DNA from: Bacteroidales bacterium
GTDB taxonomy: Bacteria; Bacteroidota; Bacteroidia; Bacteroidales; UBA10428
DNA: 49,755 nt
NCBI GenBank assembly: GCA_016926375.1
Contig: JAFGOR010000266.1
Span: forward strand, 1-49,755
Direction of reading: 5' to 3'
The notes under the pieces were generated by a model. That model worked only from the letters and a program-made list of their open reading frames with translations. It had not been told where the DNA came from and made no database searches. The translations under genes and the position numbers were made by a program. Shown piece after piece: positions 1-49,755 of the stretch. Within the stretch, counting starts at the first letter, position 1; each line of letters begins with the position of its first letter.

Positions 1-1011
1 ATAAAAATGCCGGGCATGGATGGCATTGAAGTGCTCGAAAAGCTTCATGAAAGGGCCAATGACGTACCGGTAATCATGATTTCAGGCCATGGCAACATTG
101 ACACAGCTGTGGAGGCAATCAAAAAAGGGGCTTACGATTTCATTGAAAAGCCCCTGGATCTGAATCGCCTGCTGGTTACCATCCGCAATGCCACAGAGCG
201 CAACGACCTGGTTACCGAGACCAGGGTACTGAAGCGTAAAATCAGCAAAACTTTTGATATCGTAGGTGAATCAGCTGCCATCACCCGGGTAAAAGAAATA
301 ATTGAGCGCGTTGCTCCCACCGATGCACGCGTGCTCATCACCGGTGATAACGGCACCGGCAAGGAACTGGTGGCGCGCTGGTTGCATGAGAAAAGTGCGC
401 GTGCCGGTATGCCTTTTGTGGAGGTGAATTGCGCTGCCATTCCTTCGGAATTAATCGAAAGCGAGTTGTTCGGACATGAAAAGGGCGCCTTTACTTCTGC
501 CATTAAGCAACGTAAGGGTAAATTCGAACAGGCTCACGGCGGAACACTATTCCTCGACGAAGTGGGAGACATGAGCCTGTCGGCCCAGGCAAAGGTGCTG
601 CGGGCATTGCAGGAACATAAGGTAAGCAGGGTAGGCAGCGACAAGGATATTGACGTGGATGTGCGGGTGATTACTGCCACCAACAAAAACCTGAAGGAAG
701 AAATAGCACAGAAAAATTTCAGGGAGGATTTATACCACCGGTTGTCGGTTATTATCATCCAGGTACCCGCGCTGAAAGAACGGCTGGAAGATATTCCCCT
801 GCTGGCCGATTACTTCATTGAGCAAATATGCACTGAATATGGCCGGCCCAAAACCATCATTCAGCCTGATGCCATCAAAGATCTGCAAAAGATAAAATGG
901 ACGGGCAATATCAGGGAACTCCGTAATGTGCTGGAACGACTCATCATTCTTTGCGATAAGGAAATCACCAGCAAGGATGTTGCCGCCTTTGCCCAGCCCA
1001 ACATTACCTGA
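1..1011 (+). CDS. Sigma-54-dependent response regulator (receiver + AAA+), 5' truncated by window edge
   Basis: Frame open from base 1 (IKMPGMDGIEVL...); receiver end with MISGHG and K/P; Walker A GDNGTGKE, GAFTSA loop, Walker B GGTLFLDEVGDM, GNIRELRNVLERL; ends right after the AAA+ C-domain. Confidence 0.93.
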   Translation: MKMPGMDGIEVLEKLHERANDVPVIMISGHGNIDTAVEAIKKGAYDFIEKPLDLNRLLVTIRNATERNDLVTETRVLKRKISKTFDIVGESAAITRVKEIIERVAPTDARVLITGDNGTGKELVARWLHEKSARAGMPFVEVNCAAIPSELIESELFGHEKGAFTSAIKQRKGKFEQAHGGTLFLDEVGDMSLSAQAKVLRALQEHKVSRVGSDKDIDVDVRVITATNKNLKEEIAQKNFREDLYHRLSVIIIQVPALKERLEDIPLLADYFIEQICTEYGRPKTIIQPDAIKDLQKIKWTGNIRELRNVLERLIILCDKEITSKDVAAFAQPNIT

Positions 1012-1034
1012 TTGGGTAATTAAAACAGGTTGAC

Positions 1035-1997
1035 ATGGAAAATCATCCGCCGGTATTGGGAATTGTGGTCCCCTGTTATAATGAACAGGAAGTTATAGCC
1101 TCCAGCATTGAAGCACTTTCAGAACTGCTCTTCAGGTTTACTGAACAGGAACTGGTCGACAACAAAAGCTTTATCGGCATTGTGGATGATCGCAGCAAAG
1201 ATGCTACCTGGAAACTGATCAGTGAAATTTCAGAAAAAAACCCGCGGATACGGGCAATCCGGCTGGCAGCCAATAGGGGGCACCAGTTTGCGTTGCTGGC
1301 AGGTTTGCTGGAATTCCGGAAAGATGCTGATTGCCTGGTATCTATTGATGCCGATTTGCAGGATGACGCGGTTGTTATCGGGCAGATGGTTGAAAAATTC
1401 AGGCAGGGAAACGACATCGTATTTGGAGTAAGAAACAAACGAGCAACAGATACTTTTTTCAAAAGAACTACGGCCTATATCTTCTACAGATTTCTGAAAA
1501 TCTTGGGAATTAATGTGTTGCACAACCATGCCGACTTCCGGCTTACCAGCCGCAGGGTGAATGAAGAACTGGAGCATTTCAGCGAAGTGAATCTCTTTCT
1601 GAGAGGCATTTTTCCGCTGATGGGTTTCAATACATCCATAGTTCATTATGCCCGGAGCGAACGAACGGCCGGTACCACCAAATACCCGCTGAAAAAAATG
1701 ATTTCACTCGCTCTTGACGGCATTACCTCATTCAGTACGGTGCCGCTGAGAATAATCACCGTGCTGGGCTTTCTGGTTTTCATAGTGTGTATTTTACTCA
1801 TGGGATATGCTTTTTGGGCTTATCTCTCGGGCAGAACCATAGCCGGCTGGTTCTCCACGGTGCTGCCCTTTTACTTCCTGGGAGGTATTCAGATTCTGTG
1901 TATTGGCATTATCGGTGAATACCTGGGCAAAATTTACAAGGAAGTCAAACGACGGCCCCGCTTTATTGTGGATGAACGGATTGGCGATATCCGGTAA
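1035..1997 (+). CDS. Glycosyltransferase family 2, polyprenyl-phosphate sugar transferase type (GtrB/ArnC/DPM1-like) with two C-terminal TM segments
   Basis: VVPCYNEQEV, VSIDADLQDD (DXDD), C-terminal hydrophobic hairpin. Confidence 0.92.
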   Translation: MENHPPVLGIVVPCYNEQEVIASSIEALSELLFRFTEQELVDNKSFIGIVDDRSKDATWKLISEISEKNPRIRAIRLAANRGHQFALLAGLLEFRKDADCLVSIDADLQDDAVVIGQMVEKFRQGNDIVFGVRNKRATDTFFKRTTAYIFYRFLKILGINVLHNHADFRLTSRRVNEELEHFSEVNLFLRGIFPLMGFNTSIVHYARSERTAGTTKYPLKKMISLALDGITSFSTVPLRIITVLGFLVFIVCILLMGYAFWAYLSGRTIAGWFSTVLPFYFLGGIQILCIGIIGEYLGKIYKEVKRRPRFIVDERIGDIR

Positions 1998-3477
1998 TCT
2001 TTAGTAGTTGTACTTTACCATCCTTCATTATCTCCTCAAAGAAATATAGGTTGTTGATCTTCTCCCGCGTCACATCTTCGGATAGAAGAACCTGCTCTCC
2101 AACAGAAAGCTTTTCCGGATTTCTGAAAGGTATCGATTTCTTTTGGGTTAGCTCTACTGATTCGGTATAGTATAAAAGATGCCCGTAATAATTGATGAAA
2201 GCTATTGAAAAGGGTTTATTCATTATTTCCGGGTATTTACCAGGATTCCTGAGGACATAAGAAATTGCGTAAAACTCTTCGTCCCAGCTGTATTCATGTG
2301 TTCTTTTTACCTTCTTCATGATGCTGATTCCGGGACTGACAAACAGGGCAGCTAAAATCAGGAATCCGGCTGTATGTATCAATGAATTTTTTTTCCTGAA
2401 CAGAGCCGTCAATGACCTGGGTATCTGCACCAGAAATAGCGCAATGATAACAGCCATTAACGGATACAACGGCCCGTCATACCAGATATTCTTGGACCCT
2501 GCGGAAATGATCAGCAGAAAGATCAGTACATTAAATATAAGGTAGACAGGCAGACTTCTTTTCTGTTTTCGGGATTGCCACAATAAGATGACAATGGCGG
2601 CAACCAGGAAGTAAAGCCAATAGGTATACCTGGAAAGAACAAGATTCTTGATGTAGAGAAAAAAGGACCCGACATAAAATCTTTCATTGGTATTCAGGTA
2701 CCGGGGGAACCACTCTTCATTCCATACAATGCTTAAATAACCGGGTTGCATATGTTCCCGCAGCAAGTAATAGCTGCCACAAATCAGCAAAAATGCAAGA
2801 GTGCAAACGTAAAACCATTTGTTCTTGAAAATCTTGCGGTGCTCCCCATATATCAGAGTCATCGTGAGCAGCCCGGGCAAAATCATCATGACTGCAATGC
2901 TTTTGGTATAAACGCTCAAAATGAGCAGAAAAGTAACCATACCCAGTTTCCGGTTGCTTTTTCTACTGCCGGTAAGGAATTCGTAATATATGAAGATGAT
3001 TAGGGTGGTGAACAGTATCAGCGTGGCATCATGATCACCGGTTCGGGCTATATGCCGTTCAACATAGCCCTGGGATGTTACCAAAACAAGCGCAGCAATA
3101 TAACCTGTGTAACGGTTGTTGTGATAGCGGTGAAAATAGAAAATCAGGAAAACAGCAGTTAGCAATGCAGCAACTGCCGATGGCATCCGTATGGCCAGCT
3201 CGTTAATTCCGAAAATTTTCATGGAGATCACCTGAAGCCAAATCAGCAGAGGAGGCTTCACATCCCAGTCATCCGGATTTCCATCAAAATACCTGACCAC
3301 AACATTTTTATTCTGCAACATTTCCAAGGCAGAAACCGCATTTCGCGCTTCATCCCACATTCTTACAGACAGTGTATCGAGCCGGTAAAAAAGCGGAAAA
3401 CAGCACATGCAAAAGATGATAATCAGCTCAATGGCGATTCTTGCCTGACGGGACATGTTGGAATTCTTTATGGACAC
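1963..3477 (-). CDS. GT-C fold glycosyltransferase (ArnT/PMT-like, GT39/GT83 type)
   Basis: Multi-TM protein; N-terminal loop RMWDEARNAVSALEM, DWDVKPPLLIWL typical of ArnT-like enzymes. Confidence 0.85.
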   Translation of the reverse strand: MSIKNSNMSRQARIAIELIIIFCMCCFPLFYRLDTLSVRMWDEARNAVSALEMLQNKNVVVRYFDGNPDDWDVKPPLLIWLQVISMKIFGINELAIRMPSAVAALLTAVFLIFYFHRYHNNRYTGYIAALVLVTSQGYVERHIARTGDHDATLILFTTLIIFIYYEFLTGSRKSNRKLGMVTFLLILSVYTKSIAVMMILPGLLTMTLIYGEHRKIFKNKWFYVCTLAFLLICGSYYLLREHMQPGYLSIVWNEEWFPRYLNTNERFYVGSFFLYIKNLVLSRYTYWLYFLVAAIVILLWQSRKQKRSLPVYLIFNVLIFLLIISAGSKNIWYDGPLYPLMAVIIALFLVQIPRSLTALFRKKNSLIHTAGFLILAALFVSPGISIMKKVKRTHEYSWDEEFYAISYVLRNPGKYPEIMNKPFSIAFINYYGHLLYYTESVELTQKKSIPFRNPEKLSVGEQVLLSEDVTREKINNLYFFEEIMKDGKVQLLKITGYRQSVHPQ

Positions 3478-5057
3478 TACTTTTTCATTAATGAATCATT
3501 AAGCGCACAGGAGCTAAGACAGAATATTTTAACCTCCTGATAATGCCCGACTAAATTCTCAGTAAAGTCTCTTAACTCTGGTTTATTCAGGTAAGTTGTG
3601 TCGTTCACTACCAGGTAGCGGGCACCACAATCAATCATAGCACGAATCCAACCGGGAGTAGTTGAATCTATTTTCCAGATTCTGTATCCAGGTTGGTTCA
3701 TCAGATACAAAGTATATGAGTAAGTATTATCAGGCATGGTGATCACCCGGTCTTCAGGTTTTATTCCGATTGATTTTAAATAGGGACGAATAGTGAAGAG
3801 TGATTCGAATACCGGCGTTTCCCGTTTTGAACCAAAATACCGCCTGTGCATTTCTTTGCGGGCATGAATTACATTGAAAACCAGGATGACAATCAACGAT
3901 AGGGCAAAGATCCCTGATCCGAAAACCCCGGGGTATTTGTGTTTGATTGCCAGTAATGCTGCTAAAACCAGAAAAGCAATAGCACTGAAAAGGACAATCA
4001 GATAATAGTCATGATAAACAAATTGAGTGTAAAACAAACTTATATATACAACTCCTCCCGCAGGAAGCAAAGCGGTTAGTATACCCAGGTACTTGGGGAT
4101 ATGCCTGAAGAAAACAATGCAAACAAGCAGTGATGCTAACAGGAAATAGCGTATGAAAATGGAGTAATACACAGGAAAATTGCTCATTATCATGGGCGTT
4201 ATTTCCTTTCGGAATTCTTTACTTACAGCCCACCAGGGAGTAACAGTGGTGAGGAATGCGGAGGTATGGTGCAGGCGGTTATAATATATGGCATACAGGT
4301 ACCATGCGGCAATGACAGCGAAACACATCATCATAGGTAAAAAGGACGCCATTGCACCCGGGAACAATTGCCGGTGATCTCTTAAGATCCGGATGCGTAA
4401 ATGCCAGACTATTCCCAGGCAACCCAGTGCCGCCAGGTTGATTAGCATGGTAACTTTCAGAAGTCCTGCCAGTGTGAACAGCAGGATAGCAATAGCAAAC
4501 AGTTTGTAATTGCCCTTGTCAATATACCTGAAATATTGCCACCAGCCAATAAATACCAGTGCCAGGGCTGTAGAGTCGGTTAAGAAGTTGTTTCCGTAAT
4601 AGGCCATAACAGGAGAAACAAATACAAGAAGCGGCACAAAAGCTGCGGCTACAAAGTTTTGGAGCAGGCGATAAGAAATCCTGAAAAGCGCACCCAATCC
4701 GATAAAAAGGATTAGTACATTCACCATTCTGTAAACATATTCGTGCGGACCGAAGATTTTGTATAACAGGGCAACGAAGTAATATAACAACGGAGCTTCA
4801 CAGGCTGCATATCCTGAATTCATGTTGTCGGATATCATGAGGTGTAATTCAGGCTTGATTAAGTTCATCCCATGCTGGTAATAATTCAGGGTTATCGAAA
4901 GGCAGTCGGCTTGTCGCCAGCGATGTATGGATTGGGGCGGGCTGAATAAAATGATGTGATAGAAATAGAAAAATCCGACAACGGCAAGCACTGAATAAAA
5001 AAGCACCAAAGGATGATTTTTTGTAAAGCCTATGATGAGGTCGCGAACGCGTTGCAT
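3477..5057 (-). CDS. GT-C fold membrane glycosyltransferase (GT39-like)
   Basis: Multi-TM; SIHRWRQADCLSITLNYYQHG and GYAACEAPLLYYFVA N-terminal loop motifs. Confidence 0.78.
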   Translation of the reverse strand: MQRVRDLIIGFTKNHPLVLFYSVLAVVGFFYFYHIILFSPPQSIHRWRQADCLSITLNYYQHGMNLIKPELHLMISDNMNSGYAACEAPLLYYFVALLYKIFGPHEYVYRMVNVLILFIGLGALFRISYRLLQNFVAAAFVPLLVFVSPVMAYYGNNFLTDSTALALVFIGWWQYFRYIDKGNYKLFAIAILLFTLAGLLKVTMLINLAALGCLGIVWHLRIRILRDHRQLFPGAMASFLPMMMCFAVIAAWYLYAIYYNRLHHTSAFLTTVTPWWAVSKEFRKEITPMIMSNFPVYYSIFIRYFLLASLLVCIVFFRHIPKYLGILTALLPAGGVVYISLFYTQFVYHDYYLIVLFSAIAFLVLAALLAIKHKYPGVFGSGIFALSLIVILVFNVIHARKEMHRRYFGSKRETPVFESLFTIRPYLKSIGIKPEDRVITMPDNTYSYTLYLMNQPGYRIWKIDSTTPGWIRAMIDCGARYLVVNDTTYLNKPELRDFTENLVGHYQEVKIFCLSSCALNDSLMKK

Positions 5058-5145
5058 AATGGGATTTAATACTGGTTAAGTGTTGCCAAATTACAAATTT
5101 TTAGTAATTATAATTGCTATATTGCAGTTCTGTTTGGTTTATTCA

Positions 5146-5877
5146 ATGAGTAACACGTCATTCAGCAAAGAGCAGTTTTCTGCCATTTATCCTGATGGTA
5201 TTGATCAGCATTACTGGAGTCATTCCCGTAACAGGTTGATCAGGCGATTCCTGAAAAAACACCGCCTTCATCAAAGTAAGATTCTGGAAATAGGTTGTGG
5301 AAGAGGAGTGGTGTTGAAACATTTGTTATCACATCAAGTGGATTGCATGGGTGTTGAACTGGGCGATGCACTGCCTTTACCGGGGTGTGAAGGAAGAATT
5401 CTTACCAATCAGGATGCTTTTTCATTGCCGGCCTCAGTGCGGGAAAGTATTGAAACGGTTTTAATGTTTGATGTACTTGAGCATTTGGAAAGTCCGGGAG
5501 AATTCATCGACAGGATCCGCGTCCAATTTGTAAACGCACGGCATTTGGTTGTCACGGTTCCGGCGCGACAGGAATTATGGACCAATTATGATGAATATAA
5601 CGGCCATTTCAAGAGGTATAGCCTTGCAGATATGAAAACATTGGCGTCCGGGCCTGTAGAATTGAAAAAGGCATCCTACTTTTATCACTCACTGTATATC
5701 TTATTCCGGATTTTCATCCGCTTTTCAAGAACCCGAAGTACCCGCATCCAGGCGCCTGGCGGTTCGGGCAAGTTAATTCATAAGCTGGGGTCTCTTATTC
5801 TGCAGGCTGATTTTCACCTGTTCCCGGGTTGGTTTCCGGGGACTTCCATTATTGCATTGTTATCACTACGCAATTGA
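5146..5877 (+). CDS. Class I SAM-dependent methyltransferase (ORF track start 5080 GTG; ATG at 5146 more plausible)
   Basis: KILEIGCGRGVVLKHL (motif I), LMFDVLEHLESP (motif post-II). Confidence 0.85.
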   Translation: MSNTSFSKEQFSAIYPDGIDQHYWSHSRNRLIRRFLKKHRLHQSKILEIGCGRGVVLKHLLSHQVDCMGVELGDALPLPGCEGRILTNQDAFSLPASVRESIETVLMFDVLEHLESPGEFIDRIRVQFVNARHLVVTVPARQELWTNYDEYNGHFKRYSLADMKTLASGPVELKKASYFYHSLYILFRIFIRFSRTRSTRIQAPGGSGKLIHKLGSLILQADFHLFPGWFPGTSIIALLSLRN

Positions 5878-8201
5878 TACCACCGGCAATTTTTAATGAA
5901 AGCACCGTTATGAATCCTGTAAACATTACAGTTATTGGGCCTGATCAGGAGTTCATCTGCCAGGTAGGTTTGGTTTCTTTTTATTTCTGAATTTTCAATG
6001 GAAATCTTCAATCTACAACCGTTTTTTTTCACGGGAACCGACCATTCAATCAATCCCCATTCACCATCAATTGTCCTGATCAGGTTGCCAGCCATCATGT
6101 TTTTGTAATCATATAGAGTTCCTGTTGAATCGAAAAGCTCTGAAATAATCCGGGCTTTGGGAAAAAGATCCCTGTTCATGGGCGACATCCATAGTGAACA
6201 AATGAAATCAGAATCATGTTGTGATACAAGAGGACCGTCATACAGAACTTCATAGGAACGGCCGGTTATCTTTTTTGCATTCCCCTGATAGCCGGGTGAA
6301 ATCTGGGTGTTAAAATCTGTAACAATTACCTGGCCACAAGAATGGTCAATATAGTTTGTATCGGGTTTGGTGAACCCCTTAATATAAAACTCATTACAAA
6401 TTTCCTCTGCCCTCATTTCCGCTATATCTGAAAGCTTTTCAAAATCGAGCCGGTAAAGATCAAAGATGTTATTTGAGTCGATTTTTGTTGAATGGTTTAA
6501 CAGATTTAGCTCATCTGTAGTATAGGAATCGCATTTACCGGCAACTATTAAAAATGGCTTTTGATTCGGCATATCATTCAAAATCTCCGGGAAGCGGTAG
6601 GGTTCCAACACCAAAGCAATGTTCTTCAACGACTGTGAAACAGAAGCCCGGCTCATGTATACAGCGGCAACAGGTAATCCTGTTTTCATGGATACCAGAA
6701 ATGAATTTGCCAGCATTTCGCCCCTGACAGGTATGCCGTAATTGTCGGATCCCATATGATAAAATGGAAGTGGTATAAGGGCGCCATACTTATCCGGATC
6801 AATGCGGGAAACCCATTTGTTTTCCGGGTTAATATTGCTGTAATCTGACCATGCAGGGAAAGTGTTGTTCAATGATTCCTGCTTGCGCCGGATAAACAGA
6901 TACATATCGGTGAAAAGCATGATCAGGGGTAAGGCAACAATCAATAAGCGCATATGAGATTTGTTATGGCTTACATAATACTGCCAGAGGTTATAAAAAA
7001 CCACTGTGTTTAACATGAAATAGAACAGCCAGGCAAATCGTCCGATGCTGCGTATTTGCTGCAAGGGGCCCAGGTATTCAACAAGAAACTCAAGTCCAAG
7101 AATGAAGGGTAGTCCGAATGAGTAAAGCAGTGCAATGAAAGAAGCCCAGAACATTGCATTCAGGAATGTATTGTTGGTTACTTTGAAGAAATCTTCCCAT
7201 TTGCCCCGGAATACTTTTTGAACCCGGGAAACTATGATGATAACAAAACCAACTACACCAACCAGGCCCACATAGGATACTCCCTCCCAGTCTGCGTAAC
7301 AGTAGTTTCTTAAATGATGGAATAATTTACAGGAACCGAAATCCCATCCCGGGATAAATACACTTTCCGGTGAAGCTTTATAAATAAGGAACCCATATGG
7401 TTTGGCAGGTCGATCAGGCGCCATTGAATCATAATCATGGATAAGCAGGTAAAAGATCAAAACCGGCAAAAGTAGTTCCAGAGTGATGTGCAGTAATATT
7501 CCCAGGTAAAACCTGCCATTTTTCTTCCTGGTCGAAAAGAAAACAAACAGCCAGTAAAAGCCTATCATGATTGCAAAAAAGAAGAGAAAATAAACATGCC
7601 CTGTTATCAGAATAAAAAGGGACAAGCCTGTTAATGCACTGAAGATAATCTTGTTCCGGCCACAATGTACCTGAAACATGAAATACAGCAACATGGGTAT
7701 GGCGCATACGTAACCCAATGTAAAATGGCCTCCGAACCGGTCAATCTGCGGTGATAAAAAAGCAATTCCCAGTGAGACCAATGCCGCATAAACTGCAGGA
7801 AGCCCGGTACCCGACAACAGCAAATAAAGAAAAACAGCGGCCAACACAATAGAAATAAGCATCAGGAAGTTAATGATGCCTGTTGTATATGACGTGACAT
7901 CTGCGAAGTGGTCGGATACAAATCTCACAACCCCTGTAACCAGTGGCTGTGCTTGTGTATAAAACGAAACTTCACCATAGGGATAATTGATGCTTTGAGA
8001 ATACATCAGGGAGGAATCATATGCTGCCAGGTAATAGGAGTTCTGATAACAAAGAATGCCATCGCCCCCCAGGGCAAAAAATGTTGTGTTCAGTGAAAAA
8101 ATGACTTTAAAGTAGAAGATTATCAGAAAAGTGCAACTGAGTAGCAGGACCATGATCAGGCCTTTGAGTCGATTTCTTTCTGAGTTGTTCATACTTACCA
8201 T
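5814..8201 (-). CDS. Large multi-pass membrane protein, GT-C-like, with periplasmic C-terminal region
   Basis: Many TM helices in the first ~450 aa, hydrophilic C-terminal ~300 aa; sits in a GT-C cluster. Confidence 0.7.
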   Translation of the reverse strand: MVSMNNSERNRLKGLIMVLLLSCTFLIIFYFKVIFSLNTTFFALGGDGILCYQNSYYLAAYDSSLMYSQSINYPYGEVSFYTQAQPLVTGVVRFVSDHFADVTSYTTGIINFLMLISIVLAAVFLYLLLSGTGLPAVYAALVSLGIAFLSPQIDRFGGHFTLGYVCAIPMLLYFMFQVHCGRNKIIFSALTGLSLFILITGHVYFLFFFAIMIGFYWLFVFFSTRKKNGRFYLGILLHITLELLLPVLIFYLLIHDYDSMAPDRPAKPYGFLIYKASPESVFIPGWDFGSCKLFHHLRNYCYADWEGVSYVGLVGVVGFVIIIVSRVQKVFRGKWEDFFKVTNNTFLNAMFWASFIALLYSFGLPFILGLEFLVEYLGPLQQIRSIGRFAWLFYFMLNTVVFYNLWQYYVSHNKSHMRLLIVALPLIMLFTDMYLFIRRKQESLNNTFPAWSDYSNINPENKWVSRIDPDKYGALIPLPFYHMGSDNYGIPVRGEMLANSFLVSMKTGLPVAAVYMSRASVSQSLKNIALVLEPYRFPEILNDMPNQKPFLIVAGKCDSYTTDELNLLNHSTKIDSNNIFDLYRLDFEKLSDIAEMRAEEICNEFYIKGFTKPDTNYIDHSCGQVIVTDFNTQISPGYQGNAKKITGRSYEVLYDGPLVSQHDSDFICSLWMSPMNRDLFPKARIISELFDSTGTLYDYKNMMAGNLIRTIDGEWGLIEWSVPVKKNGCRLKISIENSEIKRNQTYLADELLIRPNNCNVYRIHNGAFIKNCRWYQLRSDNNAIMEVPGNQPGNR

Positions 8202-8208
8202 ACACGGT

Positions 8209-9660
8209 TTATTCGGGCTTATTGCAAATTTGTTTACTTTTTACATAGAACTCTGCCCAGGCCCCCCGGCTTTCAAAGCGCTTTTGCAAGACGCAACAGG
8301 AATCGGATTTCATCTGGCTGTATCCCGGATCTGGCTCAGTACTGTAGTAAAGATACACCTCATAGTCGTTTTCGGGGGAGTTGTATGTTCTGGAAAAGGG
8401 CCGGTGTGTGTTGACGAGATAACCCAAATTGGGATCGGTCAGGTTATACAGCATCAGAAAAGAGGTAAAAAGCGGCGTTTGTTGCCATTGCATTTCTTCG
8501 GCATAATGAACAACTTCTTTGTGCAATAAAACGGTGTTTTTATAGGCCAGCGAAACATCAGCTTCTGACCTGAATCCATAAAATGTATGCCAGGCAAATA
8601 AAAGCGCCAGTGAAACAACAATTATATTTCTGCTATACCTTCTTCCGGAAAACATTTCAGAAATGATCCAGGCGCCGCAAATGAAAAAGAATGGCAAAAC
8701 GCTCAGCAGGTATCGGGTAGTAAAGAAATTCACAGCCGAAAACAGCATATAAAGCAATATGAATAAGCACGAAAAAACGAGCAAATGGGCTTGTTTTCCT
8801 GAAACTTCCTTTTTGCGGATTAACACAATCACTCCGGTTAAAGCAAGAACTAAAAGAGCAAACTTTCCATGTTGCATAAGCAACCTAAAGAAGAAGGAGT
8901 TGAGTTTTTTGAGAATAACTATCGGATCAAGAATGGTCATGCCCATGTGTTCGGGATAAAGAAACCAGCCAAAATGCAGTTTTTGCATCATCATAAAGGT
9001 AGCAAAAGCGATTACAGGTATGCAAAGCACAGCCAGCTCCCTGATCAGCAGCGGCCAGGAACGTCCGTTTTTTTTGTTGAACCATTTCTCCAGTATCATT
9101 TTGTCAAGAAATAGTGCTGCAATCAGCACCATTCCGGTTTCTTTGGTCATTACCAGCATAATTGAAAAAATGGAAAACCAGAGCCATTTATTCATAAAAT
9201 AAAAGTAAAACGAAAGCAGTGTAAACAAGGCCAGCATTATTTCAGGAAGGAGCAGCGTACTTTGAGCAAGAAAGATAGATTGCAGCGCAAGCAGCAATAC
9301 GGCAATTGTGGCTGATTCCTTGCTGAACAGGTCTTTGGAAATTATATAAACGGCAACCAGGGTAATACAGGAGAGGATCAGCGGAAACAGATGAACTGCA
9401 GTCAGACTGGTTCCGAACAATTTCATCCACACAGCACTAAGAAAGTAAAACAACAGGGGGTGGCCCCGTGTCAGGTTTGGGTTGGCATCGCCCGGAAGGA
9501 TAGCCAGCTTGTTCTCATTCATGTCAAAAACAGCTGTAGCATATGACCAGGCTTCATCCCAGTAAAACGGAAGATTGAGATTGCCCAGGCGTGATAAAAC
9601 AAACAGCATGATTAACAGGGGAAGGAAGTATGGTGTGAGCTTGTTTAAAAAAGGTTTCAT
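8209..9660 (-). CDS. GT-C fold glycosyltransferase (GT39/PMT-like)
   Basis: NLPFYWDEAWSYATAV and TRGHPLLFYFLSAVWMKLFG (acidic WDEA loop + GHP motif), multi-TM. Confidence 0.88.
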   Translation of the reverse strand: MKPFLNKLTPYFLPLLIMLFVLSRLGNLNLPFYWDEAWSYATAVFDMNENKLAILPGDANPNLTRGHPLLFYFLSAVWMKLFGTSLTAVHLFPLILSCITLVAVYIISKDLFSKESATIAVLLLALQSIFLAQSTLLLPEIMLALFTLLSFYFYFMNKWLWFSIFSIMLVMTKETGMVLIAALFLDKMILEKWFNKKNGRSWPLLIRELAVLCIPVIAFATFMMMQKLHFGWFLYPEHMGMTILDPIVILKKLNSFFFRLLMQHGKFALLVLALTGVIVLIRKKEVSGKQAHLLVFSCLFILLYMLFSAVNFFTTRYLLSVLPFFFICGAWIISEMFSGRRYSRNIIVVSLALLFAWHTFYGFRSEADVSLAYKNTVLLHKEVVHYAEEMQWQQTPLFTSFLMLYNLTDPNLGYLVNTHRPFSRTYNSPENDYEVYLYYSTEPDPGYSQMKSDSCCVLQKRFESRGAWAEFYVKSKQICNKPE

Positions 9661-9768
9661 CAGTTAACAATCCATACATTTGAAATAATCATAGAAAAAT
9701 GACAGCTGGTACGAAGGTAAAAATAAGGAAAGCAATGGGAAAGAAAAACAGCAACAAAAAGAATCCGG

Positions 9769-11427
9769 TTAAAACTGGAAGTAAATAAAAGGTTGCAGGC
9801 CGGAGGAAATAGACTGGTATACGATAAACACCACCACCGAAGCGATGATCACCTTCACATAAACGGGCGAGGCAACAAACCGGTTCATCCATTTGTCTTT
9901 TAGTGCACCGGGAAGCCAGTGCAACAGGTAACCCAGCAGCATAATGGCAAAAACCCTCCAGTATGAAAGCAACATGGCCGGAACCTGTGCCCAGCCAAAA
10001 TTGCCTGCCACCTGGTTCATCAGATCCATGGTTCCCTGCATCGATTCGCCACGAAACCAGATGCGGGTGAAGGTTATGAAATTAAAGGTGATGAATATTT
10101 TCCAGAAATTGGCCACCCAGTGGTTGGAGTTTTCCCAGGGGCTTATTTTTTTCCACAGTTTGTAAACTAATATACCTATACCGTTTAGTCCTCCCCAGAT
10201 TACAAACATCCAACTGGCGCCATGCCATAGGCCTCCGATGAGCATGGTCATCATCAGGTTGATGTTGGTGCTTACCGTAAGCCGGAAAGTAGGAACCAGG
10301 TACATAACCAGGGCAAACAAGCCGAAAATTCCTGCAAATACCGGGGCCAGCCAGAGTTTTCCGGATAGCAGCACTATTACCGCCAGCATCAGTGTGAGAC
10401 TGATGTAGGTGAATGGCGATGCACCGCGGTTTCCGCCCATGGGGATATAAAGATAATCTTTGAGCCACGAGGAAAGCGACATGTGCCATCGTTTCCAGAA
10501 ATCGCCACAATTCAGCGCTTTATAGGGCGAGTTGAAGTTTTGAGGCAGATGAAAGCCCATCAGCAGGGCAAGTCCGATGGCCATATCGGTATATCCCGAA
10601 AAATCGCAGTATACCTGCAGTGAATAGCCATAGAGTCCCATCAGGTTCTCAAATCCGCTGTATGATATGGGATTGGCAAATACCCTGTCGATCAGGTTCA
10701 GGGCAATGAAGTCGCCGATAAATAGTTTCTTCACAAGTCCTTTCAGGATCATGAAAATAGCCATCCCAAATTCGGCCTGTGATAAGGAAAATTCTTTATA
10801 CAACTGCGGTATGAACTGTGAAGCACGAACAATTGGCCCGGCAACCAGTTGCGGGAAAAAGGAAACAAAAAAACCGTAATCGGACAATTTGGTTACAGGT
10901 TTTATATCGCCTCGATAAATATCGAGTATGTAACTTATGGTTTGAAAGGTAAAAAAGGAAATTCCCACCGGAGGAAGCAGTTTCCCGATATCGAAATGGG
11001 TTCCAACCAGCATATTCGACCAGAATGCCCCGTGGTTGATCACCTGAAAACTGGTACCGAACAGCTGATTGACCGTTTCGGTAAAGAAGATATCGTATTT
11101 GAAAAAAGCCAGTACAAAAAGGGTAATCGACAGGCTAAGTGCCACCCAGGCTTTTTTGCCCGATTTGGTTTTGGCCCGGTAAATGGCCTGGCCGATAAAA
11201 AAGTCAACAACAGTTACAAATATTAAAATAAATAAAAAAAGTCCCCCCGTTTTGTAATAGAAGAACAGAGAAACCAGCCACAGGTATATATTGCGCAGGT
11301 TGAGTTTCTTGTAAAGCAGTGAGTAAAACAGGAGCACCACAATAAAAAATCCCCAGAAATACAGCCGTGTAAAGATCAGGGGCGTATCCGAATTGAAGAG
11401 GAATATTTGTTTCAGCTGGTCAATCAT
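9769..11427 (-). CDS. MBOAT family O-acyltransferase (AlgI/PatA-like)
   Basis: FPQLVAGPIVRASQF, DFSGYTDMAIGLALLMGFHLPQNFNSPY, FWKRWHMSLSSWLKDYLYIPMGGNR, GLWHGASWMFVIWGGLNG (active-site His). Confidence 0.95.
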   Translation of the reverse strand: MIDQLKQIFLFNSDTPLIFTRLYFWGFFIVVLLFYSLLYKKLNLRNIYLWLVSLFFYYKTGGLFLFILIFVTVVDFFIGQAIYRAKTKSGKKAWVALSLSITLFVLAFFKYDIFFTETVNQLFGTSFQVINHGAFWSNMLVGTHFDIGKLLPPVGISFFTFQTISYILDIYRGDIKPVTKLSDYGFFVSFFPQLVAGPIVRASQFIPQLYKEFSLSQAEFGMAIFMILKGLVKKLFIGDFIALNLIDRVFANPISYSGFENLMGLYGYSLQVYCDFSGYTDMAIGLALLMGFHLPQNFNSPYKALNCGDFWKRWHMSLSSWLKDYLYIPMGGNRGASPFTYISLTLMLAVIVLLSGKLWLAPVFAGIFGLFALVMYLVPTFRLTVSTNINLMMTMLIGGLWHGASWMFVIWGGLNGIGILVYKLWKKISPWENSNHWVANFWKIFITFNFITFTRIWFRGESMQGTMDLMNQVAGNFGWAQVPAMLLSYWRVFAIMLLGYLLHWLPGALKDKWMNRFVASPVYVKVIIASVVVFIVYQSISSGLQPFIYFQF

Positions 11428-12760
11428 GGAGACTGGATACTGGATATTGGATGCTGGATGCCGGACCTGCCTGCGCTGCCGCTCCCTGCCTACCGGACAG
11501 GCAGGTGGCAGGTAAGTACTTACTAGTGGCCTGTTGCAGCAGGTGGTTATCCCAGCTGGTCAGGAATGCCGAGAAGAACAGGTCGCCCTTGAGCAGGTAG
11601 CCGGGTTTGTTGAAATGGATGTGATCACGGCCCATCAGTCCGCTTTTGTACCAGACGGCAGCTGAGTTCAGGCCTCCCATAATGTTGTAAAAATCCCATA
11701 CACCATAACCATACTTATGGGCAATGTTGAAGATCACTTCCCGTATTTTTGCCGTATTGGTATTGGTATATCTCTTAAAAAGGTAGCTGTCATTGGGCAC
11801 GGTGAGCAAAATGGCTGCACTTGGGGCTGCCCTTCTTACTGAATCAAGAAACATGAGATACTCATCCTGGTAGGCCTTGGGATCGAATGACCGGGTATTT
11901 CCCTCGTTGGTGCCAATTGAAATAATTACCCAGTCGGGGTGTAGCGAACTCAACTGCGGCCTGAAAAGGTCGCATTTGAGGTATGAAGTGAACCGGGCGC
12001 CGTTAACTCCAATGGTATTATAAACAACACCCGGGTCGTCATTTTCGAGGCTGATGCCGTAAAGTTGGAAGGGTGACCGGGTGGAATCGGGCTGGTTAAC
12101 AACCATCCGCAGCGTATCGGTATGTTTCGAAAGCGCGTATTGAATGTATTTTCCGTAAGCATTTATGCTTACTTCTTCAACCAGTTCCTGAGGCACAATG
12201 CGGGGATAGGCTATGCTGTCGGTTACATTGCAGTATATTCTGATTCGGTTGAAATCATAGTTTTGAATTGAATCGAACTGCGATACTACATTCAATTCCC
12301 CGGTTTTACTTACGAGTACAGCTGTAATGCCTGAAAGGCCCATGGTGAATGCAGGCTGTGATTCAGTATTCTTACTGGTGAGCCATTCACCTGTAAAAGA
12401 GATCTTCAGATTGGAGGGAGTGTTGGTTTTGGCCAGCTTGTATGGGAAAAAGAATCCCCTGGACCCCAGAATGCCGGGATAAAACGATTGCAAATCCTGT
12501 CTGATGCGGTGGGTATAAATATCGGCCTGTATGTGTGATCCTCCGATATGCACTATGTTGATGCGGTTTTTTCCCGACCGGATCAGCGTATCGAATTTGG
12601 CAAAAAGCTCCTCGTATCCCGGGTTGTTCCGGGCTCCTTCAAACTGATTTGCCTGGTACTGAATAAAGTTGTATTGCGGCAAATCAAGGGGCAGGGGAGC
12701 AACCTGGGCCACAAGCGGCTGAAATGCAAGGGCGATATAAAAAAGAAAGCTATTGCGCAT
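11420..12760 (-). CDS. SGNH/GDSL-family hydrolase/O-acyltransferase with signal peptide; ORF track start 12862, MRNSFLFYIALAFQPLVAQ start at 12760 preferred
   Basis: NIVHIGGSHIQAD (block I), VIISIGTNEG, GRDHIHFNKPGY (D-x-x-H); secretion signal at Met35 of the ORF. Confidence 0.85.
   Translation of the reverse strand: MRNSFLFYIALAFQPLVAQVAPLPLDLPQYNFIQYQANQFEGARNNPGYEELFAKFDTLIRSGKNRINIVHIGGSHIQADIYTHRIRQDLQSFYPGILGSRGFFFPYKLAKTNTPSNLKISFTGEWLTSKNTESQPAFTMGLSGITAVLVSKTGELNVVSQFDSIQNYDFNRIRIYCNVTDSIAYPRIVPQELVEEVSINAYGKYIQYALSKHTDTLRMVVNQPDSTRSPFQLYGISLENDDPGVVYNTIGVNGARFTSYLKCDLFRPQLSSLHPDWVIISIGTNEGNTRSFDPKAYQDEYLMFLDSVRRAAPSAAILLTVPNDSYLFKRYTNTNTAKIREVIFNIAHKYGYGVWDFYNIMGGLNSAAVWYKSGLMGRDHIHFNKPGYLLKGDLFFSAFLTSWDNHLLQQATSKYLPATCLSGRQGAAAQAGPASSIQYPVSSLHD
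11433..11509 (-). repeat. Composite short repeat: heptads (CTGGATA)n-like 11433-11465, then GC-rich hairpin CCTGCCT-ACCGGAC-AGGCAGG (11485-11505)
   Basis: Direct reading; reverse complement resembles 48926-48960 (GGCAGGCAGGTCCAGTATCC). Confidence 0.7.
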
Positions 12761-14204
12761 ATTTTTCGAACTTGTGATATTCCAGAATAAAGGCATTGTA
12801 AAACATTTGCGCAATGGTTTTTGCACCCCGCGAGTTGAAATGAACATAGTCGTTTGAAGCAAGAGAAGGCTCAGCCGACACCCACGAGGGCATCGAGTTT
12901 TTTCCTCCCATGGCCTCGTACATGTCCCAGAAAGCAGATCCCGACTTAAAAGCAGCTTTTCTCAATGCGTCTCGTACCTTTTCTACATTCGGATTGGTAA
13001 TATACTGATTTTTATCTTTTATAGACATATCGGCAACCCCGATCACCAGAATTTTTGCACCCGGGCATAAGGTTTTGATCCGGATAATCTGGCTGTAATA
13101 CCAGTTTTCGTAACCGGTGTAGTTGCTGAGGCCGGCCGGCACGAAATTTCCGCCGAACTGGAGTATAAAGAGCTTCACATTGAGTTCTTTGTACATGGCT
13201 GCCATGAGCTCTTCATCGAAGTTGGTGAAAAAGAGTCCCGAACACCCGCGCAGCGGAATGTTGTCCACTGCGATTCCTTTGCTGCCGTCGAGGGCAATTC
13301 CGTATATTTCAGGACTTGCCTGTCCCCTGAACCGGAGTTTCATTTTTTTGGAGGGGCTGTCGAACTTCCAGCGGATTACATTCATTTTTGAGGATGCCGG
13401 GAAGATGTCTGCGTCAGTCAGCTGATCATCGAGGTATAGTTCGCTGAGAAAAGGGGATTTGTTTTGCCCGTAGAATATTCTGCACTGGGTAAAATTTCGG
13501 GTGTTCTGGTATCCATAGGGCGACATGCTGAAAGTGACCCAGGCATCAGCAGTATCAATTTGGTTCATGTTATTCTCCTGTACAAAACTGCAAAAGCTTG
13601 CCAGGGCTCCATACCGCCTGTGCTTAACCGTAGTATCTTTTTTACCGAACCCGATGCGCCTGTCCCAATTGTCAGAATTCTCCTGTTTCATGGAAAACCC
13701 GTAAGGATATAGTTGAGAGGCGGGTACCAGACCTGCACCCGATCCGCCAAAACGTGTCTGAAGCTTGTTTCTTAACAGTGAGGTGATTCGGTCGTCTTCA
13801 ATTTGGGAGTCGCCATAATGCATGATTCTGATGAGTTGCCCTGAAGATGGAAGGTTTTTCAGCGTGCGGAAGAATGAATACAGTATGGTGGTATCATTAC
13901 CGGGGTATTCGATGGGGGTGATGCTTTTAATGAGGCTGTCGGTGCTGACTTTAAAACTCCTCTGCGAAGCATTCCCTTCAGCAATGGCTGTGAGAACAGT
14001 GTCATTGATGAGGTCCTGTTGCCGGAGTATCTGGTTGATATCGGCATATTTTACCTGGTTGGATGAAAGCAGGTCTTTGGCCGTAAAAAAGCGTAGCTTC
14101 ATTTTCCCGGCAAGGGGTATACCGTCATCGGGAAAATACAGGGCACCTGCAATGAGCAGGGTGAATACCGAAAGCAGGAAAAGCAGAATGCCCGATGGTT
14201 TCAT
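12750..14204 (-). CDS. SGNH/GDSL-family hydrolase/O-acyltransferase
   Basis: IMHYGDSQIEDDRI (GDS), LFILQFGGNF, ASNDYVHFNSRGAKTIAQ (D-x-x-H); N-terminal TM. Confidence 0.87.
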   Translation of the reverse strand: MKPSGILLFLLSVFTLLIAGALYFPDDGIPLAGKMKLRFFTAKDLLSSNQVKYADINQILRQQDLINDTVLTAIAEGNASQRSFKVSTDSLIKSITPIEYPGNDTTILYSFFRTLKNLPSSGQLIRIMHYGDSQIEDDRITSLLRNKLQTRFGGSGAGLVPASQLYPYGFSMKQENSDNWDRRIGFGKKDTTVKHRRYGALASFCSFVQENNMNQIDTADAWVTFSMSPYGYQNTRNFTQCRIFYGQNKSPFLSELYLDDQLTDADIFPASSKMNVIRWKFDSPSKKMKLRFRGQASPEIYGIALDGSKGIAVDNIPLRGCSGLFFTNFDEELMAAMYKELNVKLFILQFGGNFVPAGLSNYTGYENWYYSQIIRIKTLCPGAKILVIGVADMSIKDKNQYITNPNVEKVRDALRKAAFKSGSAFWDMYEAMGGKNSMPSWVSAEPSLASNDYVHFNSRGAKTIAQMFYNAFILEYHKFEKYAQ

Positions 14205-14278
14205 TTACAGCATGAATTTAGTGCCGTTGGCTAACAGCTAATGGCTACTCATGTATACGCTGTAAATCAAACCGCGTT

Positions 14279-15856
14279 TCAAGATTTGGGTCTAATTTTC
14301 AATTGCTGGCCGGCCCTGATTTTTGCAGCGTCTGTAAGATTATTCCATTGTTTTACCTCGGATTCGGTTACGCCGGGATATTTCTTGATGATATCCCAAA
14401 TGGTGTCGCCCTGTTTCACGGTATAAATCACATAACCATTGCCGGCAGCAAGTGGCTGGGCAGGTTGTGCGGCTTCCGTTGTAACCGTTTTTCCAATCCG
14501 GGCCTGTTTTTGGGCAAACGACAAATTATTGATATCCTCGTATTTGGAAACCTTATTCCGGGGCACGTAAATCGACAGTTTCTGTCCGCTTCGAATGGTG
14601 TTGTGTCGTATGTTATTCCAGTAGCGGATATCAGAAAGGCGCACATTGTACCACATGGCAATAAAGCCCAGGTTATCTCCCTCTTTAACGGTGTAGGAAA
14701 GTTTGGCATAATTACCCGGAGGGGGTTCGTTAAATCCGTTACGGGCGTCATAGGCAGTGGGGCTGGTAATGGCCTTTTCCGGATTGAAGTAAACGGAATC
14801 CTTATAAGCATAGATATCTTTTTCCAGGTCGATAAACCGGGTTACCTGATCCATGGGCAGCCTGAGCGACATAGGTTGGTTGTGAACAGGAATGATATCT
14901 GTGCGGTATTGTGGGTTCATATCTTTAAGCAGAGGGACCGGAATTCCAAGAACTTCAGAAATCTGCATGAAGTGCAGGTTTTTGGTAATCATGATGGTAT
15001 CGCTGGTCACCGGGAAATTAACGGGTATGGGCTTCAGGTTGTGTTCGCGATAGTAATTCATCACGTAGGTTGCCGCAATAAATGCCGGAACATGGCCCCT
15101 GGTTTCGCGGGGGAGGTAGTAGTAAATATCCCAGTAATTTCTTTTTCCGCCCGATCTCCGGATGGCTTTGTTAACATTTCCCGGGCCGCAGTTGTAGGCG
15201 GCAATTACCAGGGTCCAATCGTGGTAAATGGCATACAGGTCTTTCACATACCGGACGGCTGCGTAAGTTGCTTTGATGGGGTCGCGGCGTTCGTCAACCA
15301 GTGAATTGATGGTAAGTCCGTAGGACCGGCCGGTGCCATACATGAACTGCCACAGACCCACTGCACGTGTACGTGAAGTGGCCCGGGGGTTCAAGGCCGA
15401 CTCGATGATCGACATATACTTCATCTCATTGGGAACGTCGTAGTAATCGAAAATGTCATCGAACAGCGGGAAGTAATATTGTGAAAGGCCCAGCATCACG
15501 CCTACAGATCCTCTTTTCTGCCGGGTATACACTTCAATGTACCTGCGTACAATGGAGTTGTAGGTCAGGTCGACTACGGTGGGTATCTTTTTCAGCCTTT
15601 CAATATATACTGAATCGGAGAAATCGGGAATCAGGCTGTCGGCTCCGTTATTCCAGAATTCAGGGTCGCTGCCTACGGATTGTCCGACGTAGTATAGGTT
15701 CAACAAACTATCCAGGTTTTCATCGAAATTTAAATCGGTGATTACCGTATCGTTCATGATGGCGGAGGGAATGGTATCACGCGGGGGTATGGTATTGGCA
15801 AATAAGGCAGTTCCTAAATTGGTCAGCAAAATTCCTGTAAGGAGGTACTTCATCAT
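14279..15856 (-). CDS. mltD: Membrane-bound lytic murein transglycosylase D-like with two LysM domains
   Basis: SLT motifs ESALNPRATSRTRAVGLWQFMYGTGRSYGL, VIAAYNCGPGNVNKAI; LysM YTVKEGDNLGFIA and YTVKQGDTIWDII. Confidence 0.95.
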   Translation of the reverse strand: MMKYLLTGILLTNLGTALFANTIPPRDTIPSAIMNDTVITDLNFDENLDSLLNLYYVGQSVGSDPEFWNNGADSLIPDFSDSVYIERLKKIPTVVDLTYNSIVRRYIEVYTRQKRGSVGVMLGLSQYYFPLFDDIFDYYDVPNEMKYMSIIESALNPRATSRTRAVGLWQFMYGTGRSYGLTINSLVDERRDPIKATYAAVRYVKDLYAIYHDWTLVIAAYNCGPGNVNKAIRRSGGKRNYWDIYYYLPRETRGHVPAFIAATYVMNYYREHNLKPIPVNFPVTSDTIMITKNLHFMQISEVLGIPVPLLKDMNPQYRTDIIPVHNQPMSLRLPMDQVTRFIDLEKDIYAYKDSVYFNPEKAITSPTAYDARNGFNEPPPGNYAKLSYTVKEGDNLGFIAMWYNVRLSDIRYWNNIRHNTIRSGQKLSIYVPRNKVSKYEDINNLSFAQKQARIGKTVTTEAAQPAQPLAAGNGYVIYTVKQGDTIWDIIKKYPGVTESEVKQWNNLTDAAKIRAGQQLKIRPKS

Positions 15857-15875
15857 CTTTTTTTGGCAAAAATAA

Positions 15876-16532
15876 TCAAAATCCCAAATTAATCCGGAAA
15901 CCCAGGGACGCGGTTAAACCTGGGCCCTGAATCAGAGCAGGTTCCATTTTCAGACTCAGGTCATCCGAAATATCATAATTAAAGAAATAGGCGTCAACCA
16001 TGGCGTCTATCACGTTAAGCAGGTAAATGGCGCCCATTCCGGCGATGCTGAGATCGCGGTAGCGACGATAAAAGTCGCGACCCCGGGGGAGAACTGCAAA
16101 CCTGTAGCGAAGTCCGTCGATTAGAAATACATCATTATCACTGGCTGTTGGTTTGTTATTATCATAAGTATCCCTGAATTTCTCGTACTTATTCTGGTTG
16201 TAAATAATAAAGTAGGCGAAAGCGCCACCGGCGCCATAAATGATGGGAAGTTTCCAGTATTTGTGGTTGTATACCTGCCCAAGACCCGGGCATATCAGGG
16301 AATACATGATGGCTTTATGGGGGGAATGCTTTTTTATAACAGCAGCAACAAAAGCAGTGTCGGACTGAGGTACGGTGTTTTGTTCAGCAATGGAAATTCG
16401 TTTCCGAATGGTATCCTGTTCCTGTGCGGTAACAGGAAATGTATTAACAATCAGCATCAATCCGACTATAAAAATACCAGCCAGGAGATGCAGCAATCTT
16501 ATTCCACTAATTGTTGACTGTCTGAGAAACAA
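15876..16532 (-). CDS. DUF5683 domain-containing protein
   Basis: HKAIMYSLICPGLGQVYNHKYWKLPIIYGAGGAFAYFI; position between parB and mltD as in other Bacteroidota. Confidence 0.82.
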   Translation of the reverse strand: MFLRQSTISGIRLLHLLAGIFIVGLMLIVNTFPVTAQEQDTIRKRISIAEQNTVPQSDTAFVAAVIKKHSPHKAIMYSLICPGLGQVYNHKYWKLPIIYGAGGAFAYFIIYNQNKYEKFRDTYDNNKPTASDNDVFLIDGLRYRFAVLPRGRDFYRRYRDLSIAGMGAIYLLNVIDAMVDAYFFNYDISDDLSLKMEPALIQGPGLTASLGFRINLGF

Positions 16533-16544
16533 AGTTAAACCGCT

Positions 16545-17438
16545 TTAATCTTTAAGGCGGTCAAAGATACCGATAATTCTTTCGAGTTCATCATCTGACC
16601 GGAACGGAATAACGATTTTTCCCGACCCGTTATTGTTGTGCTGAAAAGAAACCTTTGTGTTGAAGAAGCCAGACAATTGGTTTTTCAATTCGTCATAGGC
16701 ACTTGCCGGACTTTTCTGCGGCTTAGTTTCTTCGGGTTCCGGGTGTTTGAGCAGGTCGCTTTCGAGTTTTCTGGCGAGTTCCTCTGTTTTCCTAACTGAG
16801 AGTTCTTCCTCAATTATCTTATAGAAAAGTTTCAGCTGGTCGTGCGGATCATCAATGCCTGCAAGGGCACGGGCATGGCCCATGGAAATCTTGTTGTCGC
16901 GAACGCCAACCTGAATTTCGGCAGGGAGTTTCAGCAGCCTGAGATAATTGGCCACTGTGGCTCTTTTTTTCCCGACTCTTACACTGAGGTTTTCCTGGGT
17001 TAGCTCACATTCTTCCAACAGCCTTTGATAGCTGATGGCAATATCCACAGCATTCAGGTCTTCGCGCTGAATGTTTTCAACCAGGGCCATTTCAAGCATA
17101 CCCTGATCATTAGCCGTTCGGATGTAGGCAGGTATATGAGTCAGACCCGCAATACGGGCAGCTCTGAAACGCCTTTCTCCGGTAATCAGCTGAAAACGGC
17201 CGGTTTCCATCTGGCGAACCGTAATGGGCTGGATAACTCCTATTTCTTTAATAGATGAAGAGAGTTCTTCAAGGGCTTCGCTGTCAAATACCGTGCGTGG
17301 CTGAAACGGATTGGTATCAACCAGGTCGATATGGATTTCAGTTCCTGTAGCAACAGCTTCTCTGGCAACCACCTCAACAGGTTCCGCCTCTTCAATGAGG
17401 GCTCCCAAACCCCTTCCTAATGCATTCTTTTTTGCCAT
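16545..17438 (-). CDS. parB: Chromosome partitioning protein ParB
   Basis: NPFQPRTVFD, LITGERRFRAARIAGLTHIPAYIR, ALVENIQREDLNAVDIAISYQRL, KISMGHARALAGI. Confidence 0.97.
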   Translation of the reverse strand: MAKKNALGRGLGALIEEAEPVEVVAREAVATGTEIHIDLVDTNPFQPRTVFDSEALEELSSSIKEIGVIQPITVRQMETGRFQLITGERRFRAARIAGLTHIPAYIRTANDQGMLEMALVENIQREDLNAVDIAISYQRLLEECELTQENLSVRVGKKRATVANYLRLLKLPAEIQVGVRDNKISMGHARALAGIDDPHDQLKLFYKIIEEELSVRKTEELARKLESDLLKHPEPEETKPQKSPASAYDELKNQLSGFFNTKVSFQHNNNGSGKIVIPFRSDDELERIIGIFDRLKD

Positions 17439-17443
17439 ATCTT

Positions 17444-18244
17444 TTACTCAATAATTTTCTGGTTAGCAGGGATTTTGGTATTCCCGTTTTTTTGAAGCAC
17501 CTCGCGTGCGAGATTCAGGTAGTTGAGCGAGCCCTTGGATTCGGCATCGTACATAATAACCGGCTTCCCGAAACTGGGAGCTTCACTGATCTTAATGTTC
17601 CTTTGAATGATGGTGTCGAATACCATCTGCTGGAAATGCCGGCGGACTTCTTCAACAACCTGGTTTGACAGCCGCAGGCGTGAATCATACATGGTAAGCA
17701 CAAATCCTTCTATCTCCAGTTCGGGATTCAGCCTGCTCTGGATTATTTTAATGGTGTTGAGCAGTTTACCCAGACCTTCCAATGCAAAATACTCACATTG
17801 AACAGGAATCATGATGGAGTCGGCTGCAGTAAGTGAATTAACGGTGATCAGTCCGAGCGATGGTGAACAATCGATCAGAATGTAGTCGTATTTTTTTTCT
17901 ATTTTATCAATGACGGCTTTGAGCATCCTTTCACGATTGGGCATGTTGAGCATTTCAATTTCCGCACCAACCAGGTCAATGCTCGATGGCAAGAGGTCGA
18001 GGCCTTCTATTTCACTGTTCAGGATGACATCGTTGGGATTGACTTCATCAATAAGGCATTCATAAATGCCGGTCTTGATGTTTTTCAGGTCGAAACCCGA
18101 GCCTGATGTGGCATTGGCCTGAGGATCAGCGTCAATCATCAATACTTTCTTCTCCAAAACTGCCAGGCTGGCAGCCAGATTGATGGTGGTTGTGGTTTTA
18201 CCTACTCCGCCTTTCTGATTTGCAATGGCTATAATTTTACCCAT
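17444..18244 (-). CDS. parA: Chromosome partitioning ATPase ParA/Soj
   Basis: MGKIIAIANQKGGVGKTTTTINLAASLA (deviant Walker A), VLMIDADPQANATSG, YILIDCSPSLGLITVN. Confidence 0.97.
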   Translation of the reverse strand: MGKIIAIANQKGGVGKTTTTINLAASLAVLEKKVLMIDADPQANATSGSGFDLKNIKTGIYECLIDEVNPNDVILNSEIEGLDLLPSSIDLVGAEIEMLNMPNRERMLKAVIDKIEKKYDYILIDCSPSLGLITVNSLTAADSIMIPVQCEYFALEGLGKLLNTIKIIQSRLNPELEIEGFVLTMYDSRLRLSNQVVEEVRRHFQQMVFDTIIQRNIKISEAPSFGKPVIMYDAESKGSLNYLNLAREVLQKNGNTKIPANQKIIE

Positions 18245-18496
18245 GTATCGATTTTTGCTTTTCTAGTTTATTCCGCACCAAGAACGGCCTCAAAAATACA
18301 ATTTAATAAGCCAGCGGTTTTTTAATTATTTGGGCCTTTTACAAACAATAATTTTTCATTTATGAACAAGTTATTAACAACGCGATCTATGCGATTGAGT
18401 GTTAATAAACTAATATAAATAACTGTTAAACAATCAAATAGATATTAACAATTCAATGGTAATAACTGGTTCATAAGTGAATAAAGCCCGAAAATT

Positions 18497-19603
18497 TCAA
18501 AGTGCAGGTTTCAATTCCAGTTCATAAAGAACAGGCCAGTTTTTTCCGGTTACATACAGGTGTCCGTTGGCGGGGTTATAGGCTATTCCGTTGAGTACCT
18601 TATTATAATCTCCTTTTGAACCGGAAGGCATCAGGGTTTCGAGTTCGATTTTTCCGGTGACCTTTCCGCTTTCAGGCTCAATAACAACGATGAAAGACTC
18701 TCCGTAAACATTGGCGAGTACCTTTCCATTGATATACTCAATCTCGTTCAGCGAGTCTATGCGTCCTTTGTTGTCGAACACCTCAACACGGTCAACCTGG
18801 GTAAAAAATTCAGGTTCCAGGTAAAAGAGCTGGGCCGATCCGTCGGTCATGATCAGGAAATTGTTGTTGGCTGTAAGTCCCCAACCTTCCAAAAACTGGT
18901 AATCAAAACTCCGGATTTGTTTCAGGGTATTTTTATCGTAAACAAATCCAACTTGTGATCTGTAAGTAATCTGATATATCTGATCTTTGAACAGGGCAAT
19001 ACCTTCGCCAAAATATTGCGGGGCCATATGAGTTATCTTTTCTGGCTTGCCTGTTTCCATATCCACAATCCGAACAGATGACTTGCCTTCCAAACCGGTA
19101 CTTTCATACAGCTTCCCATTGCTGTATACAAGTCCCTGAGTATATGCCAGGTCGTCATGCGGCAATTTCCGGATTACCCGGTATGTGTATTGCTGTGGCT
19201 CCAGGTTGGAAAGCACTACCAGGTTGATGTTGTGCGATTCCTGAAGCGAGTCGGAAAAATAAACAAGTATTTTCAGGGTTATCTTTCCAACCCTGCTGTT
19301 GGCAGAATGCCAATACAAGCGGGCCGGCAATCCGGGATGGATTATTGCAGGACCTTTTCCTCCGGATACTGCAAGCGAGTCAATTGTTGCCGTACTGTCT
19401 GCCTGTACAATTTCAATTTTTACCGAGTCACCGCTTGTGATTACCTGGTTGGGTTGAGGTGTGATTAAACGGATACGGGTTGGAGCTGCTTTACCGGTAA
19501 GGTTGTCTGCATGCCGGGGGGCATTTTTCCGGCAGCAACTCAGCGACAGAATAAGTATCATCGCGGTAAACAGAAGCGATACTATGCGGGAAAAGGGCTT
19601 CAT
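18497..19603 (-). CDS. Glutaminyl-peptide cyclotransferase (glutamine cyclotransferase family) lipoprotein
   Basis: DDLAYTQGLVYSNGKLYESTGLEGKSSVRIVDMETG, EGWGLTANNNFLIMTDGSAQLFYLEPEFF, LNEIEYINGKVLANVY; lipobox-like LSLSC. Confidence 0.93.
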   Translation of the reverse strand: MKPFSRIVSLLFTAMILILSLSCCRKNAPRHADNLTGKAAPTRIRLITPQPNQVITSGDSVKIEIVQADSTATIDSLAVSGGKGPAIIHPGLPARLYWHSANSRVGKITLKILVYFSDSLQESHNINLVVLSNLEPQQYTYRVIRKLPHDDLAYTQGLVYSNGKLYESTGLEGKSSVRIVDMETGKPEKITHMAPQYFGEGIALFKDQIYQITYRSQVGFVYDKNTLKQIRSFDYQFLEGWGLTANNNFLIMTDGSAQLFYLEPEFFTQVDRVEVFDNKGRIDSLNEIEYINGKVLANVYGESFIVVIEPESGKVTGKIELETLMPSGSKGDYNKVLNGIAYNPANGHLYVTGKNWPVLYELELKPAL

Positions 19604-19626
19604 CGGAGGTAAAAAATGAGGGGTGG

Positions 19627-20052
19627 TTATTGGAAAAGCTTCTTGAGCCTGCTTCCCACCTTGGTGTTTCCCTTGGCAAGATTGCCCAGTTCATTGTATT
19701 CCGAGTCGGCATAATCGGGATTCAGCATCTGCCAGATTTCACTCCAGCCAGGGAATCCGCCTACATTCCGGTCGTCAATGAAAAGATCACAATCGATTTT
19801 GCGGCTGCATGCCTCCAGCTCAAAGACCTCTTCGGGGTAACTTTTGTTCACCGCATAGAACTCAATGCCTTTTTTACGGCAGTATTCTACTGCTTCATCA
19901 AGTTCTTTACCATGCCTGAATGTCCATAGAATCAGGCTGTGTCCGAGTTTCTGCAATTGTTTCAGCGTTTCAAAAGCAAACAGCTTTTCTTCGCCAATCT
20001 GGGGATAGCGATGCTCGACAATGGTACCATCAAAATCAACTGCAATTTTCAT
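19627..20052 (-). CDS. BT0820-like HAD-superfamily protein
   Basis: MKIAVDFDGTIVEHRYP (DxDGT), LILWTFRHG, DLFIDDRNVGGFPGW. Confidence 0.85.
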   Translation of the reverse strand: MKIAVDFDGTIVEHRYPQIGEEKLFAFETLKQLQKLGHSLILWTFRHGKELDEAVEYCRKKGIEFYAVNKSYPEEVFELEACSRKIDCDLFIDDRNVGGFPGWSEIWQMLNPDYADSEYNELGNLAKGNTKVGSRLKKLFQ

Positions 20053-20185
20053 AAAACTTTCTCCTGTGATTTTATGTGTCTGAAAGAGGCAAAAATATAC
20101 AATTAAATCAAATTAGAATTACATTTGCGCAGAGCCTGCTACCAAATCTGAAAAATACTCATTGAAAGTATTTAAATCATTTACC

Positions 20186-20944
20186 ATGAACAGCATGAAA
20201 AAAGGATTACCCAGTGTTTTTACATCACTCGGACTGATATCGGGATGCATATCAATTGTGGCTGCATTATCTTATGGCGAATTGCTACTGGCCGGATATT
20301 TCATTTTGATTGCAGCCCTGTTTGATTTTTTAGACGGACTGGTTGCACGTTCGTTGAACAGCATCACCGAATTTGGCAAACAGTTGGATTCTCTGGCCGA
20401 CGTGGTGAGTTTCGGGGTTGCCCCATCCATGATCCTGTATCGGTTGATGCTGCTTTCGTATGTCAGGAGCTCTCCCGGAGCTGATTTTGACGTAATGAAT
20501 CCCGCTCCCGGAGAAGGGTTTGTGTTGTATGCTGTTTTTCTGGTTGCTGTATTTTCAGCAATCCGATTGGCTAAATTTAACCTCGATCCGGAACAGGTAA
20601 AAAGTTTCAGGGGATTGCCTACCCCGGCCAATGCTATTTTTATTGCGGCTTTGGGCTTTGTGGCTGAGAATAGCCGAGAGTTTCCATTTGCTGAGCTTGT
20701 ATTCAACAGGTATTTTTTGCTGGTAATTGTTATCTTGTCATGTTTCCTGCTGGTTTCCAATATCCGCATGTTTTCACTCAAATTCTCGTCGTTTAATCCG
20801 GCAAAAAACTGGATGCGTTACCTGTTTCTGGTACTGTCGGTTTTACTGATTGTGTTGTTCGGACTTCCGGGCCTGGCACCGGTAATTATCCTGTACATCA
20901 TCTTGTCGGTGATCAGCCAGTATCTGCTGCCAGAACAAAAGTAA
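20186..20944 (+). CDS. pssA: CDP-diacylglycerol--serine O-phosphatidyltransferase (ORF track start 20162 TTG; ATG at 20186 preferred)
   Basis: FDFLDGLVARSLNSITEFGKQLDSLADVVSFGVAPS, the CDP-alcohol phosphatidyltransferase motif DGx2ARx8Gx3Dx3D. Confidence 0.95.
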   Translation: MNSMKKGLPSVFTSLGLISGCISIVAALSYGELLLAGYFILIAALFDFLDGLVARSLNSITEFGKQLDSLADVVSFGVAPSMILYRLMLLSYVRSSPGADFDVMNPAPGEGFVLYAVFLVAVFSAIRLAKFNLDPEQVKSFRGLPTPANAIFIAALGFVAENSREFPFAELVFNRYFLLVIVILSCFLLVSNIRMFSLKFSSFNPAKNWMRYLFLVLSVLLIVLFGLPGLAPVIILYIILSVISQYLLPEQK

Positions 20945-20960
20945 TTCTGCCTGATTCTTA

Positions 20961-21086
20961 TTACTTGTTGGTGTTGGTTTCCTTTTGCTTCTTCTCATAC
21001 ATACTCAGGGCAATCCGCACGGCAAACCAGCATAAAATAATTGTCAGTGGCCAGCTTAAAAGCATCAGTATTGAGGAAAGGTACAT
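20961..21086 (-). CDS. 41-aa single-TM small protein downstream of cydB, candidate cytochrome bd accessory subunit (CydX-like by position); not in ORF track
   Basis: Reverse-strand ATG...TAA translates to MYLSSILMLLSWPLTIILCWFAVRIALSMYEKKQKETNTNK*; starts 17 nt after the cydB stop on the same strand. Confidence 0.7.
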   Translation of the reverse strand: MYLSSILMLLSWPLTIILCWFAVRIALSMYEKKQKETNTNK

Positions 21087-21103
21087 GGCAATTCAGTTTA
21101 GCG

Positions 21104-22261
21104 TTAGTAAATGTGTGATCCCGAACTGATTTCTTCACTTGTGAGTTTTTCCCTGTTGATGGCTCTCCATGCGTAAAAAATGTAGGCTACTACAAGGGGT
21201 ATCATTAACGAAACATAACTCATGGCTACCAGTGTGTATCGGCTCGATGAGCTGTTGGCAATGGTAAGTGAGCTTTGCAAGTCGAAGGTGGAAGGGTAAT
21301 ATGAGGTATTGTTATACCCGGCAAGCAGAAAGAGGCTGAAAACAAAGCAAACCGTACCAAAACCTGAAAACCAGATTCCTTTGAAATAGCCTTTGCGAAC
21401 CAGCGTTTTAATAATTCCAAAAAGCACAAGGATAGTACCGGAGAAAAACAAAACAGCAACTGCCGGCATGGCAACCAGGTTGTGGGTGTATTTATAGTTT
21501 TCAAGATAAACTGTATTTGATTGCGGGTCAACTGCAAATCCTTTGCGAAGCAGCAGGATTACCACATATGCCAAAAAGGCTGCAACAAACGGAATGGCAT
21601 TTCTGAGCAAGGCTTTCTTTGCCCGCTCAGCAATGGCGTCATGCCCTATGTTATTCATGAAATAAAGCAGGCCCAGGATGCGGGCAAGCAGAAAAACAGT
21701 GAGTCCAAGCAGCAGGTTATGCACGTTAAGAGCCGCTTCGAGTCCGCGGTAAGGTGATTCCCAACGTGAAATGGCAGGATCACTGACCCGGGTGATGTTG
21801 CTGAAATCAATACTGAATGCCGAGCCGGTAAAGAATGTGGCCACGGCAATACCCAGCATGATGGTGCCCACAGCTCCATTAATGTAGAGGAAAACTTCGA
21901 ATGTGCGGTGACCGAAAACATTGGAAGGTTTCGACCTGTATTCATATGAAACGGCCTGAATTACAAAGCAGAACAGGATGATCATCCAAACCCAGTAGGC
22001 GCCTCCGAAACTGGTTGCATAAAACAGCGGAAAGGAAGCAAAAAAAGCCCCTCCAAAAGTGACCAGCGTAGTAAATGTAAATTCCCATTTACGCCCCAGG
22101 GAGTTTACCAGAATGGTGCGTTCGGTTTCGTTCTTACCCAGTGTATAAATCAATGTTTGCCCACCCTGAACAAAGAGCAGGAAAACCAGCAGGGCCCCAA
22201 GCAATGAGATTATTGCCCACCAGTATTGCTGCAAAGCAAAGTATGAAAATGATTCGAACAT
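21104..22261 (-). CDS. cydB: Cytochrome bd ubiquinol oxidase subunit II
   Basis: QQYWWAIISLLGALLVFLLFVQGGQTL, GRKWEFTFTTLVTFGGAFFASFPLFYATSFGGAYWVWMIILFCFVIQAVSYEYRSK. Confidence 0.95.
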   Translation of the reverse strand: MFESFSYFALQQYWWAIISLLGALLVFLLFVQGGQTLIYTLGKNETERTILVNSLGRKWEFTFTTLVTFGGAFFASFPLFYATSFGGAYWVWMIILFCFVIQAVSYEYRSKPSNVFGHRTFEVFLYINGAVGTIMLGIAVATFFTGSAFSIDFSNITRVSDPAISRWESPYRGLEAALNVHNLLLGLTVFLLARILGLLYFMNNIGHDAIAERAKKALLRNAIPFVAAFLAYVVILLLRKGFAVDPQSNTVYLENYKYTHNLVAMPAVAVLFFSGTILVLFGIIKTLVRKGYFKGIWFSGFGTVCFVFSLFLLAGYNNTSYYPSTFDLQSSLTIANSSSSRYTLVAMSYVSLMIPLVVAYIFYAWRAINREKLTSEEISSGSHIY

Positions 22262-22273
22262 GCTGTAATCCTC

Positions 22274-23827
22274 CTATTTTGGTCCTGTTTTGATTTGTTT
22301 GATCATGATACTCAGTTCCGCGATCAGCAGGGATGTAAATAACAAAAGGAACAGGAAAAATGTGATCTGAACCGAGGAAGTATTGATGTGTGATATGGCA
22401 GCCATGGTTGGCAACAGATCCTGGATGACCCAGGGTTGCCTTCCCATTTCGGCCAATACCCAACCCGATTGTGATGCAATGTAGGTTAAGGGTATGCTGA
22501 AAACCGACAACCAAAGCAGGAATTTGCGGTTTTCAATTTTGCCCCTGTACAGGCTGAGCAATACCAGGGCCAGCAGCAGGAGAAAGTAAAATCCCAGGGC
22601 GACCATGATGTGAAAGCTGTAAAAGGCAATTGGAACATTCGGTATCACACTGTTGGGGTCGGTTAGAAATCCATATCCGAAGTAACGGAAGTAGTCGTTT
22701 TTGAAACCGGGGTCATTGAATTGCGCCTTCAGCATGTTGTATGTGGCTGTATCGCCCTGTTCGCGGGCGTCTTTTAAGCGGGCAAGCGATTCACGCGCGA
22801 ATTTTCCCCTATCCATCTTTTCAGTCACCGGCATAAGGCCTCTTTGCGGATTGCCGTCCACCAAATCATTGATTCCGGGTACAAAGGCATCGAATTTGCC
22901 AAATGCCAGAAAAGAAAGGAACCCGGGCATTTCTATCTTAAATGCAGATTTTTTAGCATTCCGGGTAGTGGTATCTTCTGCTACATCTGTCAGAATGCCT
23001 ATTGCAACTAAAGGAGCCCGCTCACTGCCGTTGTATAAACCTTCCATGGCAGCAAGTTTAACGGGTTGTACCCGGGCTACCTGTTTTGCCGACCCGTCAC
23101 CCGTGTATATGAGCATCAGTGATGAAATCAGTCCGAATACTGCGGCAACCAGGATGCTGTTTTTTGAGAAAGCCTGTTCTCTTTTCTTGAGTAAAAACCA
23201 GGAACTGATTCCGACCACAAAAATGGCCGAGAGTACATAACCCGAAGTAATCGTATGCAGAAATTTGTTAATGGCAACCGGAGAAAGAAGTACCTCCCAG
23301 AAATTGATCATTTCGTTTCGGGCAGTTTCCGGGTTGAAATGCATGCCTACCGGGCTCTGCATCCAGGCATTGGCTACCAGGATCCATAAGGCCGAAAGAT
23401 TGGCACCAAAAGCCACCAGCCAGGTGGAAACCAGGTGGAATTTCTTGCTGACTTTATTCCAGCCAAAAAACATGACAGCAATAAAAGTCGATTCGAGAAA
23501 GAAAGCCATGATGCCTTCAATGGCAAGCGGAGCACCAAAAATATCCCCAACAAACCAGGAATAATTCGACCAGTTGGTGCCAAATTCAAATTCGAGAATG
23601 ATACCTGTAGCCACCCCGATGGCGAAATTAATTCCAAAAAGGGTCATCCAGAACTTGGTAATCCGCTTCCATTCTTCATTACCGGTACGCACATACAGGG
23701 TTTCCATAATGGCCAGGATAAACGACAGACCCAGCGTTAATGGTACAAATATCCAATGATACATGGCGGTGAGAGCAAATTGTCCACGCGACCAGTTTAC
23801 AAGAGACAGATCAATGTTTTCTAGCAT
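22274..23827 (-). CDS. cydA: Cytochrome bd ubiquinol oxidase subunit I
   Basis: SRGQFALTAMYHWIFVPLTLGLSFILAIMET, GVATGIILEFEFGTNWSNYSWFVGDIFGAPLAIEGIMAFFLESTF, ANAWMQSPVG, GWVLAEMGRQPWVIQDLLPT. Confidence 0.98.
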   Translation of the reverse strand: MLENIDLSLVNWSRGQFALTAMYHWIFVPLTLGLSFILAIMETLYVRTGNEEWKRITKFWMTLFGINFAIGVATGIILEFEFGTNWSNYSWFVGDIFGAPLAIEGIMAFFLESTFIAVMFFGWNKVSKKFHLVSTWLVAFGANLSALWILVANAWMQSPVGMHFNPETARNEMINFWEVLLSPVAINKFLHTITSGYVLSAIFVVGISSWFLLKKREQAFSKNSILVAAVFGLISSLMLIYTGDGSAKQVARVQPVKLAAMEGLYNGSERAPLVAIGILTDVAEDTTTRNAKKSAFKIEMPGFLSFLAFGKFDAFVPGINDLVDGNPQRGLMPVTEKMDRGKFARESLARLKDAREQGDTATYNMLKAQFNDPGFKNDYFRYFGYGFLTDPNSVIPNVPIAFYSFHIMVALGFYFLLLLALVLLSLYRGKIENRKFLLWLSVFSIPLTYIASQSGWVLAEMGRQPWVIQDLLPTMAAISHINTSSVQITFFLFLLLFTSLLIAELSIMIKQIKTGPK

Positions 23828-23829
23828 AA

Positions 23830-24048
23830 TTATCGGGGTTTTGACAGCTGATCAATAACATAGTCACCTCTTTCCTTATCGTTGCTGAAATTTTCCTTGA
23901 GCAAATCGGGAAAGAAGAAAATCTTCAATATGACAAACATGATGAAAAGCTTGATGAGTATGATGACCCAAAGCTTTTTCCCTACAGTCATACTCCGGAA
24001 TCCGTCGTAATAAAACCTGAATACCTTATAGAAGATATTTCTTTCCAT
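23830..24048 (-). CDS. DUF4492 domain-containing small membrane protein
   Basis: FYKVFRFYYDGFRSMTVGKKLWVIILIKLFIMFVILKIFFFPDLL; 2 nt upstream of cydA. Confidence 0.88.
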   Translation of the reverse strand: MERNIFYKVFRFYYDGFRSMTVGKKLWVIILIKLFIMFVILKIFFFPDLLKENFSNDKERGDYVIDQLSKPR

Positions 24049-24228
24049 TAAAAAACATTCATTACAGGTAAAGATATTAATTTTTGATGTACAGGCAGAT
24101 CAACCACTAAACAAATTAGCCGGAAGGATTGTTAAGATAGTTAATATTTCACATATGTTAACATTTGATTAACATGCATTCAGTCAAAAGTGGCATAGCT
24201 TTACCTGTATAACCAAAAAAACAGATCT

Positions 24229-24585
24229 ATGAAGAATTTCAAGACCTATTTAGCGGCTATCCTTTTTATCGGGGCATTATCTGCAACAGCGTTTGCATTA
24301 ACCGAGGATGACCCCAAGAAGCAGAGCACTGAAACCACAACAAAAGCTCAGTGTGATCAGATGAAAGCAACAGCATCGGTTGCCGAACCCTGCTGTCAGC
24401 ATAAGGAAACAGCATCAGCAACAAATTGCAAAGAGAAGGCGTCTGCCTCCTGTGATTCAGATGCAGCTAAACCTGCATGCAAAGATGCAGCTTCAACAGC
24501 ATCAGCTGATTGTCCGAAAGCCAAAGAATGCGCCAAGGCAGCAACATGCAAGGATAAGGCCACTGCTTCGGCAGAAAAGAAATAA
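24229..24585 (+). CDS. Small secreted Cys/Ala/Lys-rich protein, unknown function
   Basis: Signal peptide MKNFKTYLAAILFIGALSATAFA; mature part with nine Cys in CDQ/CCQH/NCKEK/SCDSD/ACKD/DCPK/ECAK/TCK contexts. Confidence 0.8.
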   Translation: MKNFKTYLAAILFIGALSATAFALTEDDPKKQSTETTTKAQCDQMKATASVAEPCCQHKETASATNCKEKASASCDSDAAKPACKDAASTASADCPKAKECAKAATCKDKATASAEKK

Positions 24586-24611
24586 TCTTTTTTACGTTTC
24601 TTTTTCCCTGT

Positions 24612-24641
24612 TGTAGAGACGCAAAATTTTGCGTCTCTACA
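24612..24641. terminator. Perfect 30-nt palindrome TGTAGAGACGCAAAATTTTGCGTCTCTACA, candidate bidirectional terminator or dispersed repeat
   Basis: Read directly: TGTAGAGACGCAAAA/TTTTGCGTCTCTACA, 27 nt after the stop of the 24229 gene. Confidence 0.65.
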
Positions 24642-24700
24642 TGTTTTGGCACATAACGGAAACATGTTAATTTTACCGTTGTAATCAATACAATAAAATC

Positions 24701-25909
24701 ATGTCAGAAAACAAGGTTTTAAAAGTTACAGAAGATGTCAGCTGGATAGGAATTCTCGACAGGGACATTGTCACCTTTGATATTGTGATGGAAACCAGGG
24801 AGGGAACGACTTACAATTCCTACTTTATCAATGCAACAAAAAAAGCTGTAATTGACACGGCAAAAGCCAGTTTTCGGGAAACATACCTGAAAAAGCTCAG
24901 AGCTGTTACGGATCCTGCTGCAATTGACTATATTGTGCTGAACCATACCGAGCCGGACCATTCAGGATGTGTAAAATACCTGTTGGACCTTGCCCCCAAA
25001 GCTGTTGTTTATGGCAGCCGACAGGCTATCACCTATTTACAGGATATGATCAACCGGCCATTCAACTTTGTTTATGTAAAAGATGGGGAAACACTCGATT
25101 TGGGTAACAAAACACTGAGGTTTATTTCGGCTCCTAATCTGCATTGGCCCGACAGCATTTACACCTACCTTGAAGAAGATAAGCTTTTGTTCACCTGTGA
25201 TTCATTCGGAGCTCATTTTTGCCGTGAAGCCCTATTCGATGATCTGGTAGGGGATTACCAGGAATCTTTCAAGTACTATTTCGATGTGATTTTAAAACCA
25301 TTCAGCAGTTTTATGCTGAAGGCCATTGAAAAGATCAGGCCTTTGGAAATCAATGCGGTTTGTCCCGGGCATGGTCCGATTCTGCGAAGTACCTGGAAAG
25401 AAAAGATAGCACTGTCGGAAAAATATGCCGAACAATATATTGCTGATTCACTCTGCCTTGACAACAGCATTCTGATCACGTATGTATCTGCCTATGGTTA
25501 TACCAGGCAAATGGCCGAGGCTATTGCATTGGGTGTCCGCGAGGTGGTGGATTATAAGATACATATTGTAGATATTGAAAACATGCTGCTTGGCGAGCTT
25601 GAAGAGCTTATCGTGCGCAGCAAATCATTCCTGATTGGTTCTCCTACCATCAACCAGAATACGCTGCTTCCTGTTTACCGGATGTTTGCACTGATTAACC
25701 CATTGCGCGACAGGGGAAAGAAGGCAGCCGCCTTTGGCTCTTACGGCTGGAGCGGGGAGGCTGTCAAAATTATTGAGAATCAACTTAAAACGCTGAAGCT
25801 AAATGTTGTAATGGAGGGGATGAGCAGCAAATTCTCCCCCGGCGAACAAAAACACGAGCAGATGATAAGCTTTGGAAGATCCTTTGCAAAACATCTGCTG
25901 GAATCCTGA
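24701..25909 (+). CDS. FprA-family A-type flavodiiron protein
   Basis: NHTEPDHSG, NLHWPDS, FTCDSFGAHF, CPGHGP (diiron ligands) plus C-terminal flavodoxin ILITYVSAYGYTRQMAEAI. Confidence 0.96.
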   Translation: MSENKVLKVTEDVSWIGILDRDIVTFDIVMETREGTTYNSYFINATKKAVIDTAKASFRETYLKKLRAVTDPAAIDYIVLNHTEPDHSGCVKYLLDLAPKAVVYGSRQAITYLQDMINRPFNFVYVKDGETLDLGNKTLRFISAPNLHWPDSIYTYLEEDKLLFTCDSFGAHFCREALFDDLVGDYQESFKYYFDVILKPFSSFMLKAIEKIRPLEINAVCPGHGPILRSTWKEKIALSEKYAEQYIADSLCLDNSILITYVSAYGYTRQMAEAIALGVREVVDYKIHIVDIENMLLGELEELIVRSKSFLIGSPTINQNTLLPVYRMFALINPLRDRGKKAAAFGSYGWSGEAVKIIENQLKTLKLNVVMEGMSSKFSPGEQKHEQMISFGRSFAKHLLES

Positions 25910-25912
25910 GAA

Positions 25913-28900
25913 TTATTTTCCCAGAATTATCAGTTTTCCTGTTCCTGCCACCGTCTGCCCGGTGAACAAACGGATCATGTAAAGACCTTCGGGCAGTTCG
26001 TCAACCGGTATTTCCTGCTTTCCGGTACCAGTGGGTATATTGGTTGAATATACCATTCTTCCCACATTATTAAAAAGTTCCAGTGTTAATTCAGACCTGG
26101 TTTCCGGGTTAAAAGTGATGCTGGTAAGTCTGCTGGCCGGATTCGGGTATACCCGAAACATATTTTCATCAGGTAGTTTTCCCCCAAACCTGCTATCAAC
26201 GCCCGTTGTGCCCACTATTGTATTCAGGGATGCCTGGTAAATTTCTGATGTGGATTCATTCTGGATGAAGGCAACCAGCCTTAACTCAAGCGGGTTATAT
26301 ACATGTTGCATGGGCCAGTTCAGAAATATCTTACTGTGATCACCCTGATACCACGCCTTATTGAAAGTGGTGCCGGCTGCATCAGGCAACATGGCTTTTA
26401 CTACGTTTCTGAATAGGGTATCTCCGTTCTGACAGGAAATCCCTGAGATTACTCTTTCAATAACCGCCAGGCGCACAGAAATCCCGGTAGCCGGTATGTC
26501 CTTCATTGCAAAAAATTCCACTTCGGCCTGCAACATATTATTTTCGGTAAATTCAGAACTGATGTTGATGCCAAATAAGCTTTCATGCAGCGATTCAACA
26601 ACAACCGCATTCTTGTCAAGTGGTTTTGATTCGGGATCATAATCGAACCGGTGCATGGATGAGCTTCCCCCATTGAGCAACCCGAAAGGTACGCCGGATA
26701 AACCATAATAAAACTCCCTTGTGGCAGGTATAACCGGGTTGTCTTCATAAAACGGATCGCCGGCAGGATTGCCGGTATGGTATTGGATATCAATAACACT
26801 CAATTTATTGTTGCCGGCATAATGGTCAAGTATTGAATCAGCATGAAGGCAATTCATCTCTGAAGCGTTGGTGAAGTGTTCAATAATGGCAACCCGGTTG
26901 CGTTCTCCGATCCAGAAATTGTCAAATGCAATACCGTCGTTACCAATGGCAGTTCCTGCTGCAGTGTAAGCAATCCGGAACTGAACTTTACTGTATTCTT
27001 TCAGGAAATCCAAGGAATGACGTGCCTCCCTTACCCATCCGCCATCCCTTAAATTAGTCCATCCAACAGATTGTTGACCCGGATTGCCAAAGTATGCATT
27101 GAACCAGTTGATGCCGTCGTTGATTTCGCCAACCGGAATCCAGGTTTTGCCGCTGTCAACCGTAGCCTGTATGTTAGCCCCGTCCCTGGCGTCGGTAAAC
27201 AATCGCCAGATGTCCATTTTCAGCATGGGCCTGTTAATTCCTGTAAAATCAAAGCAGGGGCTGGTTACATAGGATTGTTCCCGTGGTGCTGTATTGGAAG
27301 GAAGATGAGTAAACCAGCAATTCTGACCTGAAGAAGCTCCTGAAAACCCCCTGGGTGGATTGCCGTGTTTGGATGGCGTGCCAAATTGCCAGCTGTTCAT
27401 GCTGACCGCATCAGAATTGCCTGTCTGCCAGCCGATAGCTCCTGTTTCGAATGTTTCGAAATAGCTTGTATCAAAGACCGCAACCGTGGGTCGCAGTGCA
27501 AAAACTTTGGATGTATCATGCCTGCATCCGTAATTGTTTACAATCTGAAGAGCAATGGTGTAACTGCCGGATTCGGGGAATATGTATTGGATATTGCGCG
27601 TATTAAATGTATCACAATCGCCCTGGGTATAGACTTTCCACATGTAACTGGTATCAGTCAGAAAACCGAAGCCCGGAGTGGAAGTATTGATGAGGTTGAC
27701 AGCCTGGCCAGCCTGGTAGCACTCTGTAGGCCATTTAAAATTGGCGATGGCTTTGTTTCCGATAAAGAAATCTGCGGAAACACTTAATGGTTGGCCAAAT
27801 TCAACGTAGGTATAGGTGATGGTGTATTTGTTTACAGAAAGAGCATCAGGATGAACAGTGGCTGTATTGTTGCCATTGTCGGTAAGTCCGGCACCCCCGC
27901 TGATGCTGAAAGATCCTGTGGTGCCTGACACGTTGGCTCCGCTAACCACAAACGAAGCATCATTCTGGCAGTAATTGGTCCGGTTGTTTTCAAACTCAAT
28001 GAGTGCATCAGCCTCAAGAATCTGCACTACAACCGTGTCAAAACCATAGCACGAAGCCTGAGATTCCCTCCAGGCATATACAATATTGTGGGTGCCAATA
28101 GGGGGAAGTGATGTAACAAAGAACCACTTGTTGTTGTATTGTATTACACCGGGTCCGGAGAATGAACCCCCGGCAGGAGTTCCGGTAAGCGGTACCCATA
28201 TTGTGCTATCGCGGTTATATGCGGGATCGGGTCCCGACATGGAAACAACGGGAACTGGTTTCAAGGTAATAACGGCGCTTCCGGTTACCAATCCCTTGCA
28301 GTTCTTATCATATAATTCCACCAGTGTGTAAGTGCCTTTTTCTGATACGGCAATCAGATCGGGGCTTAACAAAACATTGTTCACTTCAACCGGGTTATTT
28401 GAATCCCTTCTGTAGGTAAACCGCCAGGGAGGAGTACCGGTAAGGGTAATATGCAAATCAGTAGTGGTGTTTTCACAGATGCTGTCGCTACCTGATATTA
28501 CAGCAGTCGGAAGTTCATTGATCAGAACGCGGGCATAGCCCGATCCGGAAGTGTCGCCATTGCAATAGTTATCACTTACGGAGGCAATCCGGTAGGTACC
28601 CTCTTTCCTTACGAAAAAAGTATATGGATTCACCATGATATTGCTATAGGATGTTTCCCGAATGCCATTTCGCGAAATTTCAACTTCCCAGGGAGGGGTG
28701 CCTTTAAAGCTTATTTGCAATGGTATAGATGCATTGTCATCCTTACAAATGGTGGTATTTCCGGTGAGTACTCCGGTGACCCTTTCATGAACCAGAACAG
28801 TCCTGGAAACCTCGTTGCTCTTATCTGTGCCATCATCTGCAACAAAGCTAATCTTTCGGTTACCTGCTGTGGGTTCCTTGGAATTTGTATTGGCGTACCT

Positions 28901-29692
28901 GATACTTCTGAGAGCCTGTTGGTAGTTTGCTAAAAGGGAAATCCCTGAAAGCAATAAATTGCCCGATACAGGATCCCACGATCCCGTAATCCCGTTCTGA
29001 TCATTAAAAACCAACAAATCCTCAAGGGGTACATATCCATCTGTTATGGCAATAAGTGCTCTGTTCAGTGTGTTATTATCAATGTCAGAAACCGCAATTG
29101 AATTTGTGATAACTGTTGATTCCTGATTGATACAATAATTCACGGGAGTGGTTTCAATATGATTCAACACAGGAGGGCTGTTTTTTGCCAGTACGGTGAT
29201 ATTCCTGGATACCGTATTGCTGGTTTCAAAATAGCTGCCCACACTAAATGAAACCGACCTTCTTCTTGTTGATGGATTGATAATATTCGTGTTCTCATAA
29301 CGGATGCTGCGTAATGCATTCTGATAGTCCGATACGGTTGCCCTGCCTGATAGGCTGAGCGTTCCTGTCTTTGAATTCCAGGTACCACTGATTTTGCCCG
29401 TGTATCTCAAAATGTCCTCTGAGGCATTATAACCATCAACAATCCGAATGGTGGCCAGGTAAAGGTACCTGCTGTCAACATCAGTAACGGTAAGTGTTTG
29501 GGTAACCTGAACAGGCCCTGATCCTTTTGAGTAAATCAGGTCATCCTGCTCTATATTACCCAAAACAGGAGGCTCTTCAATGGCAAGTGGTGACCCTGCA
29601 GTTCTTTCATGTGCAAGCAATGAATGATGCGCTATCAACAGTAAAACAGCCGTTAAAATGGTGGCTGATCGCAAAAGGGAGTTGATTTTCAT
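25913..29692 (-). CDS. T9SS-sorted multi-domain surface protein: cadherin-like, Ig-like, PKD-like, jelly-roll/MAM-like and Omp28-like regions
   Basis: Signal peptide; two NYQNALRSIRY(E/A)NTN repeats; HFTNASEMNC...YHTGNPAGDPFYEDNPVIPATREFYYG; C-terminal FRVYPNPASRLTSITFN...EGLYMIRLFTG type A sorting domain. Confidence 0.88.
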   Translation of the reverse strand: MKINSLLRSATILTAVLLLIAHHSLLAHERTAGSPLAIEEPPVLGNIEQDDLIYSKGSGPVQVTQTLTVTDVDSRYLYLATIRIVDGYNASEDILRYTGKISGTWNSKTGTLSLSGRATVSDYQNALRSIRYENTNIINPSTRRRSVSFSVGSYFETSNTVSRNITVLAKNSPPVLNHIETTPVNYCINQESTVITNSIAVSDIDNNTLNRALIAITDGYVPLEDLLVFNDQNGITGSWDPVSGNLLLSGISLLANYQQALRSIRYANTNSKEPTAGNRKISFVADDGTDKSNEVSRTVLVHERVTGVLTGNTTICKDDNASIPLQISFKGTPPWEVEISRNGIRETSYSNIMVNPYTFFVRKEGTYRIASVSDNYCNGDTSGSGYARVLINELPTAVISGSDSICENTTTDLHITLTGTPPWRFTYRRDSNNPVEVNNVLLSPDLIAVSEKGTYTLVELYDKNCKGLVTGSAVITLKPVPVVSMSGPDPAYNRDSTIWVPLTGTPAGGSFSGPGVIQYNNKWFFVTSLPPIGTHNIVYAWRESQASCYGFDTVVVQILEADALIEFENNRTNYCQNDASFVVSGANVSGTTGSFSISGGAGLTDNGNNTATVHPDALSVNKYTITYTYVEFGQPLSVSADFFIGNKAIANFKWPTECYQAGQAVNLINTSTPGFGFLTDTSYMWKVYTQGDCDTFNTRNIQYIFPESGSYTIALQIVNNYGCRHDTSKVFALRPTVAVFDTSYFETFETGAIGWQTGNSDAVSMNSWQFGTPSKHGNPPRGFSGASSGQNCWFTHLPSNTAPREQSYVTSPCFDFTGINRPMLKMDIWRLFTDARDGANIQATVDSGKTWIPVGEINDGINWFNAYFGNPGQQSVGWTNLRDGGWVREARHSLDFLKEYSKVQFRIAYTAAGTAIGNDGIAFDNFWIGERNRVAIIEHFTNASEMNCLHADSILDHYAGNNKLSVIDIQYHTGNPAGDPFYEDNPVIPATREFYYGLSGVPFGLLNGGSSSMHRFDYDPESKPLDKNAVVVESLHESLFGINISSEFTENNMLQAEVEFFAMKDIPATGISVRLAVIERVISGISCQNGDTLFRNVVKAMLPDAAGTTFNKAWYQGDHSKIFLNWPMQHVYNPLELRLVAFIQNESTSEIYQASLNTIVGTTGVDSRFGGKLPDENMFRVYPNPASRLTSITFNPETRSELTLELFNNVGRMVYSTNIPTGTGKQEIPVDELPEGLYMIRLFTGQTVAGTGKLIILGK

Positions 29693-29771
29693 AACTGAAA
29701 GGTTTTGGTGAGAATCCGGGCAATGAAACTTGCAACATAAGCGGCAAGTTATCCGGCAGGTATTCCCGGAT

Positions 29772-29803
29772 CCGGTTCTCCGGTCAAAAGGCCGGAGAAC
29801 GGG
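29772..29803. terminator. Hairpin between the two giant genes: CCGGTTCTCCGG-TCAAAAGG-CCGGAGAACGGG
   Basis: 12-bp stem with one mismatch, 8-nt loop; no clear U-tract on either strand. Confidence 0.45.
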
Positions 29804-29832
29804 ATTTCAGCAGTTTGTAATAGCTGTCAGTT

Positions 29833-32800
29833 TTATCGGGATATGATTAATTTACTGATTCCTAATAGTTGATTTTTAACAGTCATTCGAATCATATAAA
29901 TACCATCCGGCAGGTCCGCAACAGGTATTTCTGCCATGTTGCTTCCGGCTTCCAGTTGGTTGGAATAAACAAGGCTGCCTGTGTTATTGTATAAGTTAAT
30001 CAAAGTACCAGATGTCAATTCGTTGTCAAACCTGACAAAAGCAGACTGACTTGCCGGATTGGGATACACGATGAAGTTCTTCTTCAGGGGCTTTTCAGGC
30101 CGGGGTTCAAAGATTCCTACTGCATTATCAATTGTGTCGAGTTTTGCCTGGTATACTTCATAGGTAGTTCCATCCTGCAAAAAAGCAACAAGTCGCAGCT
30201 GGAGTATATCGTATATATTCTGTAACGGCCATTCCAGGTATCTTTTTTCATGATCGCTTACACTCCACGATTTTGGAATTGAAATTCCCGCAGCTCCGGG
30301 CAACATGGCTTTTACTACATTTCTGAATACAGTATCGCCATTATTACCACTGATGCCGTGGATTTCTCTTTCAATAACAGCAACACGAAGAGACAATTCA
30401 GTCATTGGCATCGCGTTAACTGCCACAATATCCACTTCTACAATCAGGGTGTTGCCGTTCTTAATTCCCGAATTGATGCTGATATCGAAATTGGCATCGC
30501 GCAGCGATTCAATTATGGCAACATTCTTATTAAATGGCTTGGAACTTTCAATATAATCGAAACTGTGCTGGCTTGTTACACCGCCATTCAGCAGCGCATA
30601 AGGGACATCTGATACACCATAGTAAAACTCCCTGGTGGACGGGATAACCGGATTGTCTTCATAGAAAGGATCGCCTGGCGGGTTGGAGGTGTGATACTGT
30701 ATGTTAATAACGCTCAATTCATTGTTTTCGGTGAAAGCGTCCAGCAGTGAGTCTGCCTCTATACAAGCTGCATCGGATGAGTTGGTGAAATGCTCAATAA
30801 GGGCAGTTCTCTTCCGCTCGCCTATCCAGAAATTATCAAAAGCAATTCCATTGTTATTTTGTGCAGAGCCGTCAGATCCATAGGCAATTCTGAATTGTAC
30901 CTGCGGTTTGTCTTTAAGAATATCAAGCGAATGACGTACTTCCTTCCATTCGGTATCATTGCCCAGGTTGGTAACGGGGTGAACACACCAGCCAATCTTG
31001 TTGTCGCCGATAAGCCCCGGTATGTAGGTATAATTGTACCAGCTGATACCATCGTTCAAATCGCCCAGCGGGGTCCATGTTTTTCCGCTGTCGGCACTGA
31101 ACTGAACATTCGCACCGTCCCGGTTGGAGTTAAACAGGCGCCAAACCCGCATTTTCAGCATGGGTTTTTCCGTTCCCCTGAAATCATAGCAAGGGGTCAA
31201 AACCCATGATTGCTCCCTGGGTGGCCGGGTACCCTGGGTAAGGGTGAACCAGCAATTGGCTCCCGAATAGGGGCCTGTAAAGCCCTTGCTGGGATCTCCC
31301 AACATCCAGCTGTTGGGTGAGTCAGACGAGCTGTCTTTAGTCCAGCCCGGAGCACCGGTTTCAAATTCCTCAAACTGGGTTTCTTCGGCAGGCACTAATG
31401 TGGGGCGCAATGCAAAAGTTTTGGTGGTACTGGTATAACATCCGTTTGAATTGTATAACTCCAGGCTAACGTTGTAGTTTCCGGGTTCAGCAAAAGCATA
31501 CGAAATATCTCTGGCTGTATCGTTAACAAGATAGCCTGACCCTGTTTTGTTCAATATTTTCCAGAAGAAAAGTGTGTCGCTCAGGAATCCGAAATTCGAG
31601 ACGGATGTATTGTTCAGGGTAACCGACTGTCCCAACTGGAAACATTCTGTCGCCCCTTTGAAATCGGCAACGGGACTCACACCAACATCAAAATTTGCTT
31701 GTTCTGGCTGGGGCAACCCGGCATCATAATAGGTATAAGTTATTGTGTAATTATTCGGGTTCAGCAAAGCAGGGTTGATGGTTGCTGTGTTGTCACCATG
31801 GTCGATTAGTCCAACTCCTCCGCTAATAGAAAATTCACCCGGTTCTCCTAAAATATTGGTTCCTGTAATGGTAAAAGGCTGATCGTTGGTGCAATACTTT
31901 GTGCGGTCATCCTCGAATTCAATGATGGAATTGGCTTCAAGAATTCTTACTACTGAAGTATCATAGCCCCAGCATGAGGATGAGTTTGCCCGGTAGGCAT
32001 AAACAATGTTGTTGGTGCCAACGGGGGCCAATGGAGGAAAGAAGGAATATTTTCCGTCATTGAGGATTAATCCGGGTCCTGAAAACTGGCTGTTTCCAGG
32101 GGTGCCAGTTGGCGTACCGGTTAAAGGAATCAATCTGGAGTCCAGTTTGTCATAGGCCGGAGCCAATCCGGTAAGTTCAACATCAGGCGCAGCGGTTATA
32201 GTTATGATGGCGTTACCGGCGACGGTACCCTTGCAGTTCTTATCATATACCTCGAGCAGATTGTAGGTGCCGGCTTTATTAACCGATATGGTATTCGGGC
32301 TCGAAGTAATTCCGATTCTCTGTGTCGTGTCAACACCTACCAGCCGGAACTTGTAACTCCACGGAGCATGGCCGGTTAGCGCAACACTCAGGTTGCCCGA
32401 AGTGTGCTGGCAAATGGTTTGTGTGCCCGAAATGGTAGCTGTGGGGATTTCATGCGACCTGATGGTTCCTGTTCCTGAAACCTTACCGGTACATGATTGG
32501 TCAGTAACAGCAGCAAGCGTATAGATACCCGGACTGGTCACTTCGAGGTCGTAGGTGTAACTGGACAAATTTCCGATGGTAGTTGGTGTGGCCCCGTCTT
32601 TCAGGTAAGTAAAGCTCCAGTTGGGAGTGCTTGTCGGTGATAGCGCAATGGTGAGCGTTGCGGGTTCACCGGGACAGATGCTGTCGAGGCCTGAAATGGT
32701 TGCCGATGGCGAAGGCTTATAGGAAACCCAGGCTGATCCGGAGGTGGTATCGCCGGGGCAGTTATTTGCATCCCTGATTTCAATAATCCGGTACCGGGTG

Positions 32801-35800
32801 GCTGTAGTTCCTATAACGCGGGCATTAAATGGAAACGGATCATCTGTGATATTTGTAAAGGTGGTATCATATGAAGCAGAATTTCCCCTGCGAAGTTTAA
32901 CGCTCCAGGGTGAAACACCGGCAACAAAGTTCATAGACAGGGATGCTTTACTCACTCCGTCATCGCAAATCTCATATCTTCCCCCCAGCAATGCCCTGGC
33001 CTTGGGATTGATCACCAACACTACCGGCTGGGATGCCGAAACATCAGCCAGATCGCTGCCTGCATCAGCCAGACTCAGCAGGGTGTAAGTGCCCGGAATT
33101 TTCACATTAATAATACGCGGCGAAGCAACAATGCCTGAAATGGTCGTGTCTTTGTTGGCGCTGCTGTTGGTTCTCCGAAGAATTGCAGTATAAGGTGATT
33201 GCCCGGCATTGATGGTCAGCGTAATGGGCATAATGGCTCCGTGGCATGCCGTGTCGCTTCCGGTAATGTTGGCACTGTAAGAACCAATCGGACCAATGAT
33301 GTTGCTCCATACCGAGTCGCCCGGTGTGGAACCTGATTGTGCCACCGGATATACCCTGTACCAGATCCATTTGTTGGCATCGGCAGCCACCAGCCGGTAT
33401 GTTGAGTCGGTTGTGCCACCCGGTGTGAGCAATGTTCCGGGAGCAGCAGGGGTTGGAGCTGATGTGTTGGAACGGTACCAGTAGAAGATGGAGTTGCCTC
33501 GCAGATTATTTTCTTTATCGGAATAAGTGAACCTGCCCCGGATAATTGCTCCGGGCTGGGTAAGCGGGGCATATATGGTAGCATTGGATGCAACCGGATT
33601 GGCATTGATGTACCTGAAATCACTTCTGGACGGAAGTCCTGCCAGAGTATTTTCATCAACAGGGGTTACTTCAAAACCGATGTATTTTCCGCCGTCGGCC
33701 TTTACTGCCCGGTAGGTGGCAGTTGTGGCACCGGCGATTACGGTTGCCGGAGAACCATTGGGATAATCGGAACGGTACCATTTGTATATATGAATTCCGG
33801 GATCATCTCCATCGGGATCTGTAAAAGTGAACGACCCGGTGTTCAAAGTGCCAATACGATCGTTGGCGGCTGTGATGATCACGTCGGTAGCCACCGGGGC
33901 ATCATTAATTGCAGTTATGGTAACTGTTTTGGTAATGATGTTGCTCAGCTGATTTACGGTTTCTCCGTCAGTAACCCGGAATGAGATAACCCTGCTGGTT
34001 GTGGTGGGACCTTCACTGGTATTCACATACCTGACACTGCGCAGTGCTGTGCGGTAGTTGGCCAGTGTTGTGGTACCAGAAAGCGTGAGTATACCGGACG
34101 TGGAATTATAAACACCGGTAATGCCGTTTGCACTGGTAAAGGACAATACGTCTTCGGTTGTCTGGAATCCTGATGTAATAGAGATGGTAGCGCCGGTGAG
34201 CGATGTATTGTCGGGATCGGCTACGGTAATGGTATTGGTCAGCTGAACCGAAGGGCTGTTTTCAGTGTAATTCACCGGGGCGGTGGCGTCGTCGGCAAGC
34301 ACCGGGGCATCGTTTACTGCAGTCAGGGACACTGTTTTTACTATGCTGTTGCTCGTGTTGGTACCATCGGTAACTGTGAAAGTAACCGATCTGTTGGCAA
34401 TGGTAGGATTGTCGCTGGTGTTGTTATACCTGACAGTGCGCAGCGCTGCCTGGTAATTGGCCAAACTGGCTGATCCGGTGAGTGCAAGAACACCGGTAGC
34501 CGGGGTATAACTACCCGAAATGCCATTGGCTTCAGTGAACGATAAGAAATCTTCTCCCGACAGGAATCCTGTGGTTATGGAAATAGTAGCCCCGTTTAAT
34601 GTGAGATTATCTGAATCGGTAACCGTGATGGTACTGGTGAGTGTAACAGGCGTTGCGTTTTCGGTATAATTTATTGTGGAAGAAGAAGTCTCAGCGAGTG
34701 TCGGAGGGTTGTTTTCCCCGGTCACGATGATGTTTCTGCTTACAAGTTCGCTGTTGAGTTCTCCATCATTCACCCTGAATGAAATGGTTCGCGTTACAGC
34801 ACTGGGATTGGAGCTGGTATTGTTGTACCTGATGTTACGAAGTGCATTCTGGTAGTTGGCAAGTGTGCCACTGCCGGTCAGCGTGTATTCACCCGATCCG
34901 GGATTCCAGGCTCCTGTTAATCCATTGGTGTTTGAACACGACAATACGTCCTGCCCATCCGTGTAACCAGCAGAAATCCAAACGCGGGCTGATGCCAGGT
35001 TGGGGTTGTCGACATCGGAGGTTGTAATGGTATTGGTAATCTGAACCGCACCAGCGCCTTCGGCATATTCCAGATTGGATGATTCCATGTTGCTGAGCAC
35101 GGGGACATCATTTACAGCGGTAACTGTAAATATAGCCGGGTCGCTGTCATATCCGCCAATCGGATCGGTAGCTTCGAATGTAATGGTTTCCGACCCGTTC
35201 CAGTCGGCATTGGGAATGGTTATGGTAGCTACGCTGCCTGAAATGGAAACGGTCAGCGACGAGTTACCGTAAGAATCCAGGTCCAACTCACTTATTGTAT
35301 GGTCGGGATCTGTAACATAGCTGTCCAGGTTGATGGTGGTGAATGTGGATCCTTCTGCTACGGTTTGGTTTGGAATATCGGCTACCACAGGCGGATCGTT
35401 CTGTGCACTAACGTGAACGGTTTTACTGAGCGTATTGCTGAATTCAGTTCCGTCATATACCCTGGTTTCAATGGTGCGGTCGGTGGTAGTGGGGTCCTGG
35501 CTCGAATTGCCAAATGTAATGGTTTGCATCACGGTCTGGAACGCAGCCGGTGTAGCCGGTCCGTTCAGGGTAAGTATGCCGGTTGAAGAATTATACGAGC
35601 CGGTAATACCGGAACCAAGTGTAACGGAAAGCACATCTGCAGAGCTTTGAAGTCCGCCTGTAATTCCAACCGTGGCATATTGGAGTGTGAGGTTATCCGG
35701 GTCATTGACTACGAGGCCGGATAGAATCTGAATGGCGGGACCATCTTCGTTAAAAGTATACTCGGAAGCTGAGAATTCGCTGAGAACGGGGGCATCGTTA

Positions 35801-37941
35801 ATAGAAGTAATGGTAATGGCAACAGTAGCAGGGTCACTTTGCGCAGTGCCGTCAGAGGCCTTGTATGTGAAGGAATCGCTTGTGTTTTCTTCGCCATTGT
35901 TTACGTATGTGAACGAGCCGTTAGTGTTTAGCGTGAATGAGGAATGGAAGGATGGATTGGTTTCCAACATGGCTAAGAGTGGGTCACCGTCTCCGTCGGT
36001 ATCGTTGGTCAGTATCCCCGGTGCAGACACAGTGAGTGTGCCTCCTTCGGCAACGGTATAGCTGTCATCATTGGCAACAGGTGTTTCGGCGAGTGCAGTG
36101 ACCTCGAAAGTGGCGCTTTCGGAATCGGAAAGATCTTCCGTATCGGTGACTGTAAAAGTGATGATTTCCGAACCGTTCCAGTGTTTGCTAGGTGGCGTGA
36201 TAGTGGCAATATGTGAGTCTTCGTTGATGTTAACATCCAGCCTGTTTTGTCCTGTGGCTGTCCAGGCAAGCAGGTAATCCGCATCTTCAGCGTCATCAAC
36301 CAACTGGTTCAGGTCGATATCAGCGAAATCATCTCCTTCCTGAATAACCTGTCCGGTTAATCCGGTAATTACCGGGGCATCATTAACCGGATGCACCTCA
36401 ATGGTTACGTTGGCTACATTGCTTTCTGCAACCCCGTCATCGATAAGATAGGTAAAAGCGTCTGAGGTGGTTTCGCTTCCATCGTGCGTATAAGTGAATG
36501 CGCCGCTGGGTTCGAGGCTGAATGAGGTGCTATGTGCGGGACTGTTTTCCAACACAGCCAGCAGGCTGTTACCATCGCCACCGGTGTCATTGGAAAGTAC
36601 GCCCGGAGCTGAAACGGCAAGTGTTGTGCCTTCAGCAATGTCATACGCATCGTTAACAGCAACAGGCGCTTCATATATAGCATTGATTACAAAGGTGGCT
36701 GCTTCGGAGGCAGTGGATAATTCCGGGTCGGAAACGGTAAAGGTAATGGTTTCGGTACCATTCCAATCAGACGATGTCGCACTAATGCTGGCAATATGTG
36801 AAGCCTCGTCAATGCGTACATCCAGATTATCTTGGCCTGTGACACTCCATGCCAACAGGTCATTGCTGGTTTCGGCATCGGATACAAAGTTGTTAAGCGG
36901 TAAATCGGCAAAAGCCTCTCCTTCGTTGATGGTTTGTCCGGTTAATCCTGTAATTACCGGGGCATCATTAACCGGATTCACCTCAATGGTTACGTTGGCT
37001 ACATTGCTTTCAACAGCACCGTCATCAATAAGGTAGGTAAAACCGTCTGAGGTGGTTTCGCTTCCGTTGTGCGTATAAACAAACGATCCATCTCCGTTCA
37101 GGTTGAAGGTTGAGCCGTTAACGGGGCCTGTGACAGCTATGGCAGTCGTAGATTCGTCATCTGCATTGAAATCGTTTGAGAGCACTCCTGACGCGGGAGT
37201 GCTAAGCGTAGCGCCCTCGTCCACCACATAATGGTCGTCTATTGCAACGGGTTCAGGTTCTTTAACGGTAAAGACCGAGAGGTCACCGACTTCTGCTTGT
37301 CCGTCTGACACCGAAAAGGTAATGGCTTCATTGCCGATCCAGTTCTCCGGCACCTCCACGTATGCATAGTGCACCTCGTCTATATCAACTGACAATTCTT
37401 CATTGCCATCGTATTCCCAGGTAAGCTCACTTTTGCTATTGTCAACGTCAGTCACATAATCATCCAGCGGCACCGGGGCAAAGGTTTCTCCTTTTTCAAT
37501 GGTGAAATTGGGGATGTCAGCCAGTACCGGTAAATCGTTAACGGGGGTAACCATAAAGGTTGCTTCATCGGAATCCGAAAAGGTGCCATCGCTAACAGTA
37601 AAGGTGATTAATTCGGACCCGTACCAGTTTTCATCGGGCACGATTACAACGGCAGTGCTTTCGGTCAGATGCACTTTAATTTCAGTGAACTCATCGGATA
37701 CCTCCCAGTTAAGCATGTCATCGGGGGTATCTTCGTCAGAAACAAGATCATTCAGCATGATCTCTGCAAAGGCGGTACCTTCTTCAACAGTCTGATCAGG
37801 AATATCGGATATTTCAGGAGCAAATTGTCCGTTCATATATACGGGGAGGAGAAATAAACCAAATGCAGTCAGCAATACAGCTAGTTTATTTATTCTTGGG
37901 AAAGTTCTCATAACAAGTAGTTTAATTCGGTATGGCAACAA
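29833..37941 (-). CDS. 2702-aa T9SS-sorted giant adhesin-like protein with cadherin/VCBS-like tandem repeats; paralog of 25913..29692
   Basis: Repeated PVNDAPVITGLTGQ.., VAEGTTLxVSAPGVLSNDT.., NYQxALRxxRYxNTS blocks; same C-terminal Omp28-like region; C-terminal FIVYPNPASQSAFVRFD...DGIYMIRM. Confidence 0.9.
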   Translation of the reverse strand: MLPYRIKLLVMRTFPRINKLAVLLTAFGLFLLPVYMNGQFAPEISDIPDQTVEEGTAFAEIMLNDLVSDEDTPDDMLNWEVSDEFTEIKVHLTESTAVVIVPDENWYGSELITFTVSDGTFSDSDEATFMVTPVNDLPVLADIPNFTIEKGETFAPVPLDDYVTDVDNSKSELTWEYDGNEELSVDIDEVHYAYVEVPENWIGNEAITFSVSDGQAEVGDLSVFTVKEPEPVAIDDHYVVDEGATLSTPASGVLSNDFNADDESTTAIAVTGPVNGSTFNLNGDGSFVYTHNGSETTSDGFTYLIDDGAVESNVANVTIEVNPVNDAPVITGLTGQTINEGEAFADLPLNNFVSDAETSNDLLAWSVTGQDNLDVRIDEASHIASISATSSDWNGTETITFTVSDPELSTASEAATFVINAIYEAPVAVNDAYDIAEGTTLAVSAPGVLSNDTGGDGNSLLAVLENSPAHSTSFSLEPSGAFTYTHDGSETTSDAFTYLIDDGVAESNVANVTIEVHPVNDAPVITGLTGQVIQEGDDFADIDLNQLVDDAEDADYLLAWTATGQNRLDVNINEDSHIATITPPSKHWNGSEIITFTVTDTEDLSDSESATFEVTALAETPVANDDSYTVAEGGTLTVSAPGILTNDTDGDGDPLLAMLETNPSFHSSFTLNTNGSFTYVNNGEENTSDSFTYKASDGTAQSDPATVAITITSINDAPVLSEFSASEYTFNEDGPAIQILSGLVVNDPDNLTLQYATVGITGGLQSSADVLSVTLGSGITGSYNSSTGILTLNGPATPAAFQTVMQTITFGNSSQDPTTTDRTIETRVYDGTEFSNTLSKTVHVSAQNDPPVVADIPNQTVAEGSTFTTINLDSYVTDPDHTISELDLDSYGNSSLTVSISGSVATITIPNADWNGSETITFEATDPIGGYDSDPAIFTVTAVNDVPVLSNMESSNLEYAEGAGAVQITNTITTSDVDNPNLASARVWISAGYTDGQDVLSCSNTNGLTGAWNPGSGEYTLTGSGTLANYQNALRNIRYNNTSSNPSAVTRTISFRVNDGELNSELVSRNIIVTGENNPPTLAETSSSTINYTENATPVTLTSTITVTDSDNLTLNGATISITTGFLSGEDFLSFTEANGISGSYTPATGVLALTGSASLANYQAALRTVRYNNTSDNPTIANRSVTFTVTDGTNTSNSIVKTVSLTAVNDAPVLADDATAPVNYTENSPSVQLTNTITVADPDNTSLTGATISITSGFQTTEDVLSFTSANGITGVYNSTSGILTLSGTTTLANYRTALRSVRYVNTSEGPTTTSRVISFRVTDGETVNQLSNIITKTVTITAINDAPVATDVIITAANDRIGTLNTGSFTFTDPDGDDPGIHIYKWYRSDYPNGSPATVIAGATTATYRAVKADGGKYIGFEVTPVDENTLAGLPSRSDFRYINANPVASNATIYAPLTQPGAIIRGRFTYSDKENNLRGNSIFYWYRSNTSAPTPAAPGTLLTPGGTTDSTYRLVAADANKWIWYRVYPVAQSGSTPGDSVWSNIIGPIGSYSANITGSDTACHGAIMPITLTINAGQSPYTAILRRTNSSANKDTTISGIVASPRIINVKIPGTYTLLSLADAGSDLADVSASQPVVLVINPKARALLGGRYEICDDGVSKASLSMNFVAGVSPWSVKLRRGNSASYDTTFTNITDDPFPFNARVIGTTATRYRIIEIRDANNCPGDTTSGSAWVSYKPSPSATISGLDSICPGEPATLTIALSPTSTPNWSFTYLKDGATPTTIGNLSSYTYDLEVTSPGIYTLAAVTDQSCTGKVSGTGTIRSHEIPTATISGTQTICQHTSGNLSVALTGHAPWSYKFRLVGVDTTQRIGITSSPNTISVNKAGTYNLLEVYDKNCKGTVAGNAIITITAAPDVELTGLAPAYDKLDSRLIPLTGTPTGTPGNSQFSGPGLILNDGKYSFFPPLAPVGTNNIVYAYRANSSSCWGYDTSVVRILEANSIIEFEDDRTKYCTNDQPFTITGTNILGEPGEFSISGGVGLIDHGDNTATINPALLNPNNYTITYTYYDAGLPQPEQANFDVGVSPVADFKGATECFQLGQSVTLNNTSVSNFGFLSDTLFFWKILNKTGSGYLVNDTARDISYAFAEPGNYNVSLELYNSNGCYTSTTKTFALRPTLVPAEETQFEEFETGAPGWTKDSSSDSPNSWMLGDPSKGFTGPYSGANCWFTLTQGTRPPREQSWVLTPCYDFRGTEKPMLKMRVWRLFNSNRDGANVQFSADSGKTWTPLGDLNDGISWYNYTYIPGLIGDNKIGWCVHPVTNLGNDTEWKEVRHSLDILKDKPQVQFRIAYGSDGSAQNNNGIAFDNFWIGERKRTALIEHFTNSSDAACIEADSLLDAFTENNELSVINIQYHTSNPPGDPFYEDNPVIPSTREFYYGVSDVPYALLNGGVTSQHSFDYIESSKPFNKNVAIIESLRDANFDISINSGIKNGNTLIVEVDIVAVNAMPMTELSLRVAVIEREIHGISGNNGDTVFRNVVKAMLPGAAGISIPKSWSVSDHEKRYLEWPLQNIYDILQLRLVAFLQDGTTYEVYQAKLDTIDNAVGIFEPRPEKPLKKNFIVYPNPASQSAFVRFDNELTSGTLINLYNNTGSLVYSNQLEAGSNMAEIPVADLPDGIYMIRMTVKNQLLGISKLIISR
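36351..37077. repeat. Intragenic near-identical DNA repeat: ~142-bp copies at 36351-36492 and 36936-37077, 585-bp period
   Basis: gtccggttaatcc.gtaattaccggggcatcattaaccgga..cacctcaatggttacgttggctacattgctttc... aligned by eye with about 11 mismatches. Confidence 0.88.
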
Positions 37942-38026
37942 GGTTATTCAGGTTCGGTTGCGTGATTACTTTTATCTGATTCTCCAGGCAAGGAGGTTAA
38001 TAAAGGCCTGCTTGGCATGGTAACGA

Positions 38027-38042
38027 CAAAAATACAAAAATA
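38027..38042 (-). promoter_or_regulatory. Tandem TATTTTTG (TAnnTTTG, Bacteroidota -7 element) upstream of the 2702-aa gene
   Basis: Reverse strand reads TTGTATTTTTGTATTTTTGTCG; a -33 TTG exists nearby but spacing is not ideal. Confidence 0.35.
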
Positions 38043-38141
38043 CAAGGTAAATCGAAGCAACTATTTGATGAAGTGCGCAAAAAAGGATTTTAATGCCTCA
38101 AATGAATGGGGCAATCGCATCGGGGTAAACACAACACTATT

Positions 38142-39338
38142 TCAGAAAGAAGCTTCAGGGCCTACTTTGATTAAGGCTACGGCGGTATTTCGATCTGAAT
38201 GGTGGTTGGTTCCGAGAATGATAAAGCCACCGTTTGAAACAGGCCTGAATGACATTGCGGTAAGTTCACTGGCTATACCGAAGTCCGAGTGGGATTTCTG
38301 ATTTCCTGAAGCGTCGGCAGCAATAAGACAAATAGCAGAATTTGAAGCTGTAGTTGCGGTAGTGCCTAAAACATAAATAGAATTACCTGCTTTAAAAACG
38401 CTGCACCCCACATTTTTCCCATTGTTGATGTAAGTTTTTCTCCAATCCACGCTGTGGGGGAAGGAGGTAAATGAAACTGCGTTAAGCGCTATGTCGGTTC
38501 CTGTGGCAGTTTTAACCGTAGATAGAACCAGGAAATGGTCGTCATCCAGAACCCGGATGCAGTTGCCTTCTTCATCGGTGTTTGATGACAGGTAATATTG
38601 ATCATTCACAGCACCCTGATCGGTGGTTTTCAGAACAAAAACATTAGGAATGCCCGGATAGGAAGGATTGTTTTTTGACGTACCGGTAATGACAAAGCCA
38701 TCGGATAAAATCTGAACGTACTGGCCTACGGCATCACGGGGTGCCAATTTCGAGAGAAGTTTCGGCTCCCAAGGCTCATTGCCGCTGTTATCGAGGGCTG
38801 CAAGCCAGATTCTCTTAATATTGTCGGATTCCTGTGCGTAGCCGGTAATGATGAATGAACCACCGTCGTCTATTTCGAAATGCCGGGCTTCAAGAATGCC
38901 TGTTGATGAAAAAACATGCGACCAGATTCTGTTTCCTTTCTGGTCGGTGCGGATTACGATGACATCCTGCTTGTCGGTAACCGGGTTCCGGGATGATCCC
39001 AAAATTGCAAAGCCGCCATCAGATGTGGTTTTCAGACAGAAGGCCCGGTCGTTATATATCTGATCGGCGACTACCCTGTAAAAGTACTTTGCAGAATCGA
39101 TGGAATTTCCATATTCATCAGTACGGATAAGGCAAATCCTTGTTGTTTCGTCATCCAGCTTTGAGGTGCCGACAAAAGCATACCCGGTTGACGTTTCGGT
39201 AACGTCGGCAGCTGAGAATTCCGAGTAATTTTTATAAAATTTGACAAATTGTTCCGCCTGAATGTCAGATATTTCCTTCTCATCACAGGCAAAAACAATC
39301 AGGAGCAGTATCGTGGGTATGAAAAATTTCCCTTTCAT
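38142..39338 (-). CDS. Lipoprotein with beta-propeller-like repeats, unknown function
   Basis: Lipobox LLIVFAC; repeated TSTGYAFVGTSKLDDE / TSDGGFAILGSS / DDGGSFIITGY / LSDGFVITGTS / VSNGGFIILGTN blades. Confidence 0.8.
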   Translation of the reverse strand: MKGKFFIPTILLLIVFACDEKEISDIQAEQFVKFYKNYSEFSAADVTETSTGYAFVGTSKLDDETTRICLIRTDEYGNSIDSAKYFYRVVADQIYNDRAFCLKTTSDGGFAILGSSRNPVTDKQDVIVIRTDQKGNRIWSHVFSSTGILEARHFEIDDGGSFIITGYAQESDNIKRIWLAALDNSGNEPWEPKLLSKLAPRDAVGQYVQILSDGFVITGTSKNNPSYPGIPNVFVLKTTDQGAVNDQYYLSSNTDEEGNCIRVLDDDHFLVLSTVKTATGTDIALNAVSFTSFPHSVDWRKTYINNGKNVGCSVFKAGNSIYVLGTTATTASNSAICLIAADASGNQKSHSDFGIASELTAMSFRPVSNGGFIILGTNHHSDRNTAVALIKVGPEASF

Positions 39339-39340
39339 GA

Positions 39341-40399
39341 TTAACGCTGTTTTTTGGGCTTGTAAAACGAAAAATAGTAACCGGCTGTGAGTGAATAGGT
39401 ATTCAGAGAGAAATCGTCATCACTATAATAGAATTTATCAACAAATTCTTTATTGTATGATGCTACAATGTTGTTGATTCCAAAACCAGCTCTTAACCCC
39501 ACGGCAATAACCCCCCTGGGCACCTTGTACCTGATTCCGGCGCCGGCTAATCCGCTGTATAGCATGCTGGTTCTATAAGCACTAACGTCTGTTGATTCTC
39601 CCGATAACGATTGCATATTTTCATGGAACTTCCGTGAGGATTGTCCGGTAGTTCCTGTAATTTTGGCTGCGGAGGCACCCAGGCTTACGTAACAGTTTAC
39701 CTTCTGAATATTGAATTCATAGGCAACATAAACCGGCATTTCAACCTTGAACAGTTTCTCGGTATAGGAAACCGAACTTAATCCATCGATCAGGGGCTGA
39801 CGGATTTCGTCGGTGAATTTATACTGATTGGAAGTGAAGTTGAATTCAATGTTAAAAACCATGTTTTTGCGGATGTAGCGCCCTATACCTAAACCAACCT
39901 GAAATCCGGGTTTCATGGTGTTCTTAAGTTCTGCCTGGCTCAGGTCGAAAGTAGAAACAGGCTCGATGATTCGGGGGTCAGTAAGGTTGAATCCTGCCGT
40001 AATTCCGAAAGAGAAGACGGAAGTAGTCCGATAGGATTCGAAAAGATAAACAAATTCGATGGGGTCATTGGGCGAAACCTCATACTCGGGATACTTTTTC
40101 AGAAATTCGAGCATGGTCTTCTCTGCTTCAAACTGGTTGTCATCAAAAAGATAAGAAAGGATAATCAGCTTATAGGCTTCAACTTTCTGCACCCTTGTGA
40201 AACCTTCTTCCATGCATGGGGCAAGCATTTTAGGAATCTCATCGATCATTCCCTGATCATACAGTTTCCGTGCTTCCTGTATTTTTGTTGCGCAATCTTC
40301 CTGAGCAAAACTTTCGCCAACATTAATAAATAATTGAAAGCAAAGCACCAGTATGGTCAGCAAAAAAACTCGGGATTTGGTCATGTTTTTGAATAACAT
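39341..40399 (-). CDS. Outer-membrane beta-barrel protein (PorT-like) with N-terminal TPR-like region
   Basis: Signal peptide; FSFGITAGFNLTDPRI, MKPGFQVGLGIGRYIRKNMVFNIEFNF, C-terminal aromatic strand SLTAGYYFSFYKPKKQR. Confidence 0.8.
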   Translation of the reverse strand: MLFKNMTKSRVFLLTILVLCFQLFINVGESFAQEDCATKIQEARKLYDQGMIDEIPKMLAPCMEEGFTRVQKVEAYKLIILSYLFDDNQFEAEKTMLEFLKKYPEYEVSPNDPIEFVYLFESYRTTSVFSFGITAGFNLTDPRIIEPVSTFDLSQAELKNTMKPGFQVGLGIGRYIRKNMVFNIEFNFTSNQYKFTDEIRQPLIDGLSSVSYTEKLFKVEMPVYVAYEFNIQKVNCYVSLGASAAKITGTTGQSSRKFHENMQSLSGESTDVSAYRTSMLYSGLAGAGIRYKVPRGVIAVGLRAGFGINNIVASYNKEFVDKFYYSDDDFSLNTYSLTAGYYFSFYKPKKQR

Positions 40400-40408
40400 A
40401 TAGGTTTA

Positions 40409-43400
40409 CTATTTATTAGGGCAGGTTTTCTGGAGATTGACATCATAACCGACATACGTATCCCATTCACGTTGGGTGAGGTTTCGTGAAATATTGGTGC
40501 ACATTTGTTCAGCCATAAAAGCAGCATGCGTTGGCCAGTAATGGATGTTCCCATTCTGGGTGGACGAAATCAGGTATTTACCATCGGGACTAAAGGCTAT
40601 TGACAATACCCATGAATCATGCCTGTTTATTACAACCGGCCGGTTATTCATATTGTTTACATCCCATATTTTAACTGTTTTATCAGTGCTGCAGGTAGCC
40701 AGCTGGCGGTCATCGTTACTGAACTTAACATCCTGAATACGCACTGAATGAGCTGCAAAGCTGGTGGTCACACGGTTGGTGGTTGCATTCAGGATTCTCA
40801 GGAACCCATTTTTGTCGGCAAAAGCAATACGTCCGCCATTGGAACTGATGGAAACGGCATGGATGGAATTGCCGTCGGATTGGAACACTACGGTCTGTTC
40901 CTTGGTATCCAGGTTCCAGCGTATCAGCCGGCCGTCATCGGTTCCGCCAAAGAGAAATCTTCCTGATGGAGAAACGGCAAGGCACCTGACATAAGTGGTT
41001 GCCAGGGTAATGAATACACTATTGGTATTTTCGATAAGATTCCAAACCATGATGGTTTTGTCGGTACTTGCCGAATACAGGTATTTGCTGTCGGGGGTAT
41101 AGTCAAGTGCGCCAACCCAGCCTTTATGTCCTTCAAGCAGTTCGGGAACAGTATTGGCGGTATTCAGGTTAAAAAGCTGAATACCTGAGGTTTGGGTGCC
41201 ACATGCCAGCCAACGTCCGTTTGGACTGATAGAGAGGCTCCGGTTAAAGAATGAATTGCGGATAAGTGGTCTTCCTGTTTTGGTATTGCTGTTCAAATCG
41301 AAACGCAGGATCTTGCCGTCAAACCCGGAACTGTATAAAGTATTTGTACCGGGTACAAAAGCTAAAGACTGCACAGATCTTTCATGGCCTGACAGGCTGT
41401 TAAAAGCCGGGCCTTTAAAACCTGCCATGGCATCAAACAAGGCCATGTAAATATCAGGGTGATCGTTCTGGCCACCGTAATCCTTATTAAACTGAAAAGC
41501 CTGATAAGCCAGCAAACCTTTCAGGTTGTTGTCGTCAACCTGGGTGACTTTAACTGCCATGGTTTGTGCAATGGAGAGCATTTTTTTGGTAAGCTCCTGG
41601 GTTTTTTCCATTTCAGTGACACTCTGTTTTTCAATTGCCTTATCTGCAACTTTTTCTGCTTCTTCTTTTTGCTTCTGGTATGTTGCACTTCTTTTGGCTG
41701 CTTCTTCGGCTTGCTGGAATGCAATTATTTTTTCCTGTTCGGCAACCTTCGACTGGAAAAATGCAAGTTTGCCTGCACGTTCAGCCGAGTCCGCAATTAT
41801 TTCAGCAAGCATTTGCTCAACCTCAGCCATACTGGCTCTTCCTTCGGCCAAAATCCGGAGGCTGTCGGCTTCCTTTTTCCTGTAGATTGCTTCTTCCGAT
41901 GCGTCTTCAGCTTCCCTCGCTTTTTTAATTGCTTCACCCCGTTGCTGGAAACCCCAAACCGAGATAGTGAGAAAGGCTACAGCGGCAATAAGCATGCTGG
42001 AGGCAAACTTCCGGGTACGGTTCAGTTCCATACGCTGCAACCGCACTTTGTTTTGTTCTTCCTGCTGGTATTTCTTCTCGCTGGCATCAAGAAAAACCAT
42101 TACCTTTTCAAAGGCAGGGTTGTATTTTTTGGCCCAAGCCAGGGTAGGTTGTTGTGTTTTTTTCCAGTTCAGTGCCAGCTGCAAATCAGGTGGCCTCCAC
42201 AGCCCCGTTTTCCCGATCTGATATAATGAAGACGCTTCAGCCAGCCTCAGGTACATCTGTACGGATGAGAATTCCTCATCTACCCACGACCTGAGTTTGT
42301 CCCAGATGCGCATCAGGCTTTCATGGGAGATGTCGATTACCGTATCGCTGTCTATAAACACCTCTTCTCCCGGGGTGACGAAGGATCTGCCCTTTGCCCT
42401 GAACTTGTTCACAACATCGATAACCTTTTCATCGGGAACCTGGGCTATTTCCGCAATGTATTTAATGGTGGCAGGGTGGCGTGTTCCCTTGTTGTCAGCT
42501 CCCTTTTCAGTTAGGCAGCGAAACATGGCCTTACAAATCACCTTACCTTCATCTGTAAGCTCTTCAAATGCTTCATTGGCATGCATCGACAGGGCGTTGT
42601 CAATTCTTCCGGCAACTTCGTAATCGCGTATGCGCAAGGGAGCCGCAGGTTCATTATTCCGGGTCCAGAATTCCCAGGTTCGCATCATCACATGCTGCAG
42701 AACCGGGAGTTGGTCGCTTTTATCTTCAATGGCATTCAGCAAATGCTGCAACAACTGCGGATCAATCTCAGCTCCCCCAACAGCTAACGGGCCGTTAATG
42801 GCTTCGCGGAAATCATCACGTGTCATCTGGGGAATCAGAAAGTTACTTTTGTTGATCAGCTTGGTTAATTCCTGGAACTGCGAACACTCTCCGATAAAAT
42901 CGGAACGCATGGTAAGCACTACATAAATGGGCTGATCTTTTTGCTTGATGGCATTTACCAGCATTTTAATGTAGGCTTCGGTTTCATTAACAACAGTAAT
43001 GTCTTTCCGGCTTTCCTTATACCGAAACAATTCCTCAAACTGGTCGAGAATCAACAGAATGTTCTCATCCTTTGAAAGTTTGATTTGCCTTGCAGCATTA
43101 ACAAGACCAAATGAACTTCGCCTTAATATGGTGTAAAGAATCTGCTTGTCAGTTGAAATTTCTTCATCTGTTTTATCACTTTTTTCACTGGCTGCAATGG
43201 CCTGGGCAAGATTTTCAACCGGACTGTTTCCGGGTCTTGTGGTAATGATTCTCCATTTTGAACCGGCATTGGTAATGAAACCACCATATAAAGCCGGTAT
43301 CAATCCGCAATAAATCAGGGATGATTTACCACTTCCGGACGCACCGGTAACAGCTGCAAAACGGTTTTTGGCAAGGTATTCCAGCACAATCTCACACTGA

Positions 43401-43516
43401 CCTTCACGTCCAAAAAACAGATGGCTTTCTTCAACACTGAAAGGCCTGAGTCCGGGGAAAGGATTTGCCAGTGTCAGCGTGCTGGTTCTTATATTTCGTA
43501 TCGGATTCTCTGTCAT
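40409..43516 (-). CDS. nSTAND1-type NTPase with TM segment, coiled coil and C-terminal WD40 repeats
   Basis: NPFPGLRPFSVEESHLFFGRE, Walker A GASGSGKSSL, Walker B ILLILDQFEELF; TM FASSMLIAAVAFLTISVWGF; WD40 blades HERSVQSLAFVPG.., HKGWVGALDYTPDSKYLYSASTDKTIMVWNL, DVKFSNDDRQLATCSTDKTVKIWDV. Confidence 0.94.
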   Translation of the reverse strand: MTENPIRNIRTSTLTLANPFPGLRPFSVEESHLFFGREGQCEIVLEYLAKNRFAAVTGASGSGKSSLIYCGLIPALYGGFITNAGSKWRIITTRPGNSPVENLAQAIAASEKSDKTDEEISTDKQILYTILRRSSFGLVNAARQIKLSKDENILLILDQFEELFRYKESRKDITVVNETEAYIKMLVNAIKQKDQPIYVVLTMRSDFIGECSQFQELTKLINKSNFLIPQMTRDDFREAINGPLAVGGAEIDPQLLQHLLNAIEDKSDQLPVLQHVMMRTWEFWTRNNEPAAPLRIRDYEVAGRIDNALSMHANEAFEELTDEGKVICKAMFRCLTEKGADNKGTRHPATIKYIAEIAQVPDEKVIDVVNKFRAKGRSFVTPGEEVFIDSDTVIDISHESLMRIWDKLRSWVDEEFSSVQMYLRLAEASSLYQIGKTGLWRPPDLQLALNWKKTQQPTLAWAKKYNPAFEKVMVFLDASEKKYQQEEQNKVRLQRMELNRTRKFASSMLIAAVAFLTISVWGFQQRGEAIKKAREAEDASEEAIYRKKEADSLRILAEGRASMAEVEQMLAEIIADSAERAGKLAFFQSKVAEQEKIIAFQQAEEAAKRSATYQKQKEEAEKVADKAIEKQSVTEMEKTQELTKKMLSIAQTMAVKVTQVDDNNLKGLLAYQAFQFNKDYGGQNDHPDIYMALFDAMAGFKGPAFNSLSGHERSVQSLAFVPGTNTLYSSGFDGKILRFDLNSNTKTGRPLIRNSFFNRSLSISPNGRWLACGTQTSGIQLFNLNTANTVPELLEGHKGWVGALDYTPDSKYLYSASTDKTIMVWNLIENTNSVFITLATTYVRCLAVSPSGRFLFGGTDDGRLIRWNLDTKEQTVVFQSDGNSIHAVSISSNGGRIAFADKNGFLRILNATTNRVTTSFAAHSVRIQDVKFSNDDRQLATCSTDKTVKIWDVNNMNNRPVVINRHDSWVLSIAFSPDGKYLISSTQNGNIHYWPTHAAFMAEQMCTNISRNLTQREWDTYVGYDVNLQKTCPNK

Positions 43517-44997
43517 TTCTTTCCCAAATGATCTAAAAAGTGATTAATCACATCGTGGTTTATTTCGTCATCCCAGTTAACGGGCACATTTTTAAGGAAA
43601 AGCAATGATTTATCTGCTGTTTTCCTGTTTGAAATGATCTCCACAGCCCTGAATGGCTTGCTTTTCCCAAAGCCCGGTGATTTTACCAGATCACGTATCT
43701 TGCTGTTCAGCCAGTCCATGGTGCTGTCGCCCTTGTATATCAATACGGCATCAGCAGCAAGCAGGTTTTCAATATGCCTGGAAAGCGGGAAGAATTCTTC
43801 CCCGGTTCCATTCTGCTCTAAAATGGAGAACCCTTTGGAACGCATTACGTCAATATATTCGGCCATTTTACCGGCTGAGGCTTTTTCAAAAATGATGTAA
43901 AGCTTGTTCTTTTCTGCTGCCGGTTTTCCCTGTGGATTGGTCAGCTCATTCAGCCTGGTATTGAGAATGGTCTTGAAAACTTCAAAGGGAGTTTCAATTA
44001 TTTCAGTAAGATATTGTGCCTCATCTCTTTTTAACCTCTTCAGATAGAGTGCCTGACGCTGATCGGTAGGCTTAATATCATTGGGGATCCAAATGATCTG
44101 ATTGGGTTTTTGTTTGTTCTCTTTACTATCCAGGAAATCCTTGACCGTTTTAATCTGGAAATCAATGAGTGAAAATTTGGAATTTTTAATGAATTCACCA
44201 TACCAGGATCCGACAAGATGAATGGTCATAACAGATTGTTTGAGACACTGCTCAATGGCCTGTTTGGCCTTGTCAGCTTCTTCCGGAACGGGCAGAACAG
44301 GCAATACCCGGTATCCAAGATACTGCAGCTCGCGTTTCAGCATATCCCTGCTTTCGGTAAGGTCGAATGTGGTTTCGGCCAGGAAAACAGCAGGGCAGTC
44401 TTTCAATGGTTTTTTTTCTTGCGGGTCTTCTGAAAGATCAGCAAGAACATCTGTTATGTCGTAGGCAAGGTCAACCAGTTTGGACCAGAATTTTTCATCG
44501 GGGCCATTGACTCCGTCGAGATCGAATGTAACAGGCTTCTTGTTGAAACGATTTATCTCATAAAAGTTATAGCTCAACTCATTTTTCAGACATTCCGGTT
44601 GTTCTTCATTCAACATGGGCTGGGTGAAGACTTTAAAAATGCGGTGTTTTTTGCCGATCTCGCTTTTATCGCTGTTCAGCCAGTTGTGAAGATCTTCCAG
44701 CTCTTTTACATAAGACTTCGATTTGGCGTATTCCGGGGATAAAATCACAACAAACACGGCCGTGCTGGCAAACAGATTTCCGGCAGTTTCACCCAGTACG
44801 GATTGCCTTACGCGGAGATCGTCGTGCATCAGAAACCGGGGACTCTTATCAGACAGCCTGTTCATCAGCAGCGTAAGGTACTTGCTAAACTTCTGGGCCC
44901 ATCCGGTGGTAATCAGATTGTCATTCCCCGAAGAAGGGGCGTATCCAATGAATATGTCGTTCTCAAAACCCATTTCAAATTGTTTAAGCTTCCTCAA
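43513..44997 (-). CDS. TIR-domain protein with additional TIR/DUF4062-like domains
   Basis: N-terminal FENDIFIGYAPSSGND, AVFVVILSPEYAKSKSYVKELEDLHNW (TIR signature with candidate catalytic Glu); internal PAVFLAETTFDLTESRDMLKRELQYLGYRV; C-terminal KLYIIFEKASAGKMAEYIDVMRSKGF. Confidence 0.82.
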   Translation of the reverse strand: MRKLKQFEMGFENDIFIGYAPSSGNDNLITTGWAQKFSKYLTLLMNRLSDKSPRFLMHDDLRVRQSVLGETAGNLFASTAVFVVILSPEYAKSKSYVKELEDLHNWLNSDKSEIGKKHRIFKVFTQPMLNEEQPECLKNELSYNFYEINRFNKKPVTFDLDGVNGPDEKFWSKLVDLAYDITDVLADLSEDPQEKKPLKDCPAVFLAETTFDLTESRDMLKRELQYLGYRVLPVLPVPEEADKAKQAIEQCLKQSVMTIHLVGSWYGEFIKNSKFSLIDFQIKTVKDFLDSKENKQKPNQIIWIPNDIKPTDQRQALYLKRLKRDEAQYLTEIIETPFEVFKTILNTRLNELTNPQGKPAAEKNKLYIIFEKASAGKMAEYIDVMRSKGFSILEQNGTGEEFFPLSRHIENLLAADAVLIYKGDSTMDWLNSKIRDLVKSPGFGKSKPFRAVEIISNRKTADKSLLFLKNVPVNWDDEINHDVINHFLDHLGKK

Positions 44998-47900
44998 CTA
45001 TTCTCAGAATGGCATCCCTGAATTCGATATAATCAAACATCAGGGAATTAAGAACTTCCTGTTCCAGACTGTAGAACTTAAGTTCAGTAGCTGCTTTCAA
45101 AGAATAGATGTTGTCTTCAACATAAATATCGCTGTAAATTATATCATTTTTCTCAAAGGTATAAACTTTACCCGAAGAATTATTTATATGTGCCGTGCCT
45201 TCAATAATGATCATGAACGCAAAATGTACATCTTCACGTTTAACCAGGAACTCCTCACCGGCATTCATATGGTGAACATCGAATGTTCGGGCAATTTCCT
45301 GGAGGACATCTTCGGTTATATGTTCAAACGGGTTACATTTATTTATAAATCTGATTCGGTCGAGCAGGAGGTAGGGAATTCCATCAACCCGTTGATTCAG
45401 AGCTGATTTAAGAAGATTAACCTGTTGCTGACCCAGGCGGGCATAAACCGAGTCAAGTTTGGCCGGCTCGGTTTGTTCGGTTACAAATGCCGCTGTTTCA
45501 CTGATCATCTGGTTTGGATGGAAAATACCGGCAATAATTTCGGTACTCACGGTATTTTTTTTGAGTTTCATATAGCTTGAAATAGCGCAGGCTTTTACGT
45601 ATAACGAAAGCTGGTTGAAGTCTCTGGTAATGATGTTGAGAATGATGTTTTCGGGTGTTTCCTTAACTGCAGGGAAGAAATATTGAAGCTGCTTATAGCG
45701 TTCGGTTATGGAAATATTTTCCACTACGGGAAAGAAAACCTGCTTGATTTCTTCATTTACAATCTGATCAAGGAGCTCAATGCCAAAGCTGATGTCAGTG
45801 TCGCTCCCTTCCAGGAGCATATTCTTTATATTGCTAATGGATGTGGGATTATAGGCAAGTGCCAGAAGGTGGTAGAGCGTGTCGTAGTTATCCCTTATTT
45901 CTTTACTTAAAGCATCGGTGAGCAAGGTAAACTGACTGTATTTACGGATGCTCCCGAAAACGGCAAAGTTCCACGACATCACACTGATTAAACGAACAAT
46001 GTCATTTAAAATACGGTTGATATTGCCGGGAGTTGCTTGAAATTTTGCTTCACGCAGCGCAAGTAAAGCCTGTCTGGATATGATGCGGTTCTGATTTTCG
46101 ACCTTCGATAGCAGGTAGTCAATGGAAGCAGGGCTTGCGATTTTGCCATAGATACGTACGACTCTTGACAGCAATGTATTGTCAGCCTCGGGTTGCAGAA
46201 AAATTTCCTCCATGAATTGTATGCAAGGCTCGCCAATCTTAACAAGGGCTTCAAAAGCGTACGGATAGAAAACAGGTGTGGCCAGGTAACCAATTAATAC
46301 GTAACTGTGATTGGGATTGCCTAAGCGGGCCATCGCTTTTATGGAGGCAAGCTTGACATCCGGTTCTATATCTCTTACAAGATGAAGCAGAAAAATGCCC
46401 CAGTCCTGGTTATCGGAATTGCCAATAATTTCTGCAGCAAGTATCCGGTCGGTAACAGTGGGTGAATTGACCAGATTTTCAATGCCATTGCTTGAATTAC
46501 CGGCATTAATTTTAATTTCGAAGCGATTGATCAGTTTGTCCAGATTGCCATGGTGCTGGGAATTAGAACCAATTTTTCTAATTTCCTTTAACCTGGGTAG
46601 CGCACTTAACAGGGCATTTTCATTTATTCTTTCAAGGAGGTATTTTTGCAGGTTACCGGAATCGGTTCCCAGTAATGAAATGAGATGTCGTTCATGGCTC
46701 AGGGGTTCAATCCGTTCAATGATTGAAAGGGTGTTTATTGATTTAACATGGTTTTTACTGTTAATCAAGGTATGCGACTTTTCATCCGTATTCAAAAGAT
46801 CCATACTTAGGGCTCTTTTACTGGTCTTCAACCTTCGGATGGTTTCACGAAGTGCCTTCTGGTATGCCTTTACGAGAAGAACCGCGACGGGCAACCAGAT
46901 TAACGAAAGCAAAATGACAAGTAAAATGATGAAGGGCCCCCTGTTCAGGTTCAGAAAAATCAGACCCGACAATAAGAAGCCTGCAATCAGCAGACCGAGC
47001 ATTCTGAATGAACCTTCAAGCCTGGGCTTAATTGAATATATAAACCTGAGGTCAAGCGTTCGGAACAACACACGAAGGGATGGGAGCTCAATGGCCTCGA
47101 AAGCAGTTTCATAGCCGATTTTCAGCATGGCAACCATCAGGAATCCAAACGAAAAACGTGCAATTGCATTGGATTGTCCCACAAGCAAATCAACAACAAG
47201 AGTGGCAATGGAAGCCAGGATCAGCACGGAAGGAAGGAGTACCAGGCTGAAAGGCGAATCATAAGAGTACAGGATCTTTCTCAGCAGGAAGCGCTCAGTG
47301 CCATAAATGAACAGGAACATGGTGCCGGTAAAGAAACCGAAAAATTTAGCCAGCCCGATGGTGTTGGGATAATTGAACCGGGTTTCGCTCACAAAATAAT
47401 AATGAACAACAAAACCAAGTACGGAAGATATGAGCACAAATGCTAATAACAGCAGGGTGTACCGGGTATAAAACATTTCATAAAACCTGGACCGCAGCGG
47501 TGATAGTCGTTTCGGTGGTTGCGGAAAGGCTCCTGCGTGGTGATGGTGGTAATTGATAATGAGCTGCAAAAGCGCAGCAAAACCAATTAATGCTGCACTT
47601 ACCGCAGTAATAATCAGAATGTCCCAGTGAATGTAAAGTGCCCCGATGAGACCATAACTAAAAATCACAATACCTGCAATGAGTGCAGTCTGAAAAAACT
47701 GATAGAATCTTTTGTGTTGCTCGGGGGAAAAAACAGCTGCAGTGGAATGGCGGAATAAAATAAGTACCATGAATGTGAATGGCAGGTTGAGCGTAAAGGG
47801 CAGAAATAAGGGAATTCCAAACAGGTTTAAATCAGTGAACGTATCGTGAAAATAAAAAAGTGTAGCATTGGAAAGCAGCAGGAGAAAAAAGACCCAGAAT

Positions 47901-48151
47901 GAAAAATGCCGGAAATTAACCCGGTTGTTAAAGAATGAATAAACCGAAAAAAGGATAATTCCAAATATGCCGGATATTACAAATGCCTGAGGAATTTTTA
48001 CGGGTTCCCATGTCTGAAGAAAGAGGACATGCGAACCAATACCGAACAATGCAATAAATGCCCCAATAAAGAAAGCCTGAAGAGAGATGAGGGACAACAT
48101 GGCTGTCTCCTGGCGATTGTTGACATGTATTCCTAAAAACGTATTTATCAT
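44984..48151 (-). CDS. MFS/nucleotide-transporter-like membrane protein fused to HEAT repeats and a C-terminal cyclic-nucleotide-binding-like domain
   Basis: About 12 TM helices in the N-terminal ~430 aa; HEAT-like AAEIIGNSDNQDWGIFLLHLVRDIEPDVKLASIKAMARLGNP; C-terminal IARTFDVHHMNAGEEFLVKREDVHFAFMIIIEGTAHI. Confidence 0.83.
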   Translation of the reverse strand: MINTFLGIHVNNRQETAMLSLISLQAFFIGAFIALFGIGSHVLFLQTWEPVKIPQAFVISGIFGIILFSVYSFFNNRVNFRHFSFWVFFLLLLSNATLFYFHDTFTDLNLFGIPLFLPFTLNLPFTFMVLILFRHSTAAVFSPEQHKRFYQFFQTALIAGIVIFSYGLIGALYIHWDILIITAVSAALIGFAALLQLIINYHHHHAGAFPQPPKRLSPLRSRFYEMFYTRYTLLLLAFVLISSVLGFVVHYYFVSETRFNYPNTIGLAKFFGFFTGTMFLFIYGTERFLLRKILYSYDSPFSLVLLPSVLILASIATLVVDLLVGQSNAIARFSFGFLMVAMLKIGYETAFEAIELPSLRVLFRTLDLRFIYSIKPRLEGSFRMLGLLIAGFLLSGLIFLNLNRGPFIILLVILLSLIWLPVAVLLVKAYQKALRETIRRLKTSKRALSMDLLNTDEKSHTLINSKNHVKSINTLSIIERIEPLSHERHLISLLGTDSGNLQKYLLERINENALLSALPRLKEIRKIGSNSQHHGNLDKLINRFEIKINAGNSSNGIENLVNSPTVTDRILAAEIIGNSDNQDWGIFLLHLVRDIEPDVKLASIKAMARLGNPNHSYVLIGYLATPVFYPYAFEALVKIGEPCIQFMEEIFLQPEADNTLLSRVVRIYGKIASPASIDYLLSKVENQNRIISRQALLALREAKFQATPGNINRILNDIVRLISVMSWNFAVFGSIRKYSQFTLLTDALSKEIRDNYDTLYHLLALAYNPTSISNIKNMLLEGSDTDISFGIELLDQIVNEEIKQVFFPVVENISITERYKQLQYFFPAVKETPENIILNIITRDFNQLSLYVKACAISSYMKLKKNTVSTEIIAGIFHPNQMISETAAFVTEQTEPAKLDSVYARLGQQQVNLLKSALNQRVDGIPYLLLDRIRFINKCNPFEHITEDVLQEIARTFDVHHMNAGEEFLVKREDVHFAFMIIIEGTAHINNSSGKVYTFEKNDIIYSDIYVEDNIYSLKAATELKFYSLEQEVLNSLMFDYIEFRDAILRIVEEA

Positions 48152-48338
48152 ACCTGATATAAAAGTTTGCTACAGTCCGGACCTCTTTTTAGGTTATCAG
48201 AATTGCAAAAATACTAAAATAATGTTTTGAATGATAACTTTTACGGGAGATGCAGAAAGCTTTTGTTGAAAACAGCGTTTTGTTGTGCCGGATACCATAA
48301 CCTGCAAGAAATATCAAGATAATTTGTATTTTTGACAG

Positions 48339-48359
48339 GCATGCAATTTTAATGCATGC
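48339..48359. promoter_or_regulatory. Inverted repeat GCATGCA-N7-TGCATGC just downstream of a TATTTTTG box (48327-48334), upstream of the DUF3127 gene
   Basis: Read directly; 5' region of the 48398 gene. Confidence 0.4.
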
Positions 48360-48397
48360 AAGTCATGTTGTTCTTTAACTTGTATTAATCAAATATT

Positions 48398-48769
48398 ATG
48401 GCACTGGAAATAGCCGGAAAAATCATACAAATACTTCCCGAACAAACAGGTAACGGGAAAAACGGTCCCTGGACAAAACAGGATTTTGTTATTGAAACGC
48501 GGGAACAATATCCCCGTAAGGTTTGTTTTTCGGCATGGAACGATAAGGCTTCCCAGGTTAAGTCGCTCAACGACGGTTCCCTGGTGAATGTATCTTTCAA
48601 TGCTGAATCCCGGGAGTTTAACGGCAGGTGGTATACCGATCTGAAGGTATGGAAAATAGAAACACAAACAGCACAGGCACAGCAACAACCGGCACCCGAC
48701 CCCACAGAAATGTATGAACCCCTTTCTCCCGGAGAAAGTGCTCCGGAGCCGAATGATCTGCCGTTTTGA
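48398..48769 (+). CDS. DUF3127 domain-containing protein
   Basis: MALEIAGKIIQILPEQTGNGKNGPWTKQDFVIETREQYPRKVCFSAWNDKA; EFNGRWYTDLKVWKIE; C-terminal EPNDLPF. Confidence 0.93.
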   Translation: MALEIAGKIIQILPEQTGNGKNGPWTKQDFVIETREQYPRKVCFSAWNDKASQVKSLNDGSLVNVSFNAESREFNGRWYTDLKVWKIETQTAQAQQQPAPDPTEMYEPLSPGESAPEPNDLPF

Positions 48770-48831
48770 TACAATGTGCAATTAGCAATTAACAATTATC
48801 AATAGAGGTCCAAGAGCCAAGGAAGGGGAAG

Positions 48832-48886
48832 TGGCAGTTGCCGCGGCAGCGGCAGCGGCAGTGGCAGTAGCAGTAGCAGTAGCAGG
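48832..48886. repeat. GC-rich GGCAGY/AGCAGT hexanucleotide-like microsatellite
   Basis: gtggcagttgccgcggcagcggcagcggcagtggcagtagcagtagcagtagcagg. Confidence 0.85.
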
Positions 48887-48925
48887 AGCCGTCAAATCCC
48901 AAATCCCTATTCCCACCGTACACAC

Positions 48926-48947
48926 ACCTGCCTGCCGGCAGGCAGGT
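48926..48947. repeat. Perfect 22-nt palindrome ACCTGCCTGCCGGCAGGCAGGT
   Basis: Direct reading; related hairpin at 11485-11505. Confidence 0.85.
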
Positions 48948-49234
48948 CCAGTATCCATCCCTCTTCAAGGGTTTTCAACCGCTTGAAGGGGATACTTTTA
49001 CTGACAGGCCGTATAGACTTCTTAACCCTCCAACTCTTAGTGATTTTTGCAGTTCTCATCGTTACTTCAGCTGCTTATCTGTAATCTCCTGGTTCTTGGA
49101 TTAGCTTTTCTTTGGCAATTACTTAACCCAAAATAGGAATGTTGTTACAATAGATTAACCTTTAATTTATTGCCACGCAACATTAATGTAAGGCTTGTGC
49201 TTTTTCTTTGCATCGGATAAAATAACCTGATAAA

Positions 49235-49755
49235 ATGAAAAAAGCAAGCAAGCCATTAGCCGTTTTGGGTTTATTCGTCATGACCTTGGTGGCCTTCATG
49301 AATCCGGTTAACGCAGGTGAAAACTCCTGTATTAACCTGAACGAGAATCCCAAGGGTAAGTTTGTATTTATTCTTACCGAAAACACTCCCTGGAAAGATA
49401 TTTCCGATTATGCCAGGACGGATATGCAGTTGTTTGGAAAAGAAATAGCCCAGCAGATCTGCCTGATCGATCATACCTATGTGTTGTTTTCTGCAAGCAA
49501 CGACAACAGGCCAACTATAATTAAACCGGTCATTTATAGCGCCATCAATAAAATGAAGCAGTATTACAAAGATGCTGTCAGAAAGCAAAAGATGGATCTT
49601 AACCAGGTAAATGAAGCGTTTAGCATTTTGTTGATCAAGGCATATGTATGTTATTACGAAGAAACAGTTGAAATAGAATCGCTGCTGAGCGAAGCAAAAA
49701 CGCCTGAAGCTATTAAACAAGTCTTTGATTGCATAGAAATTAAAACCACTAATCA
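49235..49755 (+). CDS. Secreted protein of unknown function, 3' truncated by window edge (absent from ORF track)
   Basis: ATG at 49235; MKKASKPLAVLGLFVMTLVAFMNPVNAGENSCINLNENPKGKFVFILTENTPWKDISDYART...; open to the window end (173 codons); signal peptide. Confidence 0.75.
   Translation, partial: MKKASKPLAVLGLFVMTLVAFMNPVNAGENSCINLNENPKGKFVFILTENTPWKDISDYARTDMQLFGKEIAQQICLIDHTYVLFSASNDNRPTIIKPVIYSAINKMKQYYKDAVRKQKMDLNQVNEAFSILLIKAYVCYYEETVEIESLLSEAKTPEAIKQVFDCIEIKTTN

What the first reader, a model, noticed from the sequence alone, without database searches (positions are those of the whole stretch)
38142..48151. Five-gene cassette: transporter-HEAT-cNMP-fold / TIR / nSTAND-WD40 / OM beta-barrel / lipoprotein
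Seen: five same-strand genes with nearly no spacing: 14-nt overlap (44984-44997 with the annotated TIR start), an ATGA 4-nt overlap (43513-43516), a 9-nt gap and a 2-nt gap. Established: TIR domains and STAND NTPases are common in immune and signalling conflict systems; WD40 is a typical STAND sensor. Inference: the unusual point is that the TIR/STAND pair is co-packaged with inner-membrane, outer-membrane and surface lipoprotein parts, suggesting a trans-envelope sensing or effector complex rather than a purely cytosolic defence system.
Basis: partly seen in the sequence, partly recalled or inferred. Interest (0 to 1): 0.85.

Follow-up and report, generated by a model that had tools for sequence, protein, structure and literature searches.

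The report
Surface adhesin-linked trans-envelope STAND cassette
A strongly conserved, apparently undescribed set of neighbouring genes in environmental Bacteroidota couples a giant surface protein and outer-membrane parts to an NLR-like switch ATPase that seems to span the inner membrane, and it looks like a surface-sensing device rather than a classical phage-defence system.

Summary
The five genes are real. Three junctions are as stated; the 14-nt overlap rests on a TTG start, and relatives support an ATG at 44973 with a 10-nt gap. The cassette is larger: two giant type IX-secreted proteins follow (29833-37941, 25913-29692), and outside the window's family a HAMP-SpoIIE phosphatase often sits between genes 1 and 2. 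The linkage is not chance: the order recurs in 78 distinct loci; P4/P2 and P4/giant-module presence match across 246 genomes (Fisher 4e-27, 4e-25), and the profiles recovered whole cassettes in another order. The nSTAND has conserved Walker motifs, one membrane helix with positive-inside charge and an all-or-none cysteine pair, so its WD40 is probably periplasmic, facing the TPR-like domain of the outer-membrane protein. A second class fuses that domain to a TonB-dependent receptor, usually still beside the nSTAND gene. The TIR-like protein is optional and its catalytic Glu is not conserved (17/29), so a conserved immune NADase role is unlikely. Best reading (about 0.55): trans-envelope sensing of surface or adhesin state by an NLR-like ATPase. 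No description was found in the searched open-access literature. Function is untested.

The parts
44984..48151 (-). P1: 12-TM nucleotide-translocase (NTT)-like domain + HEAT repeats + degenerate cNMP-binding fold, 1055 aa
   Evidence: Profile matches AtNTT1/Chlamydia NTT1 (E 5e-16, 2e-15), HEAT and PKG cNBD; AF2 pLDDT 84.6, Foldseek 9j3l TM 0.71 and 9j3m 0.74; no conserved Arg of a phosphate-binding cassette in the cNBD
43513..44973 (-). P2: three tandem TIR-like domains (first TIR, second DUF4062-like, third TIR-like), 486 aa from ATG 44973
   Evidence: Pfam DUF4062 E 2.7e-4 and TIR_2 E 0.005, both under the curated cut-offs; AF2 pLDDT 81.7 with three Rossmann-like units; Foldseek matches to SARM1, SNC1 and TLR15 TIR, prob up to 0.99 but E about 0.004-0.04; start
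40409..43516 (-). P3: nSTAND1 NTPase - single TM - coiled coil - WD40 propeller, 1035 aa
   Evidence: nSTAND1 E 1.7e-92, WD40 E 2.8e-40; Walker A GxSGSGKSS and Walker B DQFEE invariant or nearly so in 34 sequences
41948..42004 (-). Predicted single transmembrane helix of P3 (aa 505-523), N-in/C-out
   Evidence: Hydropathy peak with 5-7 K/R before and 1-5 after in 34/34 sequences
40517..41434 (-). WD40 region of P3, predicted periplasmic
   Evidence: C1006 and C1032, just after the propeller, are present together (25) or absent together (9) in 34 sequences
39341..40399 (-). P4: outer-membrane beta-barrel with periplasmic TPR-like N-terminal domain, 352 aa
   Evidence: OMP_b-brl_2 E 7e-10; invariant C36 and C62 in 20/20; the name TPR-like is a judgement from the sequence, no Pfam TPR hit
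40025..40300 (-). TPR-like periplasmic domain of P4 (aa 34-125), the part shared with the TonB-receptor class
   Evidence: Profile positions about 5-120 match the N-terminus of 864-925 aa TonB receptors
38142..39338 (-). P5: predicted outer-membrane lipoprotein beta-propeller, 398 aa, lipidated Cys18
   Evidence: C18 invariant in 27 sequences; profile matches CylK, E 5e-33
29833..37941 (-). Giant surface protein 1: Cadherin/Big_9 repeats + conserved C-terminal module + T9SS sorting tail (listed start TTG 37941; a nearer ATG lies at about 37908)
   Evidence: Cadherin_4, Big_9, Por_Secre_tail E 2.4e-12; same-strand giant downstream of P5 in most other loci
30502..31374 (-). Cassette-associated C-terminal module of giant 1 (MAM-like half + EHFTN/Trx-like half)
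   Evidence: Near full-length matches with E < 1e-70 in 25 of 246 genomes, 22 of which carry P4
25913..29692 (-). Giant surface protein 2 in tandem, same C-terminal module (26588-27460) and T9SS tail
   Evidence: E 6.2e-106; Por_Secre_tail E 1.4e-10

Best explanation
A trans-envelope signalling complex reports the state of a giant T9SS-displayed surface protein (contact, load or binding) to the cytoplasm. Proposed path: giant protein -> OM lipoprotein propeller P5 and barrel P4 -> TPR-like domain of P4 in the periplasm -> periplasmic WD40 of P3 -> across one TM helix -> ATP-dependent oligomerisation of the cytosolic nSTAND NTPase -> clustering or activation of inner-membrane partners (the NTT-HEAT protein P1, the TIR-like scaffold P2 and, where present, the HAMP-SpoIIE phosphatase as enzymatic output). 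Supported by sequence here: gene linkage, intact NTPase motifs, TM with positive-inside charge, all-or-none cysteine pair, optional P2, intact SpoIIE motifs where that gene exists, and giants with a recurrent C-terminal module. Inferred: every physical contact, the direction of signalling, the stimulus and the output. It works like FecA-FecR trans-envelope signalling, but with an NLR-like ATPase in place of an anti-sigma factor.
For: Gene order kept in 78 distinct loci with tight spacing and in another order of the class. P4 presence matches P2 (22 genomes shared, 3 and 1 exclusive) and the giant's full module (22 shared, 3 and 3 exclusive) across 246 genomes, Fisher 4e-27 and 4e-25. P3 Walker motifs conserved, single TM with K/R-rich N side in 34 of 34; cysteine pair in P3 all-or-none; invariant Cys pair in the P4 TPR-like domain. 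That domain is the constant part: in a second class it is fused to Plug + TonB-receptor barrel, and all 14 such loci, picked for lying near a P1 match, have P3 directly beside it. Distance matrices over 42 loci: the TPR-like part correlates with P3 (partial 0.38 NTPase, 0.32 WD40) and not with its own barrel (0.03), while the barrel correlates with P5 (0.34). SpoIIE catalytic motifs essentially intact in 20 of 20. Housekeeping-type neighbours in the loci checked and P2 retained in 22 of 23 family genomes.
Against: No experiment. Mirror-tree values are not corrected for shared ancestry or saturation, and the strongest partial value is P1-P5 (0.45), which the model does not predict. The SpoIIE gene is absent from the window's own cassette, so the output there is unclear (other SpoIIE proteins exist in the genome). 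TPR-like TonB receptors without P3 nearby also exist (L179, L180, L184), so the domain is not exclusive to this partner. Persicobacter plasmids carry giant-P4-P5 without P3 within the 29 kb fetched. Nine of 34 P3 sequences lack the cysteine pair.
Confidence: 0.55

Rival explanations
1. Adhesin-biogenesis platform: P3, P4 and P5 assemble, anchor or release the giant T9SS protein, with the nSTAND ATPase as assembly motor or checkpoint and no signal sent inward.
For: The giant with its C-terminal module and T9SS tail is the downstream partner; P4-P5-giant exist without P3 in Persicobacter; barrel distances track P5.
Against: The TonB-receptor class has P1 and P3 with no giant-module match in the fetched loci; a conserved HAMP-SpoIIE phosphatase and NTT-HEAT protein look like signalling parts.
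Confidence: 0.2
2. Anti-phage or abortive-infection system: WD40 senses a trigger, STAND oligomerises, the TIR-like protein depletes NAD+.
For: TIR, DUF4062 and STAND domains all occur in defence; DUF4062 proteins are NADases that defend by abortive infection (PMC13174449). The window's own P2 has a Glu (E91) at the TIR catalytic column.
Against: P2 absent from many otherwise complete cassettes; catalytic Glu only 17/29, with Asp in congeners; no PADLOC match on P1, P2, P4, P5 and only partial ones on P3; P2 retained in 22 of 23 family genomes; WD40 predicted periplasmic; no phage record matches P2.
Confidence: 0.1
3. Uptake system with ligand sensing: the OM barrel or TonB receptor takes up a ligand and P1 moves nucleotides or a related metabolite, with P3 regulating it.
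For: P1 has the NTT fold; class 2 uses a true TonB-receptor barrel.
Against: The window class has a small OMP_b-brl barrel, unlikely to be a large-ligand channel; the giant surface protein is not explained. NTT substrate residues were not tested.
Confidence: 0.12
4. Ordinary co-transcription of unrelated envelope genes kept together by vertical descent.
For: Homologs inside one family share ancestry.
Against: Order kept across many families and another order at 20-30% identity, with different flanks.
Confidence: 0.03

Closest known systems
FecA-FecR type trans-envelope signalling (recalled from general knowledge)
   Same: OM barrel with a periplasmic adaptor domain next to an inner-membrane protein with a periplasmic domain; class 2 even has a TonB receptor
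   Different: TPR-like instead of STN domain, nSTAND-WD40 instead of anti-sigma, no sigma factor seen in the cassette
STAND/NLR conflict systems with WD40 or other sensors (PMC7159879, PMC8195603)
   Same: nSTAND1 NTPase with C-terminal propeller and an associated TIR-like protein
   Different: sensor predicted periplasmic, with OM barrel, lipoprotein and T9SS giant partners; TIR-like part optional, catalytic Glu not conserved
Swarozyc DUF4062 TIR-like NADase (PMC13174449)
   Same: P2 domain 2 matches DUF4062 weakly
   Different: three-domain protein beside a STAND gene; catalytic Glu not shown to be present in domain 2
Plastid/Chlamydia ATP/ADP translocators (NTT)
   Same: P1 membrane domain fold, TM-score up to 0.74
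   Different: adds HEAT repeats and a degenerate cNMP fold; transport untested
nSTAND1 systems in multicellular bacteria (PMC10907252)
   Same: nSTAND1 domain; some STAND-system targets with predicted periplasmic parts
   Different: there diversified CLec sensors; no OM or T9SS partners in the passages read

Membership tests
STAND NTPase (nSTAND1) | nSTAND1 domain with Walker A and B | tested here: met
   PF20703 E 1.7e-92; motifs conserved in 34 sequences
TIR NADase effector | TIR fold | tested here: met
   Model with TIR structures among the hits and HMMER alignment to plant TIR; weak E-values, taken as met for domain 1 only
TIR NADase effector | Conserved catalytic Glu | tested here: not met
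   Column aligned to plant WCxxE has Glu in 17 of 29; present in the window copy
DUF4062/Swarozyc NADase | DUF4062 domain over curated cut-off | tested here: not met
   21.5 bits against cut-off 24.7
DUF4062/Swarozyc NADase | Active-site Glu (E97 in KpSwz) | tested here: inconclusive
   Alignment stops at KpSwz residue 75; a nearby invariant residue in P2 is Gln273
Known anti-phage systems (PADLOC) | Match to a defence-protein model | tested here: not met
   None on P1, P2, P4, P5; P3 matches HEAT-ARM_XIII over part of its WD40 repeats (3e-18) and mad8/mad3 weakly
FecA-FecR trans-envelope signalling | OM barrel with periplasmic signalling domain contacting inner-membrane partner | not testable with these tools
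   Adjacency, topology and distance correlation only; contact not shown
FecA-FecR trans-envelope signalling | Anti-sigma/sigma pair in the locus | tested here: not met
   No sigma or anti-sigma among the cassette genes scanned
NTT nucleotide translocator | NTT fold | tested here: met
NTT nucleotide translocator | Substrate-binding residues and transport | not tested
   Residue list from the structural paper was not obtained (one search failed and was not repeated)
SpoIIE phosphatase (PX, other families) | Intact PP2C metal-site motifs | tested here: met
   SGDF(Y/F)W, DCTGHGVPGA, SDG and DD motifs present in 20 of 20
T9SS cargo | Por_Secre_tail and a T9SS in the lineage | tested here: met
   Por_Secre_tail on both giants; SprA in 20 of 24 genomes, not found in the window's own incomplete genome

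The most novel reading that the evidence does not exclude
A bacterial, integrin-like outside-in sensing system: a secreted giant adhesin signals across two membranes through a TPR-barrel and a WD40 to an NLR-type ATPase, with interchangeable outer-membrane inputs (adhesin class and TonB-receptor class) on one conserved inner-membrane core.
Probability: 0.4. Interest if true: 0.92.

Novelty: new variant of a known kind. Interest (0 to 1): 0.75.

Why it matters
STAND/NLR ATPases are known mainly as cytosolic sensors in immunity and cell death. Here one appears wired to the outer membrane and to giant T9SS surface proteins, in a cassette found in about a tenth of the sampled genomes of an environmental order and in near-complete genomes of another order. 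If right, it gives a testable route by which bacteria sense surface contact or adhesin load across the envelope, a second input class through TonB receptors, and a setting in which a TIR/STAND pair probably serves something other than immunity.

Tried and rejected
No Rfam or tRNA feature in the window. Promoter/terminator scans gave chance-level counts and are not used. P4 profile against PDB: no match. Foldseek of P2 as a whole gave no match at E <= 0.001 and is used for fold class alone. Considered and rejected: immune NADase cassette as the main reading (P2 optional, Glu not conserved); the 14-nt overlap (TTG start); cNMP binding by P1 (no conserved phosphate-binding Arg). Literature searches over the open-access library gave no paper describing the cassette; subscription papers and supplements were not covered.
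Full report
Observation. The window is the whole contig G000:C41 of a fragmented genome; its relatives in the named collection are Bacteroidales and other Bacteroidota, nearly all metagenome-assembled. The five - strand genes exist. The ATGA overlap, the 9-nt gap and the 2-nt gap are exact. The 14-nt overlap is not supported: the sequence reads GTTGAGGAAGCTTAA-ACAATTTGAA-ATG, and homologs start at the equivalent ATG, usually after a short gap.

What the genes are. P1 has an NTT-like membrane domain, HEAT repeats and a cNMP-fold (AtNTT1 5e-16, cGMP-dependent kinases about 1e-6; model pLDDT 84.6, TM-score 0.71-0.74 to AtNTT1). Its cNMP-fold lacks a conserved phosphate-binding Arg. P2 folds as three Rossmann-like units with TIR structures among the Foldseek hits, though none at E <= 0.001. 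P3 is nSTAND1-TM-WD40. P4 is a TPR-like domain plus OM barrel. P5 is a predicted lipoprotein with invariant Cys18 and a propeller.

The cassette is larger. Directly downstream lies a giant of Cadherin/Big_9 repeats with a T9SS tail, and in the window a second one follows. The last ~600 aa are conserved among 23 giants whose total length runs from 1612 to 2752 aa. A module within it (A8) matched nearly full length at E < 1e-70 in 25 of 246 genomes; weaker hits cover mainly its first half, which is a more general domain. Between P1 and P2 many other families have a HAMP-SpoIIE phosphatase with intact motifs in 20 of 20 homologs. It is missing from the window family's cassettes, although SpoIIE-domain proteins occur elsewhere in those genomes.

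Conservation. P2 was found in 22 of 23 family genomes. Across 246 genomes of the order, P4 presence matches P2 (22 shared, 3 and 1 exclusive; Fisher 4e-27) and the giant module (22 shared, 3 and 3 exclusive; 4e-25). In 78 distinct loci, order and spacing repeat: P2-P3 median -4 nt, P3-P4 11 nt, P4-P5 3 nt, P1-SpoIIE 18 nt, P5-giant module 49 nt. The profiles then recovered six cassettes in three genomes of another order in the class, two per genome, all with P1-P3-P4-P5 and a large downstream ORF (matching the module in three of them) and three with P2. The Fisher values count related genomes and are not phylogenetically corrected; the sets were read off the hit lists at E < 1e-60 (P4), 1e-30 (P2) and 1e-70 (module).

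Second class. P4's TPR-like domain also stands at the N-terminus of 864-925 aa proteins; the four scanned have Plug and TonB-receptor barrel. All 14 loci chosen because they lie near a P1 match have P3 immediately beside it; of eight further informative loci chosen only by the TPR match, four have P3 adjacent and four do not. The 13 full-length P3 of this class group on one branch of a quick tree.

Topology and contacts. P3 has a single strong hydrophobic helix with 5-7 K/R before and 1-5 after in 34 of 34. C1006 and C1032 occur together or not at all (25 and 9), and the P4 TPR-like domain has two invariant Cys. These fit an oxidising periplasm. In a distance-matrix comparison of 42 loci, the TPR-like part tracks P3 and not its own barrel, while the barrel tracks P5; this is suggestive only.

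The TIR part. HMMER aligns P2 E91 with the Glu of the plant TIR WCxxE motif. It is Glu in 17 of 29 homologs and Asp in two close relatives. Domain 3 has invariant W421 and K425; domain 2 has invariant Q273; that these sit at the catalytic positions is my inference by motif spacing, as the KpSwz alignment ends before its E97. P2 is missing from many otherwise complete cassettes. A conserved NADase role is therefore unlikely, though the window copy itself could be active.

Interpretation. I favour outside-in trans-envelope sensing (0.55) over adhesin biogenesis (0.2), uptake sensing (0.12) and immunity (0.1). Contacts, direction, stimulus and output are all inferred.

Novelty. The searched open-access literature gave no description of the cassette. 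DUF4062 NADases (PMC13174449) and STAND conflict systems (PMC7159879, PMC8195603; PMC10907252) are the nearest; the passages read do not describe OM or T9SS partners. I rate it a new variant of a known kind, with the integrin-like reading as the novel case.

Noticed in passing
L145, L146 (Persicobacter plasmids): Giant-P4-P5 occur without P3 or P1 in the 29 kb fetched, near a 439/434 aa protein (AAA ATPase in L145) and an 856/855 aa unknown protein.
   Followed up: partly
L147-L159, L090: TonB-receptor class carries different output-like genes: Y_Y_Y-SpoIIE or Reg_prop-HATPase sensor proteins, plus formyltransferase- or HMGL-like genes.
   Followed up: partly
L179, L180, L184: TPR-like domain in 742-799 aa ORFs without P3 nearby.
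   Followed up: no
window 9769-14204 and 1963-9660: MBOAT and GDSL genes and three PMT_2-type membrane glycosyltransferase-like genes, possibly surface glycan modification.
   Followed up: no
window 16545-18244: parA and parB genes on the same contig; origin proximity not tested.
   Followed up: no
G000:C242:21456-22181: A second barrel-type match to the P4 profile in the own genome without the TPR-like part.
   Followed up: no
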